Below, in pieces: positions 1-64,000 of a stretch of DNA of 64,000 nucleotides; within the stretch, counting starts at the first letter, position 1, and each line of letters opens with the position of its first letter. The translations under genes were made by a program, and so were the position numbers. A model generated the notes under the pieces. That model made no database searches, was not told where the DNA came from, and saw only the letters and a list, made by a program, of their open reading frames with translations. The stretch is from Vulcanimicrobiota bacterium (GTDB lineage: Bacteria > Pseudomonadota > Gammaproteobacteria > Xanthomonadales > Rhodanobacteraceae): positions 1-64,000 of the forward strand of contig CAJCJD010000180.1 of assembly GCA_903970555.1 (NCBI GenBank). Reading direction: 5' to 3'.

Positions 1-227
1 GCACAGTGTGGCGCGGCGCAGATCAAGATCGGCAATCGGTGGTACAGAATTCATGCGCACTCCGGCACAGATCCAGCGCAAAGATGACCACCCGCGGCAA
101 ACCCGCCGCAAGCGGGTCCCTGTTTGCCGCGCAGTAGGCGAACCCGGAGAATACCGTCCCAACCGCCTCGAGAATACCTCGCGGCCACCCAACGCCCTGC
201 AGCCAACAGCCACACGACGGAGTCCCC

Positions 228-1829
228 ATGAGCGAACGCGAAACAATGGAATACGACGTTATCGTCGTAGGGGCGGGGCCGGCGGGGCTGTCTTTCGCGA
301 TCCGCCTGAAGCAGCTCAAGCCCGATGTCACCGTATGCGTGATCGAAAAGGCATCGACCATCGGCGCCCAGATTCTTTCCGGCGCGGTGATCGAGACCCA
401 ACCACTGGATGCCCTGCTCCAGGGCTGGCGCGACAACCCGCCGCCGATCTGCGTGCCGGCCACCGAAGACGAGTTCTGGCTGCTCAACAAGACCGGCGGG
501 CGCAAACTGCCGGTACCCCCGGGCATGAAGAACCACGGCAACGTGATTGTCTCGCTGGGCGCGTTGTGCGCGTGGCTGGCGCCGCAGGCCGAAGCGCTGG
601 GCGTGGACGTGTTCCCCGGCTTCGCCGCTGCCGACACTATCTATAACGAGGACGGCTCGGTCGCCGGCGTGCGTATCGGCGACATGGGCGTAGCCAAAGA
701 CGGCTCGCACAAACCGGGCTATACCCAGGGCATCGATATCAAGGCCAAGGTCACCGTGCTGGCCGAAGGTGCGCGCGGCAGCCTTACCAAGCAACTGATC
801 AAGCGCTTCGCATTGGACAAAGACAGCGATCCGCAGGGTTACTCCATCGGCATCAAAGAGCTGTGGCAGGTGCCGGCAGGACGCGTGACGCCTGGCAAGA
901 TCGTGCATAGCTTCGGCTGGCCGGCAGACAGTCACACCTACGGCGGCAGCTTCCTCTATCACCTGGACAAAGACCGCATCGCGCTCGGCTACGTCAGCGG
1001 ACTCGATTACAGCGATCCGAATTATCAGCCGTGGGAAGCCTTCCAGCAGTGGAAGAACCACCCGATGATCAAATCGCTGCTCGAAGGCGGCAGCATTCTC
1101 TCCGCGGGTGCGCGCGCTATCGTGACGGGCGGTTATCAATCGCTGCCCAAGGTGGAAATGCCCGGCGCATTGCTGATCGGCGACACTGCCGGTTTGCTCA
1201 ACGTGCCGAAGATCAAAGGCACGCACCAAGCCATCCGCAGCGGCATGCTTGCCGCCGAACATCTCGTCGGCAACGAACTCAATCCGGCTGGTTTCGATGC
1301 GAAGCTGCGTGGTTCGGAAGTGATGGCCGAACTAAAGAAAGTGCGCAACATCAAACCCGGCTTCAAGAAGGGTTTGTGGTTCGGCATGTTCAACGCGGCA
1401 TGGGAAACCTTGATCGGCGGCGCATCGCCATGGACGCTGAAGAACAAAGCCGACTGGTCATCGCTGCACAAACTCGGCCAGCAGGAAGAACCCAAGCGTG
1501 ACTACGTGCAACGCGAGCTGCCACCGCGCGACCGCCTTGCGGGCGTCTATTTCGCCGCCACCGAACACGATGAGGATCAGCCGATCCACCTCCACGTCGA
1601 GGACACGTCCATCTGCGTGACGAAGTGCGCCCAGGAATACGGCAACCCGTGCACCCGCTTCTGTCCTGCCAATGTCTATGAGATCGTCCAAGACGACGCC
1701 GGCAAGCGCCTGCAGATCAATGCCGCCAACTGCGTGCACTGCAAGACGTGCGACATCAAAGATCCTTACCAGATCATCAACTGGGTCACGCCGGAAGGCG
1801 GTTCCGGCCCGAACTACCAGAATCTGTGA
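228..1829 (+). CDS. Electron transfer flavoprotein-ubiquinone oxidoreductase (ETF-QO)
   Basis: Passes electrons from reduced ETF (the etfB and etfA products further along) to ubiquinone at the inner membrane, linking acyl-CoA and amino-acid oxidation to respiration. The 533-residue protein has an N-terminal FAD-binding GAGPAGL motif near residues 15-21 and a second FAD segment LLIGDTAGLLNVPKIKG near 315. At the C terminus a ferredoxin-like 4Fe-4S site is visible (CTRFCPA, then CVHCKTCDIKDP), as expected for ETF-QO. Length fits the bacterial family. The first ATG is used; an in-frame ATG six codons later (MEYDVIVVG) is a possible alternative. Its stop overlaps the GTG start of the following glycosyltransferase. 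It is separated from etfB by three glycan genes, which is unusual. Confidence 0.95.
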   Translation: MSERETMEYDVIVVGAGPAGLSFAIRLKQLKPDVTVCVIEKASTIGAQILSGAVIETQPLDALLQGWRDNPPPICVPATEDEFWLLNKTGGRKLPVPPGMKNHGNVIVSLGALCAWLAPQAEALGVDVFPGFAAADTIYNEDGSVAGVRIGDMGVAKDGSHKPGYTQGIDIKAKVTVLAEGARGSLTKQLIKRFALDKDSDPQGYSIGIKELWQVPAGRVTPGKIVHSFGWPADSHTYGGSFLYHLDKDRIALGYVSGLDYSDPNYQPWEAFQQWKNHPMIKSLLEGGSILSAGARAIVTGGYQSLPKVEMPGALLIGDTAGLLNVPKIKGTHQAIRSGMLAAEHLVGNELNPAGFDAKLRGSEVMAELKKVRNIKPGFKKGLWFGMFNAAWETLIGGASPWTLKNKADWSSLHKLGQQEEPKRDYVQRELPPRDRLAGVYFAATEHDEDQPIHLHVEDTSICVTKCAQEYGNPCTRFCPANVYEIVQDDAGKRLQINAANCVHCKTCDIKDPYQIINWVTPEGGSGPNYQNL

Positions 1830-3154
1830 GCCTCGATCTAACCTGGCGTTTTGCACGCCTGCACCAACTCGTTCGTCGCGCGTGGGGCAGCATTGCCCTG
1901 CGCGGTTGGAAAGGCACGTTCAGGCGCGCCATGGAACAGCTTCGGCTGCACGACCAAGGCGGCAAGGCAGCGATGGCGACCCACGATGCCGACGACCTGC
2001 AGAATGCCTCCGCTCTGCATGGCCACAGGCGCATCTTGGCGGTCGACGCCATGGTGCCGAACCCTGCCCGCGACTCCGGCTCGCTTCGCTTGTGCATGAT
2101 GCTTCGGCTGCTGCAGCAAGACGGCTGGCGCGTGGATCTGCTATCCGATGATGGGCGTGTGACAGCCGCAGATGTTTCACGGCTGCGCGCATACGGCATC
2201 CATCTGCATCAGGGCAGCGTCATGGCGTGGTTGCGCCAACATGGCACAACATTGGACGCCGTCCTGCTATGCCGGCTATCCGTCGCCGCGCAGTATCTCG
2301 CCCCTGCTCGGCGCCTCGCACCCAAGGCCATGTGCATCTTCGACACCGTCGACTTGCATTTCCTGCGCGAGCAACGGGCTGCAGAGATTTCCGGAAGCCG
2401 CCGCATGCAGCGGCAATCCACGGCTTCACGGCGACAGGAACTGGCATTGATTCGTGCCAGCGACCTGAGCTTCGTAGTGAGCCCCTTTGAGCTGGAAATC
2501 TTGCGAAAGGAATTGCCCGATAGCCGTGTCGAGTTGCTCAGCAACATCCATGAGATCCATGGTCGTGGCCTATCCTTCTCCGAGCGGCGCGACCTGCTCT
2601 TCGTCGGCGGTTTCGGCCATCCGCCCAACGACGACGCCGTGCACTGGTTCGTGGCGGAAATCCTGCCGCTGCTGCGCGAACACGATCCCTCGATGCGCCT
2701 GCATATCGCTGGCGACATCACACCACAGGCGCGCCATACCCTGGCACAACCAGGCGTCGAGATTCACGGCCGCGTGGACGATCTGAGTTCGCTCATGAAC
2801 CACTGCAAAGTGTCCGTGGCGCCGTTGCGCTTTGGCGCTGGAGTCAAGGGCAAGGTCAACATGGCGATGAGCTACGGGCTGCCTGTCGTCGTCACGCCGA
2901 TCGCGGCTGAAGGCATGCATCTCATCGATGGCAATGACGCCTTGATAGCCGCTACCGCCGCGGATTTTGCAGACGCAGTGTGGCGCCTCTATCGCGACGA
3001 AGGCTTGTGGATGCGGCTGTCCGATGAAGGCATGGCCAATGTCCAGCGACACTTTTCGCCCGAGGTGGCACTGCAGATATTGCGCAAGGCGTTACCTGCG
3101 AACACGCGCACCGGCGATGTCGCCACCTCATCCGCTGCGCACAGCAAGCCATGA
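1826..3154 (+). CDS. GT4-family glycosyltransferase
   Basis: Predicted cytoplasmic GT-B glycosyltransferase of about 442 residues that adds a sugar to a surface glycan; donor and acceptor cannot be read from sequence. The C-terminal half carries the typical pattern LLFVGGFGHPPNDDAV, then IAGD, then PLRFGAGVKGKV with a downstream GLPVVVTPIAAEGM, a GT4 nucleotide-sugar binding region. The start chosen is the GTG overlapping the ETF-QO stop (GTGA). The frame stays open upstream, but that part only shadows ETF-QO. An internal ATG (MEQLRL) near 1931 is another possibility because no clear Shine-Dalgarno precedes the GTG. It overlaps the next small gene by ATGA, so the three following genes are probably co-translated. 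Confidence 0.85.
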   Translation: MSLDLTWRFARLHQLVRRAWGSIALRGWKGTFRRAMEQLRLHDQGGKAAMATHDADDLQNASALHGHRRILAVDAMVPNPARDSGSLRLCMMLRLLQQDGWRVDLLSDDGRVTAADVSRLRAYGIHLHQGSVMAWLRQHGTTLDAVLLCRLSVAAQYLAPARRLAPKAMCIFDTVDLHFLREQRAAEISGSRRMQRQSTASRRQELALIRASDLSFVVSPFELEILRKELPDSRVELLSNIHEIHGRGLSFSERRDLLFVGGFGHPPNDDAVHWFVAEILPLLREHDPSMRLHIAGDITPQARHTLAQPGVEIHGRVDDLSSLMNHCKVSVAPLRFGAGVKGKVNMAMSYGLPVVVTPIAAEGMHLIDGNDALIAATAADFADAVWRLYRDEGLWMRLSDEGMANVQRHFSPEVALQILRKALPANTRTGDVATSSAAHSKP

Positions 3155-3372
3155 AAAGCCTGCTTCATCTCGCCAAACGTTTCCTCGCGAAACACCCTGG
3201 ACTACGGCGCAGAGTCGTCAACGCCATCTATCGAATTCCCCTGCTCGACATGCGCCTGCGCGCGGCGCTTGACGAACGCGATCACCCGGCATGGCGTCGC
3301 GTGGATGTCAACGATCTGCCGGAAGATGTCCGCACTGTCTATGCACGGCTTCGCCACCGGGTACACCGATGA
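3151..3372 (+). CDS. Small basic protein preceding giant glycosyltransferase (family A)
   Basis: A 73-residue basic protein with no family I recognise. It overlaps its neighbours on both sides by ATGA (start in the stop of the upstream glycosyltransferase, stop in the start of the giant glycosyltransferase), so it is tightly coupled and probably real. The N-terminal part AKRFLAKHPGLRRRV followed by YRIPLLD resembles the C-terminal segments of the small proteins encoded just before the two other giant glycosyltransferases (40674-41048: AGRLLNLHPHFKRRM then SGVPL; 51520-51993: AHRLVRFFPRLGNRL). A conserved partner or an amphipathic membrane-associating segment is possible; function unknown. Confidence 0.7.
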   Translation: MKSLLHLAKRFLAKHPGLRRRVVNAIYRIPLLDMRLRAALDERDHPAWRRVDVNDLPEDVRTVYARLRHRVHR

Positions 3373-6300
3373 AGATATTGCTGGACCTTCAAGGCGCGCA
3401 GAGTCAGAGCAGGCACCGCGGCATCGGCCGCTACACGCTGGCGCTAACCCGCGCGTTTCTCCAACAATCAGCCTCGCAGCATGATATTCGGCTCCTGTTC
3501 AACACCCGATTCGATGCACCCACTGATTCGCTGATCACCACACTGGGCCATCATGCCCGACCCGAACGCCGCATCATGGTCGATGTGCCCGAAGGCGTTC
3601 GCGCCCAGCCAGGTGGCAACGCGTGGCTGCGCAACGCCGCGGCTCGCGTCATGCAACATGCGATAGAAAATCAGCATGCCGATGTCGTTTGGTACAGCAG
3701 CCCGTTCGAAGGCTATAACGACGATGCCGTGCTGCCGGCGGTTCCACCGGCCGGCGTAGCCAGCGTCGCCACGCTGTACGACCTGATCCCTTTACACGAC
3801 CCCGACGCCTATCTCGGCCATCCGCGCGTGCGCGAATGGTATGCACAGAGCGCGGAGATGCTGCGGCGCTGCGACCGCCTTTTCGCGATTTCCGAATGGG
3901 TACGCCAGGATGCCATCCAGCGCCTCAACCTTTCGCCGGATCGCGTGATCAACATCGGCGGTGCCGTCGACGCAAGCTTTGCGCCACCGCCTGTCGATCC
4001 ATCGGCGAGCGCAGAACTTCAAAAGCGCTATGGCATCGCGCGCCCCTTTGTCCTCTACAACGGTGGCTTCGACGCTCGCAAAAATGTTGCGGCGTTGATC
4101 CACGCTTTTGCCGCGCTACCCGAAGCACTTCGCACGACACATCAACTGGTAATCGTCGGACGCGCCAGCCAGGAAGAGATGACGTTGCTTACCGCCGCCA
4201 CGCGCAAGGCGCAATTGCCTGGTGACAGCGTGGTCTATACCGGCTTCGTGGCGGACAGCGATCTGGTGCGCCTGTATGCCGAGTGCGCACTCTTCGTATT
4301 TCCTTCCGTGCTGGAAGGCTTCGGCCTGCCCCCGCTGGAAGCCATGGCCTGCGGCGCACCGGTTATCGCGAGCGATGCCGCCAGCCTGCCTGAGGTGGTC
4401 GGCCGCCGCGACGCGCGCTTTGACCCGCGTCGCGTAGAGAGCATCTGCGAACGCATGGTCGCGGTGCTGGGTAATCCGGCGTTCGCGGCCGAACTACGGC
4501 AATACAGTCGCGAGCACGCGGCTGGGTTTAGCTGGGATGCCGTCGCACAGCGCGCGTCGACCGCGTTGCACGCGCTGGTGGATCGCTCATTATCCCCGCG
4601 CAATGTCACCCAACGACCGTCACAGTCGGCATTTGCCTGCGTAGTGGCACATGGGGCTACTGCACCTGCGTGGCTAGACGAGATCGGCGTAAACATCTCC
4701 CCGATGCCTAAGGGTCATGACGACCGCTCATTGGCCACGCCCGACACAGGTCGCATCCTCTATGTAACAACGCCAGCGACCGCGCATTCGCTTGAAAAAA
4801 TCATGCAGATGCAACCAGGTGTTTTGCTGATTCAGAGGGAAAATCACATTGAAGCGGCATCTCCAGACGACGCCATGCTTCGTGCTGCATACAAGGGAAA
4901 CGGCTATCGCGCCTTGCAGGATCTGCGCGCTGCTCATGCGGCGTCAACAGAACTGAAACTGATCCCGCTCCTCGATAATGCCATTGGCATGCTGTGCACC
5001 GATGAACAGCTAACCGAGCGCATCCGCAACCTGACAACAGCGATGCCGCTAGCCGACATCACCCTTTTGCCGGCTCAAAGAACAAGCCACGCGCTCGCGC
5101 AAGAAGTGGAGCGCTGCTACACCACGCATCCACTAGCGGGCGAAATCGCCGCGCTTGACGATATCTGCACCATCGAAGGCAAGCCGAGTGATGACGATCT
5201 CGCCGCGATCGCGGGCGCCATGGTTGCCGCGCGCGCTCCGGGCAAAGTGCATCGATGGTTCGTGGATGTCAGCAGCATTGCCGAGAAGGACATTCGCACC
5301 GGCATTCAACGCGTGGTGCGAAACATTCTAGGACATTGGTTGAAGTCGGCTCCCCCAGGCATCCGCATTGAGCCGGTACGTTTCACCAACGGCCGCTACC
5401 ATTACGCGCGACGCTATGCACTCGACTTGCTCGGCCTCGAGGACGTGTCATTGCCCGAGGATGCCGTCGAGGCCGCAAGCGGCGACATCTTCGTCGGACT
5501 CGACTGGGCCATCGACACGATCGCTGCTGCCGAACCCCAATTGCGCGATTGGCATCGGCGCGGCGTAAGCCTGCAGTTCATCGTCTACGACCTGCTTCCC
5601 ATCACGCTGCCCGAGATGTTTCACCCGTACGCATGCGGCCGCTCCGAAGATTGGCTGCGCCGTATCGCGGCCATCGCCGATCGGCTTATCTGCATATCGC
5701 GTGCAACAGCAGACGACCTGCGTCAGTGGCTATCCTCCACGGCATTGCACTACCAGTTCGGAAGATCCCCCGTCATCGACTATTTCCCGCTGGGCGTCGA
5801 CGCCATGCCCGGGAACGCAACTCAGACTCCGCGAGCAAAACTCGCCGAGGTCATGCAGGCGCGCCCGACTCTGCTGATGGTAGGGACGATCGAGCCACGC
5901 AAAGGCTACGACCAGGCACTGGATGCATGCGAATTACTGTGGAATTCCGGCGTCGACTTCAACCTGATCATCATCGGCCATTTCGGCTGGCTGATGGAAA
6001 CGCTTCGATCACGATTGGACAATCACCCGCAACGAAACCGGTGTCTGTTCTGGATCGACGATGCGGACGATGCCGAACTCGATGCCATCTACCGAGCGAG
6101 CACCGCGCTGCTCGCCGCCTCATGGGGCGAGGGATACGGCCTGCCGCTGATCGAAGCCGCGCAACGCGGGTTGTCGGTTATCGCCCGTGATCTGCCGGTG
6201 TTTCGGGAGGTCATGGGCGAGCAGGCACACTACTTCAGCGCAACCAAGCCGACGGAACTGGCAAGCGCGCTGCGCAACTGGCTGACCGCTCCCGGCTCGC

Positions 6301-6392
6301 ATCGCGCGCATCCTGTCGCGCCATGGCTTTCTTGGGAACAGAGTGCGAGGAAGCTCGCGGACTTGATCACCTTGCCGAATCATTCGGGTTAG
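3369..6392 (+). CDS. Giant glycosyltransferase with two GT4 domains and a shortened middle region
   Basis: A 1007-residue protein. Domain 1 (about 1-405) begins MKILLDLQGAQS and has YNGGFDARKN near 228 and the E-x7-E segment EGFGLPPLEAMACG near 316. Domain 3 (about 625-1005) begins with VDVSSIAEKDIRTGIQRVV and has MVGTIEPRKG near 837 and GEGYGLPLIEAAQRG near 918. Both look catalytically intact. The stretch at about 415-610 corresponds to only the N-terminal part of the middle domain of the paralogues at 36865-40632 and 47731-51459 (compare GYRALQDLR with GYPALLNDLR), so the middle domain is truncated. Probably adds two successive sugars to a lipid-linked glycan. Start ATG overlaps the stop of the small protein before it. 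Confidence 0.9.
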   Translation: MKILLDLQGAQSQSRHRGIGRYTLALTRAFLQQSASQHDIRLLFNTRFDAPTDSLITTLGHHARPERRIMVDVPEGVRAQPGGNAWLRNAAARVMQHAIENQHADVVWYSSPFEGYNDDAVLPAVPPAGVASVATLYDLIPLHDPDAYLGHPRVREWYAQSAEMLRRCDRLFAISEWVRQDAIQRLNLSPDRVINIGGAVDASFAPPPVDPSASAELQKRYGIARPFVLYNGGFDARKNVAALIHAFAALPEALRTTHQLVIVGRASQEEMTLLTAATRKAQLPGDSVVYTGFVADSDLVRLYAECALFVFPSVLEGFGLPPLEAMACGAPVIASDAASLPEVVGRRDARFDPRRVESICERMVAVLGNPAFAAELRQYSREHAAGFSWDAVAQRASTALHALVDRSLSPRNVTQRPSQSAFACVVAHGATAPAWLDEIGVNISPMPKGHDDRSLATPDTGRILYVTTPATAHSLEKIMQMQPGVLLIQRENHIEAASPDDAMLRAAYKGNGYRALQDLRAAHAASTELKLIPLLDNAIGMLCTDEQLTERIRNLTTAMPLADITLLPAQRTSHALAQEVERCYTTHPLAGEIAALDDICTIEGKPSDDDLAAIAGAMVAARAPGKVHRWFVDVSSIAEKDIRTGIQRVVRNILGHWLKSAPPGIRIEPVRFTNGRYHYARRYALDLLGLEDVSLPEDAVEAASGDIFVGLDWAIDTIAAAEPQLRDWHRRGVSLQFIVYDLLPITLPEMFHPYACGRSEDWLRRIAAIADRLICISRATADDLRQWLSSTALHYQFGRSPVIDYFPLGVDAMPGNATQTPRAKLAEVMQARPTLLMVGTIEPRKGYDQALDACELLWNSGVDFNLIIIGHFGWLMETLRSRLDNHPQRNRCLFWIDDADDAELDAIYRASTALLAASWGEGYGLPLIEAAQRGLSVIARDLPVFREVMGEQAHYFSATKPTELASALRNWLTAPGSHRAHPVAPWLSWEQSARKLADLITLPNHSG

Positions 6393-6614
6393 TCGCGAGT
6401 CCTCGCCAACGCAGCTGCTGCCAGGCAGCGAACCCGCTCAGCGCGGGGCGCGGGAATGGCCGTACTCAATGGCAGCCGCTATCTCAAGCCACCAGCGCCA
6501 GTCAGGCCCGCGCCAGCCACCATTCGCCGCCGCATGGTTCGCCGGATGCGGTTACAATAGCCGTTTGTATGGCAATCCCAAGCGCCCGCGGGCGTCCGGT
6601 AGAAGGAAACGCAG

Positions 6615-7361
6615 ATGAAGATTCTGGTCGGCTACAAGCGTGTGGTGGACTACAACGTCCGCATCCAAGTCAAACCCGACGGCACCGGCGTGGTGACCGA
6701 CGGCGTGAAGCTCTCCGCCAACCCATTCGACGACATCGCGCTGGAAGAAGCGCTGCGCCTGCGTGAGAAGGGCGTTGCGGAGGAGGTAGTGGTTGTGGGC
6801 ATTGGCCCGGCCGATCTCACCGCGCATCTGCGCAACGGCCTGGCGATGGGCGCGAACCGCGCCATCCACGTCGTCACCGCCGACGCTGTGCAACCCCTCA
6901 CGGCTGCGCGCGTTTTCCAGAAACTGATCGACAAGGAACAACCCGGCCTGGTCATCCTCGGCAAGCAGGCCATCGATGACGATGCCAACCAGACCGGCCA
7001 GATGCTCGCCGCACTCTGGGACCGCCCGCAAGCCACCTTCGCCAGCAAGGTCGAGATCGCCAACGGCAAAGCGACAGTAACGCGTGAAGTCGATGCCGGC
7101 CTGGAAACCATCGAAGCCGAATTGCCGGCGGTGATTACCACCGACCTGCGCTTGAACGAACCACGCTTCATCAAGCTGCCGGACATCATGAAGGCCAAGT
7201 CCAAGCCGATCGATACCATCGAGTTCGCCTCGCTGGGTGTCGACGCACACGACCAGCTCAAGACCACCCACTACGCCGCGCCGGCCAAACGCAGCAAGGG
7301 CGTGATGGTGAAGGACGCAGCCGAACTGGTTGCCGCGCTGAAGCAGAAAGGCCTGCTCTAA
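6615..7361 (+). CDS. etfB: Electron transfer flavoprotein beta subunit
   Basis: Beta subunit of the soluble heterodimeric ETF, which takes electrons from acyl-CoA and other dehydrogenases and delivers them to ETF-QO. The 248-residue protein starts MKILVGYKRVVDYNV and contains the family pattern DDDANQTGQM followed by a VTREVDAGLETIE segment and LPAVITTDLRLNEPR. Length is typical. A good ribosome binding site (AAGGAA) lies seven bases upstream. The gap of about 220 bp before it has a possible -10 element TACAAT at 6553-6558 but no convincing -35, so its own promoter is plausible and unproven. It is followed after 26 bp by etfA. Confidence 0.97.
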   Translation: MKILVGYKRVVDYNVRIQVKPDGTGVVTDGVKLSANPFDDIALEEALRLREKGVAEEVVVVGIGPADLTAHLRNGLAMGANRAIHVVTADAVQPLTAARVFQKLIDKEQPGLVILGKQAIDDDANQTGQMLAALWDRPQATFASKVEIANGKATVTREVDAGLETIEAELPAVITTDLRLNEPRFIKLPDIMKAKSKPIDTIEFASLGVDAHDQLKTTHYAAPAKRSKGVMVKDAAELVAALKQKGLL

Positions 7362-7387
7362 GCAGACGACCGGACTAGGAGACATTC

Positions 7388-8332
7388 ATGAGCAAGATTC
7401 TGGTTATCGCCGAACATCTGGGCGGCAAATTGAACTCCTCCACTGCGCGCGCCGTGAGCGCTGCCGCGGCGGTGAAACCCGAAGCCATCGACGTATTGGT
7501 GCTCGCTGACAACGTCGATGCGATTGCGGCCGACGCCGCGAAAATCGAAGGTGTAAGCCGCGTGCTAACTGTTGCGCGTGCCGAAAACGCGCACCCGCTG
7601 GCCGCCGTACTCGCACCGCAGATCGCCAAAGCCGCCGCTGGCTACACCCACGTGTTCGTACCATCGACCACGTTCGGCAAGGACGTCGCACCACGCGTTG
7701 CAGCGTTACTTGGCGTGGCACAAGTCAGCGACGTGATGAGCGTCGAAGGCAGCCATACGTTCAAGCGGCCCATCTACGCCGGCAACGCCATCATCACAGT
7801 GGAAGCCGATGCCGCCCATGCGGTGGTCGCCACCATCCGTACTGCTTCCTGGTCAGCCGCTGGCAACGGCGCAAGCAGCGCATCGATCGAGGCGCTGAGC
7901 CTGGACGTCACGCTGCCCACGCACACGCGTTTTGTCGAACTCAAGCAGGGCAAGAGTGATCGTCCCGACCTACAGAGCGCCAGCAAGGTGGTCTCCGGTG
8001 GCCGCGGCGTCGGTTCGAAAGAAAACTTCGAGATCATCTACAAGTTCGCCGACAAGATCGGCGCGGCCGTGGGTGCTTCCCGCGCTGCCGTCGACGCGGG
8101 TTATGTGCCCAACGAAATGCAGGTGGGCCAGACCGGCAAGATCATTGCGCCCGAACTGTATATGGCTATCGGAATCTCCGGCGCCATCCAGCACCTGACC
8201 GGCATCAAGGATGCAGGCACCATCGTCGCGATCAACAAGGATGGCGAGGCGCCGATCTTTGAAGTGGCGGATATCGGCCTGGTTGGCGATCTGTTTAAAT
8301 TGATTCCCGAGCTTGAGCAAGCACTGGGCTGA
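7388..8332 (+). CDS. etfA: Electron transfer flavoprotein alpha subunit
   Basis: FAD-carrying alpha subunit of ETF, partner of EtfB. The 314-residue protein has the C-terminal FAD domain signature: [12 protein letters not shown] near 200, then [44 protein letters not shown], ending with [22 protein letters not shown]. Length is typical. AGGAGA directly upstream serves as ribosome binding site. It forms an operon with etfB and is followed by a perfect 11-bp hairpin. In Xanthomonas the LPS locus begins next to etfA; the same is seen here. Confidence 0.97.
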
Positions 8333-8345
8333 ACTAGTTGCTACG

Positions 8346-8371
8346 CCAAGCACTGCTAATGCAGTGCTTGG
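8346..8371 (+). terminator. Hairpin after etfA
   Basis: Perfect 11-bp stem CCAAGCACTGC / GCAGTGCTTGG with loop TAAT, starting 14 bases after the etfA stop. No T-run follows, so it is either a weak intrinsic terminator or an mRNA 3' stabilising hairpin. Position and perfection support termination of the etfBA transcript. Confidence 0.6.
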
Positions 8372-8372
8372 T

Positions 8373-8968
8373 GTGATGAATCCGGCATCAAGTCGCCTCT
8401 TGGCGAGACGTTATGCCTATGGCGCCAACTCTCAGTTCGCGTCATGGCTTGGGCGGCAAATCACGAGTGAGCTGCCCGGATCGCTATCGCGCGTCAATGA
8501 CGCCGCCCCCGATAGCGTGCTGACCTAAGCGCTTCCATAGAAGGCCAGTCGACAACTTTCTGTCTCCCTGACACTGCAACGACAGGGATCCAGTGAGACA
8601 CCCCGCTGACGCCCGCGTGACCGGCGTCAACGACGAGGATCCCAGCTCGTTATCTAATGAGCTGCCCCTGCCAGTCCAGTCCCATAACTGGGCGCGCAAG
8701 CCTACCTTTCGGGCGGCACGGACGCACTGAAACGGATCACCGGCACCCTATCTGGGTTCTGGTTGAGCCGTCTTTTGCTCTACGCAAGTTTCTGCAGACT
8801 TAGTTCGCCGAAAAGCTGCGTTGTTTGAAGGCAGTTTTTAACAAATCCACTTTCAACCTGCCTGTGACTCATGAGCCTGCTATTGTTTTGCAACATTAAA
8901 AGCCGCCCTGATTTAGAAAATGCAAGGCGGCAGCGCATATACGACCCAATTCTGATCGGCCTGAGCAG
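8373..8968. other. Intergenic region between etfA and gtrA-like gene
   Basis: About 600 bp without a convincing gene. Short open frames exist on both strands but have no family resemblance and no ribosome binding site. The sequence becomes visibly A+T richer towards 8968. The promoter for the GtrA/GT2/membrane-protein set should lie in the distal part, but I cannot point to a clear -35/-10 pair. Confidence 0.5.
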
Positions 8969-9433
8969 ATGATCAAAGTTATCGGACAAATGTCTCGTCT
9001 TGCCAACAAGATGACATTCAACCTAATTCCAGAATCGCTGGCGTCTTTTTTAATCGTCGGTTCGCTGGGTGTCCTCGTGCACCTGAGTGTCCTTAAGCTC
9101 ACCATGGCTAGCGTTACCCATGATTTCAAATATGCAAATCTTGCAGCGATGCTTGTCGCCGCAACGTTCAATTATTTCTTGAATAACAGATCGACCTTCA
9201 GCGACAAGGCTCTCGTTGGCCGGCACATATTCCTGGGCTATTTTTGCTACGTCGGCATAACAGCTGTCGGCATGGCCATCAGTCTATTCATTTCCACGCA
9301 ACTTTATGCAGCGCATGGCCTGGCAATCCCCGCCGCACTATGCGGCATCGTTGTCGGCTCGTTCTGGAACTATTTCATGTCGTACACCATTGTTTGGAAC
9401 TTCTTGTTCAATCACTCCAAGCGACACCTTTGA
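8969..9433 (+). CDS. GtrA-like flippase-type membrane protein
   Basis: A 154-residue, four-helix membrane protein of the GtrA/PF04138 type. Hydrophobic segments lie at about 25-47, 53-72, 88-110 and 118-143. The family signature is seen in ATFNYFLNNRSTFS near 70 and the late FWNYFMSYTIVWNF. GtrA-like proteins are thought to move undecaprenyl-phosphate-linked glucose across the inner membrane for O-antigen or wall decoration. It is followed after 50 bp by a GT2 glycosyltransferase and then a large membrane protein, the usual three-gene Gtr arrangement. Two alternative in-frame ATGs exist within the first 16 codons. Confidence 0.85.
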   Translation: MIKVIGQMSRLANKMTFNLIPESLASFLIVGSLGVLVHLSVLKLTMASVTHDFKYANLAAMLVAATFNYFLNNRSTFSDKALVGRHIFLGYFCYVGITAVGMAISLFISTQLYAAHGLAIPAALCGIVVGSFWNYFMSYTIVWNFLFNHSKRHL

Positions 9434-9483
9434 ACAAAAGCCAACTGACTCAACAATGCGTACGCGCCAAGAGAAATATCCAA

Positions 9484-10332
9484 ATGACAAAGTCGCTGGT
9501 CTTTTTTGCCACCTACAACGAAGCAGGCAACGTCACACCGCTATTGACCTCCATCACGGAATTCGTTCCGGATGCCGACATACTTGTTGTCGATGACAAC
9601 AGCTCCGATGGCACCGTCGAAACTATGCAGAGACTAGAGCTGCCGCAGCTCACGATATTGGTCCGCCAAGGCAAACTCGGGCTTGGCACAGCTCATCTCT
9701 TGGCTCTCGCCTACGCTCGTCATAATGACTACGACGTCATCGTCACCATGGACGGCGACTTGTCGCATGACCCTGCCGACATACCAGCACTCTTGAACGA
9801 AGTGATGCTCGGTTCCGATATAGGAGTCGGATCTCGATATATGCCCGGGGGCACCTGTGACTACACAGGCTACAGGCTCTACATCAGCAAGTTGGGCAAT
9901 ATTGCCGCACGCTATTCGCTCCGCATCAAGCTGCATGAATTCACCACCTCGTTCCGGGCGTTCAAAGTCACATCGCTGCAACGCGTCGATTTCTCGACAC
10001 TACTCGTTGGCGGCTATTCTTTTTTTCTCACTATGGTGGCTGAAGCGGCGTCGCGAGGACTTCACATCTCAGAAACGCCTATTCATTTCCACGAACGCGG
10101 CTATGGCCAATCAAAAATCCCTACGTTCGAGGCGTTTCGTGGAATCGCCAACCTAATGCGGCTCGCGCTCATTAATGTCTTTACGGCCAGCGCAACGCCG
10201 CCCGCGGAACTGACCACCTGCCCGAATTGCGAGACGGCTTTTTCTTTTGTCGAGAAGAATACCGAAAGAAATACTTCGGTTGAGAAAACGGCGCATGGTA
10301 CGTGCGTCTTTTGTGGCTTCCACACCCCATAG
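9484..10332 (+). CDS. GT2 polyprenyl-phosphate glycosyltransferase (GtrB/DPM1-like) with C-terminal zinc ribbon
   Basis: A 282-residue GT2 enzyme related to dolichol-phosphate mannose synthase and GtrB. It has FFATYNEAGNV at the N terminus, DDNSSDGT near 38, the metal-binding TMDGDLSHDP near 90 and GSRYMPGG near 118. It should load a sugar from a nucleotide donor onto undecaprenyl phosphate. Unlike GtrB it lacks the two C-terminal transmembrane helices and instead ends with a small zinc-ribbon-like module (CPNC, then CVFC about 33 residues later). The ATG at 9484 is chosen because it begins the GT2 fold; the frame is open further upstream but that part overlaps the GtrA gene. Confidence 0.85.
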   Translation: MTKSLVFFATYNEAGNVTPLLTSITEFVPDADILVVDDNSSDGTVETMQRLELPQLTILVRQGKLGLGTAHLLALAYARHNDYDVIVTMDGDLSHDPADIPALLNEVMLGSDIGVGSRYMPGGTCDYTGYRLYISKLGNIAARYSLRIKLHEFTTSFRAFKVTSLQRVDFSTLLVGGYSFFLTMVAEAASRGLHISETPIHFHERGYGQSKIPTFEAFRGIANLMRLALINVFTASATPPAELTTCPNCETAFSFVEKNTERNTSVEKTAHGTCVFCGFHTP

Positions 10333-10343
10333 CCATCACATGA

Positions 10344-12281
10344 ATGATCATCCAAGACATATCTAAGGAACATCGCATCCCCCTCCCCGCCGCCCGTGAC
10401 CTTGGCATCGTTTGGATTGTGGCTTTAGGGGTTCTCGCGGGCGTGCTCATTCCCGTAACGGGACTTCTCGCAGGGTCACAAGATGGTGATGGGATTCTTA
10501 CGGCACTAATCTCGACTCAAAAGTTGACCTGGTATTTCTGGGGACAGGATCGACTGCTCAACTTCATTCCGGCCATTGCCAGTCCTATCGCGAACATCGA
10601 GTGGAATCTTCGTCTTCAGATCTTTCTGCGGGCGTTCTTTGCCTTCCTAGCCCCGACAGGATTGCTGTATTTCTTCAATCAGTCGACAAGATTCATCGCC
10701 TTTGCAGTCGCGCTTACCAATTTCCTAATCGCGCTGACGTTTAGCTCGCAGGCATTATCCAATCTTTACGTCGAGCCGAACCCGTTTGGCACATCCCTTG
10801 TGCTACTAGCCCTTTCTCTCGCCGCCTTTCGCCAAGGGGATACGAAAGTACGCTGGGTCCTCGCATCACTTCTCGTAGGCTTTTTCGCTTACGCCACAAA
10901 CTTCGCCCTACTATCCTATTCTTTTCCGGTCATTGGCATTGCATTTTTGACGGGGACACTACCTCGCAGGCAGCTTCTAGGTTTTTTCGTCATCAATATT
11001 TTTTGCGTGATGCTCGCTTACGAGCACTCCAAGCATTTTGGGCACGGCATTACACCGTTTAACCGTCTGCACATTTCTGGAGAAGCCGTGGCCGGCGGCT
11101 ACCTCTCTGTCGCAGCAAATGTTTCATGGATGAGCCTGCTCGCACTCGGCCTTTTCGCCATCGTCTTTGGTTGTCTGGTTCATCCGCCTCATTTCATGTC
11201 AGCGCTGCTAATGATGGTGGCGTCCATTGCACTTATCGGCATTTTATCCTGCTCAATATGGACTCAAATTAACAACTATCACATTCGTTACTACATCGTG
11301 TTTGTGATTTCCTTCATTTCAGTAATCAGCTACCTTTTTTCCGTGCGGCTTTATCCAATTTTACGAAATCGAAGGCTGGATATTCCATCAAGCGCTACGC
11401 TGCTATTTGTTGAAGTAGCCTTCAAGCTTCATGGCATATCGCCTGACTATGCCCAACTTATCAACATGACTTGGCGTAATCGTTCGCGCGCGGTGGCCGA
11501 AGCAGCTGTTATCAACAGGGCTCAGCTGATCATTGGTGATTTCTGGGACGTATGGCCCGCAGTGCTCGACGCACTCACCTTATCCAGCGACGGCAAGGTT
11601 TATGGCGCGACCTTCCGCGGTGACGAACTGACTCGTCGCATACAACGCTTAGCCCAGGACGAGCACGGCATTCGAGTGATTTGCTTTCATACGACGATCG
11701 CAGCATGTGAGGATGACGCGTCAAGCGGTCTTCATGTCCAGACATCTGTTGTTCCCGGGTCAGCCAATAAGATCACCGTCGAAAACCGAGAGATGTTACT
11801 CGCAACAATGACCTTCCCTCCGCCGCACGACGTCAAGACTCTACCCCGGTTAAATGCGACGCAGGCCCGTAGCACCCTTAGCATTGCCGGTGACCCTACG
11901 TTTACGCCCGATGCGGGTACGCTTCGCATACCTGTCGAGCTCAGCAACCTGGGAACGGTTGAATTTACTTCCGAAGGCGTTCACCCGATTGATTTGGGCG
12001 TCCAACTACTTTCCACCAGTGGGAAAGTGGAAAAGGTAGATTTCATCAGAACCACGATCCCTGACATCGCACCAGGGGGCCAAGCGCTGGTGAATATCAG
12101 CGTGCCCATGACTGAGATCAGCGATCGCATCCTGCTTATCCTTCCGATACAAGAAGGCGTATCTTGGTTTGATCATTTCGGTGTAAAGGGGCTCATAATT
12201 GGACCGTTCCACGCGTGCTCAAATGACAGCCGCCCTTGGATGTGCGACGCCTCTGGCCACGCATTGCGCGCGAGCATGTAG
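10344..12281 (+). CDS. Polytopic membrane protein with C-terminal VQE-x-V-x-W-F-like domain (Gtr-type candidate)
   Basis: A 645-residue protein I cannot place in a named family. Around ten hydrophobic helices fill residues 15-345, followed by a soluble region. Residues 365-500 form an unassigned domain. Residues 535-640 form a beta-rich module (IPVELSNLG ... IAPGGQALVNISVP ... PIQEGVSWF) that clearly resembles the C-terminal modules of the membrane protein at 19869-21923 and the sulfotransferase at 24335-26008. Its position directly behind GtrA and GtrB-like genes suggests it is the third Gtr component, the GT-C enzyme that transfers the polyprenyl-linked sugar in the periplasm. That assignment is inference from context. 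Confidence 0.7.
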   Translation: MIIQDISKEHRIPLPAARDLGIVWIVALGVLAGVLIPVTGLLAGSQDGDGILTALISTQKLTWYFWGQDRLLNFIPAIASPIANIEWNLRLQIFLRAFFAFLAPTGLLYFFNQSTRFIAFAVALTNFLIALTFSSQALSNLYVEPNPFGTSLVLLALSLAAFRQGDTKVRWVLASLLVGFFAYATNFALLSYSFPVIGIAFLTGTLPRRQLLGFFVINIFCVMLAYEHSKHFGHGITPFNRLHISGEAVAGGYLSVAANVSWMSLLALGLFAIVFGCLVHPPHFMSALLMMVASIALIGILSCSIWTQINNYHIRYYIVFVISFISVISYLFSVRLYPILRNRRLDIPSSATLLFVEVAFKLHGISPDYAQLINMTWRNRSRAVAEAAVINRAQLIIGDFWDVWPAVLDALTLSSDGKVYGATFRGDELTRRIQRLAQDEHGIRVICFHTTIAACEDDASSGLHVQTSVVPGSANKITVENREMLLATMTFPPPHDVKTLPRLNATQARSTLSIAGDPTFTPDAGTLRIPVELSNLGTVEFTSEGVHPIDLGVQLLSTSGKVEKVDFIRTTIPDIAPGGQALVNISVPMTEISDRILLILPIQEGVSWFDHFGVKGLIIGPFHACSNDSRPWMCDASGHALRASM

Positions 12282-12315
12282 TGTAGCCCAGTATTTTCTG
12301 CTGATGTATTGGCGG

Positions 12316-13488
12316 TTATGCGCCTAAGATTCTGCGTGTCGCGTCCATCACTCGGCCCACATCCCCGTCAGACATTGCTGGTGACAAAGGAATGCTGACG
12401 GTCTCACGACCCAGCTTCATGGCGTTCGGCCACTGCTCTGGACGCCACGAGAATTGCTGTTGATAGTAAGGATGTTCCGGAATGGATAGGTAATGCACAC
12501 CCGTGCCGATCCGAGCCGCGTTCATCGCCTCGAGAAATTCATCACGCTCAATGCCACATTGCTTGGCATCGATCATCACCGTATAAAGATGCCGGCCGTG
12601 GCGGGTATTGCTCTGTGCCAGGGCCGGTAACGTGATCGGAAGCTGGGCAAATGCCTCATCGTAACGCTGCCATATCTCAGAGCGCCGACGCCAGTTTTGC
12701 TCGACCCGTGCAAGCTGATGCAATCCGATGGCAGCCTGTAGATCCATCATGTTGTATTTGAAACCGCACTCGACAACTTGATAGTGCTTATAACCCTTGT
12801 CGCCGAAGCGGTGCCAGGCATCCTTGCTCATACCGTGCAGCGCCAGGATGCGTGCCCGCGCCAACTGATCCTCGCTACGGCCCAGGATCATGCCGCCCTC
12901 GCCCGTCACAAGATTTTTGGTGACATAGAAACTAAAGCAACCAAAATCACCGAAGGTACCTAGCGGCCGCCCGTCGAATTCGGCCTCTACAGCGTGTGCG
13001 CAATCCTCGATGACCACAAGGTTGTGTTTGCGCGCAATGGCCATGATCTGATCCATCGCACACGGTCGCCCAGCGAAATGCACGGGCAAAATTGCACGCG
13101 TACGGGGCGTAATCGCTGCTTCGATGGCATCGGGATCGATGTTCTGCGTTAGTGGATCGACATCGGCAAGCACCGGCACGAGGCCTGCATGCAGGATCGC
13201 ATTGACGGTGGCACAAAAGGTCAGCGGTGTCGTGATGACTTCCGAGCCCGGCTCGATATCTGCCGCCAGCATGCTCACGTGCAACGCCGCGGTGCAGGAA
13301 TTGACCGCTGCAACCTGGGTGTCCTGAACGCCACGGAATGCCGCGAAATCTCGCTCGAACTGCGCAACGCGTGGCCCGGTGCCGAGCCAGCCAGAACGGA
13401 GGCATGCCACGACCTCGTCGATCTCCCCCTCATCGATCTGAGGTGCACCGAAGACCAGAAAGGGAGGCTGTGTTAGCTCTGCACTCAT
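12316..13488 (-). CDS. DegT/DnrJ/EryC1-type PLP-dependent aminotransferase
   Basis: A 390-residue aminotransferase of the sugar-nucleotide class (ArnB, QdtB, FdtB and relatives) that would transfer an amino group from glutamate to a keto-sugar nucleotide. Typical features are GSGWLGTGPRV-like N-terminal region, NSCTAALHVSM, TPLTFCAT, VIEDCAHAVEAEFDG (cofactor-ring Asp) and the PLP-lysine in FYVTKNLVTGEGG near residue 190. The ATG at 13488 is preferred; an upstream TTG at 13509 is also possible. It follows cysNC by 27 bp and is probably the last gene of the cysD-cysNC operon. No matching keto-sugar synthase lies beside it; RfbB at 52405 could supply the dTDP-keto sugar. Confidence 0.88.
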   Translation of the reverse strand: MSAELTQPPFLVFGAPQIDEGEIDEVVACLRSGWLGTGPRVAQFERDFAAFRGVQDTQVAAVNSCTAALHVSMLAADIEPGSEVITTPLTFCATVNAILHAGLVPVLADVDPLTQNIDPDAIEAAITPRTRAILPVHFAGRPCAMDQIMAIARKHNLVVIEDCAHAVEAEFDGRPLGTFGDFGCFSFYVTKNLVTGEGGMILGRSEDQLARARILALHGMSKDAWHRFGDKGYKHYQVVECGFKYNMMDLQAAIGLHQLARVEQNWRRRSEIWQRYDEAFAQLPITLPALAQSNTRHGRHLYTVMIDAKQCGIERDEFLEAMNAARIGTGVHYLSIPEHPYYQQQFSWRPEQWPNAMKLGRETVSIPLSPAMSDGDVGRVMDATRRILGA

Positions 13489-13515
13489 ATCGACATCGGC
13501 ACCCGGCAATGCTGC

Positions 13516-15372
13516 TTAGTGATTCGCATGTAACAACACGCGCTTGGCAAGTCGCTCCACCATCGCCTCAAGCTCCGTCCCTCGCGTGCGCAGATGCACT
13601 TCCGGCGTTTCCGGCACTTCATAGGGTGAATCGATACCCGTGAAATTGCTGATCTCGCCCGCACGCGCCTTACGATAAAGGCCTTTCGGATCGCGCCGCT
13701 CGCACTCTTCCAACGGCGTATCCACGAATACCTCGATGAACTCGCCATCAGAGAACAAACTACGAGCAAATTCGCGTTCGCCGCGAAATGGCGAAATGAC
13801 ACAAACCAGCACGATCAACCCGGCATCGACCATCAGGTGTGCCACTTCGGCCACACGGCGTACGTTCTCGACGCGCGCCTCGGCTGTGAACCCAAGATCA
13901 CGATTCAGGCCGTGGCGAAGATTATCGCCATCCAGAAGGTAGGTGTGGTAACCGAGCGCACTCAGACGCCGTTCCAGCAAGTTGGCAATGGTCGATTTGC
14001 CAGCGCCGGACAAACCGGTGAACCACAAACAACGTGGCTGCTGCCCCTTGCTTCCCGCACGTACTTGCTTATCGATGTCCAAGTGCTGCCAGTGCACATT
14101 GGTCGCGCGGTGCAGCGCGAAGTCGAGCATGCCGCAAGCCACTGTGGCATTGTTCTGCCGATCGATGAGGATGAAGCCGCCGAGCGCGGGATTAGTCGCG
14201 TAGGCTTCGAATGCGATCGGATGATCGAGATCGATGTTGCAATAGCCCACTTCGTTCAATTGCAGACGATGCGCGGCCAAACTAGCCTGCGTATTCACGT
14301 CAACTTTGTGCTTAATCGATGTGACGCGCGCATTGACAACTTTGGCTCCGATCTTCAGCCAGTAGCCACGGTTAGGAAGCAATGGCTCGTCGCCCATCCA
14401 TAACAGATGCGCAGCGAATTGATCGGCCTCCGGCGCTGGGCGCGCGGCGTCCGCGATCACATCGCCACGGCTGATGTCCACCTCGCGATCCAAGGTCAAC
14501 GTTACCGCTTGGCCCGCATGTGCTTGTGGCAGATCACCGTCCGCCGTCACGATGCGTGCGATGCGCGCGCGATGCGCGCCGGGCTGCACCACGATTTCGT
14601 CACCGGCCCTCACGCGGCCACCGCAGATGGTGCCCGCATAGCCACGGAAAGACTGGTCCGGACGATTGACCCATTGCACCGGCATGCGAAAATCGGTGGC
14701 CTCAAGCGGCTCGATACTGATGGTTTCAAGCAGGTCTAGCAGTGTCGGCCCGACGTACCATGGCATGTGGCTGGAAGCAGCGCCAACGTTGTCACCGCTC
14801 AACGCAGCAACCGGTAGCGCGTGAACGGCCATAATACCTAGCTGCTCGGCCAGATCGGCGTAGGCCACCCTTATCGAATCGTAGATGTCTTTTTTGTAAT
14901 CGACGAGATCCATCTTGTTGACTGCAAGAATGATCTTTCGTATGCCCAGTAACGCGCAGATGTAGGTATGCCGGCGTGTCTGTGCAAGCAAGCCCTTGCG
15001 CGCGTCCACCAACACCACTGCCAGATCTGCGTGCGACGCGCCGGTCGCCATATTGCGCGTGTACTGCTCATGCCCCGGGCAATCTGCGACGACATAGCTG
15101 CGCCGTGCGCTATGGAAATAACGGTAAGCCACGTCGATGGTAATGCCCTGCTGGCGCTCCGCATCGAGGCCGTCCGTCAACAATGAAAAATCCAGCGCAT
15201 CGCCACGTGGATATTGCCTGAGGCTATCGCGTCGCAGAGCCTCGACCTGATCATCCGGCAGCATGCCTGCATCGTACAAAAGCCGACCGAGCAGCGTGCT
15301 CTTGCCATCATCAACGCTACCGCAGGTGATGAAACGCAGCAGGCTGCGCGCTGGAAAATCGATAGCAGTCAT
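13516..15372 (-). CDS. cysN: Bifunctional sulfate adenylyltransferase subunit 1 / adenylylsulfate kinase (CysN-CysC)
   Basis: A 618-residue fusion. The N-terminal GTPase part (CysN) has G1 [17 protein letters not shown] (G3) and NKMDLVD (G4), driving ATP sulfurylase in complex with CysD. The C-terminal part (from about 440) is an APS kinase with P-loop [19 protein letters not shown] and the FTGIDSPYE motif, so the protein makes PAPS. Its ATG shares one base with the cysD stop, indicating coupling. PAPS serves sulfate reduction generally, but the locus lacks cysH/cysIJ and contains two sulfotransferases, so a role in glycan sulfation is likely. Confidence 0.96.
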
Positions 15373-16277
15373 CAGAAATAGCCTTCCTGCTTCTTGCGCT
15401 CCATCGAAGCAGAAGGATCGTGGTCGATGACCCGCCCCTGGCGCTCGGACGAACGCGACTCAACCATTTCAGCAATGACTTCATCCAGCGTACTTGCAGT
15501 GGACTCGACCGCACCCGTCAATGGATAACAACCAAGCGTACGGAAGCGCACCATGCGCAGCTCAACTTTCTCGCCGTCGCGCAACGTAAAGCGATCGTCA
15601 TCGACCATGATCAACGCACCATCGCGTGATACGACCGGACGCTCCTTGGCGAAGTAAAGTGGCACGACGGGAATCCCTTCGCGCCGGATGTAGTGCCAAA
15701 CATCCATCTCCGTCCAATTGGACATGGGGAATACACGCACGCTCTCATCTTTGTGGATGTAAGTGTTGTAGAGGTTCCACAACTCCGGGCGCTGGCGCTT
15801 TGGATCCCAGCGGTGCTGAGCATTACGAAAGGAGAAGACGCGCTCCTTGGCACGCGATTTCTCCTCGTCGCGGCGTGCGCCGCCAATGGCAGCGTCGAAT
15901 CCGTATTTGTCGAGCGCCTGCTTGAGTGCGGCCGTCTTCATCACGTCGGTGTGCACGGCTGCTCCATGGACCAAAGGCGAGATGCCTTGCCGCACACCAT
16001 CCTCATTGATATGCACCAGGAGCTGAACTCCACCGGAGGCGGCCACCTGGTCTCGAAACGAGATCATCTCGCGAAACTTCCAAGTGGTGTCCACGTGCAG
16101 CAGCGGGATAGGAGGACGCGCTGGGTAGAAAGCCTTTCGCAGCAGGTGCAGCAATACCGACGAGTCCTTGCCGATCGAGTACAGCATGACCGGGCGCTGG
16201 AAGCCTGCCGCCACCTCGCGAAAGATGTGGATGCTTTCGGCTTCCAGTTTGTCCAGGTGACCTGAAAATGAACTCAT
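15372..16277 (-). CDS. cysD: Sulfate adenylyltransferase subunit 2
   Basis: A 301-residue catalytic subunit of ATP sulfurylase that forms APS from ATP and sulfate with CysN. The PP-loop [12 protein letters not shown], the segment [15 protein letters not shown] and the C-terminal [16 protein letters not shown] are all diagnostic. The ATG at 16277 is preferred because GGAAG lies just upstream and the length matches E. coli CysD; an ATG eight codons earlier (16301) has no ribosome binding site. It is first in the minus-strand cysD-cysNC-aminotransferase operon and divergent from ugd. Confidence 0.97.
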
Positions 16278-16656
16278 CTGGCTTCCGCAGGTGAATGACA
16301 TCGAATTTTGCCACGACTCGCCAGATATGGTGGTAGGCCATTCGCATCGGAATAGAGAAGAGAAATTCGCCCGCTCGTCACGATTGGAGTGGGTCCTGGC
16401 CCAGGCTCAAGCCTTGACCCACTATTCACGCTGGAGGCCTCCTCCCCGCATACATGCCTGGCGGACCGGCTTTCGGTAGGGAAGGGCCTGAACAGTCTTC
16501 GTATAAACTTTCGTCCAGACGCCGAACGCACCTATCGAACCTGCAGATATTGCCCACAGAAATCTACAAATATGGCATGCTCAACAACGATTTGTGCAGA
16601 CTGAGGGGCTGTCTGTACATTTGTAACACAGCCACATATAGCCACCAGGGAATCAA
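16278..16656. promoter_or_regulatory. Divergent intergenic region, cysD / ugd
   Basis: About 380 bp between the divergent cysD and ugd starts, so it must carry promoters in both directions. It is A+T richer close to ugd. AGGGAA lies shortly before the ugd ATG as ribosome binding site. I could not define promoter hexamers or a CysB site with confidence, and see no gene in it. Confidence 0.45.
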
Positions 16657-17979
16657 ATGAAAGTAACAGTAATCGGATCAGGCTACGTGGGCTTGGTCAC
16701 GGGCGCCTGCCTATCGGAGATGGGAAATGACGTCCTCTGCTTCGATGTCGACCGCAAGAAAATCGACCTGCTGAACAACGGCGGCGTGCCGATCCATGAG
16801 CCCGGGCTCGCGGAACTGATTCATCGCAACGTCGCTGCGGGCCGCCTGCAGTTCAACACCGATCCGATTGCTGCCGCTGCCCATGGGGTCCTCCAGTTCA
16901 TTGCCGTCGGCACCCCCCCCGATGAAGACGGATCTGCGGATCTCAAATACGTGCTCGCGGCGGCGAAAAGTATCGGCCAGCACATGAACGAATATAAGGT
17001 CGTGGTCGACAAATCCACGGTGCCGGTCGGCACGGCGGACAAGGTGACCGCGGCAATCGCCGACGAACTGGCTCAGCGCGGGGTCGAAATTCCCTACACG
17101 GTTGTCTCGAATCCCGAGTTCCTCAAGGAAGGTGCGGCCATCGAAGACTTCATGAGCCCCGATCGCGTCGTGATCGGCTCGGAGGAACCTCGCGCCATCG
17201 AGCTGATGCGCGCGTTGTATGCCCCCTACGTGCGCAACCACGAGCGGTTCCTGGTGATGAACACGCGCTCGGCCGAGCTGACCAAGTATGCGGCCAACTC
17301 GATGTTGGCCACCCGCATCAGCTTCATGAATGAGCTTGCTGAACTGGCGGAACACACGGGCGCGGACATCGAGTCCGTTCGCCTGGGGATCGGATCGGAT
17401 TCCCGTATCGGCTATTCGTTCTTGTATGCCGGATGTGGCTACGGCGGCTCGTGCTTTCCCAAGGACGTCAAGGCGCTCATCAAAACCGCCAACGGCTATG
17501 GGCACTCCCTAGGCATCCTCAGTGCGGTCGAGGAGGCAAACAACCGGCAGAAGCATCTGCTCGCCAAGAAGGCAAAATCAGCACTCGGCGGTCATTTGAG
17601 TGGCCGACATTTCGCCCTATGGGGCCTGGCATTCAAGCCCAACACAGACGATATGCGAGAAGCGGCAAGCCGCGAAATCATTGCCGACCTGCTCGCCGAG
17701 GGCGCCACCGTCACTGCCTACGACCCGGTTGCCGTGGAAGAGGCGCAGCGCATCTACCAGGGCGAGAAACGCATCACTTTTACCAACCATCCGCTGGCAG
17801 CGTGTCAGGGCGCCGATGCCCTGCTTATCGCTACGGAATGGAAAGAATTCCGCAATCCCGACTTTGATGCGATCAAGAACAAGCTGCGTCAACCGATCAT
17901 TATTGACGGGCGGAATTTGTACAGCCCGGCGGCCATTCGGCAGCTGGGTTTCACCTATCACTCCATCGGTCGACACTGA
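16657..17979 (+). CDS. ugd: UDP-glucose 6-dehydrogenase
   Basis: Oxidises UDP-glucose to UDP-glucuronate with two NAD+. The 440-residue protein begins [21 protein letters not shown]-type Rossmann motif, has [10 protein letters not shown] near 122, [11 protein letters not shown] near 156 and the catalytic-cysteine segment [12 protein letters not shown] near 262. Length is typical for bacterial Ugd. It is followed after 15 bp by UDP-glucuronate decarboxylase, its natural partner for making UDP-xylose. Confidence 0.97.
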
Positions 17980-17994
17980 GAGCACGATCCGGAC

Positions 17995-18948
17995 ATGAGC
18001 TATCAACAAGCCCCCAAAGTACTTGTCACCGGCGGAGCCGGTTTCCTCGGATCTCACCTTTGCGACCGATTGATCGCGCGCGGCGAAGATGTATTGTGTG
18101 TCGACAACTTCTACACCGGCAGCAAGCGTAACGTCGATCAACTGATCGACCATCATCGCTTCGAGCTGATGCGGCATGACGTTACCTTTCCGCTCTACGT
18201 CGAGGTCAATCGCATCTTCAACCTGGCGTGCCCGGCCTCTCCCATTCACTACCAGCACGATCCGGTGCAGACGACCAAGACTAGCGTGCACGGCGCTATC
18301 AACATGCTGGGCCTGGCCAAGCGCGTCGGCGCGCGGATTCTTCAAGCGTCCACCAGCGAGGTCTACGGCGATCCGGAAGTGCATCCGCAAACGGAAGAAT
18401 ACTGGGGCCGCGTCAATCCCATAGGCATTCGCAGTTGCTACGACGAAGGCAAGCGCTGCGCCGAAACGCTGTTCTTCGATTACCGTCGCCAGCACAATCT
18501 TGAAATCAAGGTCGTACGCATCTTCAACACCTACGGCCCTCGCATGCATCCCCATGATGGCCGGGTGGTGAGCAACTTCATTGTGCAGGCACTGCAGGGC
18601 GAAGACATCACGATCTATGGCGATGGTAGCCAGACGCGCAGCTTCTGCTATGTCGACGATCTGGTCGAGGCGATGCTACGCACCATGGATACGGCCGCCG
18701 AATTCACCGGCCCGGTAAACATAGGCAATCCGGGTGAATTCACCATGATCGAACTCGCCGAACTAGTGCTGCGCCTGACGGGTAGCAAGTCAAAGCTGGT
18801 GCGTCAGCCGCTTCCACAAGACGACCCCAAGCAACGCCAACCGGACATCTCACTTGCCAAGTCGGCCCTGGGCTGGGAGCCCAAGGTATCGCTTGAGGAT
18901 GGACTCAAAGAAACCATCGCTTACTTCAAAAGGCTGCTGCAGGCATGA
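17995..18948 (+). CDS. UDP-glucuronate decarboxylase (UDP-xylose synthase)
   Basis: Extended short-chain dehydrogenase of 317 residues that converts UDP-glucuronate to UDP-xylose. NAD-binding [10 protein letters not shown] near 14, the UXS-typical [12 protein letters not shown] near 79, [14 protein letters not shown] near 120 and the YDEGK catalytic pair near 148 are present. The family-typical late segment [13 protein letters not shown] is also seen. It lacks any membrane anchor. It overlaps the next GT2 gene by ATGA. Xylose is known in Xanthomonas O-antigens, consistent with use here. Confidence 0.95.
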
Positions 18949-19634
18949 AACTCTCCGTCGTCATCCCCTGCTATAACGAGGAAAAGACGATTCGAACCAT
19001 CGTTGATGCCGTGAGCGCCTCGCCGTACGAATTCAAGGAAATCATCATCGTCGACGATTGTTCGCGCGATAACACCCGCGCGATCCTCGAAAGTGAGGTC
19101 GCCCCCCTGGTCGACAAAATCCTGTATCACGAGGTCAACCAGGGAAAGGGCGCGGCACTGCGTACAGGCATCCTGGCTGCGACTGGCGATATCGTCGTCA
19201 TCCAGGATGCGGACTTGGAATACGACCCTAACGAATACCCGCTTCTCGTGGAGCCCATACTTAATGACAAAGCTGACGTCGTGTTCGGCTCCCGCTTCAT
19301 GGGTGGGCAGCCGCATCGGGTGCTCTATTTTTGGCATCGCGTGGGCAACGGTCTCCTGACCCTGCTCTCCAACATGTTCACCAACTTGGACCTCAGCGAT
19401 ATGGAGACCTGCTACAAGGTCTTTCGCAGGGAGATCATCCAAGGTATTTCCATCGAGGAAAACCGGTTCGGCTTTGAGCCTGAAATCACCGCCAAAATCG
19501 CCAAGACGCGGTGTCGCATCTACGAAGTGGGCATTTCCTATTACGGACGCACCTACGAGGAAGGTAAAAAAATCGGCTGGAAGGATGGCTTTCGCGCGCT
19601 CTACTGCATCGTGAAATACAACCTGTTTCGATGA
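18945..19634 (+). CDS. GT2 polyprenyl-phosphate glycosyltransferase (DPM1-like)
   Basis: A compact 229-residue GT2 enzyme without transmembrane helices, related to dolichol-phosphate mannose synthase: [32 protein letters not shown], the metal site [10 protein letters not shown] near 83, GSRFMGG and [10 protein letters not shown]. It should form undecaprenyl-phosphate-sugar at the cytoplasmic face. It is translationally coupled to UDP-xylose synthase (ATGA), so UDP-xylose is a reasonable donor guess. The GT-C-like membrane protein at 19869 could use its product. Confidence 0.88.
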
Positions 19635-19691
19635 AGTCCGCCCGTTTCTCGTTCGAGGGCGAAAGTATGGCCGCCCTTCAATTGCGTCTAC

Positions 19692-19835
19692 TTACCTTTT
19701 TGTCGATGGTTCCCAGGCCGCTAGCGTCTTGAGCTCCCTGGCAACCTCCGCACTGCCGTAAAAGACGCAATCGGCACCCCATGCCCTGACCGCGCCCTGA
19801 CGGCCCTTCTCGGGGTAGACCTGACCAGGCAACAT
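19692..19835 (-). pseudogene. Remnant of an unidentified minus-strand coding sequence
   Basis: On the minus strand 47 codons read MLPGQVYPEKGRQGAV and continue as AWGADCVFYGSAEVAREL to a TAA. The residue pattern looks like protein rather than a chance frame, but a stop codon lies three codons before the ATG and nothing related continues upstream. It is best read as the C-terminal scrap of a lost gene. I do not recognise the family. Confidence 0.35.
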
Positions 19836-19868
19836 GAGCGCATGACGCGCTCACCAAGGGAAATAAAG

Positions 19869-21923
19869 ATGGTGCGCGCAGATACCATGAGTCGATCCAG
19901 ATGGCTGGCCGTATGGCCCGTTGCGCTGTTGGCTCTCATTGGTATATGCGGGTATCTACTGGAGGTCACGCATTGGTTCACCATGGTACCTGGCGACCTG
20001 GGTGACCCAAGGTTCAATAGCGTCATACTCGAACACTTCTATCAGTGGCTACTGGGAAAGAGCGCCAGCCTTTGGTCGCCGGAATTCTTTTACCCTTATC
20101 CCTATGCACTCGCATTCAGCGACGATCATTTTGGAACAGCGTGGATCTATGCCATAGCACGCTTTGCCGGCTTGTCTAGAGAAACCGGCTTTGATGCGTG
20201 GTTCTGCGTTGGCTTTTTGCTCAGCTACTTCTGTTGCGCCTATGCGATGCGCAAATTCGGGTTCAGTTGGCACGCCACCGCCGTGGCGGCTTTTGTATTT
20301 GCCTTTTCACCCCCCATTCTTGCGCAGGAAGTGCATGCGCAGCTCATTTATCGATATGCGATTCCGCTTGCGATATTCGAGCTTTGGCAGATTCTGGAGT
20401 TGCGCCGCATCGACCGTATGCCGTGGCTGGGCATTTGGGTGGCCATTCAGTTTTTCTGCTCCATCTATCTCGGCTTTTTTCTAGTCATGCTTGCAGGCGC
20501 AATCTCGGTCGCGAGCGTCTTTGCGTCAATCGTCTCTGATCACCCATCACAGCCGCCACGAACCGGACAGCGTCACACGCTTCAAATCGGCGTCACCGTG
20601 GTGTCGGCAATACTCTGGGTCGGCCTGCTGCTCATGCTCCGGCGGTATCATTCGGTTGCGAAAATGTACGGATTCGCTCACGCGACCGACGAAATCAGCA
20701 CGATGCTCCCGCGCATAAGCAGCTATTTCATCGCGGACAGGTCAACAATAGATGCGTGGGTCGGTGGCTGGGTAACCAACATCCCCATGCGTCACGAACA
20801 TCAAATGTTTTTTGGGCTGCTCGCCTGCGTCCTGGCCGCAATCGGTGTGGTGCTGGGCCGCAAATCAGCGCAGTGGTCGCGCCATGTAGCGATCTTTACC
20901 CTGGCACTTCTTGCCCTAATTGCAATCACGCTGTCGGTAAATGGCCATTCGCTCTATCGTCTCGTGATGGCACTTCCTGGCTTCAATTCCATACGTGCTG
21001 TCACCCGTATTGCGATAGTCATGCTGCTACCTGTGGCTTTGCTTTCGGCCATAGGAGTCCAAACCATTGCGGGCCGCTTTCCAAACTTGCGCACCCCACT
21101 TTTCCTCACGATCACGGCGCTGCTTGCGGTGCAACTGATCGGCTTCCAGGCCATGCAAGTTCCAATCGTGAAATGGCGCGAACGCCTGAACGTCCTTACC
21201 GCCGGCTCAGAAATCCCCAGAAGCGGAAGTCACCCTATCCTTTTCGCGTTCGACAACGCACCTGAATCTTGGGTCCACATTTATAGGGAGCTGGACGGCA
21301 TGGTGCTCGCTCAAGACCTTGGCGCGCCCACGGCGAATGGATACTCGGGTAATCTTCCCGCGTATTTCGGCTCCGTAGATTCCTGTATGACTGCAGCGCA
21401 ACGATTGGCGAACGGGGCAGCTTTCAAGCGACTGCCGCCATCTGATTTATCGGACATGTTGCGTCGCATTTACGTGCTCCCGGTCAATGCCGACTGCCCT
21501 GACTTTTCAACATTGAAACCGTATAGCGGCGCTCTACCGGACAGCGTATTCCACAACGTATCCATTGCCATAATGGACCAAAAAGCGGCCGGACTCTGGT
21601 ACGCCGTCACGATCCAAGTGGAGAATCACAGTTCGTTCTATTTGCCCGCAATATCGACGAATGACGAAGCTGTACAGCTTTCTTGGCAATTCGTCCCGCA
21701 AGGTCGCACGCCAACTGAAGATGCATGGACCACCCGAGCTCCCTTGGAAACCGATATTCCTGCTGGTGGGAGTGCTAGCCAGAATATAAAAGTTGCCCCG
21801 CCGATTGTGCCTGGACATTACACGCTCGTCTTCTCACTCGTGCAGGACAAAGTTGCCTGGTTCCATGAGAAGGGCATGAAGTTAGCCGTGAGCGGTACGC
21901 CCATTGATGTGCGTAGTCCGTGA
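19869..21923 (+). CDS. GT-C-like polytopic membrane protein with C-terminal VQD-x-V-A-W-F domain
   Basis: A 684-residue protein with about eleven hydrophobic helices in residues 5-450 and an extracytoplasmic C terminus. After the first helix a loop reads GDLGDPRFNSVILEH, resembling the acidic first loop of GT-C glycosyltransferases. Residues about 575-684 form a beta-type module (VTIQVENHS ... IPAGGSASQNIKVAPP ... FSLVQDKVAWF) shared with the proteins at 10344-12281 and 24335-26008. The ATG at 19869 is chosen because AAGGGA precedes it by seven bases; a start nine codons earlier has none. Likely transfers the lipid-linked sugar made by the upstream GT2 enzyme; this is inference. Confidence 0.72.
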   Translation: MVRADTMSRSRWLAVWPVALLALIGICGYLLEVTHWFTMVPGDLGDPRFNSVILEHFYQWLLGKSASLWSPEFFYPYPYALAFSDDHFGTAWIYAIARFAGLSRETGFDAWFCVGFLLSYFCCAYAMRKFGFSWHATAVAAFVFAFSPPILAQEVHAQLIYRYAIPLAIFELWQILELRRIDRMPWLGIWVAIQFFCSIYLGFFLVMLAGAISVASVFASIVSDHPSQPPRTGQRHTLQIGVTVVSAILWVGLLLMLRRYHSVAKMYGFAHATDEISTMLPRISSYFIADRSTIDAWVGGWVTNIPMRHEHQMFFGLLACVLAAIGVVLGRKSAQWSRHVAIFTLALLALIAITLSVNGHSLYRLVMALPGFNSIRAVTRIAIVMLLPVALLSAIGVQTIAGRFPNLRTPLFLTITALLAVQLIGFQAMQVPIVKWRERLNVLTAGSEIPRSGSHPILFAFDNAPESWVHIYRELDGMVLAQDLGAPTANGYSGNLPAYFGSVDSCMTAAQRLANGAAFKRLPPSDLSDMLRRIYVLPVNADCPDFSTLKPYSGALPDSVFHNVSIAIMDQKAAGLWYAVTIQVENHSSFYLPAISTNDEAVQLSWQFVPQGRTPTEDAWTTRAPLETDIPAGGSASQNIKVAPPIVPGHYTLVFSLVQDKVAWFHEKGMKLAVSGTPIDVRSP

Positions 21924-22009
21924 CCTGAGAATCGCAACGAACGCATGTGTGCTCTAACGTGCAGATGCCCCGTCTGTCCACGAATTCGTACTGCTGGAAC
22001 TAATCCGGT

Positions 22010-22030
22010 TGTCGAATCCCCGTAAATTCA
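22010..22030 (+). repeat. Left terminal inverted repeat of IS3-family element
   Basis: TGTCGAATCCCCGTAAATTC plus one A; matches the complement of the right end at 23192-23211 except for one substitution and one inserted A. Confidence 0.8.
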
Positions 22031-22082
22031 CACCACGCATAACTAGAGGTCTCCGGGCAAACTAGCCCCAAGGAGACCCACG

Positions 22083-22349
22083 ATGCGCAAGAGCAAGTTC
22101 ACCGAAAGTCAGATCGTCACGACGTTAAAGCAGGTCGAAGGTGGCCGGCAGGTCAAAGATGTATGCCGTGAGGCGGGGATTTCCGAGGCGACCTATTACA
22201 CCTGGAAGTCCAAGTACGGTGGGATGGAAGCATCAGACGTGCAGCGGCTGCGGGACATCGAGGCGGAACATGCCAAGCTCAAACGGATGCACGCCGAGCT
22301 GGCCATGGAGAACCACGCGCTGAAGGATCTCATTGCAAAAAAGCGGTAG
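22083..22349 (+). CDS. IS3-family transposase OrfA
   Basis: An 88-residue DNA-binding protein: helix-turn-helix region MRKSKFTESQIV ... VCREAGISEATYYTWKSKYGG, then a leucine-zipper-like tail (DIEAEHAKLKRMHAELAMENHALK). AAGGAG lies nine bases before the ATG. Near its 3' end the heptamer AAAAAAG at 22337-22343 is the standard IS3 -1 slippage site that would make the OrfAB fusion. OrfA is intact, but its partner is broken. Confidence 0.92.
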   Translation: MRKSKFTESQIVTTLKQVEGGRQVKDVCREAGISEATYYTWKSKYGGMEASDVQRLRDIEAEHAKLKRMHAELAMENHALKDLIAKKR

Positions 22350-23194
22350 ACCCGGCGCACAAGCGCCCGCTCATCACGTGGTTGAAGGAAAGCCATGGTT
22401 GGAGCGAGCGTCGGGCTTGCATGGCGGTCGGGCTGTCGCGGTCCACGGTGCGCTATCGGCGTCGCAGCGATCGTGATGAGGAAGTGATCGCGCTGCTGGC
22501 GGAGTTAGCCGAACGTTTTCCTGATCGAGAATTCGACAAGCTGTTTCAGTTGATCCGTCGACGCGGTCTGATCTGGAACCACAAGAGGGTCTGGCGTGTG
22601 TACTGTCTGATGCAGCTCAATCGCCGTCGTCGTGGCAAGAGGCGGATACCCAACCGGCATCCGCTGCCGTTGATCGCAGGCGAGCAGATCAACACCAGTT
22701 GGTCAATCGCCTTTATGTCCGATGCATTATGGGATGGCCGACGGTTTCGCACCTTCAATGTCATCGACGACTTTACTTGTGAGGCCTTGGCGGTGGAGAT
22801 CGACCTGAATCTGCCGGTGGCGCGCGTGATTCGCACGTTGGAACGCATCGCGGCCTGGCGTGGCGTGGCGTGGCGCGGCTACCTTACAAGGCTTCGCCTG
22901 GACAACGCCCTGAATTTGTCGCGCTAGCTTTGGCCGAATGGGCTGAGCGTAAAGGCATCGCGCTGGACTTCATCGAGCCTGGCCGCCCCATGCAGAACGG
23001 TTTCATCGAACGCTTCAATGGCAGCTACCGCCGTGGCGTGCTGGACATGCACGTATTCCGCACGCTGAGCGAGGTGCGCGAACACACCGAGCAATGGTTG
23101 GCTGATAATCCCCCATGACAGCCTCGGCGGCCTCACGCCTGCCGATTTTCGACTTCAAAATGAGCCGGTGACCTCTGATTTAGTTTGGCATTGA
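22338..23194 (+). pseudogene. IS3-family transposase OrfB, disrupted
   Basis: The integrase-like part is read in the -1 frame after the slippage site (AVDPAHKRPLITWLKESHGW ...). Several lesions are visible. The first catalytic Asp of the DDE triad is replaced: NTSWSIAFMSDALWDG where relatives have an Asp after WSM. A short tandem GTGGC expansion lies near 22858-22875. One G is missing near 22906, turning the DNGPEF motif out of frame and giving a stop at 22925. The next frame runs FVALALAEWAERKG ... FIERFNGSYRR ... WLADNPP and stops again, while the final HDSLGGLTPADFRLQNEP is in a third register before TGA at 23192. It cannot make active transposase. Confidence 0.88.
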
Positions 23195-23211
23195 ATTACG
23201 GGGAGTCGACA
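23192..23211 (+). repeat. Right terminal inverted repeat of IS3-family element
   Basis: TGAATTACGGGGAGTCGACA, the inverted counterpart of the left end at 22010-22030. It contains the GGGGAG that now sits at ribosome-binding distance from the ATG at 23213. Confidence 0.8.
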
Positions 23212-23212
23212 C

Positions 23213-23338
23213 ATGCAACGGGGCTTCATCGAGCGCCTCAACGGCAACCACCACCGTGACGTGCTCGATATGCGTGCATTCCGTTCACTCAGCGAAGTGC
23301 TGGCGCACGAACAATGGCTGGCCAACTACAGCCATGAA
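23213..23338 (+). pseudogene. Second IS3 OrfB remnant, fused to sulfotransferase
   Basis: Forty-two codons reading MQRGFIERLNGNHHRD ... LDMRAFRSLSEV ... EQWLANYSHE. This corresponds to the C-terminal part of an IS3 OrfB around the catalytic Glu (compare MQNGFIERFNGSYRRG ... LDMHVFRTLSEV ... EQWLADN in the neighbouring element). It is a different copy with its own substitutions. It joins the downstream sulfotransferase without a stop. Confidence 0.85.
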
Positions 23339-24259
23339 ATGGCCCATAAAAGCCATGCACGATATAAAAAATTTTCTATTGCGGATCAATCAGAGATGCT
23401 GAAGGAAATAAGGGAAAAGTGCCTGCGATACAACTCCCATCCAGAATTCTCTGTAATTCTTGATAGGTTAGAACAGCTTTTTGCCGAGCTTTCCACTCTA
23501 GATCGCACGTCATCACCGCCTAATTCATATAATCCCAAGACACTAGGAAATGAGCCAAAAAAAGGCTACGTAATATGCATCACACCTAGGAGCGGCAGCA
23601 CTCTGCTTTCCTCGGCACTGTCGGAACAAACACTCAGGGGCCATGTTGGGCTGGGATATCCGGGGGAAATCTTCAACCTCGGATTCATCAAACCAAGAGC
23701 CATGCATTACGGATGTCGCTCCATTGATGAGTACACCAAGTGGGCTCTGTGGGAAAGTACCGACAAGTCGGGTGTCTTTGCAGTCAAAGGTGACCTGTTC
23801 CAACTTTTACCCTTTTTGCTAACCCCGACCTTTCAGCACTTTCTTCCCAACACAAAGTTCATTTACCTAACGAGAGAAGATGCATTGCTTCAAGCGATCT
23901 CGTTCGTCATTGCTCAACACACGGGAAAATGGACTTCTGAAAGCATAGTAAGTGGTCGTTACGAAGAAAATTTCGAAGAAATTTGCACCAATGTTGAACT
24001 CATAGCTCAGATGATGAGCAGCTTTGAAAAGCTCTTTTCATTTTCAAATATAGCCCCGTGCCAAATATTCACCAGCGACGTGGAAAACAATCTCGCTTCC
24101 ACAATAAAAAAGGTAATTAATTTTGTAGACGCGCCTATCGCAGAGCACACGATACAGCTACGCGTACAAACGTCGCGAATCCGTGATGAAGTTAATGAAG
24201 TGCTGAAGAAGGCGGTCGTGTCAAAGCTCTCCCTTTATGTCCCGAACAATCACATGTAA
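23213..24259 (+). CDS. Stf0-type sulfotransferase with IS-derived N terminus
   Basis: Sulfotransferase related to the Stf0 trehalose sulfotransferase family, transferring sulfate from PAPS to a carbohydrate. The PAPS 5'-phosphosulfate loop is ITPRSGSTLLSSAL (about residues 122-135), followed by GYPGEIFN; the 3'-phosphate region is YLTREDALLQAISFVIAQHTGKW near 222. The open frame is 348 residues, but the first 42 derive from a transposase remnant. The native start is probably at or before MLKEIREK (23396), or lost. As it stands, GGGGAG in the IS end could serve the ATG at 23213. The gene is clearly more A+T rich than its surroundings, indicating transfer. PAPS would come from cysD-cysNC. Confidence 0.82.
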   Translation: MQRGFIERLNGNHHRDVLDMRAFRSLSEVLAHEQWLANYSHEMAHKSHARYKKFSIADQSEMLKEIREKCLRYNSHPEFSVILDRLEQLFAELSTLDRTSSPPNSYNPKTLGNEPKKGYVICITPRSGSTLLSSALSEQTLRGHVGLGYPGEIFNLGFIKPRAMHYGCRSIDEYTKWALWESTDKSGVFAVKGDLFQLLPFLLTPTFQHFLPNTKFIYLTREDALLQAISFVIAQHTGKWTSESIVSGRYEENFEEICTNVELIAQMMSSFEKLFSFSNIAPCQIFTSDVENNLASTIKKVINFVDAPIAEHTIQLRVQTSRIRDEVNEVLKKAVVSKLSLYVPNNHM

Positions 24260-24334
24260 CAGCCGCCAGCCAAGGACATTAGCGTCACGATGAATGAAAC
24301 GGTCGCGCGCATTCAGTCCCCAAACCTGTCCCAA

Positions 24335-26008
24335 TCAGCCGAGCTCTACCGAAATGACGCGCGCCGCATCCGGGTTTTTATCGACAAACCATGCGACGGC
24401 CTCCTGAACCAACGAAATCACTAATCGCAATGACCTAGGTTCGCTAGGCACGCTGATTTGCATGGGAACGACAACGGCCTTACCGGGAAGAACGTCGGAT
24501 GGAAGACGGGTGCGTACCCCATCCGCGACAACGACCTTTCCACTCTTTGTCAGCCAGCGATAGGTAAGCATCACGGATTGCTTCCCAGATGCCGCCCATG
24601 CTTCCCGGCTAATATTCTCGACACGCACAGGCACACAGATATCCATGTCTGGGAAGACATTTTCTATGCGGGAAGCGGGCGTAATCGCAGATTTGAATTG
24701 AGTCAGCGGCTTATTCGAGCGACCCAGTGACCTGACCTGGCTACCGGCCGATACGTAGCGCTTGCTTTCGCATACGGAGTCGCTCGTGGCTGCTTCCAAG
24801 GAAGCATCGGCGTCCATAAGGATATGCCCTTCAAAGTGGGTGACAATGCTGTCGTGCACCTTGAATGATGCGATATCTTCCTGCCAGTGATAACAACCAA
24901 GATAGTGGTTCTCACTTTTCATGAGTGCCGCGTCTACGCGATAGTTACCCCTCGGCATGCGATTTAGCATATTGAACCGCACGACATACTCGCCCTGCGT
25001 CAGCGAATGGACATGCCCAAGCCGCATGGAATCGGTGCCGAATACAAGCAAGCCGCGTTCGTCTTTAATGGCGATGCTGGCGTTTAGAGTATCAATGGGC
25101 TCATTCGACTTAATTTTAAGTAAAATGTTGAAATACTCTCCGACCATGGCGAGAGAGCCACCGGAGATTTCTCCAACAACACTGGCTTCCTCGATGACAC
25201 AACTCCTATCACCAAACTCCACCGCGCTTTCGCTGCGCACTGGCTCGCACTCCAATGCGCCGCTGGATATCGGCCGCCCGGCATCTTCAGCAGGGGCCAA
25301 GGCAATCGATCGGCTGAGAAATTCTCTGCGTGATGCTTGAAAGCGCGATTTGGCGTATTGATACAGTTCGAGCTCATGTGAAAAAAGCGCGCTCAGCTTC
25401 TGCACATGCTGTGGAGATAGCGATTCAACCTTCATGCGCTGCGACGTGACGTTTTTCAACTTGAGCGGGACATATTCCCAACCAAATTTCGCATCCAGCA
25501 TGCATGCAAGATCTTCCAACTCCTCCTGCAAACCTATCAATTCAAACGAATCGACAGCCTTGATGGCCGCGTCAAACTTTTCGTCCAACGAAAGAATTGT
25601 TCGCGAAGAAGTACCCAATGGATAGAGCATTGCAATTTGCGCCGCCATGCCGTCCCGGTCATTGAGCGAGAGCTGGTCTAAATGGGCATCAAGGCTCAGA
25701 CCATGCAGCCTGGTATCGATAAGACGATCGGCGCAGTCAATTTTGTGATAGAAATATTCCGATAAGAAACGATCAAAGGGATGACGTAGAACGGTGATAC
25801 AGCACCGATCCTGGGGAAGTCGATCGCCTTGTTGCAGCGAAAAATGGCCGCTAACCACATCAAGATAATCAAACTGCACCAACGCGTCTTTCAAGCGCAG
25901 ACCTACAATGGTGTCCGATACACGCTCTTTGCCGAGGTGTTCGATTAAATGATGCTGTATGGCAATGCCGCCCGTCTTGGGAATATGAAAGTGCAGGATT
26001 TTTTTCAT
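24335..26008 (-). CDS. Sulfotransferase fused to Wzt-C-like and VQE-x-V-A-W-F domains
   Basis: A 557-residue three-part protein. Residues 1-235: sulfotransferase with PAPS loop HFHIPKTGG near 7-15 and the 3'-phosphate segment VLRHPFDRFLSEY near 75. Residues about 265-390: a domain that resembles the C-terminal glycan-binding domain of Wzt (GEYFNILLKI ... LVFGTDSMRLG ... GEYVVRFNML ... GNYRVDAALM ... YHWQEDIASFKV). Residues about 455-555: a beta-type module (PVRVENISREAW ... VLPGKAVVVPMQISVP ... ISLVQEAVAWF) shared with two membrane proteins in this locus. The local Wzt lacks its own C-terminal domain. Predicted to sulfate the exported glycan, perhaps recognising the chain itself. It is the last gene on the long minus-strand run. 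Confidence 0.83.
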   Translation of the reverse strand: MKKILHFHIPKTGGIAIQHHLIEHLGKERVSDTIVGLRLKDALVQFDYLDVVSGHFSLQQGDRLPQDRCCITVLRHPFDRFLSEYFYHKIDCADRLIDTRLHGLSLDAHLDQLSLNDRDGMAAQIAMLYPLGTSSRTILSLDEKFDAAIKAVDSFELIGLQEELEDLACMLDAKFGWEYVPLKLKNVTSQRMKVESLSPQHVQKLSALFSHELELYQYAKSRFQASRREFLSRSIALAPAEDAGRPISSGALECEPVRSESAVEFGDRSCVIEEASVVGEISGGSLAMVGEYFNILLKIKSNEPIDTLNASIAIKDERGLLVFGTDSMRLGHVHSLTQGEYVVRFNMLNRMPRGNYRVDAALMKSENHYLGCYHWQEDIASFKVHDSIVTHFEGHILMDADASLEAATSDSVCESKRYVSAGSQVRSLGRSNKPLTQFKSAITPASRIENVFPDMDICVPVRVENISREAWAASGKQSVMLTYRWLTKSGKVVVADGVRTRLPSDVLPGKAVVVPMQISVPSEPRSLRLVISLVQEAVAWFVDKNPDAARVISVELG

Positions 26009-26399
26009 AGTCGGTAATCGTCAGTTGCGCAGGTGTAACCTGATTGACACTTTACCGTAAGATTAACGCAAGCGACCCGCGGGAGTTGGAGTTTTGTTCA
26101 CTGTCCCAGAAAGCGGTCATCCGACGATCAGGGCCCAGCCCCCCCCCTTCATATACGCGTGCGCCCGCGCAGCGGGAAAAATGCGCGCGCCTGTTTGCCG
26201 CGACGTGGTGTGCTTACTGCTGTCCGCAATATTTTCCGAAACAAGCAGCCCTAGACCTAAGTCTCGCCAACCTCAATTTTCTAGCAAACGCCAGTGCGGG
26301 AGAATCGATTCCACTTTTTGACCGCCGGCCAAATGCAGGCCGGCCCAAGTGACGGAACTGAAAATGCGGGGTTGACTCAAACACCAATATCGGCGCCAC
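26009..26399. other. Intergenic region with no recognised gene
   Basis: About 390 bp between two minus-strand genes. A 102-codon plus-strand frame exists but has no family resemblance and contains a C9 run at about 26143. A 7-bp GCCGGCC/GGCCGGC hairpin sits at 26324-26344 without a following T-run on either strand. The promoter of the sulfotransferase gene may be here. It could be a decayed gene; I cannot tell. Confidence 0.4.
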
Positions 26400-27650
26400 C
26401 TAGTTCAGCATGGCCCTAAGTAGCGAACTCAGATACAAATAAGCACTCTCTGCTGCCCTTGTTTGCGTATGCTGATCGAACACAGGCTTATCTTTACTCG
26501 CACTCACACAAACGCGCTCGATAACCGGTAGCCATCGTCTAAATTCAAAATTCTTACGTGCATAACGAAGTGACGCGGATCTCATCCTCGTAAGCTCATC
26601 CTTCGACCAATGCAAAACCTGCGACATGGCGCCATAAAGTGATGTGGCGTCTCGCGAGATCTTTAGACAATCCACGCCATCCAAAAACCACTCACTCGCG
26701 CCCACGCCAGCGGTCATGATCGGGATACATCCGGCAACGGCCGCCTCGCTCGCTACAAACCCAAATGGCTCTCGCTCCCAAGTGGGAAACACGAGTGCGT
26801 CATAACCAGCCAAGACATTGAGCATGTCTTTCTTGTCAGTTTGGCCCTTATATATGATGTGCTGGTCCAGCCCCTTTGCTTTAACACGCTGCATAAAAGA
26901 AGCAACGTGACCGGCTCCGTACACATCCACGTAAAAGTTGTCCAGACCGTTTTGCACCAGGCACTCAACAGACTCCAGCATGATGTCTGTCCCCTTATGA
27001 GGGGCGACCCTGGAGCAGAACACAAATCTCTTTCGTCCGTCGGCCGCAGGCTGCATTTGGGCAGACTCTGGCGAGAAATCAACCCAACCAGGGATGTATG
27101 TGACATTCGGCAATGTCAACCCGAGGGTATTACCAACCTCTCGAGCGACATTTTTGGACATCGCAATAATGCGAGTGCGATCTTCAAAGTGAAGCGCGCC
27201 GAACAACTTTTCGTAACTCGCGCGCAGCTCTGGAATTTTGTCCAAGCCGATGAATACGTGATCCATGAGATAAAGGACCAGAGGCATTTTCAAAGCCTGA
27301 AGATACTTGACTATCGACACGGCCCCCAATCCCATGAGATTGAACGCCAGCACGACATCGGGGCGGAATGTGCGTATCAGCCGTCCTAATTCACGTAGAT
27401 TTCGAAAGTTGTAGTAAACATTTTCGAGCTGACTAGGCTCGATAAGCTCGTGGGTCATTGTCGCCCACGTAAGAGTCCGTGTAACGTTTGCGATCTCGCA
27501 GGCACCTTCATCATCGGTCAAATAATCCGATGTCAACACGTGAACTTCATGGCCGCTATTAACTAGCCCGATGGCGACGTCATAAGCACCCAGTTCATAG
27601 CCGCCGATAAAACCCGGAGGGAATACGTTACTTAGCAGCAGTATCTTCAT
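26400..27650 (-). CDS. GT4-family glycosyltransferase
   Basis: A 416-residue GT-B glycosyltransferase with N-terminal MKILLLSNVFPPGFIGGYELGAYDVA (glycine-rich acceptor-side loop), FCSRVAPHKGTDIMLE near 225 and the donor-side segment TWEREPFGFVASEAAVAGCIPI near 315, where the two Glu residues of the E-x7-E motif are present. Adds a sugar to a surface glycan; specificity unknown. Its ATG overlaps the stop of the preceding glycosyltransferase gene (ATGA), so it is coupled within a run of glycosyltransferase genes. Confidence 0.9.
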   Translation of the reverse strand: MKILLLSNVFPPGFIGGYELGAYDVAIGLVNSGHEVHVLTSDYLTDDEGACEIANVTRTLTWATMTHELIEPSQLENVYYNFRNLRELGRLIRTFRPDVVLAFNLMGLGAVSIVKYLQALKMPLVLYLMDHVFIGLDKIPELRASYEKLFGALHFEDRTRIIAMSKNVAREVGNTLGLTLPNVTYIPGWVDFSPESAQMQPAADGRKRFVFCSRVAPHKGTDIMLESVECLVQNGLDNFYVDVYGAGHVASFMQRVKAKGLDQHIIYKGQTDKKDMLNVLAGYDALVFPTWEREPFGFVASEAAVAGCIPIMTAGVGASEWFLDGVDCLKISRDATSLYGAMSQVLHWSKDELTRMRSASLRYARKNFEFRRWLPVIERVCVSASKDKPVFDQHTQTRAAESAYLYLSSLLRAMLN

Positions 27651-28726
27651 GTCGCATTCCTCATCGCCAACAGCTCGGCCAGGAGCTTTTCCCCGTATTG
27701 CTCCATTCCATACAACGCCCTCGCCGACGCATAAATATCAGCGGCTATTGGCGTGGCGGCTCCACTGGCGAACTTTTCCAGAGATTTTTTCAGCTCTTCG
27801 TCTGAACTAAATACGTCACAACCAACTACAACACCTAGTTCCGGCAGAGAACCGGCATTACTTACTAGTGTGGGAGTTCCGCATGCGAGTGCTTCCAACG
27901 GTGCCAGCCCTAGCAATTCGGGCTTCGCATAGTACTTGCCCTTGTAATCGATGTGGGTAGACGCATGCACGAACAAAGATGCCTTACGCAACACCTCCCT
28001 GACCTCGTCGTCGGACAATCCGCCCTTGATAACAACGTTGGCGCCTGTCGATTGAATGAGATCAGCCAGCACCGCGCTATATTCCTGATCCGACACGGTG
28101 CCGGCGATCACAAGCCTCAGGCTTTTGGGAAGCGAGCGAATAATTCGATCAAAGCCTTTATGCGGCAAGATTCGCCCAACGGCCACGACCAAATCCCTTT
28201 CACGCTCCTCGCGAGCGGGCGGAAAATAGTAAGTCGTATCTACCGGGCCATAGATGATCTTGGTGGGTACTTTTGAATCGTGAAACGCCGCCATTCCAAA
28301 TTTGGAATACGTCAAAAAGCCATGAAACATCAGGCACGATTCACCGGAGTGACTCACTAGAGGATGTTCTCCCCCCCCATGATCCATCCCTACGACGATT
28401 TTTCCGGCCAGCCTGGCGTGGCTTGCCACGAATAGCCCAAATGCAGTCAGACATTGATGCACGATGACGATGTCGGCGCTGGCCATTCGTTGCTGAAGAT
28501 CTGCAACATTAACGCTGTACGCGTCCCAAGGCCTGCCAAGAGCCACGATACAACGGACTTCATTAACAGTGATCTCGCCTTCCTTCTCGCCAAAAGCCAA
28601 TATCGTGTTTTCGGCGTAACTGGCTACGCAGGAAAGAGCTCGCGCCATGTAAAGGATATACTTTTCCCCACCGCCGACTACTGAATCCGCCGCATAGTAG
28701 GTTGGGCTGATATGGAGAACCTTCAT
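27647..28726 (-). CDS. GT4-family glycosyltransferase
   Basis: A 359-residue GT-B enzyme: MKVLHISPTYYAADSVVGGGEKYILYMARAL, then VAVGRILPHKGFDRIIRSLP near 195 and GLAPLEALACGTPTLVSNAGSLPEL near 275, where the first Glu of the usual E-x7-E lies in the preceding PELLGLAPLEA. The ATG at 28726 is selected because AAAGGGAT lies seven bases upstream and it begins five bases after the upstream stop; an earlier ATG at 28756 would add ten residues and overlap the upstream gene. Part of the minus-strand cluster; donor unknown. Confidence 0.88.
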   Translation of the reverse strand: MKVLHISPTYYAADSVVGGGEKYILYMARALSCVASYAENTILAFGEKEGEITVNEVRCIVALGRPWDAYSVNVADLQQRMASADIVIVHQCLTAFGLFVASHARLAGKIVVGMDHGGGEHPLVSHSGESCLMFHGFLTYSKFGMAAFHDSKVPTKIIYGPVDTTYYFPPAREERERDLVVAVGRILPHKGFDRIIRSLPKSLRLVIAGTVSDQEYSAVLADLIQSTGANVVIKGGLSDDEVREVLRKASLFVHASTHIDYKGKYYAKPELLGLAPLEALACGTPTLVSNAGSLPELGVVVGCDVFSSDEELKKSLEKFASGAATPIAADIYASARALYGMEQYGEKLLAELLAMRNAT

Positions 28727-28730
28727 GAAC

Positions 28731-29846
28731 TTATCCCTTTTGAATATCTTGCTCACCTAAAAGAACGGATCGCTTCTGTCCGTAGGTCTTATCGAACGAG
28801 AAGCTGGCTGCTGATGCACGGGCGATATGACGTCTATCAACTTTGCCATCCGCCATTTTGCACATCAGCTCCGCGGTCTTATGCAGGTCCTTATTGCTCG
28901 TAAATGTTACGCCCGGGAGACCGGAAAAAATCTCTACCAGAACATCTAACTCATTTAACAAAACGGGGCACCCACAACACAACGCTTCAGCTATGGGCAA
29001 TCCAAAGGCTTCATAGTCAGTCAAAAGCACGAAGATTGCTGATTTTTGATAGAGCTCTGCCAAGGCTTCCTGACTCACGTACCCCAGTCCCATCACGACA
29101 TGGGCTATTTCACTCGGGATATCCAACCTATCTGAGCCTCTCCCTCCCAAGACCAGTCTCAGCGAAGGATCACGTTTATACGCGAGCGAAAACGCTGCGA
29201 GTAGCGCATCAACGCGTTTGCGTGCTTCCGCGCAATCGCATACACACAGAATCTGTTTCGCGTCGAAATCAGAAGATCCTGGCTTATAGACGCCGGTGTC
29301 GACCCCGAGGGGGATGTAATGGACGCTCCGCAGATCGACATCTTGAAATTCCGGCAGCATAGACTCACTAGGAGAGTCTATGAACACGAAATCAGACGCC
29401 CTGAGCGTTTCTGAAAACACAGCAGACGTCATGAAATAACGCTCATGCCCATGCAGCGTCCATATCGGCTGTGAGTGCGGTGTAAAGACCAGCTTGAAAC
29501 TGTCATTTTTGCATGACAACAAGCTTAAATTTGTTGAACCATTTGCCCATGAAATGCATTCAACATAGTCGTAGTAATTTTTATTCAAATGCTCAGCAAT
29601 ATCTCTAACACCACTATCGATGCAGCCAGCCATCAGGCAACTTCTGGAAGGGTATAGCTTGATATCCTCCTTCTCGCAGAAACCTTTAACAATTTTGTAG
29701 TTGAGGTCGATCAGCGTATCCATTAACACCGAAAACTGAAAATCTTCTTTGGCATACCTCATCCAGTCAAAGATTGCGGTACCGGTCCCCGAATACATCT
29801 GGCAGCTAGACGCTATAACCATCAGGTAAGAAGGCTTATGTTTCAT
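28731..29846 (-). CDS. GT4-family glycosyltransferase
   Basis: A 371-residue predicted GT-B enzyme. N-terminal half is divergent (MVIASSCQMYSGTGTAIFDWM), with a QILCVCDCAEARKRVDALL segment near 195 in place of the usual GRLxxxKG and a good donor-side motif LTDYEAFGLPIAEALCCGCPVL near 282. More A+T-rich than the cys and nucleotide-sugar genes, which suggests a different origin. It overlaps the FkbM methyltransferase stop by ATGA and precedes the next glycosyltransferase closely. Confidence 0.82.
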   Translation of the reverse strand: MKHKPSYLMVIASSCQMYSGTGTAIFDWMRYAKEDFQFSVLMDTLIDLNYKIVKGFCEKEDIKLYPSRSCLMAGCIDSGVRDIAEHLNKNYYDYVECISWANGSTNLSLLSCKNDSFKLVFTPHSQPIWTLHGHERYFMTSAVFSETLRASDFVFIDSPSESMLPEFQDVDLRSVHYIPLGVDTGVYKPGSSDFDAKQILCVCDCAEARKRVDALLAAFSLAYKRDPSLRLVLGGRGSDRLDIPSEIAHVVMGLGYVSQEALAELYQKSAIFVLLTDYEAFGLPIAEALCCGCPVLLNELDVLVEIFSGLPGVTFTSNKDLHKTAELMCKMADGKVDRRHIARASAASFSFDKTYGQKRSVLLGEQDIQKG

Positions 29847-31066
29847 AAGCTCTCAGTCTTTATTTTTCGCGGACGTGCCACATAGTCGATCTGCTTTTCG
29901 TTGTGCACTTTGAGCTTGCTCAAAATATATCCAAGATCCGACAGGCGCTTGGTAACGCTCTCGAATGTGACGCTGAAGTTATGCGAGAGCAGTTCCTCCC
30001 ATTCGAAAACCACAACGGGCCGGCAACGACGGATCGTTTCAAGAGCGCCCATCAGCACCTCGCCATCCGCCCCCTGGACATCGATCTTGATAAAGGAGAC
30101 ATCTTCGAAGCGATAGTTGTCGATCGCTTTAGCCGTATGTACAAACATGCCATCGGCCTTCTCACTGAACGAGTAGGCGCCTAAGTTATTGGCCGAATGC
30201 CCGTCGAATGTTCCCGACTCGTCGACGGAGATGGGGATCTCCTGCTTCTCTTGCTCACCCAGGGCCAATTGCGTTTCGTGCGAGTAGACGCCGTTATTGA
30301 ACAGCTGGACATTCCGCAGCCCATTAATGGCAACGTTGGCGCTCAATATTTTGAAGTTGAAGTCATTGGGCTCGAAGCTGACGACTTCCTTGAACAGGGT
30401 CGCCAGGCCAACCGTGACAGATCCCAGGTGTGCACCTACATCCAACGCCCTGCCGTTGCGCTCGCTGCTAACCTCGCGAGCCAGATCCAGAATGTGATCA
30501 TCCCAAATGCCGCCGCGGAAGATGTGATCGGAGATGATCTCACCGGGCTTGCCGATATAGATACCGAATTTCGTGCTGGTGATGGCCAATTCCCTGGGCG
30601 GAAGCTTGGCGACGGATTCTCGCAGGGCCATTGTTTGACGTTCATACGCCTCGAGCCGACCATCATGCACATCGACCCGATCGTTATGCGCCTCGAGCCG
30701 ACCATCATGCCCATCTACCCGGCCCGCGAGCGCCGATAGGCGATCATCCAGTGACTCCAAGGACATGTAGCGGTTCTTAAGCGCCTCCATATCGCTACGA
30801 AGAAGCACATGCTCTCTGACCAGCTTTCCCATTTCACCAGTTATGGCTTGATTGCGCTGAGCATGTTGTTCTTGCGCAAGAGCGGCGCGCTGCACCCACT
30901 CCTCATCCAACTCTACAATTCTACGAAGCTCGTAAAAATGGAAAGGACGAATAAACGGCCAAAGGAATCGCCGCACGAACTTGACCAAGTAACCAAACCT
31001 TCCTGGCTGGAATCCGGCATGAATAAGCTCGTGTTGAGCCTGCACGTATTTTTCGTTGACTGACAT
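29843..31066 (-). CDS. FkbM-family methyltransferase with N-terminal coiled coil
   Basis: A 407-residue SAM-dependent O-methyltransferase. Residues 50-165 form a coiled-coil-like region ending in a duplicated 14-residue unit (HDGRLEAHNDR, then HDGRLEAYERQ). The FkbM domain follows: ALDVGAHLGSVTVGLA near 205 (SAM-binding), VVSFEPN, and IKIDVQGADGEVLMGA near 330. It probably methylates a sugar hydroxyl, perhaps capping the chain, with the coiled coil acting as a spacer or ruler as seen for chain-length-controlling enzymes such as WbdD. That role is inference. GAGGAA lies six bases before the ATG. Confidence 0.85.
   Translation of the reverse strand: MSVNEKYVQAQHELIHAGFQPGRFGYLVKFVRRFLWPFIRPFHFYELRRIVELDEEWVQRAALAQEQHAQRNQAITGEMGKLVREHVLLRSDMEALKNRYMSLESLDDRLSALAGRVDGHDGRLEAHNDRVDVHDGRLEAYERQTMALRESVAKLPPRELAITSTKFGIYIGKPGEIISDHIFRGGIWDDHILDLAREVSSERNGRALDVGAHLGSVTVGLATLFKEVVSFEPNDFNFKILSANVAINGLRNVQLFNNGVYSHETQLALGEQEKQEIPISVDESGTFDGHSANNLGAYSFSEKADGMFVHTAKAIDNYRFEDVSFIKIDVQGADGEVLMGALETIRRCRPVVVFEWEELLSHNFSVTFESVTKRLSDLGYILSKLKVHNEKQIDYVARPRKIKTESL
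30647..30730 (-). repeat. Two-copy 42-bp in-frame tandem repeat in the FkbM gene
   Basis: Units at 30647-30688 and 30689-30730 are almost identical in their first 22 bases and encode two 14-residue coiled-coil units. The in-frame period could allow length change by slippage. Confidence 0.75.
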
Positions 31067-31223
31067 GACTATTCCTCGGGTCTCGTCGATCGCGCTTTAA
31101 AGATGTTCTGTCGTCTTTCTTAAACCGGGCTATGCAGGGGCGTACGCGTGAAGGGCGCCAATCCTCTTGTGCACTCAAATCGCTGTACATCGAGCAACGC
31201 CAACAGCTAAGAAAGCTATTGGC

Positions 31224-31967
31224 CTAGCTTCCGAAATAAGCCGCTAACACTTCTTCGGTACTCCCATCCATTTTCAAGCGCCCATGCTCCAACCAAATCA
31301 CGCGATTGCACGTATTCTGGATCAGGGTGCGCGAATGGCTTGCTAGGACAAGGATATGCGTGGACTGTACGATTTCCGCCATGCGAGCTTCGGCTTTGTG
31401 CCTGAAGCTTTCGTCACCCACGGAAAGCCATTCGTCCATGAGAAGAATTTCCGGACGCAACACCGTCGATACGGCAAAAGCCAGGCGAAGATGCATACCG
31501 GTCGAATACGTTCTGACCGGCATATCTATGAAATCACCCAGCTCGGAAAAAGCGATGATTTCATCCAGCTGACTTGTCACCTCGGTACGTTTGAGGCCCA
31601 GTAAGCCACCACGCATGTAGATGTTCTCGCGTCCAGTGGACTCACCGTTGATTCCTAGTGAAATATCCAGCAGCGATCCAACTTCGCCCTCTATCCGCGC
31701 AGTTCCGACCGATGGCTGATAAACCCCGCTAAGAAGCCTGAGCAAGGTGCTTTTCCCTGCGCCGTTATGTCCGAGCAACCCAACCCGATCGCCGTCGTGC
31801 AGGCTGAAATTGAGGTCTTCCAGGGCGCGTACGACTACGCGGCCCTGTTCATCGGCGCCCAGCTGGCCGCCTGTAGCGACGCGCATCAGGCTTTTTTTGA
31901 GTGATCGCCCACTGGCATTGTAAATGGGAAAATCAACGCTTACGTTTGAGAACTCTACGATCGCCAT
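31224..31967 (-). CDS. wzt: ABC transporter ATP-binding protein for polysaccharide export (Wzt, short form)
   Basis: A 247-residue nucleotide-binding subunit of the exporter: Walker A GHNGAGKST near 67, the exporter-type ENIYMRGGLLG near 114, signature YSTGMHLRLAFA near 155, Walker B ILLMDEWLSVGD near 175 and the H-loop ASHSR near 209. It pairs with Wzm directly downstream of whose gene it lies (15 bp). It stops right after the nucleotide-binding domain and so lacks the C-terminal glycan-binding domain found in longer Wzt proteins; a domain of that type sits on the sulfotransferase at 24335-26008. Confidence 0.93.
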   Translation of the reverse strand: MAIVEFSNVSVDFPIYNASGRSLKKSLMRVATGGQLGADEQGRVVVRALEDLNFSLHDGDRVGLLGHNGAGKSTLLRLLSGVYQPSVGTARIEGEVGSLLDISLGINGESTGRENIYMRGGLLGLKRTEVTSQLDEIIAFSELGDFIDMPVRTYSTGMHLRLAFAVSTVLRPEILLMDEWLSVGDESFRHKAEARMAEIVQSTHILVLASHSRTLIQNTCNRVIWLEHGRLKMDGSTEEVLAAYFGS

Positions 31968-31982
31968 GTCTACTTCCCGCGC

Positions 31983-32783
31983 TCAGAGCCAATAAGCAAT
32001 GCGGCGCTTATAACGGCCGTACATAACCAATGTGACCCCCCATCCTGCGATGCATATGCCCAACGACACGATCCAGTCGCTTTGCGAAGGTAGCTGATCC
32101 ATCAGCGGCGAACGTACGATGGAAAGCACGTGATAGACAGGGTTGAAATCCAAGAGATACCTGCCGGCGCGCGATGGCAGGCTTGCTGGCATCCACATAA
32201 TGGGCGTCAGGAAATAAAGCACCTGCAGCAAGCTCGCAACGATCTGCGACAAATCCCGATATCGTGCACATAGCACACCTAGCAGCAACGCAATCCATGC
32301 CAGGTTGGCTGCAGCAACCACAAGACCGGGAATGCTTAGGAATGCCAGCCAGCCTATGGGGCGGCCGACGGCCAACAACACCAGCGGGAAGATAACTATG
32401 TTATGTGCCAGGATTAAGAGGTTGCGCCAAATCATTCGCAGTACATGCACGAACAATGGAATTGGCAGCTGCTTGATGATGCCTTCGGCCGCGATGAAGC
32501 AATCGCAACCCTCGGTAATGACACCGGAAATGAATCCCCACAGGATCATGCCCGATGCCAAAAATGGCAGGTATACCTTCATCGGCGAATTGAAGATCTG
32601 ACCGAACACCAAGCCAATGGTGCCGATCATGACACCCATGCTGATGGTCAGCCAGAACGGCCCGAGAACGGATCTGCGGTATCGCTGGCGCACATCCTGC
32701 CATCCGAGCATGCCGACGAGATGAAGGCGACGAGTCGCCGCCCCGATATCCCCGAACGCAATTGCTAGTGTGTTTTTATGCAT
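31983..32783 (-). CDS. wzm: ABC transporter permease for polysaccharide export (Wzm)
   Basis: A 266-residue inner-membrane permease of the ABC-2 family with about six helices. Family marks are DVRQRYRRSVLGPFWLTIS near 30-50, LPIPLFVHVLRMIWRN near 105, and the C-terminal LTPIMWMPASLP and DFNPVYHVLSIVRSP. It moves an undecaprenyl-linked polysaccharide to the periplasm with Wzt. The ATG at 32783 is chosen over an upstream TTG (32819). Wzm/Wzt implies that chains are completed in the cytoplasm. Confidence 0.92.
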   Translation of the reverse strand: MHKNTLAIAFGDIGAATRRLHLVGMLGWQDVRQRYRRSVLGPFWLTISMGVMIGTIGLVFGQIFNSPMKVYLPFLASGMILWGFISGVITEGCDCFIAAEGIIKQLPIPLFVHVLRMIWRNLLILAHNIVIFPLVLLAVGRPIGWLAFLSIPGLVVAAANLAWIALLLGVLCARYRDLSQIVASLLQVLYFLTPIMWMPASLPSRAGRYLLDFNPVYHVLSIVRSPLMDQLPSQSDWIVSLGICIAGWGVTLVMYGRYKRRIAYWL

Positions 32784-32890
32784 TTGTACCGATGAACCAC
32801 TGAAGGTGATGATGTTCAAGTTTAAACCAGCGTGTCACAGGGCATGCCTGCGACGGGTTTTCGCAACTTATTGCGCCCAAGTGAGGCCGT

Positions 32891-34237
32891 TTACTTACTC
32901 ATGATCAAAGCCCGTAGATGCGCCGTGCGGTCGTCCATAAGAGCCTGGTTCTCTCGCGCTTCGACGTTGAGTCGGAGCAAAGGCTCGGTGTTTGAGCCGC
33001 GCAGATTGAAACGCCAGTCGCTAAATTCCACGCTCACGCCATCGGTGTGATCGATCGCGACGTTGTCGCCGGCAAAGGCCCGCAGCACGCGATCGATGGT
33101 TTGCTGAGTGTCGTCGACACGAAAGTTGATTTCACCGCTGCACGGGTAAGCATGCATGCGCTCCTCCACCATGTCCGCCAGTGATATCCCCGTGCGGCTT
33201 ATGCGTTCGGCGACCAGCAGCCAAGGGATCATGCCCGAGTCGCAGTAGGCAAAGTCACGGAAATAATGGTGCGCGCTCATCTCACCGCCATAAACGGCAT
33301 CCTCGGCGCGCATACGCTCCTTGATGAAGGCGTGACCGGTTTTGCTCATCACGGGCTGACCGCCCGCTCCACCCACCATATCGATGGTGTTCCAGGTGAG
33401 GCGTGGGTCGTGCACTATTTTTGCCCCAGGGCTTCTCTCGAGAATTTGCGCCGCCAGCAATCCGACCAGGTAATACCCTTCAATGAAGCGGCCGTTTGCG
33501 TCAAAAAAGAAACATCGATCAAAGTCGCCGTCCCAGGCGATTCCCAGATCGGCTCCATGCATACGCACAGCTTCGGCTGTCACAGCGCGATTTTCCGGCA
33601 GCAAAGGATTGGGTATACCGTTGGGAAACGATCCATCCGGCTCGTGATGCACACGAATGAATTCAAATGGTAGATGCGTGGCAAGTTCGTCGATGATCAA
33701 ACCTGCGCCGCCGTTGCCTGCATTGACGACGATCTTGAGCGGACGCAGAACCGAAGCGTCCACGTAACTCAACAAGTGCTGGATGTAAGCGGACTTGTCC
33801 GTGTCGATCCGCACGTCGCCACGATACGGCATCGTGTTGAACTGCCCGAGAGCCGCCAGTTGCTCGATATCCTTCAGGCCGCTGTCGCCACTGATAGGAC
33901 GTGCGCCTTCACGGACCAACTTCATACCGTTGTAATCCATCGGATTGTGGCTCGCCGTGACCATAATCCCACCAGAAACGCCTCGGTGTGCGGTCTGGAA
34001 ATAGACTTCCTCGGTGCCACAAAGGCCAATATCGATGACACTCGCACCGCCATCGTTGAGGCCGTTGGCGAGCGCCGCAGCCAGTGCGGGGCTATCGAGG
34101 CGCACGTCGCGCCCAACGACAACCTGCCTGACGTCGAGCGCTTGTGCAAACGCGCGGCCGATACGATAGGCAATATCGTGGTTCAGCTCGTCCGGCACCC
34201 GGCCTCGAATGTCATAAGCCTTAAAGCACTTGAGCAT
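32891..34237 (-). CDS. manB: Phosphomannomutase / phosphoglucomutase (ManB-like)
   Basis: A 448-residue alpha-D-phosphohexomutase that interconverts mannose-6-P and mannose-1-P (and perhaps glucose phosphates). All four signature loops are present: phosphoserine loop [11 protein letters not shown] near 95, metal loop DGDFDR near 230, sugar-binding [10 protein letters not shown] near 315 and phosphate-binding [15 protein letters not shown] near 415. The ATG at 34237 has GGAGAA upstream; a longer TTG start at 34273 is less likely. With ManC it supplies GDP-mannose for Gmd. Xanthomonas XanA is a comparable bifunctional enzyme. Confidence 0.94.
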
Positions 34238-34440
34238 CAGATTCTTCTCCTGCCGACAAATTAGCCGACTCAATTTCTACGCGAAGCAACATCGCGCAAG
34301 GACGACTGGAATTCCTGTAACCGCACCTTGTTTGCCGCACATGAACGTCACAGCGCAGGTTCGCCTGCGCAAGTTTGGTGGCCATCACGAGGCTGGCCCA
34401 TGGAACAACGCGGCATGATGTGGGCGACGCACAATGCTCA

Positions 34441-35334
34441 TCACGCTCCCGCGTACATCCATGCCAATGTCTCACCCAGCGACGATGAGGGCGCAAATCC
34501 GATATGTTGGCGAAGCGCGTGGTTGGAACCAACCAGTCTACGTACGTCGTTGGCCCTGACAAAGGCGGGATTTACTCGCACGTCGATTCGATAACCGGCG
34601 ATGTCCGCCATCAAATCGAGTACGTCGTTTAATGAGGTGCCAACTCCAGTGCAGATGTTGAGTATCGCACTAGCCGGCTTGACGCTGACTAGCCGTGCGT
34701 AGACCCGCGCCACGTCCCTGACATCGGCGAAATCCCTCGCTACGTCAGTATTGCCCAGTTCGATCGTTTGATCGCCACGACGAAAGTGCTCGACAATTTT
34801 CGGTAGCAAAAACTGTCCCGACTGGCCGAGCCCGGTGTAGTTGAAAGGCCGCGTGATTACGATCGGCAATTTTTCTGTCCATAGACTCGCCATGTGCTCC
34901 ATAGCAAGCTTGCTGACTGCGTAGTCATTGGCTGGCGCCGGCGGCGTGCTCTCCATGATTGGTTCTACGGTCGCGTTACCGTAGATATTCGCGCTGCTGG
35001 CCAACACCACGATTTCGGGTGGCGTGGCCAGTGCCGCCAAAGCTTCCAGCAAATTGCGCGTACCCACTATGTTGACGCGGTAAATCTCGTCCACGTCCCC
35101 ATGCGCCACAAAGGCGATCGCCGCCAGATGCAGCACGACGTTCGGCGCAACCGAAGCAATGGCATCGCGCAGCGCCACGCGATCAAGCACGTCGACATTG
35201 ATCGCGTTAGGTGACGTCTCATCGCGGCCGTGAGAAAGCCCCACGACCTCGTACCCCAACGCTTCAAGCTCACGAACTACGTATCGGCCAGTAAATCCAT
35301 TGGCACCTGTAACCAGTGCGCGTGGTCGCGTCAT
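34441..35334 (-). CDS. rmd: GDP-6-deoxy-D-mannose reductase (Rmd-like)
   Basis: An extended SDR of about 297 residues. It has the NAD(P)-binding motif GANGFTGRYV at the N terminus, SSANIYGNATVEP near 112 and the catalytic pair YAVSK near 137. Being directly behind gmd (one base after its stop) it should reduce GDP-4-keto-6-deoxy-mannose to GDP-D-rhamnose, as in the Pseudomonas A-band pathway; GDP-6-deoxy-talose is the alternative product. In-frame ATGs at 35358 and 35370 would extend it by 8 or 12 residues and overlap gmd; none has a clearly better ribosome binding site. Confidence 0.85.
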   Translation of the reverse strand: MTRPRALVTGANGFTGRYVVRELEALGYEVVGLSHGRDETSPNAINVDVLDRVALRDAIASVAPNVVLHLAAIAFVAHGDVDEIYRVNIVGTRNLLEALAALATPPEIVVLASSANIYGNATVEPIMESTPPAPANDYAVSKLAMEHMASLWTEKLPIVITRPFNYTGLGQSGQFLLPKIVEHFRRGDQTIELGNTDVARDFADVRDVARVYARLVSVKPASAILNICTGVGTSLNDVLDLMADIAGYRIDVRVNPAFVRANDVRRLVGSNHALRQHIGFAPSSSLGETLAWMYAGA

Positions 35335-35335
35335 A

Positions 35336-36370
<1,035 letters not shown>

Positions 36371-36864
36371 TTAGTACATCTCAAGAGTCAATAGACAAAA
36401 GAATTTGTTCGCTGGAAGCCTGATTAGCCGCCAGACTTGTTTCTGGTGTCGGCCGCTTAGACAACCGCAGCCTCAAGAGCCGAGGGCAATAGCCCCTTCC
36501 CCCAGGGTTCGCCTTCACGCATCAGTTGTGTGACTGGCCCAGGACCGCGGTTTGATGCGCCCCATGGCACGGAGGAAAACCGCACTCCTCCCATCACACT
36601 TGCCGACAGGGTCATTCATGCTGTCATCCATCACACAAGTACCCACAAATAGCCTCGCTGAAAAGTGGGTCACAGGGCTCGATCTGACTGGGCGGCAGTT
36701 GAAGTCACCGTCACGCAAGACCCCATAAGGAGATTGGCGCTACCCCAAAGGTGTGTAGGGTGTAACGGTCGGCCCTAAGACGCAAGAGCAACGCCTGAAC
36801 CAATCGCTACCGCGCCACCCAATCGTGCTCAGGCACCGTTGATCGCGGATTTTCGCTTTACTTT
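36371..36864. other. Intergenic region between giant glycosyltransferase and gmd
   Basis: About 490 bp. Both flanking genes are on the minus strand, so a promoter for the gmd operon could lie in the part next to 36370, which is A+T rich. Further in, a 67-codon minus-strand frame (MRDGDFNCRPVRSSPVTHFS ...) looks slightly protein-like, but I recognise no family and it has no neighbours it fits with. A decayed mobile-element fragment is possible. Confidence 0.4.
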
Positions 36865-39800
36865 TCAAGATGGATGTGCCTGCCACGAACTATGCCGCCG
36901 ACCCGGTTGCCAGCTGTAGAGATCGTGACGCCCATCCAGCGCTTCGCGCATTTCGATCGTGCTTTGGGCCCAGGTCAGCGCCCGCACCTGTTGCGGCGGC
37001 GGCAACTCGCCCCGTCGCCAAGCGGTCAGCGCTGCCGCCAGGATAGAGGCCAGTGCGCAAGGGCTATCGTCCTGGAAGTAGATTGCTCCATCCCCCGCGA
37101 CTTCTCTGAATACAGGTATGTCCCTCGCGAGCAAAGGCAGGCCCCGATGTGCCGCCTCGATCAGCGGCAGCCCGAATCCCTCGCCAAACGAGGCGGCCAG
37201 CAACAGAGCGGACCGTCGATAAACCAGCTCCAGAGCCTCGTCGCTCATTCCCTGGAACCAGTGCAGGCGTCGCCCGTATTCCACGTGCGTGGCCAGACGG
37301 CTCGCCAGCGAGTCAACCCGCCAGCCTCGCTTGCCGACCACCACCAACACAGCATCCGAACCTTTCGACCAAAGCTCCTCGAACGCGTCCAACGCCACCT
37401 CATGCCCTTTGCGCGGCTCGACCGTCCCCACCATCAACACCACCGGCTGCCCGGCAATGGCGTCGATGGAACGCTGTGTCGCCCGGTCGATGCCCGTCAC
37501 GGGAGCACTCGCCTCGATATCGGCGCCCAAATGGAAGTAGCCGATCTGCAGCGTGCCCGTTCGGCTCGGCTCGGTTGCATCAAGCCAATCGCGATACTCC
37601 GCGGCCACGGATTTCGAAATGGCGATGACCCGGTCAGAAACTTCCGCGATGGCTCGGTACCAACGTTGCAGATGCCCGGTCAACACAGGTGGAAACCAAT
37701 CCGGATGCAACGCCGGAAGAAGATCGTAAACGACGAACTGGATCGAAACGCCCCGTTCGCGCAGCGCGCGGAAATAACTGATGCGTTCAGGAATGATGTG
37801 CGCGCAAAGATCCAGGCCGAGAAACGTATCTCCTGCCGACGCCTCGACTTCGGCGTCCACGCCCGGAACACGGGCAAGATCAAGAAAATCAGCCACAAAA
37901 TGGCGCGCGTATCGATACACCCCCGCGGGATCGGCATAGACGGGCTCCACGCGCAGCTGCCCCGGCGATGAGGCGTTCAGTAGCTGAGTGAGCACGCTGC
38001 GCACGACACGCTGCACACCGCTTCTGGCATCGATCCCGGCCAAGGTGGAGACATCCACCAGCAACTGCTTTTGCGCACCGCCCAGGGGGCAGACTTCCGC
38101 CATGCCGCGCGCGGCACTTACCCACTGCGTTTCGTGCGCAGGCATGGCAGCCGTCGCTGCGGTGATTTCCCGCGCCAGCGCTGCCAAGCGCCGCCACGGG
38201 CTGGCGTGGACGAAGCTCTCTATTGCGCCGGGAAAAGTCAGCCGCTTTTCGATGTGGTGATGGGCGGCGCTCTCGAACCGTTGCCGCCGAAGGGGTTCGT
38301 GGCGTAGCGCGACCAGCGCGTCGGCAATCGATCGATCATCGCCATCCTCGCCCAGTAACCATAGCGCGTCGGCTGCAATGTCCGTGCTGGTCTCGCAGGT
38401 ACGGACGATCGCTGGAATGCCATATGCCAGGCCATCGCGGATGGCTCCTGACAAGCCATCCTCAAGCCTCACCATCACGTCGGTGGCGTCAAGAAGATCG
38501 CCGTATTGCGCCAGGGTGCGGGCAGCACGACAAACAATGTAGTTGCCCGCCTCTGCGTTCGACGCATGAGGCGAAGCAAGTGCCGCCGGCTGCGAGTGGC
38601 CGACACTAACCGCATGCTCAGCCACTACCAGCATGGTGTTGCCGCCCTCAACCAGCCCACTTAGTTTCCAGGCAGCAACCAAGCGATGCGTCGTTATCGT
38701 GGACTCATCGACATCCAGGCAAGTGAAAATGAATGCTTCCTGCGGCAATCCAAGCCGCGCGCGAGCCTGCTCCCTTCGCTGCCTGCCCGACGAAAGCCGC
38801 CACTGCAGCGGGAAGACCCGCACTCGACGTGCAAGTGCCGAACCATACCAATGCTCAACTAGATCCTTGCAATGGTGGTAGTGGGTAATCACACCTTCTG
38901 CATCGGCGAGCACCTGCCAACTGCACGGATAGGTGTCGGCCACCAGGTCGTCATTCTTACTGCGTTTGCGTTCGACCAACGCCGGATAACCATGCGACGT
39001 GTACAGTGACTGCGACCAGATTCCGGGATGCTCGCCGCTAGACTCAAGCTGGCGAAGGAGATGTCCCAAATGGAACTCTTCAAGTACGACCGTACCTGGC
39101 ACTTCCTTCAATAAGGCAAGCACCTTCGCGTGGGGTGGCGAATCGTAAAAATGATAGATAACGCGATCGTAAGTCGATGCGTGTGCACGAAACCATTCGA
39201 AGTCCCGCCAAGCCGACAGATGGATGCCGACAGGGCCACGCACGGTGCGATCCAGATCGCTGATCAGATCCACCTCGTAGCTTTCGGTCAGCTGTGACAA
39301 CAACTCCACGCTGTCGCTGTCTTTGCTGTTGTCATCGGACGAAAGAGCAGAAACAAGAGCCAGGCGACGACGCGGTTTCGCAACGCCAGGCAACGCTATC
39401 GTGGCCGGCCGCGACGCCACCGATGCTTCCATGGCATCCAGCGCGCGGCGTGCCATCTCGTCCCAGCAGAACAGTCGAGATTGTTGCTGGCCATGGCGCA
39501 TCAGATCGAGACGAAACCCTTCATCCGTCAGCACCCGTTGCATGGTCGAACCGAGACCCTCATAACCCCTTGGATCGAACAACGCGTCGTGTCGACCGAT
39601 GACCGTTGAAAGCAACGGTGTGTTAGCGGCAATAACCGGGGCACCGCACGCCAACGCTTCAAGCACCGGCATAACGAGCATGTCATGCCAAACCGGGTAC
39701 ACAAACAACTGGCACATGCTGTAAAGAATCGCCAACTGCTCGTCGCTCACGCTGTCGATGACGACAACGTCCTCACGCCCGAGCCCGAATTTAGCCGCGT

Positions 39801-40632
39801 ACTGACGCAGCTCAGCACGATCCTTTTCCGCGATGTTGTTGGAAACAACCAGCTGACTTGCCCTCCTGGAAGCAGTCGGCAACGTCGCATAGGCGCGAAT
39901 GAGATTTTCCAGACTCGAATAACGATCGACATCACCGGCGGACAGAATGAATGTGCGTGAGAGGCCTAGTTGTGCCAGCAACCTTTCTTTTTCTGCCCCG
40001 CCCAACTCCATGCGGCGAAACAGCGGCGCGGCGGCCATCGACATATCCACGACACGTGACGCGGGCAATTGCAGTTCTTCGACTGCCGCGCGCATTACAT
40101 TGCCGGACGTCACAAGCACCAATTCAGCTCGCCTTAGCGAGGCCATTTTTTCCGCACGCCATGTGTCGACCGCCGCACTTGCCTTGTGTCCATCGAAGTC
40201 GATGCACCAACGCAAATCGTGAAGCGTCATCGCGGCCGGAGGAGCAAGCGCACTCTCGCCGATACTTGTGACGGCATCATTATCCAGCCCTTCGAACAGA
40301 GCACTCAGGTGTACAAGATCGGGCTTCATTTCGTGCAGCATTGAAGAGCGCAGCACTTCGGCGACTCGACGCTGCCAGGTATGTGACGGCTCTCTGCCCG
40401 ACACGTGATGCGACGCTCCAAACACGCGTATCCGATCGTCAGGAAGCCAGCCGGAGAGATCCTGCCTTATCGCGTCGACGGACGGGGCGAAGGCGCCATT
40501 CAATACGACATGCACTTCGTGGCCGCCAGCGCGCTGCAGGACTGCCTTTGCCCATGCCATCGAATAACGCCCGATATCGCCGCCGCGGACCGCAGGTATC
40601 TGGCACGCCTGTAAATCCATTACCAAACGCAT
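36865..40632 (-). CDS. Giant glycosyltransferase with three GT4-like domains, first one degenerate
   Basis: A 1255-residue protein. Domain 1 (about 1-400): VMDLQACQIPAVRGGDIGRYS, then ILSAGDVDRYSSLENL near 230 and HDMLVMPVLEALACGAPV near 320, where the first Glu of the usual E-x7-E is lost, so catalysis is doubtful. Domain 2 (about 420-800): LALVSALSS start, GYPALVERKRS and a diverged donor site LEDGLSGAIRDGLAYGIPAIV. Domain 3 (about 862-1240): VDVSTLAGIDARSGVQRVV, MVGTVEPRKG near 1066 and GEGFGLPLIEAAHRG near 1150, intact. Same layout as 47731-51459. Probably cytoplasmic, building part of the repeat unit. Confidence 0.88.
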   Translation of the reverse strand: MRLVMDLQACQIPAVRGGDIGRYSMAWAKAVLQRAGGHEVHVVLNGAFAPSVDAIRQDLSGWLPDDRIRVFGASHHVSGREPSHTWQRRVAEVLRSSMLHEMKPDLVHLSALFEGLDNDAVTSIGESALAPPAAMTLHDLRWCIDFDGHKASAAVDTWRAEKMASLRRAELVLVTSGNVMRAAVEELQLPASRVVDMSMAAAPLFRRMELGGAEKERLLAQLGLSRTFILSAGDVDRYSSLENLIRAYATLPTASRRASQLVVSNNIAEKDRAELRQYAAKFGLGREDVVVIDSVSDEQLAILYSMCQLFVYPVWHDMLVMPVLEALACGAPVIAANTPLLSTVIGRHDALFDPRGYEGLGSTMQRVLTDEGFRLDLMRHGQQQSRLFCWDEMARRALDAMEASVASRPATIALPGVAKPRRRLALVSALSSDDNSKDSDSVELLSQLTESYEVDLISDLDRTVRGPVGIHLSAWRDFEWFRAHASTYDRVIYHFYDSPPHAKVLALLKEVPGTVVLEEFHLGHLLRQLESSGEHPGIWSQSLYTSHGYPALVERKRSKNDDLVADTYPCSWQVLADAEGVITHYHHCKDLVEHWYGSALARRVRVFPLQWRLSSGRQRREQARARLGLPQEAFIFTCLDVDESTITTHRLVAAWKLSGLVEGGNTMLVVAEHAVSVGHSQPAALASPHASNAEAGNYIVCRAARTLAQYGDLLDATDVMVRLEDGLSGAIRDGLAYGIPAIVRTCETSTDIAADALWLLGEDGDDRSIADALVALRHEPLRRQRFESAAHHHIEKRLTFPGAIESFVHASPWRRLAALAREITAATAAMPAHETQWVSAARGMAEVCPLGGAQKQLLVDVSTLAGIDARSGVQRVVRSVLTQLLNASSPGQLRVEPVYADPAGVYRYARHFVADFLDLARVPGVDAEVEASAGDTFLGLDLCAHIIPERISYFRALRERGVSIQFVVYDLLPALHPDWFPPVLTGHLQRWYRAIAEVSDRVIAISKSVAAEYRDWLDATEPSRTGTLQIGYFHLGADIEASAPVTGIDRATQRSIDAIAGQPVVLMVGTVEPRKGHEVALDAFEELWSKGSDAVLVVVGKRGWRVDSLASRLATHVEYGRRLHWFQGMSDEALELVYRRSALLLAASFGEGFGLPLIEAAHRGLPLLARDIPVFREVAGDGAIYFQDDSPCALASILAAALTAWRRGELPPPQQVRALTWAQSTIEMREALDGRHDLYSWQPGRRHSSWQAHPS

Positions 40633-40673
40633 GACAGTGCTCCGTCACGAAACATCGTAGTTGTACAACTCCT

Positions 40674-41048
40674 CTACAAATCCTGTTGCCGCTTCAGTAG
40701 CCGCAAGGCCTCCATCGCCGTGCGCGACAGGGCGTCGGTACTTTTCATCGAAGCCAGATGGATCGAGGTAGCCGTAGACATGACTTCGCTCAATGGCACC
40801 CCCGAGACTAAGGCAATCATTCTCCGCTTGAAATGCGGATGCAGATTCAGCAGCCGCCCCGCCACACTTCTTGCGATGGGTTGCTTCAGCACGATCCGCC
40901 CGAGCGAAACACATGTTGAGCGCAGCGTCTCCTTCGCCATGGCCGCGAACCGCGTCACGGCGAAACGCACGGAAGACTTGGTTTGATCTGCGCGACGATG
41001 GCCAACTTTTGGCGTGACGTCCTGATCGCGTTCAATTTTGGATTTCAC
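40674..41048 (-). CDS. Small protein preceding giant glycosyltransferase (family B)
   Basis: About 124 residues ending 41 bp before the giant glycosyltransferase start. Its middle reads LGRIVLKQPIARSVAGRLLN, then HPHFKRRM and SGVPL, and it ends LRLLKRQQDL. The middle resembles the C-terminal part of the small protein at 51520-51993 (RMLLRIPLVRPVAHRLVRFF) and the N-terminal part of that at 3151-3372 (AKRFLAKHPGLRRRV). The start is uncertain: GTG at 41048 is chosen, an ATG at 40940 gives 88 residues, and a GTG at 41129 would add a hydrophobic N terminus. Function unknown; the consistent pairing suggests a partner or coupling role. Confidence 0.6.
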   Translation of the reverse strand: MKSKIERDQDVTPKVGHRRADQTKSSVRFAVTRFAAMAKETLRSTCVSLGRIVLKQPIARSVAGRLLNLHPHFKRRMIALVSGVPLSEVMSTATSIHLASMKSTDALSRTAMEALRLLKRQQDL

Positions 41049-41292
41049 GACATCAAATCCCCTCGCCGATTCGGTGAAAACGATCAGTGCAGCCAAAAGA
41101 AACCGACCCGTGCCGACTAGAATGGTCACCGATCAAACCATGACACATTCAGTCCGTGAACCCTTCCACGGGCTTGCAGCAATGGAAGGGGCGTCTGATT
41201 GGCGCGCACTGTCGTTATCGGATATTTGTTTGCCCTGGCTCGCAAGCATGCCATCCGCGGTTGGCGCAGGGACCGAAGGGCCGTCAACGGCG

Positions 41293-42465
41293 CTACGTAT
41301 TGCTCAGGGCCAGCGCCAGCTCGTCGCGCAAGTCCGAGACATCTTCTACGCCCACCGACAGGCGGATCAAGCCGTCGCTGATGCCTAGCCGCTTGCGGTT
41401 GGCCGCCGGCACGGAAGCATGGGTCATGATCGCCGGATGCTCGATCAGGCTCTCGACCCCGCCCAGCGACTCTGCCAGCGCAAAGAGTTCGCAGCGCTCT
41501 AGCATGCGCCGGGCCCTCTTTAAGCCGCCCTTGATTTCGGCGCTAATGATGCCGCCGAAACAGTCCATCTGACGACGCGCCAGCTTGTGCTGCGGATGGC
41601 TCTCGAGTCCTGGATAAATAACGCGCTCTACCGCAGGATGCTTGTCCAACCAATGCGCCAGCTCGAACGCACCCTCGCAATGGGCCTTCATCCGCAAGTG
41701 CAAGGTTTTCAGTCCACGCATCGCCAGAAAAGAGTCGAACGGCCCGGCGATAGCGCCTACCGAGTTTTGCAGGAACGCCACCTGATCAGCGATTTCAGCG
41801 CTGCCGGCGACGATAATGCCTCCCACCATATCCGAGTGGCCGTTGAGGTATTTGGTAGCTGAATGCAACACCAGATCCGCGCCGTGCTCCAACGGCCGCT
41901 GTAGGATCGGCGAGCAAAAGGTATTGTCGACTACCAGAATCAGGCCATGTTTCTTGGCAAAGCGAGCAACCTTGGCCAGATCAACCAGCTTGAGCATCGG
42001 GTTGGTGGGCGTTTCGGCCCAGATCATGCGCGTGTTGGGCTTCAGTGCGGCCTTGAGCGCGTCGGCATCGTTGAGATCGATGAAGGTGAAATCGAGTCCA
42101 GCCGAGCGACGACGCACGCGCTCGAAAAGTCGGTAGCTGCCTCCGTAAAGATCATCCATGGCGATCACGTGGCTACCGCTGTCGAGCAAGTCGAGCACGG
42201 TGGCTGCAGCCGCCAGACCCGAGGCAAAGGCAAATCCTGCCGCCCCGCCTTCCAGATCTGCGACACAACGCTCATAGGCCATGCGCGTAGGATTTTGTGT
42301 GCGCGAATACTCGTAACCCTTATGCCGGCCCGGACTCTCCTGTACGTAAGTGGAGGTCGCGTAGATCGGCGTCATGATTGCGCCAGTGCTGGGATCGGGA
42401 TGCTGGCCGGCGTGAATGGCGCGCGTGCCCAGCCCGTGCGGCTGCTTCTTTTTCGTTATACGCAT
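41293..42465 (-). CDS. metB: Cystathionine gamma-synthase / gamma-lyase family enzyme (MetB-like)
   Basis: A 390-residue PLP enzyme of the Cys/Met metabolism family. It has TRAIHAGQHPDPSTGAIMTPIY at the start, YSRTQNPT near 55, FASGLAAAATVLDLL near 80, the PLP-lysine in HSATKYLNGHSD near 205 and ESLIEHPAIMTHASV near 335. It makes cystathionine from an acyl-homoserine and cysteine, or cleaves it; the sequence does not decide between these. The ATG at 42465 fits the family start, but an ATG at 42513 with GGGGG just upstream is an alternative. In Xanthomonas the LPS locus is bounded by this gene and etfA, as here. Confidence 0.94.
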   Translation of the reverse strand: MRITKKKQPHGLGTRAIHAGQHPDPSTGAIMTPIYATSTYVQESPGRHKGYEYSRTQNPTRMAYERCVADLEGGAAGFAFASGLAAAATVLDLLDSGSHVIAMDDLYGGSYRLFERVRRRSAGLDFTFIDLNDADALKAALKPNTRMIWAETPTNPMLKLVDLAKVARFAKKHGLILVVDNTFCSPILQRPLEHGADLVLHSATKYLNGHSDMVGGIIVAGSAEIADQVAFLQNSVGAIAGPFDSFLAMRGLKTLHLRMKAHCEGAFELAHWLDKHPAVERVIYPGLESHPQHKLARRQMDCFGGIISAEIKGGLKRARRMLERCELFALAESLGGVESLIEHPAIMTHASVPAANRKRLGISDGLIRLSVGVEDVSDLRDELALALSNT

Positions 42466-42666
42466 GTTAAGAGATGCCCCGGACCGGATGACGGTGTGTC
42501 TAAAACCTGTCATCTTACCCCCATCATCCGAGTGAAGAAAAATAGGCCCGCAAACCGCTGATACCGGAAGATCGGGATCAAACGGATGCAGCAGGAGCCA
42601 CAGCAGCAGCAACATCAACTCATCGGGGAGACCGCTCATAGGCGGGTCTGGGGGCAGTTAAGCAGT

Positions 42667-44124
42667 ATGAAATTTCTCCTGTACGCAAACTCAAACAAAA
42701 GCAACATCGGGGAGCAACTGGGCGCAGCCGACTACAGTTATTTTTTCTTGTTGCGCGCTTTTTCGACCGTGCTCAAAGACCTTGGGCAGGTCATCGAAGT
42801 CGCAAACATTTCTAGCGTCGATGCGTTGTACAAACGCGCCCTGGCAGAAGGGGATACATGCATTCTGCTGTCGTTCGCGCCGCCGCATAAAACGCCGCTT
42901 GGGCTTGCCTGCCCCGTGGTGCCCGTATTTGCCTGGGAGTACCCGAACATCCCGGAGCACATCGAAGAGGAATCCTGGCTCGACGATCCGCGACATGACT
43001 GGCGCGTTCCGCTGGGAATCGTGGGAAGAGCCATCTGTCTGTCCAACCACACGGCGGAGGCGGTGCGTCGCAGCCTGGGGCGCAGCTACCCTATAGCCGC
43101 CATCCCATCGCCGCTGCCAAAAGCCAGCACCGCTCTGGCCGCCGACGGCGACCCGTTGAGAGGCGGCAGCACCACACTGCGCATCAACGCTGTTCTTGTA
43201 GACAGCCACACCATGGGACTGAATGCCGACGGCCTCATTCACCCCGATGCCGAAGATGAAACGCCTTTCGGCCCTGATGATTTCGACTTGCTGCCCGAGT
43301 ACCCAACTGCAAGGGCCGGCCGCGCTGCTGCCAACGCCCCGCATCGGCAAGCAAAAACAGACTCGGTCGATACCGAATACTCGCCACCTGTTCCTTGCAG
43401 CTGGGAGCTGCCTCCCCGTTTCAACGTCCGCGTCGACCTTCGCGGCACCGTCTACACCAGCGTGCTTACGCCCTCGGCAGGACGCAAAAATTGGGAGGAT
43501 CTGGTGACCGCGTTCTGCTGGGCGTTCCGCGACAACGAAGATGCCGTGCTCCTGCTGAAGCTGACAGGCAAGGAATTGACGCATAACCATCATCAACTAT
43601 TAATGATGCTAACCAAGCTGTCGCCATTTAAATGTCGCGTCATTGCCATCTCTGGCTACCTGTCCGATCAGGACTATGCGGCGCTGGCCCAGGCGAGCAC
43701 TTACTATGTCAACACATCGCTTTGCGAGGGGCTCTGCTTGCCGCTGGTTGAATTCCTCAATCGCGCAATCCCCGCTATAGCTCCGGACAATACCGCCATG
43801 GCGGACTACATTCGTGAAGACATCGCCTTTGTCCTAAAAAGCCACCCCGGCGTACCTACCGTCTGGCCTCACGGAGATCACCAGATCAGTCGCACCTCCT
43901 ACTGTCAGCTTGATTGGGGCTCGCTCGTGAGAGCATTTGAAGAAAGCTACGAAGTGGCCAATCAACACCCTCATCGCTACAGCGACATGGCTGCACGTGC
44001 ATCACGGGCGATTCAGGAGTATTGCGGACACGACACCGTAAGGAATTCGCTGGCCGACTTTTTTCAAATCGCGCTACCCAACCAAGGCGGCAACGCCGAT
44101 ATGCCGATTTCAAAATCGGCCTAA
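42667..44124 (+). CDS. Glycosyltransferase-like protein (tandem copy 1)
   Basis: A 485-residue protein related to its downstream neighbour: MKFLLYANSNKSNIGEQLG, PVVPVFAWEYPNIP near 85, SAGRKNWEDLVTAFCWAFRDNEDAVLLLKLT near 275, and a donor-site-like NTSLCEGLCLPLVEFLNRAIPAI near 355 in which the E-x7-E pair is kept (E of CEGL and E of LVEF). These are GT4 features although overall similarity to common GT4 enzymes is low. A stretch of about 70 residues near 180-250 (rich in D, E, A, P) is missing from copy 2. The ATG at 42667 begins the conserved part; an earlier frame start overlaps the metB promoter region. Confidence 0.8.
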   Translation: MKFLLYANSNKSNIGEQLGAADYSYFFLLRAFSTVLKDLGQVIEVANISSVDALYKRALAEGDTCILLSFAPPHKTPLGLACPVVPVFAWEYPNIPEHIEEESWLDDPRHDWRVPLGIVGRAICLSNHTAEAVRRSLGRSYPIAAIPSPLPKASTALAADGDPLRGGSTTLRINAVLVDSHTMGLNADGLIHPDAEDETPFGPDDFDLLPEYPTARAGRAAANAPHRQAKTDSVDTEYSPPVPCSWELPPRFNVRVDLRGTVYTSVLTPSAGRKNWEDLVTAFCWAFRDNEDAVLLLKLTGKELTHNHHQLLMMLTKLSPFKCRVIAISGYLSDQDYAALAQASTYYVNTSLCEGLCLPLVEFLNRAIPAIAPDNTAMADYIREDIAFVLKSHPGVPTVWPHGDHQISRTSYCQLDWGSLVRAFEESYEVANQHPHRYSDMAARASRAIQEYCGHDTVRNSLADFFQIALPNQGGNADMPISKSA

Positions 44125-44143
44125 CCCACCATAGTCGCGCCCA

Positions 44144-45460
44144 ATGATTCTAATTATTCATACCAGCACGCCAGAACGCGATCTCGCGCAAAGCTTGGGG
44201 AAACCAGAATACAGCTACCGATTTGTCGTAAAGGAATTCAGGCCGCTGCTTGAACAGCTCGGAACCGTCATCGAGGTCGATGACCCCGAAAACGAAGTCG
44301 ACCCTATCTACGTCAATTGCGTCGCACGCGGCGAATCCTGCGTTTTTCTGTGTTTCCTGCCGCCCTGCAAGACTCCGATCGGCCTAGCCTGCCCGACCAT
44401 ACCGGTTTTTGCATGGGAGTTTGAGGTTCTTCCAAACGAAGCGTTTTGCGGCAAGCCAAGGAACGATTGGCGTCGGGTGCTCCAGCATCTGGGCGCAGCG
44501 CTTACCCATTCCAGTTACACAGTGACTCGAACGCGCGCCGAAATGGGCAAAAATTTCCTCGTCGAAAGCGTGCCTGCTCCGCTCTGGGACAGGCTACAAG
44601 CCGTTCGCCGTGCAGAGCGGCCTTCGCACAAACTTCACGCCAAAGGATTGGTCATCGACAGCACTTGCACCGATCTTTATGCCTACCGCAAACAAGCGCT
44701 GGTCGATGCGTTGCCGGACACATTGCCGCTGCCATCGAACGCCTACGAGTATCAGGGCGGAATCGATCTCAACGGGGTCGTCTACACCGCGATTTTCAAT
44801 CCGGGTGATGCCCGCAAGAACTGGCTGAAAATGATTAACGCTTTCTGCGAAGCCTTCCGCGACAAAGAAGACGCAACGCTGCTGATCAAACTGACTCACC
44901 ATGATCCGTCAGCCCTGATCCCAAACATGCTGGAGGTCATCTATACGATGGGCCCGGTTTCCTGTCGTGTATTGCTGGTGCATGCGTATCTGGACGATGA
45001 CGAATACAAGTCGCTTTTGCTCAACACAACCTACTCTGTCAACGTCTCCACCGGCGAGGGACAGTGTCTTCCTTTAATGGAGTACATGTCCGCTGGCGTT
45101 CCGGCCGTCGCCTGCAGGCATACGTCGATGAACGACTACGTCAATGACGCATGCGCCTTCGTGGTCGAGTCAAGCCTCGAGCCGGGTGCATGGCCGCATG
45201 ACCAGCGCCAGGCACTGCGCACCATGCGACAGCGCATTCACTATCAATCACTGGTGAACGCTTATCGCAACAGCTACCATGTCGCAAAGTACGAGCCCGA
45301 CGTGTACGCGGCGATGAGTAACGCTGCGGCGCGATCGCTCGAACGCTATTGCTCGATGCGAGTCGTGCGGCCGAGACTCGAACGATTCCTGCACAGCCTC
45401 CTGCCGAAGCAGGCCGAGCCGCTAACAGCGATCGGCATCGGGGCGTCAAGCCAATCGTGA
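44144..45460 (+). CDS. Glycosyltransferase-like protein (tandem copy 2)
   Basis: A 438-residue paralogue of the preceding gene, 19 bp downstream of it. Matching segments are LAQSLGKPEYSYRF, PTIPVFAWEFEVLP, GDARKNWLKMINAFCEAFRDKEDATLLIKLT and STGEGQCLPLMEYMSAGVPAV, with the E-x7-E pair intact. Probably a GT4-type glycosyltransferase arisen by duplication, since diverged in sequence. Its stop overlaps the GTG start of the acyltransferase (GTGA). Donor and acceptor unknown. Confidence 0.82.
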   Translation: MILIIHTSTPERDLAQSLGKPEYSYRFVVKEFRPLLEQLGTVIEVDDPENEVDPIYVNCVARGESCVFLCFLPPCKTPIGLACPTIPVFAWEFEVLPNEAFCGKPRNDWRRVLQHLGAALTHSSYTVTRTRAEMGKNFLVESVPAPLWDRLQAVRRAERPSHKLHAKGLVIDSTCTDLYAYRKQALVDALPDTLPLPSNAYEYQGGIDLNGVVYTAIFNPGDARKNWLKMINAFCEAFRDKEDATLLIKLTHHDPSALIPNMLEVIYTMGPVSCRVLLVHAYLDDDEYKSLLLNTTYSVNVSTGEGQCLPLMEYMSAGVPAVACRHTSMNDYVNDACAFVVESSLEPGAWPHDQRQALRTMRQRIHYQSLVNAYRNSYHVAKYEPDVYAAMSNAAARSLERYCSMRVVRPRLERFLHSLLPKQAEPLTAIGIGASSQS

Positions 45461-46659
45461 ATTCCAAGCAATACAACACAGACATTCAATGCCTGCGCGC
45501 GGTTGCCGTGCTATGCGTGGCCTTCCATCACATGCAAGGCAATCTATTTCACCCTGGCCTGGTGCCGCTGCAACGCTTTTTGCAACACGCCGGCTACTGG
45601 TTCGGAGTCGATCTGTTCTTCGCCATATCAGGCTACGTCATCGGGCGAAGCCTGCTACCGCAAATGATCGCGCAGCGCAGAAGCGCACGAGACCTGCTGA
45701 ACGTGGTGACGGCATTCTGGATCCGCCGCGCATGGCGCCTGCTCCCCTCGGCCTGGTTGTGGCTGGCCGTCATTCTTGGCGCCGTGATCTTTGCAAACCA
45801 AAGCGGCGCTTTTGGCAGTCTCCACGCAAACGTGATGGCATCCTTGGCCGGCTTGTTCAATGTCGCAAACTTCCGTTTCGCGGATGCCTTTTTCCGATAC
45901 GAATATGGTGCGAGCTTCATATATTGGAGCTTGTCGCTGGAGGAGCAGTTCTATCTACTCCTTCCCTTGCTTGTCCTTTGCCTGCGCCGACGAATAGACG
46001 TCTTCATGATCGCCCTTTTCGTCATTCAACTCTTTCTATATCGCACGCCGCTGTTGATGTCCCTTCGCACCGATGCCCTTGCGTTGGGGGTATTACTTTC
46101 CATGGCAGAGTCGAGCAGCGCTTACGCAAAAGCCAACCCGCGGTTTCTGCTTCGCCTTGGGCCGATGCGCTGGATAGCACCGGTGCTGCTGCTGGCGCTG
46201 CTTTCGGTACTGGCTTCCCCCGAACTGCAGGCGTGGAGATGGCGCATCAGCGCCATTGCCGTGGTGTCGGCCTTGCTGGTCTGGCTTGCTTCTTACGACA
46301 GTGGCTATTTGCTGGCGAACGGTCACCTAAAGCAGATGCTCACATGGATTGGCAGTCGGTCCTATGCCATTTACATCATCCACATACCCGTGTACTTTTT
46401 GTTGCGCGAGGCTGAATTCCGACTTGGTTTTGTCGCATCGACCATGAGTCCACTGCACGCGGTCATGCTCGCGGCCATCGCTGTCACGTTGACCCTGTGG
46501 CTCTGCGATCTCAACTATCGCCTGGTGGAGCAGCCTCTGCGCCGCCGCGGCCAATCCATCGCCGATCGATACTTAAACCGCAGGGGCACGATTGGCCAGA
46601 AGCCGGCGAGTGGTCCATCCGGCTTTATGCTTCCCGACGCGGCAAAGAGCGCATCTTGA
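45457..46659 (+). CDS. Acyltransferase-3 family membrane O-acyltransferase
   Basis: A 400-residue inner-membrane protein with about ten hydrophobic helices, of the OafA/NodX type. N-terminal marks are DIQCLRAVAVLCVAFHH (the conserved Arg and His) and WFGVDLFFAISGYVIGRSLL; the SLSEEQFYLL-type segment appears as YWSLSLEEQFYLLLPLL near 155. It likely O-acetylates a glycan. The GTG at 45457 overlapping the upstream stop is chosen since conserved sequence begins there; the frame upstream only shadows the glycosyltransferase gene. Confidence 0.88.
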   Translation: MNSKQYNTDIQCLRAVAVLCVAFHHMQGNLFHPGLVPLQRFLQHAGYWFGVDLFFAISGYVIGRSLLPQMIAQRRSARDLLNVVTAFWIRRAWRLLPSAWLWLAVILGAVIFANQSGAFGSLHANVMASLAGLFNVANFRFADAFFRYEYGASFIYWSLSLEEQFYLLLPLLVLCLRRRIDVFMIALFVIQLFLYRTPLLMSLRTDALALGVLLSMAESSSAYAKANPRFLLRLGPMRWIAPVLLLALLSVLASPELQAWRWRISAIAVVSALLVWLASYDSGYLLANGHLKQMLTWIGSRSYAIYIIHIPVYFLLREAEFRLGFVASTMSPLHAVMLAAIAVTLTLWLCDLNYRLVEQPLRRRGQSIADRYLNRRGTIGQKPASGPSGFMLPDAAKSAS

Positions 46660-46747
46660 ATACGGAAACAAAGGGGATTGGGTCCCTCTTTGTCAGCGAT
46701 AGCGATAACGCCTCCACAAACCATTACGCTCGATTTGGAGATATGTC

Positions 46748-47614
46748 ATGTCCAGCTTGACTCGGAGACTTTTGCGTTTTTTGCCTGCGCGTCAAGGCTG
46801 CGCGCCGCAAGAGATCTCTGAAAGCTCTGCGCTCGTCCTTTCCCAGGACGAGCCCGTTGTGCCACTGACCGATTCGGCAGGCCTGGGTCTGTTCGATGCG
46901 GTCCTGAGTGGCTGGTACCTGAACAATACGAATGAGGTCTTTCGAGGCATTTCCATAAGTTCCGAGGATGTCGTCGTCGATGTCGGATGTGGCGATGGGG
47001 GCAGCAGCCTGTTCTGCGCCAAACGTGGCGCCAAAGTGATCGCCATCGACATCGATCCACAGACCATCGACAACATTCGCACCAGGCTCGACGGAAATGC
47101 ACCCGGAGGCTTCCAGGCGCACGTAAGCAACGCTAATCCGCTACCGCTGGACGATGGGGTGGCGACGCGTGTCTTGTGCACGGAAGTGCTCGAACACGTG
47201 GATGATCCCGATCAAGTGCTGCGCGAGCTCTATCGCATCGGAAAACCGGGTGCACGCTATCTGCTGACGGCTCCCGACGCCTTACAGGAACACTTGCAGG
47301 AACGGGTCGCACCGCCGATTTATTTCCAAAAACCGAATCACATTCGCATCATCGAACGCGCCCAATTCGTCGCGATGGCGGAGCGTGCGGGGCTTATCGT
47401 CGAAGAATGCGCGTATTACGGCTTCTTCTGGTCCATCTGGTGGGCGTTGTTCTGGTCGTGCAAGGTTGATTTGAGCAATCCCGATCATCCCGTCTTGAAC
47501 CACTGGACCGAAGCGTGGCGTGCGCTGCTGGCAACGGCAGAGGGCCAGGAGCTCAAGCAAAAGCTCGATGCTTTCCTGCCCAAGAGCCAAGTCATTATTG
47601 CGCGCAAACCGTGA
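46748..47614 (+). CDS. SAM-dependent methyltransferase (class I)
   Basis: A 288-residue methyltransferase with SAM-binding motif I VVVDVGCGDGGSSLFCA near 77, acidic motif VIAIDIDPQTI near 97 and the Methyltransf_11-type CTEVLEHVDDPDQVLRELYRIGKPGARYLLTAP near 140-175. A C-terminal tryptophan-rich stretch (FFWSIWWALFW) could contact membrane or lipid. The target is unknown; a sugar or glycan lipid fits the neighbourhood. GGAG lies upstream of the ATG. It converges with the giant glycosyltransferase at 47731. Confidence 0.88.
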   Translation: MSSLTRRLLRFLPARQGCAPQEISESSALVLSQDEPVVPLTDSAGLGLFDAVLSGWYLNNTNEVFRGISISSEDVVVDVGCGDGGSSLFCAKRGAKVIAIDIDPQTIDNIRTRLDGNAPGGFQAHVSNANPLPLDDGVATRVLCTEVLEHVDDPDQVLRELYRIGKPGARYLLTAPDALQEHLQERVAPPIYFQKPNHIRIIERAQFVAMAERAGLIVEECAYYGFFWSIWWALFWSCKVDLSNPDHPVLNHWTEAWRALLATAEGQELKQKLDAFLPKSQVIIARKP

Positions 47615-47730
47615 GCAAGAATCTGGCTGCAACGAGCGGCCATTGATTCACCCTGGGCGCCGTCTGTGCCGAGTGTTCACGTTCGACACAGGCGGCGAGA
47701 AGCACCCATCAAGGATGCGCCCGTTTGTTT

Positions 47731-50700
47731 TTACTTTGGCACCCAGGGCGCCAGCCATTGTGGGTGGTCCGCACGGCTGATCATGTCGCACAACTGCGCC
47801 GTAGTGACCTCCCAAGACAGCGATGTCGACGGTCTTTGCAACTCCACCAGCCGATCGCACGTCAGCACGGAGCGAAGCACCTGTACCAAGGCATCGACGT
47901 CATGACCGACGAAGTAGTGCGCGCGACCCTCCGACACTTCTCGAAACACGGGGATATCGCGGGCAATAATGGGTAGGCCGCGTCCCGCCGCCTCTACCAG
48001 CGGCAAGCCGAAACCTTCGCCTTCGGAAGCCGCTACCAGAGCATGCGAGACGTCGTAGAGCTGCTCGAGGTATTCATCGCTAGCGTGTTCCATCCACACC
48101 AATCGCGCATCGGTCTTTCCGCGGGAGCGCAGGCGCTCGGCCAACGCTTCGGACATCCAACCCAGCCGGCCGACGATAACAAGATTGACCGATACCCCTG
48201 CGCTCCACAGACGTTCGAAGGCATCCAAAACGAAGGCGTGCCCCTTGCGCGGCTCCACCGTGCCGACCATCAGGAAACTTGGCGTCTCTCGCAATCGAGA
48301 TATCACCCGGGACGCATCTTTTGGCAAACCCAGCGTTGGCCGAGTCGACACCGGATCATTGCCGGGATAAAAATAACCTAAGGCAAGCGGCACACGCCGA
48401 TCTGGCGGTTGCTGCTGATACCAATTGCGCAGGTCTTCGACGACGGCCTTTGAAATTCCCACTAAGGCATCGGCATAACGCCCGATGCATTGAAGCCAGC
48501 GCGCATGCATGGGGGAAATGAAATTCGGAAACCGATGCGGCATCCGTACCGGAAGCAAGTCATATACGACAAACAGCATGCGCACTCCACGGGCACGCCA
48601 GGCGTCAAGCAACGCGGTGTTTTCCGGCAACAGATCAGCAACCCAATCAAGCCCTAGCAATATGTCGCCTGCTTGCGGCTGAACTTCAGCACCGGAATCA
48701 CCTATCGACGGATGTTCGAGCAGATGCAGGGCGTAAGGCAACGCCTGCACGAATCTACCCTCGACCAGTTTCACCGGCTCCACACGCCACGGTAGTGCAT
48801 CGGCATTGAGCAGCTGCGTCAGCACGCCACGCACGACGCGTTCGATGCCCGTATGCAGATTGCTTGACGATGTTGCGGTGACATCGACGAACAACCGGGG
48901 TCGATCCAGGCGAGCCCGGTTTCGTGCCATGAGATCGTAGGCGGTCCTGCGCATCCGCTCCCCTTGCAACGCGGACGCGGCGTTTCGCTGCAGTGCCGAT
49001 ACCGCCGCGTCGTCCAGGGCCTCGGTGGTTTTCCTGGCAAAGCACTCGATCGCGTCCCTATAACGTTCGGCGGCAATGGCCGGATGATGGTGGCGCTCCA
49101 GCCACTCTGAAGATGACGCAACAATGCGCGCCCTGAACGAGGCGTCTTCACGCAGCGCCTCCAATGCCGTGATCAGTTCTGCATCGGAAAATTGATCGGC
49201 AATTTTCAGCAGGACATCTTCAGGCAATTCAGCCACTGAGCCATGCGCATTTGCGATGAGAGGGACGCCCTGTGCAAGTACGTCGAATATCGCGGCGGAT
49301 GTTTCGCCTCGAGTGGCGGTGCGAAGCTGTACCGCCAGATCCGCAGCGGCAAGATAATCGGCATAACGGTCCGCCTCGACAAAGCCGGTTACGTTGATCC
49401 GCTTTTGCAAACCCGAAGCCCTGATTGTGGCTAGTATCTCCCGACCATAGTCAGCGCCATCGTTTTCGCCTACGAAAATCAAATGACAGCGCGGATCGTC
49501 CGCCAGAGAGGACCGCAGCCACGTCTGCAGTAATCGATGATTCAATTTTGTGGGCGCGAGCATGCCGAAACTGCACACCACAAAGTCATCTTGATCGATA
49601 CCCAGGAAAGCCCTCGCACCGCGTCGATCCGCGCGGGACAGTGCCTTGGGAAAAGGCACGACTTCAAATTTGTCGACGATTCGCCGACCGTAATAGATAC
49701 GCGCCAAGTCAACCGCATGATGTGAATGCACCAAGACACCCAGGGCCCGGTCCAGCACATCCAGGTTCATCGGATAGGTATCCATGGTCGATCCACGCCC
49801 TTTGCGCAAGTCGTTCAAAAGCGCGGGATAACCATGCTGGTCGAACAAAATTTGCTTGAAGGAGGCATCGTCCTTCTTGCTGGCGGCCATCCAATTGCGC
49901 AACGCCCCTAGAAAAGAATCATGCAGCACGACAACGCCAGGCCGCTGCCGCATCAATTCGAACATGGAGGCGTGCACCGGCGAATTGCCCATGTGATACA
50001 GCACGCGAGCACCCGTATCGGTAAATTCGCGCAGCCAGTCGATGGAATGGAACGGGAAATTCGCCTGCGTCCAGGGATCAATCACTTCGGGCTGATCGGC
50101 CACTACATCAATGTAATAGTGGGTCTCCAGATCGCGCAACAATTTCGCGCTGTAATCGGCGATGCCCGAACGGGCCGGCGGCAGCGGCGATACGTAAATC
50201 AGTCGAGGACGCAATTTCTTTACCGAGGACTTGGACGCTTGCCCCACATGCTGTTCGATGGCGGCAAGTGCTTTACACGCGCTCTCCTGCCAAGAAAACC
50301 GTTGCGCCTGCACCGGCGCATGCTCGCGTAATCGCTGGCGAAAGTCCGAATCAATCAGCACTTGCTGCAGTTTATCGGTCATTGAACTGCGGCTGCGTGG
50401 CATGAACAGCGCATCCTGGCGGCCAATGACCTCCGGCAGACTCGCCGTATTGGAGCCCACCACTGCCGCGCCGCACGACATCGCCTCCAGCGCAGGCAGT
50501 CCAAAACCCTCGTGCAAGGATGGCGTGACAAAAACCTCACAGCTCGTGTAAAGCAAGGCCAGTTCGGCGTCATCGATTTCGTCGGTGAACACTACGCTCG
50601 CATGGCTCAGACCCAGTCGCTGGATCTGGCCGATGAGGACGCGCTTGATTTCCGCATCACATCGCCCCGCCAACACCAACGGATGTCGGCCCTGCAGCAC

Positions 50701-51459
50701 AGCGGGCAAGCTCGCATACGCCGCCAACAGGCCATCAACATTTTTGTGCGCATCGTAGCCGCCGACGTAGAGCATGAAGCCTGAGCCGATTCCATATTGC
50801 TGCTGCCAACGCGCCCACGTTGCCTCATCGGCGGGCGTCGGGGTGAACACCCCGTTTACCGCGGCAGGGACAACCGCGACGCGATCGGGCCTTGCATCGA
50901 GCAGGTCTATGGCTTCGCGACGGGAGGATTCGGAAATGGCGAGCAGCAACCCGCAACGCTTAATAAGACTCAGTCGTCGGTAGTACCAGTGCTTGTAAAG
51001 GGGATCATGCAGATACCGCTCCGGATGAATCAGTGGGATCAGGTCATAAAGCGTCACCGCATGGCGATAGTCCTGCGAGCCATTGCTGAGTGACGCAGTC
51101 GAGTCATCGCCCCAGCCTTCAAACATGCTGCTATGCCATATGCAATCCGCATCAATGCGATCAAAGAAGCTAGCCTGGGCCGCTTCGGCAACGAGCATGC
51201 GCTCATGATTCGCCGCCAGATGCCCCGCAATATCTGCGGGCAATTCGTTGATCAAAACGCGATCTCGTGGTACGAGATCTTCGAATTGATGGATCAGGTC
51301 AAGCGCCGCTTCGTTATGACGGCCGTTCAAGGCAAGCCATAGCTCGTGCCGCTTCGCCGCTTCTGCGGCAAATGCACGTGCCATAGAAAAACTATAGCGT
51401 CCAATGCCTCGATTACGACTGTTGGATTGGGCTCCCTGGAGATCCAGGACGATCTTCAT
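47731..51459 (-). CDS. Giant glycosyltransferase with three GT4 domains
   Basis: A 1242-residue protein with three GT-B units. Domain 1 (1-405): KIVLDLQGAQSNSRNRGIGRYS, YVGGYDAHKNVDGLL near 235, HEGFGLPALEAMSCG near 316. Domain 2 (about 420-800): LIYVSPLPPARSGIADYS, GYPALLNDLRKG, SFGMLAPTKLNHRLL and a diverged donor site TRGETSAAIFDVLAQGVPLIA. Domain 3 (about 845-1225): FVDVTATSSSNLHTGIERVV, MVGTVEPRKG near 1064, EGEGFGLPLVEAAGRG near 1148. It is the most complete of three paralogues here. The ATG at 51459 is preceded by AAGGGAG; the TTG just before it is less likely. Multi-domain enzymes of this kind are found in polyrhamnan-type synthesis, so several sequential transfers are expected. Confidence 0.9.
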   Translation of the reverse strand: MKIVLDLQGAQSNSRNRGIGRYSFSMARAFAAEAAKRHELWLALNGRHNEAALDLIHQFEDLVPRDRVLINELPADIAGHLAANHERMLVAEAAQASFFDRIDADCIWHSSMFEGWGDDSTASLSNGSQDYRHAVTLYDLIPLIHPERYLHDPLYKHWYYRRLSLIKRCGLLLAISESSRREAIDLLDARPDRVAVVPAAVNGVFTPTPADEATWARWQQQYGIGSGFMLYVGGYDAHKNVDGLLAAYASLPAVLQGRHPLVLAGRCDAEIKRVLIGQIQRLGLSHASVVFTDEIDDAELALLYTSCEVFVTPSLHEGFGLPALEAMSCGAAVVGSNTASLPEVIGRQDALFMPRSRSSMTDKLQQVLIDSDFRQRLREHAPVQAQRFSWQESACKALAAIEQHVGQASKSSVKKLRPRLIYVSPLPPARSGIADYSAKLLRDLETHYYIDVVADQPEVIDPWTQANFPFHSIDWLREFTDTGARVLYHMGNSPVHASMFELMRQRPGVVVLHDSFLGALRNWMAASKKDDASFKQILFDQHGYPALLNDLRKGRGSTMDTYPMNLDVLDRALGVLVHSHHAVDLARIYYGRRIVDKFEVVPFPKALSRADRRGARAFLGIDQDDFVVCSFGMLAPTKLNHRLLQTWLRSSLADDPRCHLIFVGENDGADYGREILATIRASGLQKRINVTGFVEADRYADYLAAADLAVQLRTATRGETSAAIFDVLAQGVPLIANAHGSVAELPEDVLLKIADQFSDAELITALEALREDASFRARIVASSSEWLERHHHPAIAAERYRDAIECFARKTTEALDDAAVSALQRNAASALQGERMRRTAYDLMARNRARLDRPRLFVDVTATSSSNLHTGIERVVRGVLTQLLNADALPWRVEPVKLVEGRFVQALPYALHLLEHPSIGDSGAEVQPQAGDILLGLDWVADLLPENTALLDAWRARGVRMLFVVYDLLPVRMPHRFPNFISPMHARWLQCIGRYADALVGISKAVVEDLRNWYQQQPPDRRVPLALGYFYPGNDPVSTRPTLGLPKDASRVISRLRETPSFLMVGTVEPRKGHAFVLDAFERLWSAGVSVNLVIVGRLGWMSEALAERLRSRGKTDARLVWMEHASDEYLEQLYDVSHALVAASEGEGFGLPLVEAAGRGLPIIARDIPVFREVSEGRAHYFVGHDVDALVQVLRSVLTCDRLVELQRPSTSLSWEVTTAQLCDMISRADHPQWLAPWVPK

Positions 51460-51519
51460 CAAACTCCCTTGGCGGCGGCGTGCCAGCAGCCGCTCTTCTG
51501 AATTGACATCACAACTTGC

Positions 51520-51993
51520 TTATTGCAGTTTACGCGAAGCATCAAGACCACCGCGCAATCGATTACCCAATCGAGGGAAGAAGCGCACCAACCTATGAGC
51601 CACGGGCCTTACCAACGGAATCCGCAAGAGCATCCGGATCGCGGACAGGATCAAGCTCTTGAACCGAGGCGAGAGTTTGGACAAGCCTCTGCCCAATACT
51701 CCACGCAATCGCGGACGCGGTGTGCGCCGCTCGCTCAGTTCCCGCTCCAATTCGCGAATCCGGCGCAGCCGCTCCTCGCTTTGTCGCAGAAGCACGCGGT
51801 AATTTGACTGAAGATAGTCCAGCCGATCGCGAGCGATGGCGACGTCGTGTTCAACTTCTGTCAGCCGGCCCAAGCGACGCTCGGCCAGTTCACGCCAATC
51901 GATTGTCAATCCATCGTTTTGTGGCGCGGCGTCACGATCAAGCACCTTGGGTCTCGAATAATCAGCGTCCGTCACGTGCACCTTGATCGTCAT
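51520..51993 (-). CDS. Small coiled-coil protein preceding giant glycosyltransferase (family C)
   Basis: About 157 residues, ending 60 bp before the giant glycosyltransferase. Residues 55-105 are strongly charged and heptad-like (LRRIRELERELSERR), a probable coiled coil. The C-terminal part RMLLRIPLVRPVAHRLVRFF then PRLGNRL resembles the small proteins before the other two giant glycosyltransferases. A GTG start nine codons earlier is possible. The family is unknown to me. The coiled coil plus amphipathic basic tail might hold the enzyme at the membrane or to a partner. Confidence 0.65.
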   Translation of the reverse strand: MTIKVHVTDADYSRPKVLDRDAAPQNDGLTIDWRELAERRLGRLTEVEHDVAIARDRLDYLQSNYRVLLRQSEERLRRIRELERELSERRTPRPRLRGVLGRGLSKLSPRFKSLILSAIRMLLRIPLVRPVAHRLVRFFPRLGNRLRGGLDASRKLQ

Positions 51994-52404
51994 TGTTAGG
52001 CTCGCTTTGTCCAGCTCCACGCCGCTCTACATTTTAGCGATATGAGCGCAGTTTTAAGAGATTGTCGACCAAACGAGGCCAACGTAGGTAACGATGCAGC
52101 GTAAAGCCACCCACGGCGCAGGGCAACGCCGATCCGCCCTTTCGTGAACGGTCCATTGCCCCACATCAACCACCTCCAGGGCTCATCATTTTAGGGAGAG
52201 CCCGGGCCACCCCGAACCGTTCATGCCCCGCCTGGCCGGCGGGCCGACGACGCCAGGCGAAGGGGCACAGTATGTCGCCAAATCCTGCTGCTCGAGCCGG
52301 CGCCTGGGCTGCCTGATCCCGGACAAATGCCCCGGCCTAAAGCATCCAGGATCTTCATTTTGGGCCTCCCTGTGACAGAATGACCCTTCACCGCGGAGTT
52401 ATGC
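51994..52404. promoter_or_regulatory. Divergent intergenic region, giant glycosyltransferase operon / rfbB
   Basis: About 410 bp between divergent genes, so promoters for both directions are expected. No gene and no confident promoter hexamers were seen. GGAG lies upstream of the rfbB ATG. Confidence 0.4.
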
Positions 52405-53454
52405 ATGAAAGTACTGCTCGTTACCGGCGGAGCCGGCTTCATAGGGGCCAATTTTGTCCTGCAAGCGGTGGCCGACGGGCTCACAGTGGTGAATGTGGAC
52501 AAACTCACATACGCAGGCAACTTGGATACCCTCGAGCCACTTAACGGCAATCAGCGGCACGTATTTGTGCAGGGCGACATTGGCGATCGAGCCCTGATCG
52601 ATGCCTTGCTGGCCAGGCACCAACCCGATGCGATCGTGAATTTCGCGGCCGAATCGCATGTCGACAGGTCCATCGATGGACCGGGGGCCTTCATTCAAAC
52701 CAACGTAGTGGGCACCCTCGGGCTGCTCGAATCATCCCGAGACTACTGGCGAGGTTTGGAAAGTGGCGTGCGCGACACCTTCCGCTTCCTGCACGTATCC
52801 ACCGATGAAGTTTACGGATCACTGGGGGCCGAAGGTAAGTTTCGCGAAACCACTCCCTACGCACCGAACTCCCCCTACTCGGCGTCCAAAGCAGCCTCTG
52901 ACCATCTTGTCCGTGCATTCCACCACACGTACGGCCTTCCAACGCTTACTACCAATTGCTCGAATAACTACGGCCCCTATCAATTCCCAGAAAAATTGAT
53001 ACCGCTTGTTATTCAGAAGGCCCTGGCGTGCGAGCCATTGCCGGTCTATGGCGACGGCCTGAATATCCGTGACTGGCTTTACGTTGGCGACCATTGCCAC
53101 GCCATCCGTCTAGTACTGCAGCTCGGCCGAATCGGCGAAACGTACAACGTCGGCGGCAACGCAGAACGTTCCAATATCGAGGTAGTGAAGGCGATTTGCT
53201 CACTACTTGATGCACGTCGCCCTCTGAAAGACGGCCGCAGGCATGAGTCGTTGATTACCTTTGTAAAAGATCGGCCAGGCCATGATCGTCGATACGCGAT
53301 CGATGCGAACAAACTGCAAAACGAAGTGGGGTGGCGGCCCCTGCAAAGCTTCGAAAGCGGCATTGAGCAAACCATCGATTGGTATCTTTCCAACCAACCT
53401 TGGGTACAACGTGTCCTCGATGGCAGCTATCGCATGGAGCGTCTGGGCGCATGA
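52405..53454 (+). CDS. rfbB: dTDP-glucose 4,6-dehydratase
   Basis: Second step of dTDP-L-rhamnose synthesis: forms dTDP-4-keto-6-deoxy-glucose. A 349-residue extended SDR with [11 protein letters not shown] at the N terminus, [15 protein letters not shown] near 77, [10 protein letters not shown] near 132, [14 protein letters not shown] near 158 and [10 protein letters not shown] near 225. First of a tightly overlapping rfbBACD operon; its stop overlaps the rfbA start by ATGA. Confidence 0.97.
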
Positions 53455-54338
53455 GCACACGCAAAGGCATCATCCTCGCCGGGGGCTCGGGCACGCGGCT
53501 TTATCCGATCACGCAGGCGGTCAGCAAGCAGCTTCTGCCGATCTACGACAAGCCAATGATCTATTACCCATTGGCCATCCTGATGCTCGCCGGCATTCGC
53601 GAGATCCTGATGATCAATACGCCGCACGAACAAGCGTTATTCCAACGCCTGCTCGGGGATGGCTCGCAATGGGGCATCGACATCCGCTATGCCGTGCAAC
53701 CGTCGCCGGACGGACTGGCACAAGCGTTCATCATCGGCCGCGACTTTGTCGGCAGCGATCCAAGCTGCCTGGTGCTGGGCGATAACATTTTTTACGGCGT
53801 AGGCCTTACCGAGCGCTTGAAGCGCGCCGGCGCGCGCGCGCATGGCGCGAGTATCTTCGGCTATCGCGTCAAGGACCCGCAGCGTTATGGCGTGGCAGAG
53901 TTCGACGATAGCGGACGCGTCGTCGGGATTGAAGAAAAACCTCAGCACCCGAGGTCGCAGTACGCCGTGACTGGGCTGTATTTCTACGATTCGCGTGTGT
54001 GCGACTTCGCCGCCAGCCTCAAGCCGTCGCCACGCGGCGAGCTGGAAATCACCGATCTCAATCGGTGTTACCTGGAAGACGGCTCCCTGCATTTGGAACA
54101 ACTGGGCCGCGGCTTCGCCTGGCTCGATACCGGCACACACGAGTCATTGATGGAAGCGGGCAATTACATCCAGACCATCGAAAATCGCCAAGGCTTGAAA
54201 GTGTGCTGCCCTGAAGAAATCGCCTACCTCAACGGCTGGATCGATGCCGAGCAGGTGATGCGCCTGGCCAAACCGTTGATCAAGACCGGCTATGGCGAGT
54301 ACCTCGTCCAGCTGGTCCGGCAGGAGGGCGCACGATGA
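53451..54338 (+). CDS. rfbA: Glucose-1-phosphate thymidylyltransferase
   Basis: First step of dTDP-L-rhamnose synthesis: glucose-1-P plus dTTP to dTDP-glucose. The 295-residue protein has the nucleotide-binding [35 protein letters not shown] near 110 and [20 protein letters not shown] near 160. The ATG at 53451 overlapping the rfbB stop is the family start; the frame continues upstream only as a shadow of rfbB. Its stop overlaps rfbC. Confidence 0.97.
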
Positions 54339-54892
54339 AAGTCATCCAAACGTCTCTGCCTGGCGTGCTCATTGTCGAACCGCAGGTTTTCAAGGATCCC
54401 CGCGGCTATTTCTACGAAAGCTACAACGAGGCGAAGTACATCAAGGCTGGCATCCGTGCGAATTTCGTGCAGACCAACGTGTCGCAATCGGCGAAAGGCG
54501 TGCTGCGTGGACTCCACTACCAATGGCCGAATCCGCAAGGCAAATTGGTCAGCGTGCTGGAGGGCGAGGTTTATGACGTCGCGGTGGACATCCGTCGCGG
54601 CTCACCCACGTTCGGGCAGTGGATGAGTGCGATGCTCACTGCCGACAACCATCGGCACCTGTGGATACCGGAAGGTTTCGCTCACGGTTTCTGCGTGTTG
54701 TCCGAGCGCGCCACGTTCACCTATCAATGCACCACGCTGTATGACGGCGCGGCCGACGCGGCCATCTGCTGGAACGATGCGCAGATCGGTGTCGATTGGC
54801 CCATCAGTCAGCCGCTGATTTCCGACAAGGACGCCAAGGCTCCGTTGTTGGCCAATGTGCCACTGGATCGCCTGCCGACCTTTAACACATGA
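54335..54892 (+). CDS. rfbC: dTDP-4-dehydrorhamnose 3,5-epimerase
   Basis: Cupin-fold epimerase of 185 residues, third step of dTDP-L-rhamnose synthesis. It has [15 protein letters not shown] near 27, the active-site region [18 protein letters not shown] near 55 (catalytic His), [11 protein letters not shown] near 110 and the late Tyr in [13 protein letters not shown]. Length is typical. Overlaps both rfbA and rfbD by four bases. Confidence 0.97.
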
Positions 54893-55824
54893 ACATTCTG
54901 CTGCTTGGCGCGAACGGCCAGTTGGGCCGCAGCTTTCTTGAGCAAGGCGGCCTGGCGAACCGCGGGCGCCTGATCGCCGCGAGCCGCGACGGTCGGCGCT
55001 TTGATGGCGGCCCCGCCGAGGTTGCCGACCTGTCACAGCCCGAGACACTGCCATCGCTGCTCGACCGGTGCCGTCCCAACCTCATCATCAACACGGCGGC
55101 ATACACAGCCGTGGATCGCGCCGAAGGCGAAGAATCGCTCGCCACACGCGTTAACGGCGAAGCCGTCGGTGTGCTGGGTTCGTGGGCAGCCGCGCACAAC
55201 GCGTTGATCGTGCACTACTCCACCGACTACGTGTTCAGCGGCAACGCTGCCGCGGCGTATCCGACCGATGCACCCACTGCGCCGTTAGGTGCCTATGGCC
55301 GCAGCAAACTCGCGGGCGAGCGCGCGTTGGCGAGCAGCGGCGCGCCGCATTTGTTGCTGCGCACGGCGTGGGTCTATGCCGCGCACGGCCAGAATTTTCT
55401 GCGGACCATGCTGCGCCTGGCCTCCGAACGTGAAGAACTCCGAATCGTGGCGGACCAGCACGGCAGCCCGACGGACACAGGCCTCATCGTGCAGGCCACG
55501 CTGGCCGCCCTGGATATCTGGTACCAGGCTGACTCGGCACAGAAGGAAAAGCTCGTCGGCACACATCATTTAGTCGCCAGCGGGCACACGACTTGGCACG
55601 GTTTCGCCAGCGCGATCATGCAGGAAGCCAAGGCGCTCGGCCTGCTGGCACGTATCCCGCGGTTGGTGCCGATCACCACCGCCGAATTCCCTACGCCAGC
55701 CAAACGCCCAGCCTGGTCCGTGCTGGACACCACCGGCTTCCAGCGGCAATTCAGCTATGATTTGCCGGATTGGCAGCACGGCCTGCACCACGTTATCAAA
55801 GCCTTTTCCGTACTGGTCCCTTAA
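54889..55824 (+). CDS. rfbD: dTDP-4-dehydrorhamnose reductase
   Basis: Final step, reducing dTDP-4-keto-L-rhamnose to dTDP-L-rhamnose. The 311-residue SDR has GANGQLGRSF at the N terminus, NTAAYTAVDRAE near 67, STDYVFSG near 110, YGRSKLAGERA near 138 (catalytic Tyr and Lys) and RTAWVYAAHGQNFLRTML near 160. It ends four bases before the manC start, so manC is probably co-transcribed. Confidence 0.97.
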   Translation: MNILLLGANGQLGRSFLEQGGLANRGRLIAASRDGRRFDGGPAEVADLSQPETLPSLLDRCRPNLIINTAAYTAVDRAEGEESLATRVNGEAVGVLGSWAAAHNALIVHYSTDYVFSGNAAAAYPTDAPTAPLGAYGRSKLAGERALASSGAPHLLLRTAWVYAAHGQNFLRTMLRLASEREELRIVADQHGSPTDTGLIVQATLAALDIWYQADSAQKEKLVGTHHLVASGHTTWHGFASAIMQEAKALGLLARIPRLVPITTAEFPTPAKRPAWSVLDTTGFQRQFSYDLPDWQHGLHHVIKAFSVLVP

Positions 55825-55828
55825 AAAC

Positions 55829-57241
55829 ATGTTGATCCCTCTTATTCTTAGCGGCGGTAGCGGCACGCGTCTTTGGCCGGTTTCACGCCGTAACTTGCCT
55901 AAGCAGTTCCTCTCCCTGAGCGGCGACGGGACGCTTTTCCAACAGACGGTGACCCGTACCCAGAAGTTGCCCAACGTGGCGGCTCCTATCGTGGTGGCCA
56001 GCGAGGATCATCGGTTCCTCGCCGCCGACCAGTTGTTGGAACTGGGCGTAGACGGCGCCACCATCGTGCTGGAGCCAACCCCGCGCAACACGGCGCCGGC
56101 CATTGCGCTGGGCGCGCTCAAGGCGCTGGAGCGCGACGCCGAAGCGTTGCTGCTGGTGCTGCCGGCCGACCATCTGATTGGCGATACGGAAAGCTTCGTT
56201 GCCGCAGTGCAGCAAGCCCTGCCCGCAGCGCGCGAGGGCTGGCTGGTCACATTCGGCATCCGTCCCGATCGCCCGGAGACCGGGTTCGGCTACATCCGTC
56301 GCGGCGAGTCGATCGGCGGCGATGCCTTCCGCGTGGCTCAGTTCGTTGAGAAGCCTGACCAGCCCACCGCCCAGACCTATCTGTCAAACGGCAGTTACGA
56401 CTGGAACTCGGGCATGTTCCTGTTCAAGGCCTCGCGCTATCTGGAAGAACTCGGCCAACACGCACCCGAGATGCTCGCCGCAGTGCGTGAAGCGTATGCC
56501 ACCGGCCGCAGTGACCTGGATTTTGTGCGCGTCGACAGCGCAGCCTTCGCCAAGGTGCCGGATAACTCGATCGACTACGCGGTGATGGAAAAAACCTCGC
56601 GCGCCGCGGTGATTCCGGTCAGCTGCGCGTGGAGCGACATCGGCTCATGGTCGGCCTTGTGGCTGTCGGGCCAGCACGATGAGCAGGGCAACCAGCGCGA
56701 AGGCGACACCATGGCGATCAACACGCGCAACTCGTTGTTGCGCTCGCACGATCGCCACATGATCGCCACGGTCGGCGTGGACGACCTGATCGTGGTCAGC
56801 ACGCCGGACGCCACCTTGGTGGTGCATCGCGACGCTGCCCAGGACGTCAAGAAAGTGGTCGACCAGTTGAAGGCTTCTGGTCGCACCGAGCACTCCTTCC
56901 ATCGCGTCGTGCATCGCCCGTGGGGCAGCTACGACTCGATCGAGGCCGGCGGCCGCTTCCAGGTCAAGCGCATCGCGGTGAAGCCGGGCGCCAGCCTTAG
57001 CCTGCAGAAACATCACCATCGTGCCGAGCACTGGATCGTGGTGTCGGGCACGGCCGAAGTCACTTGCGACGAGAACGTGTTCCTGCTGGCCGAAAACCAG
57101 AGCACCTACATCCCGCTCGGCAGCGTGCATCGCCTGCGCAACCCGGGCAAGGTGCCGCTGGAGCTGATCGAAGTGCAATCGGGCAGCTACCTGGGCGAGG
57201 ACGACATCGTCCGCTTCGACGACGTCTACGGTCGCGCCTAA
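55829..57241 (+). CDS. manC: Bifunctional mannose-1-phosphate guanylyltransferase / mannose-6-phosphate isomerase
   Basis: A 470-residue type II PMI/GMP (AlgA/XanB-like). The N-terminal pyrophosphorylase has GGSGTRLWPVSRRNLPKQF, EPTPRNTAPAIALGA near 85, FVEKPD near 172 and NSGMFLF near 192. The C-terminal cupin isomerase has HHHRAEHWIVVSGTAEVT near 395 and IPLGSVHRLRNPGKVPLELIEVQSGSYLGEDDIVR at the end. It makes mannose-6-P from fructose-6-P and GDP-mannose from mannose-1-P; ManB at 32891 supplies the step between. The ATG at 55829 is the family start. Confidence 0.96.
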   Translation: MLIPLILSGGSGTRLWPVSRRNLPKQFLSLSGDGTLFQQTVTRTQKLPNVAAPIVVASEDHRFLAADQLLELGVDGATIVLEPTPRNTAPAIALGALKALERDAEALLLVLPADHLIGDTESFVAAVQQALPAAREGWLVTFGIRPDRPETGFGYIRRGESIGGDAFRVAQFVEKPDQPTAQTYLSNGSYDWNSGMFLFKASRYLEELGQHAPEMLAAVREAYATGRSDLDFVRVDSAAFAKVPDNSIDYAVMEKTSRAAVIPVSCAWSDIGSWSALWLSGQHDEQGNQREGDTMAINTRNSLLRSHDRHMIATVGVDDLIVVSTPDATLVVHRDAAQDVKKVVDQLKASGRTEHSFHRVVHRPWGSYDSIEAGGRFQVKRIAVKPGASLSLQKHHHRAEHWIVVSGTAEVTCDENVFLLAENQSTYIPLGSVHRLRNPGKVPLELIEVQSGSYLGEDDIVRFDDVYGRA

Positions 57242-57303
57242 CCTACGCCACTGACATCTGCGCGACTTGATCCTGTCGCGCCATAAGGTTGCAATAGTCC
57301 AAC

Positions 57304-57328
57304 GCTGCCGCGCATCTCGCGCGGCAGC
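57304..57328 (+). terminator. Hairpin after manC
   Basis: Perfect 10-bp stem GCTGCCGCGC / GCGCGGCAGC with loop ATCTC between manC and the phosphoesterase gene. No T-run follows, so termination is possible but not certain. Confidence 0.45.
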
Positions 57329-57349
57329 ATCGTCTAAAGGAACCTGCGG

Positions 57350-58510
57350 ATGTTTTCTCACGTATCAACCGGTACCGGTTCGCGTTATGCGTTGACACGG
57401 ATCGCTCCCCGTCTTGTCGCCCTGCTCGCCATGCTGTGCGGGTCGGCCGCATGCCTCGCGGCACCGTCGGCAAAGCCCAGCACCGTTCCGGTGCGCCATG
57501 TCTTCGTCATCATGCTGGAGAACGAATCCTACGCGGTGACGTTCGGCCCGAACTCGCTCGCACCGTACCTCGCGCACGAACTGCCCAAGCAAGGTGCCCT
57601 GCTGCCCAATTACTACGGCATTGGTCACTACAGCCTGGACAACTACATCGCGATGATCAGCGGCCAGGCACCCAATCCGGCGACGCAGGACGACTGCACC
57701 ACATACAGCGAATTCGTAGCCACAGCAAAGCCCGATGCGAACGGCCAGGTGCCCGGCACAGGCTGCGTGTATCCCAAGAGCGTGCGCAGCCTTGCCAACC
57801 AATTAACGGATGCGCGCCTGAGCTGGAAAGCCTATATGGAAGACATGGGTGCCGATCCGTCACGCGAATCGGCAACTTGCGGACACGTAGCCATCGGCGC
57901 CGACGACCCGACGCGTCACGCCACGCCGAAAGACCAATACGCAGCCAAGCACAACCCATTCGTGTACTTTCATTCGATCATCGACGATACCAAGTACTGC
58001 GACACTCACGTCGTCAATCTGCAGCATCTGACGAATGATCTTGCGCACATCAATACCACGCCGAACTACGTCTACATCACGCCGAACCTTTGCAACGACG
58101 GCCACGATGCACCCTGCAAAAATGGTGACCCGGGCGGCCTGATTTCCGCCGATGCTTTCCTGCGCACATGGGTGCCGCGCATCCTCAACTCGCCGGCATT
58201 CAAGAAAGATGGCCTGCTAGTGATCACTTTCGACGAAGGCACCGATAGCACGTCTTGCTGCAATGAGAAGGGCCTACCGGGTGGCCCGCAACCAGGACAA
58301 TCCGGCCCGGGTGGCGGCCAGATCGGCGCTGTCATGCTGTCGCCGTTCATCGCACCTGGCACGACATCGACAGTGGAGTACAACCACTACAGTCTGCTAC
58401 GCAGCATCGAAAATTTCTTTGGCCTGCCGCACCTTGGCTACGCGGGCGACAATTCGTTGCACACCTTGGGCAGCGATGTTTTCACGGCACATCCCACATC
58501 ATCGAAGTAA
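57350..58510 (+). CDS. Secreted phosphoesterase (acid phosphatase AcpA / phospholipase C-like superfamily)
   Basis: A 386-residue exported hydrolase. A signal peptide covers about residues 1-38 (helix RLVALLAMLCGSAACLA). The mature part has FVIMLENESYAVTFGP near 50, the GIGHYSLDNYIAMISGQAPN region (metal and nucleophile site) near 95, NDLAHINTTPNYVYITPNLCNDGHD near 225 and a metal-binding VITFDEGTDS near 285. It should hydrolyse phosphomonoesters or phosphodiesters in the periplasm or outside. It is followed by a hairpin and the convergent sedolisin gene. Not obviously part of the glycan pathway. Confidence 0.88.
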   Translation: MFSHVSTGTGSRYALTRIAPRLVALLAMLCGSAACLAAPSAKPSTVPVRHVFVIMLENESYAVTFGPNSLAPYLAHELPKQGALLPNYYGIGHYSLDNYIAMISGQAPNPATQDDCTTYSEFVATAKPDANGQVPGTGCVYPKSVRSLANQLTDARLSWKAYMEDMGADPSRESATCGHVAIGADDPTRHATPKDQYAAKHNPFVYFHSIIDDTKYCDTHVVNLQHLTNDLAHINTTPNYVYITPNLCNDGHDAPCKNGDPGGLISADAFLRTWVPRILNSPAFKKDGLLVITFDEGTDSTSCCNEKGLPGGPQPGQSGPGGGQIGAVMLSPFIAPGTTSTVEYNHYSLLRSIENFFGLPHLGYAGDNSLHTLGSDVFTAHPTSSK

Positions 58511-58538
58511 GCAATGCCGCAGCATCTCCGCAATAAAA

Positions 58539-58566
58539 AACGCCCCCTGGCTTGCCAGGGGGCGTT
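58539..58566 (-). terminator. Rho-independent terminator, sedolisin gene (possibly bidirectional)
   Basis: Perfect 12-bp stem AACGCCCCCTGG / CCAGGGGGCGTT with loop CTTG. On the minus strand it is followed by TTTTTT, making a strong intrinsic terminator 34 bp after the sedolisin stop. On the plus strand, after the phosphoesterase gene, no T-run follows. Confidence 0.9.
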
Positions 58567-58599
58567 GTCAATCACAACCTAGCAAACACTAAACAACCA

Positions 58600-60756
58600 T
58601 CACCACGCGGTGGCGTAGACCAAGTTATACGCGTTCACCGAGCCGATGCCGGTGGCGAAATCCCAACCGGTACCCGTGCCGTAAGCCTTGTCATAGGCAG
58701 ACGTCGAGGTCGACAGCACGCCATACGTACCCGAGGGCTTGTAGCAGCTGTGCGTGCCGGTGCAGTTCACATCCATATCGCCTTGGGTAACGTCGTAGAA
58801 GATGCACGAGCTACCCACGGTGTTACCGTTGCTGGAATTGCAGGTGCTGCTACCCGACGCGCCGTACTCGGTCTTGGCCAATGAGTAGTAGACCGAATCC
58901 GGATTGCCTGCGCCGGTGGTGAAACCGTTGTGCTGGTCAACCAGCGCCTGGATGCCGGCCATGATCGGCGAGGCGAACGAGGTACCGCCTGCCCCTGCCC
59001 AACCGCTCGGCGCACCTGTACAGGCCGCACCTTCACCCGCGGTGTTGCTGTAGCAGTAAACGTAGTAGTGACCCCACACGCCATTCGCTGCGAACAGCGA
59101 GACGTCCGGAATATCACGCACGCCGTCACTGGGATTGCCGACCAGGCCGGATTGCCACGACGGCTTCGTCCAGCCCGCGCAGGTGCCGCTGACGACACCG
59201 CTGGTGCTGGCTTTGCCGGTCGCGCAGCCACTGGGACCACCGCTGCCCGAACCCGTGGTCAGGAAGTCCGCCTTACCCGTTTTGCTGTTACAGAAACCGT
59301 TTGTGCCATACGTCGCGCTGTAACCTTCCTTCGTTGCGATCAGCGAGCTGGCGCACGAGTCGTTCCACGGAATTTCGTTGATATACGACAACGCCGAACC
59401 GTAGGTCGAGCTATTGGTCGAACTCCAGTAGCTGCTGCTGGTGCCGGCGTAGGTGTCACCGAAATCGGTACCGCCGACCGCCACGTTGTACGGGGTGGAG
59501 GCGAAACCGCTTACACCGATGCCGTGCGTGGCATTGGCCTCGTCGGCGTCACAACTGGCAGCACCTTCGTCGCCAGAAGAAACGAACACCGAGATACCTT
59601 CCGCCGCCGCACTCTCGTACGTGGAACTGTAGGCCGCGTTCTGGGTCGCACCGTTTTCCGCCTCGCACTCTCCGTAGCTCACGCTCCAGATCGTCGGCGC
59701 AGAACCTGCTTCGAGCAGATCCTCCATCGCGATCAAGCCACCGAAGGTGGTGGAGGTGTCTTTGCACGACACCAGTTCGAGTGTCGCCTGCGGAGCGGCC
59801 GCACCGGCATACTCCACGTCCAGTTCGGCTTCGCCATCGTTACCCACGACGTCACCCGGATTCGTGCAGCTTTCCGGATGCACCTGACTGAAGGTGGCCG
59901 TGGGCAGGCCGAAGGTCGAGCGGAAGGTGGTGATGTCGCTGGTCGAATACACGTTGGTGTCTTCGATCAACGCGATCGTCTCGCCGCTACCCTCGACGCC
60001 CGCGCTGAACAACGGGTTGAGGTTATAGATGGTCGCCAGATCGGCGGGCGTAACAGCCTGATAGGTGGAACCACTTTCAGTGAAGGTGTAGTCCACGTGC
60101 TGCTTGTAGTTCACATGCGGACGGAAGTCGTTCAACGACACCACACCTTCGACCACACCTGCAAACGCCGCCGGAATCTGCGGTTCGCTCATGTTGCCGA
60201 TATGGCTTTCGCCCTTGACGTTCAAGTGATGGATTTCGGTTCCGAACGCCTGACGTACTTGCCCGGCATTACCGGAGAAGTCGATCGTCATGCCGTTCTG
60301 GTACACCTTGTTGACGGTGAACCCTTGCGACTTCAGCCAACTGGACACCGTGTCGACGTCGATCTGCGATGGGCCGTATTGCTCGCCAAGCTGCACATTG
60401 GTCAGCCACTGGTGATAGTTCGGCGAACCCTTGGTCAGCTGTTGCTGCATAAGGGTCTGCAACGCCTGCTCGCGATCAGCGGGACGCTTGAGCTGCAGCT
60501 GCATGTGATCCAGTGCAGTCGAATCATTGACCCGACCTTGATCATTGGCGGCGATGGCATAGGGCGATACGTTGCCAGGAATAGCGACGCGGTCGTTATT
60601 GTTCGGTGCTTGCGTGATCTGCGGCTTCGAAAGCAGCCCGATCGTAGCGGCCGCATGACTGTTCGTTGCATAGGCCGATGCAAGGCTTACGGCCAAAAGA
60701 GTCAACACCAACTTGGCAGCACCGTGGCCGCCAGAACGTACGGATCCAAATCTCAC
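58600..60756 (-). CDS. S53 family serine-carboxyl peptidase (sedolisin/kumamolisin-like)
   Basis: A 718-residue secreted, probably acid-active protease. An N-terminal signal peptide (LVLTLLAVSLASAYA) is followed by a pro-kumamolisin activation domain (PNYHQWLTNVQLGEQYGPS ... VNKVYQNGMTIDFSG). In the catalytic domain the Glu and Asp lie in DGEAELDVEYA, the second Asp in VFVSSGDEG and the nucleophile in GGTSFASPIMAG near 595. The C-terminal calcium-site region has FYDVTQGD and GWDFATGIGSVNA. The GTG at 60756 is chosen because GGGGAGAA lies upstream and the signal peptide follows; longer frames would bury it. Confidence 0.93.
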   Translation of the reverse strand: MRFGSVRSGGHGAAKLVLTLLAVSLASAYATNSHAAATIGLLSKPQITQAPNNNDRVAIPGNVSPYAIAANDQGRVNDSTALDHMQLQLKRPADREQALQTLMQQQLTKGSPNYHQWLTNVQLGEQYGPSQIDVDTVSSWLKSQGFTVNKVYQNGMTIDFSGNAGQVRQAFGTEIHHLNVKGESHIGNMSEPQIPAAFAGVVEGVVSLNDFRPHVNYKQHVDYTFTESGSTYQAVTPADLATIYNLNPLFSAGVEGSGETIALIEDTNVYSTSDITTFRSTFGLPTATFSQVHPESCTNPGDVVGNDGEAELDVEYAGAAAPQATLELVSCKDTSTTFGGLIAMEDLLEAGSAPTIWSVSYGECEAENGATQNAAYSSTYESAAAEGISVFVSSGDEGAASCDADEANATHGIGVSGFASTPYNVAVGGTDFGDTYAGTSSSYWSSTNSSTYGSALSYINEIPWNDSCASSLIATKEGYSATYGTNGFCNSKTGKADFLTTGSGSGGPSGCATGKASTSGVVSGTCAGWTKPSWQSGLVGNPSDGVRDIPDVSLFAANGVWGHYYVYCYSNTAGEGAACTGAPSGWAGAGGTSFASPIMAGIQALVDQHNGFTTGAGNPDSVYYSLAKTEYGASGSSTCNSSNGNTVGSSCIFYDVTQGDMDVNCTGTHSCYKPSGTYGVLSTSTSAYDKAYGTGTGWDFATGIGSVNAYNLVYATAW

Positions 60757-61575
60757 GTTTATTTCTCCCCAAGGAGTTTGGTAAGTAAGAAAAGGCGCTC
60801 GTGAACCTGCAATGCGTCCCGTTACGGCGGCGACATGGCAAAGCCACGATGCACCAAACGCAAATCCACACATGACATCTTCGGTTGTGACTGACTATCC
60901 CCTGTATTTCACAGCGATGAAGCTGTTGCGACTCTGCTATGTCATGGGTCGCTCTTTTCCCCCGTCAATATTTCTAGCATGCGACTTCCGTGATCGATAT
61001 ATGACAGTTGCATGATGCCGATCACATTCTGATGTAGGCGCAAAATGTTCCGCGCACACGCATCTTTATGCGCTTGCATCGCGCGACGAGATGCAAACAA
61101 AAGACATCGATCAAATCATCGAAGTAAATTCGATCTAAATCGTGCGCATGTTGTTTGCGCATGCATTTGCATCGATCAAATGCATGCGACTTATCTCTGC
61201 ACAGCTATTTTTCAATGTGCGTGCAACAACTGTTTGTGGAAGCAGATGTCGATCACACGCCGTAGGGGCGCATGCAGTGATGCATCGCTGTCTAAAATGG
61301 AACTTTCGATCTGTGCGCAACAACCAAGGTGGCGTAGTCGGCAAACGTCCCACTCACTTTGTCGGTTGCTGATGTTGCGTTGCACGCTGGATTTTGTTGT
61401 GACGCAGCAAAAGTGAGCGCCTTAAACCGCAACTAAAGCGCAGGGGGTGCACACGGCGCTTGTGATGCTATCGTTAAGCCGTGTTTCGATTTACCGGTAA
61501 CAGCGTCGACATTTCTATCACGCCCTTTACAGAAACTTTGCGTCGTGCCCGACTACCGCCGCCAGGAGAATAAAC
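60757..61575. promoter_or_regulatory. Divergent intergenic region, sedolisin / fadL
   Basis: About 820 bp between divergent genes. It is A+T richer than the genes, with many ATCGAT and TGCAT-type short motifs and a 12-bp perfect inverted repeat at 61158-61188. Short frames (123 and 76 codons) do not look like proteins. Promoters for both genes are expected; I cannot assign hexamers reliably. Confidence 0.5.
61158..61188. repeat. Perfect 12-bp inverted repeat upstream of fadL
   Basis: CGCATGCATTTG, a 7-base spacer CATCGAT, then CAAATGCATGCG. It could be an operator or an RNA hairpin. No T-run follows. It lies about 390 bp before the fadL start and 400 bp before the sedolisin start. Confidence 0.7.
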
Positions 61576-62952
61576 GTGAATCATCATTCCAAGTTCCGTG
61601 TGGGCCGCTTAGGCACCCAGGCCGCCCTTGCGCTGGCCGTGGTAACGGCTTGCGCGCTTCCGATGGCGGCGCACGCCGGCGCCTTCCAGCTGCCCACTGA
61701 CAACGCAGCCGGCTGGGCTCGTGCGAACGCGGGTGGCTCGCTGTTCTTTGATGATCCCTCGGCGGCCTATAACAACCCGGCGGCCATGTCCTTCATTGAC
61801 GGCCCCATGTTGCAGGCTACCGCCACCGAGATCCGCCCCCAGGCCCAGTTCCATGGCCAGACCCTGGATGTGGACGGCAACCCGACGACTGGTGGAAATC
61901 CGAACGGTTTTGGCAAGTTCGTCCCATTCCCGAACGCAGCCTGGGTCGCGCCAGTGAATAGCTGGCTCACCCTGGGCGGCGCCCTTACCGTGCCATTCGG
62001 TCTGGAAAGCGATTACAACTCGGGGTGGCGGGGACGCTACTTCGGTACCGAAACTGACCTCGAATCGGTTGCAGCAAGCCTGTCGGCGGCGTTCAAGCTC
62101 AACGATCGGTTCTCGATGGGCGTGGGCGTACTCGGTCAGCGTACCAAGGCCGAACTCAACACGATGCTCGATCCGAACGGCGCGGCAAAGGCATTGTTCG
62201 GCCTTCCGCTTCCGCCACAACAGGATGACGTGCAGCTCAACGTCAACGTGAAACGGAAATTCTCGTTCGGCTACTTCGGTGGCTTCGTGTTCAAGCCGAC
62301 CGATCAAGACACCTTCGGCATGAGCTATCACTCGCGCGTAGAGAACACGCTGAGCGGCAGCTACGCCCTCTATGGAAGTTCGACCGGTAAACAACTGCTC
62401 GCCCTGGCGCCCGTGCTCAATCCGAGTCTGCCGAACATCAATCCGAACGGCGGCCCCGCTAGCGCCGAGTTCAATACGCCGGCATTCGCCAGCGCCGACT
62501 GGCTGCATGCGTTTACCGATAAGCTTTCGATCGCAGCAACGATCAAATGGACGGACTGGTCCAGCTTCAATGAGCTGGTGTTGACCTCGAAGGGCCAGCA
62601 ACTGGTCGCGCTGAACGAGGATTTCAAAGACAGCTTCCTGTATTCGGTCGGCGGCGACTACAAACTGACCGACCAGTGGACGCTACATGCAGGTATCGGT
62701 TACGACGAAACGCCCACCAGCATCGTCAGCCGCGACCCACGCGTGCCGGACGGCGCCCGCAAGTTGCTGGGCTTCGGTGTGGGCTACAAGGCGACCAGCC
62801 ATATCAGCGTCGATCTCGGCTACGAGCATCAGTTCGTCAACAACACTCCCGTGCACCTGACCAATTCACCGATCCTCGGCGCCGGCACGATCAATGGTTA
62901 CTTCGCCGATTCGGGCGATGTGCTGAGTTTGACTGGTACGTATCACTTCTGA
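61576..62952 (+). CDS. fadL: FadL-family outer-membrane long-chain fatty acid transporter
   Basis: A 458-residue outer-membrane beta-barrel. The signal peptide ends at AAHAGAFQL, leaving the mature N terminus GAFQLPTDNAAGWARA; the family's NPAAMSF motif follows near 67, and the chain ends in YHF, the usual terminal aromatic. Length is typical. GTG start with AGGAG eight bases upstream. It takes up fatty acids or other hydrophobic compounds, which could feed beta-oxidation and the ETF genes at the other end of the window, though nothing links their regulation. Confidence 0.92.
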   Translation: MNHHSKFRVGRLGTQAALALAVVTACALPMAAHAGAFQLPTDNAAGWARANAGGSLFFDDPSAAYNNPAAMSFIDGPMLQATATEIRPQAQFHGQTLDVDGNPTTGGNPNGFGKFVPFPNAAWVAPVNSWLTLGGALTVPFGLESDYNSGWRGRYFGTETDLESVAASLSAAFKLNDRFSMGVGVLGQRTKAELNTMLDPNGAAKALFGLPLPPQQDDVQLNVNVKRKFSFGYFGGFVFKPTDQDTFGMSYHSRVENTLSGSYALYGSSTGKQLLALAPVLNPSLPNINPNGGPASAEFNTPAFASADWLHAFTDKLSIAATIKWTDWSSFNELVLTSKGQQLVALNEDFKDSFLYSVGGDYKLTDQWTLHAGIGYDETPTSIVSRDPRVPDGARKLLGFGVGYKATSHISVDLGYEHQFVNNTPVHLTNSPILGAGTINGYFADSGDVLSLTGTYHF

Positions 62953-62987
62953 TCCGACGGAACAGCAACGTACCTCATGCGTTCCAT

Positions 62988-63018
62988 GCCGCCCAGCTCG
63001 ACTGGGCGGCTTTTTTTT
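62988..63018 (+). terminator. Rho-independent terminator after fadL
   Basis: Nine-bp stem GCCGCCCAG / CTGGGCGGC with loop CTCGA followed by eight T residues, 35 bp after the fadL stop. Confidence 0.95.
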
Positions 63019-63042
63019 CGCCCTGTGAACAGCTGCCACTCA

Positions 63043-64000
63043 CTATAGATCGAACGTACCGGTCAACAGATAGGTGCGTCGATTGTTCAACGGCACGAAA
63101 GTTTCATCGAATTGAGGCCCATACAGATTGCGGCCGAGCAGATTCTTCACGCCCAACGTGATGCTCCACCGCGGCGCTCTGTAGAAAATGTCCGCTGCGA
63201 CGGTGGCCTGCCCTGGGATCGGAATATAAGCACTGTAATCGGATAACTCGCCGAGGCTTCGGCTTCGGGCCAACACGCCGCCGGCCACGCCGAAACCGCG
63301 CCACAAGCCATTCTGGAAGGTGTAGCTGCTCCACAGATTGAAGCGTTGCCTCGATGCACCCAATGCGGGCGTACCGTCGTCGTTGTGGATCAACGCATTG
63401 GTAAACGCCGCACTGACATCCCAGCCTGGCGCGATCTGTCCGTTGAATTCCAGCTCAAGCCCCTTGTTCGACTGCCCGGGACCGCTGATGTAGTAATAAG
63501 GCGGCTGCAGTGAAAAAAGGTCCGAACTGTTGTTGAGCATAATGCGATACGCGGCCACGGTAAGGCGCGCTTTATTCTGGAACAAATCGAACTTCGCCCC
63601 CACTTCGATTTGTCGCGACAGCGCTGGCGGCAACGGATGTTCGTTCTTGCCCAATCCCGTGTCCGGCTGGAAACCGTTAGACGTATTGGCGTAGATCGAC
63701 ATATCCGGTGTGAGCTTGTACACGATGCCGTAATTCGGTACCCACTGCACTTTGTGCGAGTTCCATGGCGTACCGTCGGGATAGTAGGTTTGCAACTCAT
63801 AGCCCGTGCGCCGCCATGCCACCAACACGTCCCAGTGTGTGCCCAGGGCGATCTGGTCCTGCAGGAACAGACCTGTTTCCGTGGTCCATGGACTACCGGA
63901 AAAATATCCTTCGGCATAATCGTCGGCAGACAGCGCTGAGGCTGCCTTAAGCAAAGGGCCGTTGGTGAAAATGTTGTACGCCATGCCGTCGCTGAAGGCA
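63043..64000 (-). CDS. TonB-dependent outer-membrane receptor (C-terminal part, truncated by window end)
   Basis: About 318 residues of the C-terminal beta-barrel, continuing beyond the right edge. The pattern is typical of siderophore-type receptors: ETGLFLQDQIALGTHWDVLVAWRRT, YGIVYKLTPDMSIYANTSNGFQPD, RQIEVGAKFDLFQNKARLTVAAYRI, GLELEFNGQIAPGWDVSAAFTN and a last strand LLTGTFDL ending near an aromatic residue. An iron-siderophore substrate is likely but not shown by this part. It converges with fadL, whose terminator lies between them. Confidence 0.9.
   Translation of the reverse strand, partial: AFSDGMAYNIFTNGPLLKAASALSADDYAEGYFSGSPWTTETGLFLQDQIALGTHWDVLVAWRRTGYELQTYYPDGTPWNSHKVQWVPNYGIVYKLTPDMSIYANTSNGFQPDTGLGKNEHPLPPALSRQIEVGAKFDLFQNKARLTVAAYRIMLNNSSDLFSLQPPYYYISGPGQSNKGLELEFNGQIAPGWDVSAAFTNALIHNDDGTPALGASRQRFNLWSSYTFQNGLWRGFGVAGGVLARSRSLGELSDYSAYIPIPGQATVAADIFYRAPRWSITLGVKNLLGRNLYGPQFDETFVPLNNRRTYLLTGTFDL

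Follow-up and report, generated by a model that had tools for sequence, protein, structure and literature searches.

A putative sulfotransferase fused to a Wzt-type domain, and PAPS-synthesis genes that seem to have outlived sulfate reduction, in an O-antigen locus of the Rhodanobacteraceae

Sulfated capsular polysaccharides have been established by structure analysis in Vibrio sp. KMM 8419 (PMC11641403) and Cobetia marina KMM 1449 (PMC11766843). As the consulted portions of these reports describe them, their capsule loci resemble the one considered here: a single gammaproteobacterial cluster combines PAPS-synthesis genes (cysD, cysN and cysC, with cysNC in Cobetia) with genes for sulfotransferases and for an ABC exporter (PMC11641403, PMC11766843). 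They are, however, loci for marine capsules with kps-type export and dTDP-L-rhamnose, whereas our locus is of the Wzm/Wzt O-antigen type and carries gmd and rmd; it further differs in a sulfotransferase joined to a Wzt-type domain, a fusion that the consulted portions do not mention for either capsule locus, and in a genome devoid of detectable sulfate reduction (PMC11641403, PMC11766843). A first-pass annotation of this DNA had called carbohydrate sulfation rare in gammaproteobacterial O-antigens or capsules, a statement that must be softened because cysDNC-in-cluster polysaccharide sulfation is, on the evidence of these same portions, already published for gammaproteobacterial capsules (PMC11641403, PMC11766843). 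As far as we have searched, the novel elements are the fusion, the placement in an O-antigen locus and the accompanying loss of sulfate reduction, while sulfation from a cluster bearing cysDNC is itself already known.

Several other systems bear on single elements of the locus. In Xanthomonas, RaxP, RaxQ and RaxST likewise pair an ATP sulfurylase and an APS kinase with a sulfotransferase that receives the PAPS, in this case in a related family, and the PAPS motifs of RaxST comprise a basic residue, a Ser, and either His or Glu as the base; RaxST nevertheless sulfates a peptide, and the parts of these reports that we drew on describe neither a glycan acceptor nor a Wzt-type domain (PMC6637879, PMC4216712). 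The ABC-type wbsalmo O-antigen cluster of Aeromonas salmonicida holds a sulfotransferase-domain gene directly after wzt, but its product has 216 aa, and the excerpted report gives no fusion for it, nor does the O-antigen structure known there include a corresponding sulfate (PMC4483657). WbdD of Escherichia coli O9a, according to the portion of the report used here, acts on an ABC-exported O-antigen, which it modifies and whose length it determines, and our fusion is comparable to it as a putative modifier; WbdD is, however, a kinase/methyltransferase, unlike the sulfotransferase-type fusion, for which capping is only a candidate role (PMC3482155). Finally, in the Aquifex aeolicus Wzt domain, as the relevant part of that report has it, a Trp lids the cap sugar and the domain is fused to the transporter ATPase, whereas the putative ligand-binding domain in our locus is fused to a sulfotransferase (PMC9445017).

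The locus lies in a 64,000-nt stretch of DNA (the window) on contig C180 of a 4.53 Mb draft assembly that is 91.7% complete (G000, the window genome). It is an O-antigen locus with Wzm/Wzt, bounded by etfBA (6615-8332) and a metB-like gene (41293-42639). On its minus strand, cysD (15372-16301; ATP sulfurylase small subunit, PF01507 188 bits, NCBIfam CysD PRK12563 530.8 bits against a cut-off of 413) and cysNC (13516-15372; ATP sulfurylase large subunit plus APS kinase, PRK05506 947.4 bits against 715, with the APS_kinase domain at residues 446-594) are both intact, judging by profile matches above the NCBIfam cut-offs. The last gene of this run encodes a DegT-type sugar aminotransferase (12316-13509, minus strand; PF01041 410.9 bits), which scores under each NCBIfam cut-off among the 25 matches listed and adjoins cysNC in most genus mates. 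After cysD follow a UDP-glucose/GDP-mannose dehydrogenase gene and an epimerase-type gene (16657-18948). The exporter genes are wzt (31224-31967, minus strand), a 247-aa ABC ATPase with an ABC_tran match only and no Wzt_C domain, whose best NCBIfam match is a galactan exporter at 284 bits, below the cut-off of 400, and wzm (31983-32819, minus strand; ABC-2 permease, PF01061 55.4 bits). The locus further encodes glycosyltransferases and an FkbM methyltransferase (29843-31066, minus strand; PF05050 55.9 bits), and because it contains phosphomannomutase-like, rmd-like and gmd genes (32891-36370, minus strand), their products, judged by homology, likely supply GDP-D-rhamnose as a precursor. PAPS-synthesis genes, a sulfotransferase gene and an exporter, by which a sulfated-polysaccharide locus can be recognized, are thus found within one cluster, and profiles bear out the earlier claim that cysD-cysNC and sulfotransferase genes lie inside a Wzm/Wzt cluster.

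We consider it probable, at roughly 0.6, that this locus makes PAPS and uses it to sulfate an ABC-exported, probably D-rhamnose-containing O-antigen. In such a scheme, CysD and CysNC would convert sulfate to PAPS, the Wzt-type domain of the fusion would hold the lipid-linked polymer in the cytoplasm, its heparan-sulfotransferase-like domain would transfer sulfate from PAPS to a sugar hydroxyl, and Wzm/Wzt would export the chain after sulfation. The DNA itself shows the genes and their domains, that reduction genes were lost, that the fusion is conserved and that it goes together with rmd; from these we infer the enzyme activity, the acceptor, the sulfated position, the order of steps and any contribution of a second, Stf0-type reading frame. 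The estimate rests on the retention of PAPS genes where reduction was lost (in G000 and in its genus mate G003), on the fold match of the fusion, on PAPS-site residues kept in 8/8 fusions, on evolutionary constraint, on the rmd association, and on a sulfotransferase-like neighbour of cysD in 14/16 genus genomes. If the mechanism holds, it would be a novel mode of modifying O-antigens in soil bacteria and possibly a tool for sulfating bacterial polysaccharides.

The fate of sulfate reduction bears first on whether cysD-cysNC serves cysteine synthesis alone, a reading in whose favor it can be said that this is the sole sulfurylase gene found in the assembly. A profile search of G000 found a single PF01507 gene, which is this cysD, and no sulfite reductase (PF01077), so that the pair of a PAPS/APS reductase and a sulfite reductase that marks assimilatory sulfate reduction was not detected; the earlier statement that sulfate-reduction genes are lacking therefore extends from the locus to the whole assembly, although, at 91.7% completeness, a moved copy could conceivably sit in the missing part. 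PF01077 occurs in 14/16 genus genomes, all except G000 and G003, and each of these 14 carries two genes of the PF01507 family. Stretches fetched from five genus mates (G001, G006, G008, G009 and G010) show a cysPUWA-cysJIH operon between glnE and cysB/cysG, which carries its own Sat/APS kinase fusion and lies apart from cysD-cysNC (in G001 its genes are confirmed by profiles, the Sat/APS kinase at 882.6 bits against a cut-off of 669). In G000, by contrast with this usual place, glnE and cysB lie 118 bases apart inside contig C15 with the operon absent between them, and cysG, on the adjoining contig C102, has 1.07 kb missing inside. An assembly gap is an unlikely cause, because glnE and cysB share one contig, the contigs C15 and C102 have an identical 61-base end in common, and the deletion in cysG is internal; C15 does end about 1.2 kb past the glnE-cysB junction, leaving room for misassembly, but G003, a single contig, shows the same loss. 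There, slt637, the second gene beyond cysG, follows 2.5 kb after glnE, so its deletion is larger than that in G000.

Absence of PF01077 and of a second PF01507 gene, together with the glnE-cysB and cysG junctions, leads us to reject a purely cysteine-directed role for cysD-cysNC, to which we give hardly any credence. The first-pass annotation had named, as a finding that would speak against sulfation, that cysD-cysNC is the only copy and makes cysteine alone. No further copy was found, but the genome has lost the cysPUWA-cysJIH-Sat operon. The window genome thus seems, from its gene content, to have lost the sulfate-to-cysteine genes and kept those of sulfate activation, and with the reduction operon lost, the PAPS made there would have no known reductive use. 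G000 and G003 retain cysD-cysNC, and each still has a SulP-type permease (one match and two matches, respectively). The end points of their operon deletions differ, and they are not sisters in our trees, which are small and weakly supported; the two losses may be independent. Retention of PAPS synthesis after the loss of reduction means that a bacterium has separated the two functions of PAPS.

Loss of reduction does not single out the O-antigen as the use of PAPS, given that other possible users exist. PF13469 sulfotransferase matches occur in 16/16 genus genomes, with 13 in G000 and 2 in G003, and cysD-cysNC is likewise present in 16/16, also where the fusion is absent. Both observations would fit a general PAPS supply, in which cysD-cysNC feeds other sulfotransferases, with protein, lipid or small-molecule targets, and simply happens to sit in the O-antigen locus; the PF13469 users were accordingly counted against O-antigen sulfation. 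Moreover, because most genus mates have the operon at the same locus border irrespective of which sulfotransferase they carry, its position says little by itself, and we discounted it as evidence on its own. Speaking against a general supply is the finding that in 14/16 genus genomes cysD has a sulfotransferase-like gene no more than 17 kb away, a count that comes from reading the fetched stretches and is inflated by shared ancestry. This neighbor is the fusion in G000, G003 and G009, a 416-463-aa PF13469 enzyme in G001, G005, G006, G013, G014 and G015, and, in G002, G007, G010, G011 and G012, an HRSGTS-type protein whose gene adjoins wzt or lies one gene away. The HRSGTS-type proteins of G002, G007 and G012 score under the Pfam cut-off; the position of the group recalls the Aeromonas salmonicida gene, so far as the consulted part of that report describes it (PMC4483657). 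No sulfotransferase-like gene was seen near cysD in G008 (stretches of about 10 kb and 40 kb to its two sides) or in G004 (about 10 kb on either side). Overall, we regard a general supply as possible though unlikely as the whole explanation, and it can be true at once with O-antigen sulfation. The earlier proposal that the PAPS serves surface-glycan sulfation gains from the loss of the reduction operon, and is tempered by 13 PF13469 matches, by a location that proves little and by an Stf0 gene that may not be intact.

The candidate for O-antigen sulfation is a HIPKTGG-type protein (24335-26008, minus strand), which comprises a Sulfotransfer_2 domain (residues 1-219; PF03567 28.5 bits, cut-off 22), a Wzt_C domain (264-387; 63.3 bits, cut-off 30.4) and an Ig/FW-like C-terminal domain at about 436-557 with no Pfam match. 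A sequence match (E 6.5e-10) links the Wzt_C part to the Aquifex Wzt domain 8dky. An AlphaFold2 model, for which 6 sequences were used, is of no more than fair quality (mean pLDDT 65.5, pTM 0.42), and superpositions of this model with VIA-align 2 place residues 1-236 on a heparan sulfate 6-O-sulfotransferase with PAP and oligosaccharide (5t03; Z 14.4, 3.5 A, 205 residues, 20% identity) and residues 1-248 on a 2-O-sulfotransferase (4ndz; Z 16.5, though loosely at 6.0 A). With these animal enzymes the fusion shares a PAPS-type site and, over its first ~236 residues, the fold. Residues 265-396 of the model share the fold of 8dky (Z 14.4, 2.8 A, 27% identity over 129 residues), and residues 436-557 match the ILRUN FW domain (Z 9.8, 2.5 A, 104 residues). 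Both profile and fold hence identify a Wzt carbohydrate-binding domain, here with a sulfotransferase as its partner in place of an exporter ATPase, the Wzt of the window itself being ABC_tran only. W375, which aligns with the Aquifex Wzt Trp in the sequence match, is kept in 7/8 fusions.

Whether the sulfotransferase domain works as such deserves separate consideration. Its PF03567 scores are weak, in relatives as well (28.1 bits in G008, 23.5 in G003, and no match at E <= 0.001 in the relative L076), and Foldseek with the model returned no sulfotransferase among the 50 matches listed. We counted both, with the fair quality of the model and the Aeromonas precedent, against the sulfation reading. 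The weak scores and that precedent of a sulfotransferase-domain gene without sulfate, as the consulted portion of the report presents it (PMC4483657), would also suit a fusion that binds O-antigen and either transfers some other group or has a role confined to regulating chain length. Such a role is made improbable by the model fold, which matches PAP-bound heparan sulfotransferases, by the retention of PAPS synthesis after the loss of reduction, and by the PAPS-site residues, kept in 8/8 fusions. H55, R75 and S83 are identical in all eight, and position 11 is K in 6/8 and R in 2/8; we take K/R11 to be in the 5'-phosphosulfate loop, H55 to be the base His, and R75 and S83 to be the R..S of the 3'-phosphate site. 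The protein thus combines a profile score above the cut-off with the site residues of a HIPKTGG-type sulfotransferase, and the earlier observation of intact PAPS-binding motifs holds for it. The fusion is also under constraint, with dN/dS 0.126 for the pair G009-G004 at dS 0.77, whereas pairs with G000 rest on saturated dS of 2.0-2.7 and one pair yielded no value. It is a sulfotransferase candidate with its own O-antigen-type binding domain.

Full-length fusions occur in 7/147 family genomes at 39-71% identity, with a further one in Dyella sp. ASV21, and eight relatives have the same layout; the named loci carrying it are all Dyella (5/5), and the strains Dyella acidiphila 7MK23 and D. acidisoli NBRC 111980 are among the carriers. 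A search of 369 class genomes gave 12 matches, full length in G000 only and single domains in the other 11, a plasmid search gave 1 partial match, and a contig search with two short patterns matched 76 stretches, of which 5 are relatives of the fusion. As a genome-search detector of the fusion, PF03567 was rejected as insensitive, finding 4/16 genus genomes and missing G003, whose copy is 69% identical and scores its 23.5 bits in a scan at the protein level. A close rmd (E <= 1e-50), present in 35/147 family genomes, accompanies the fusion in 6/7 fusion genomes against 29/140 fusion-free genomes (Fisher p 7e-4), and in the genus part of the draw (12 genomes) the fusion occurs in 5/5 with close rmd and 0/7 without (p 0.0013), statistics that take both draws as the same 147 genomes and ignore shared ancestry. 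G086 is the fusion genome without a close rmd, and in G003 and G008 the fusion gene stands apart from wzm, wzt, rmd and gmd, though all are present in the genome; these three genomes were counted against O-antigen sulfation.

The three fusions that are 69-71% alike coexist with a short Wzt (247 aa in the window, 249 in G003 and 250 in G008), as if the domain had simply moved from Wzt to the sulfotransferase. This fits one clade only, as four fusion genomes (G004, G009, G086 and G173) also have a long Wzt frame (408-442 aa) that itself gives Wzt_C-type matches, and the idea was set aside as a general account.

The Wzt-type domain also suggests, by analogy with WbdD, that the fusion could be a sulfate-based chain terminator, in which this domain would grip the non-reducing end of a D-rhamnan and the sulfotransferase would cap it. 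We hold this to be doubtful. Were it true, one enzyme would do what methyl, phosphate or Kdo caps and a Wzt domain do elsewhere, and in two lineages of the genus this use of PAPS would have persisted beyond the loss of the entire sulfate-reduction pathway.

The second candidate, an Stf0-type sulfotransferase ORF (23213-24259, plus strand; PF09037 49.5 bits, cut-off 22), scores 33.3 bits against the NCBIfam trehalose 2-sulfotransferase equivalog, far below its cut-off of 400. About its first 48 residues match the transposase domain rve_3, and a decayed IS3-type element (22010-23211) with weak HTH_21 and rve matches and inverted arms of 47 nt (22010-22056 and 23165-23211, 72% complementary) ends just before the ATG at 23213. 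With a transposase-like beginning and such an element directly upstream, the called start is probably wrong, the real start and expression are uncertain, and the ORF may not be an intact gene. In the plasmid search it matched 8 records, 7 of them through the transposase part only. A sequence search of solved structures matched no sulfotransferase for this ORF or for the fusion protein. Of the two sulfotransferases of different families annotated initially, both therefore stand by profile score, with the qualification that one begins in a transposase remnant and the other is a fusion.

Among the listed titles and abstract beginnings of open-access PMC texts, no such fusion is reported, and the open-access literature yielded nothing that joins Dyella, sulfate and O-antigen. 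Where Dyella and sulfotransferase do meet in that literature, the topic, judged by title, is strigolactone.

The Ig/FW-like domain that closes the sulfotransferase-Wzt_C fusion protein (24335-26008, minus strand; residues ~436-557) recurs within the O-antigen locus of the window, where two membrane proteins end in the same domain. These copies, recognized by sequence match to the fusion C-terminus, lie at 11832-12170 within the gene at 10344-12281 and at 21603-21878 within the gene at 19842-21923, and the aligned sequences are 36% and 32% identical to the fusion domain. A Pfam search with the domain (E <= 0.01) returned no match.

Elsewhere in the locus, positions 22010-23400 hold a decayed IS3-type element, whose second ORF reads as frame-shifted, together with a second transposase tail that continues in frame into the Stf0 sulfotransferase ORF. 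The gene for a DegT-type sugar aminotransferase (12316-13509) comes after cysNC in the PAPS operon, an arrangement also found in most genus mates.

In one genus mate, G003, whose assembly is a single contig, ~1.2 Mb separates one end of the O-antigen island, etfBA-cysDNC-fusion, from the other, metB-gmd-rmd-pgm-wzm-wzt (L004/L037 and L077), so the island has been split by a rearrangement. At two loci, frames lie immediately 3' of wzt that encode 1500 aa (L082:8344-12846) and 1705 aa (L084:8065-13182); the former combines WbsX, GT4 and GT2 glycosyltransferase domains with a weak, below-cut-off sulfotransferase domain.

Sulfotransferase_3 (PF13469) genes are plentiful across the genus, at 2 to 15 per genome, and several are 500-700-aa frames. 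In the window's own genome, they occur on contigs C156, C24, C80, C28 and others, with some on C24 arranged in tandem.
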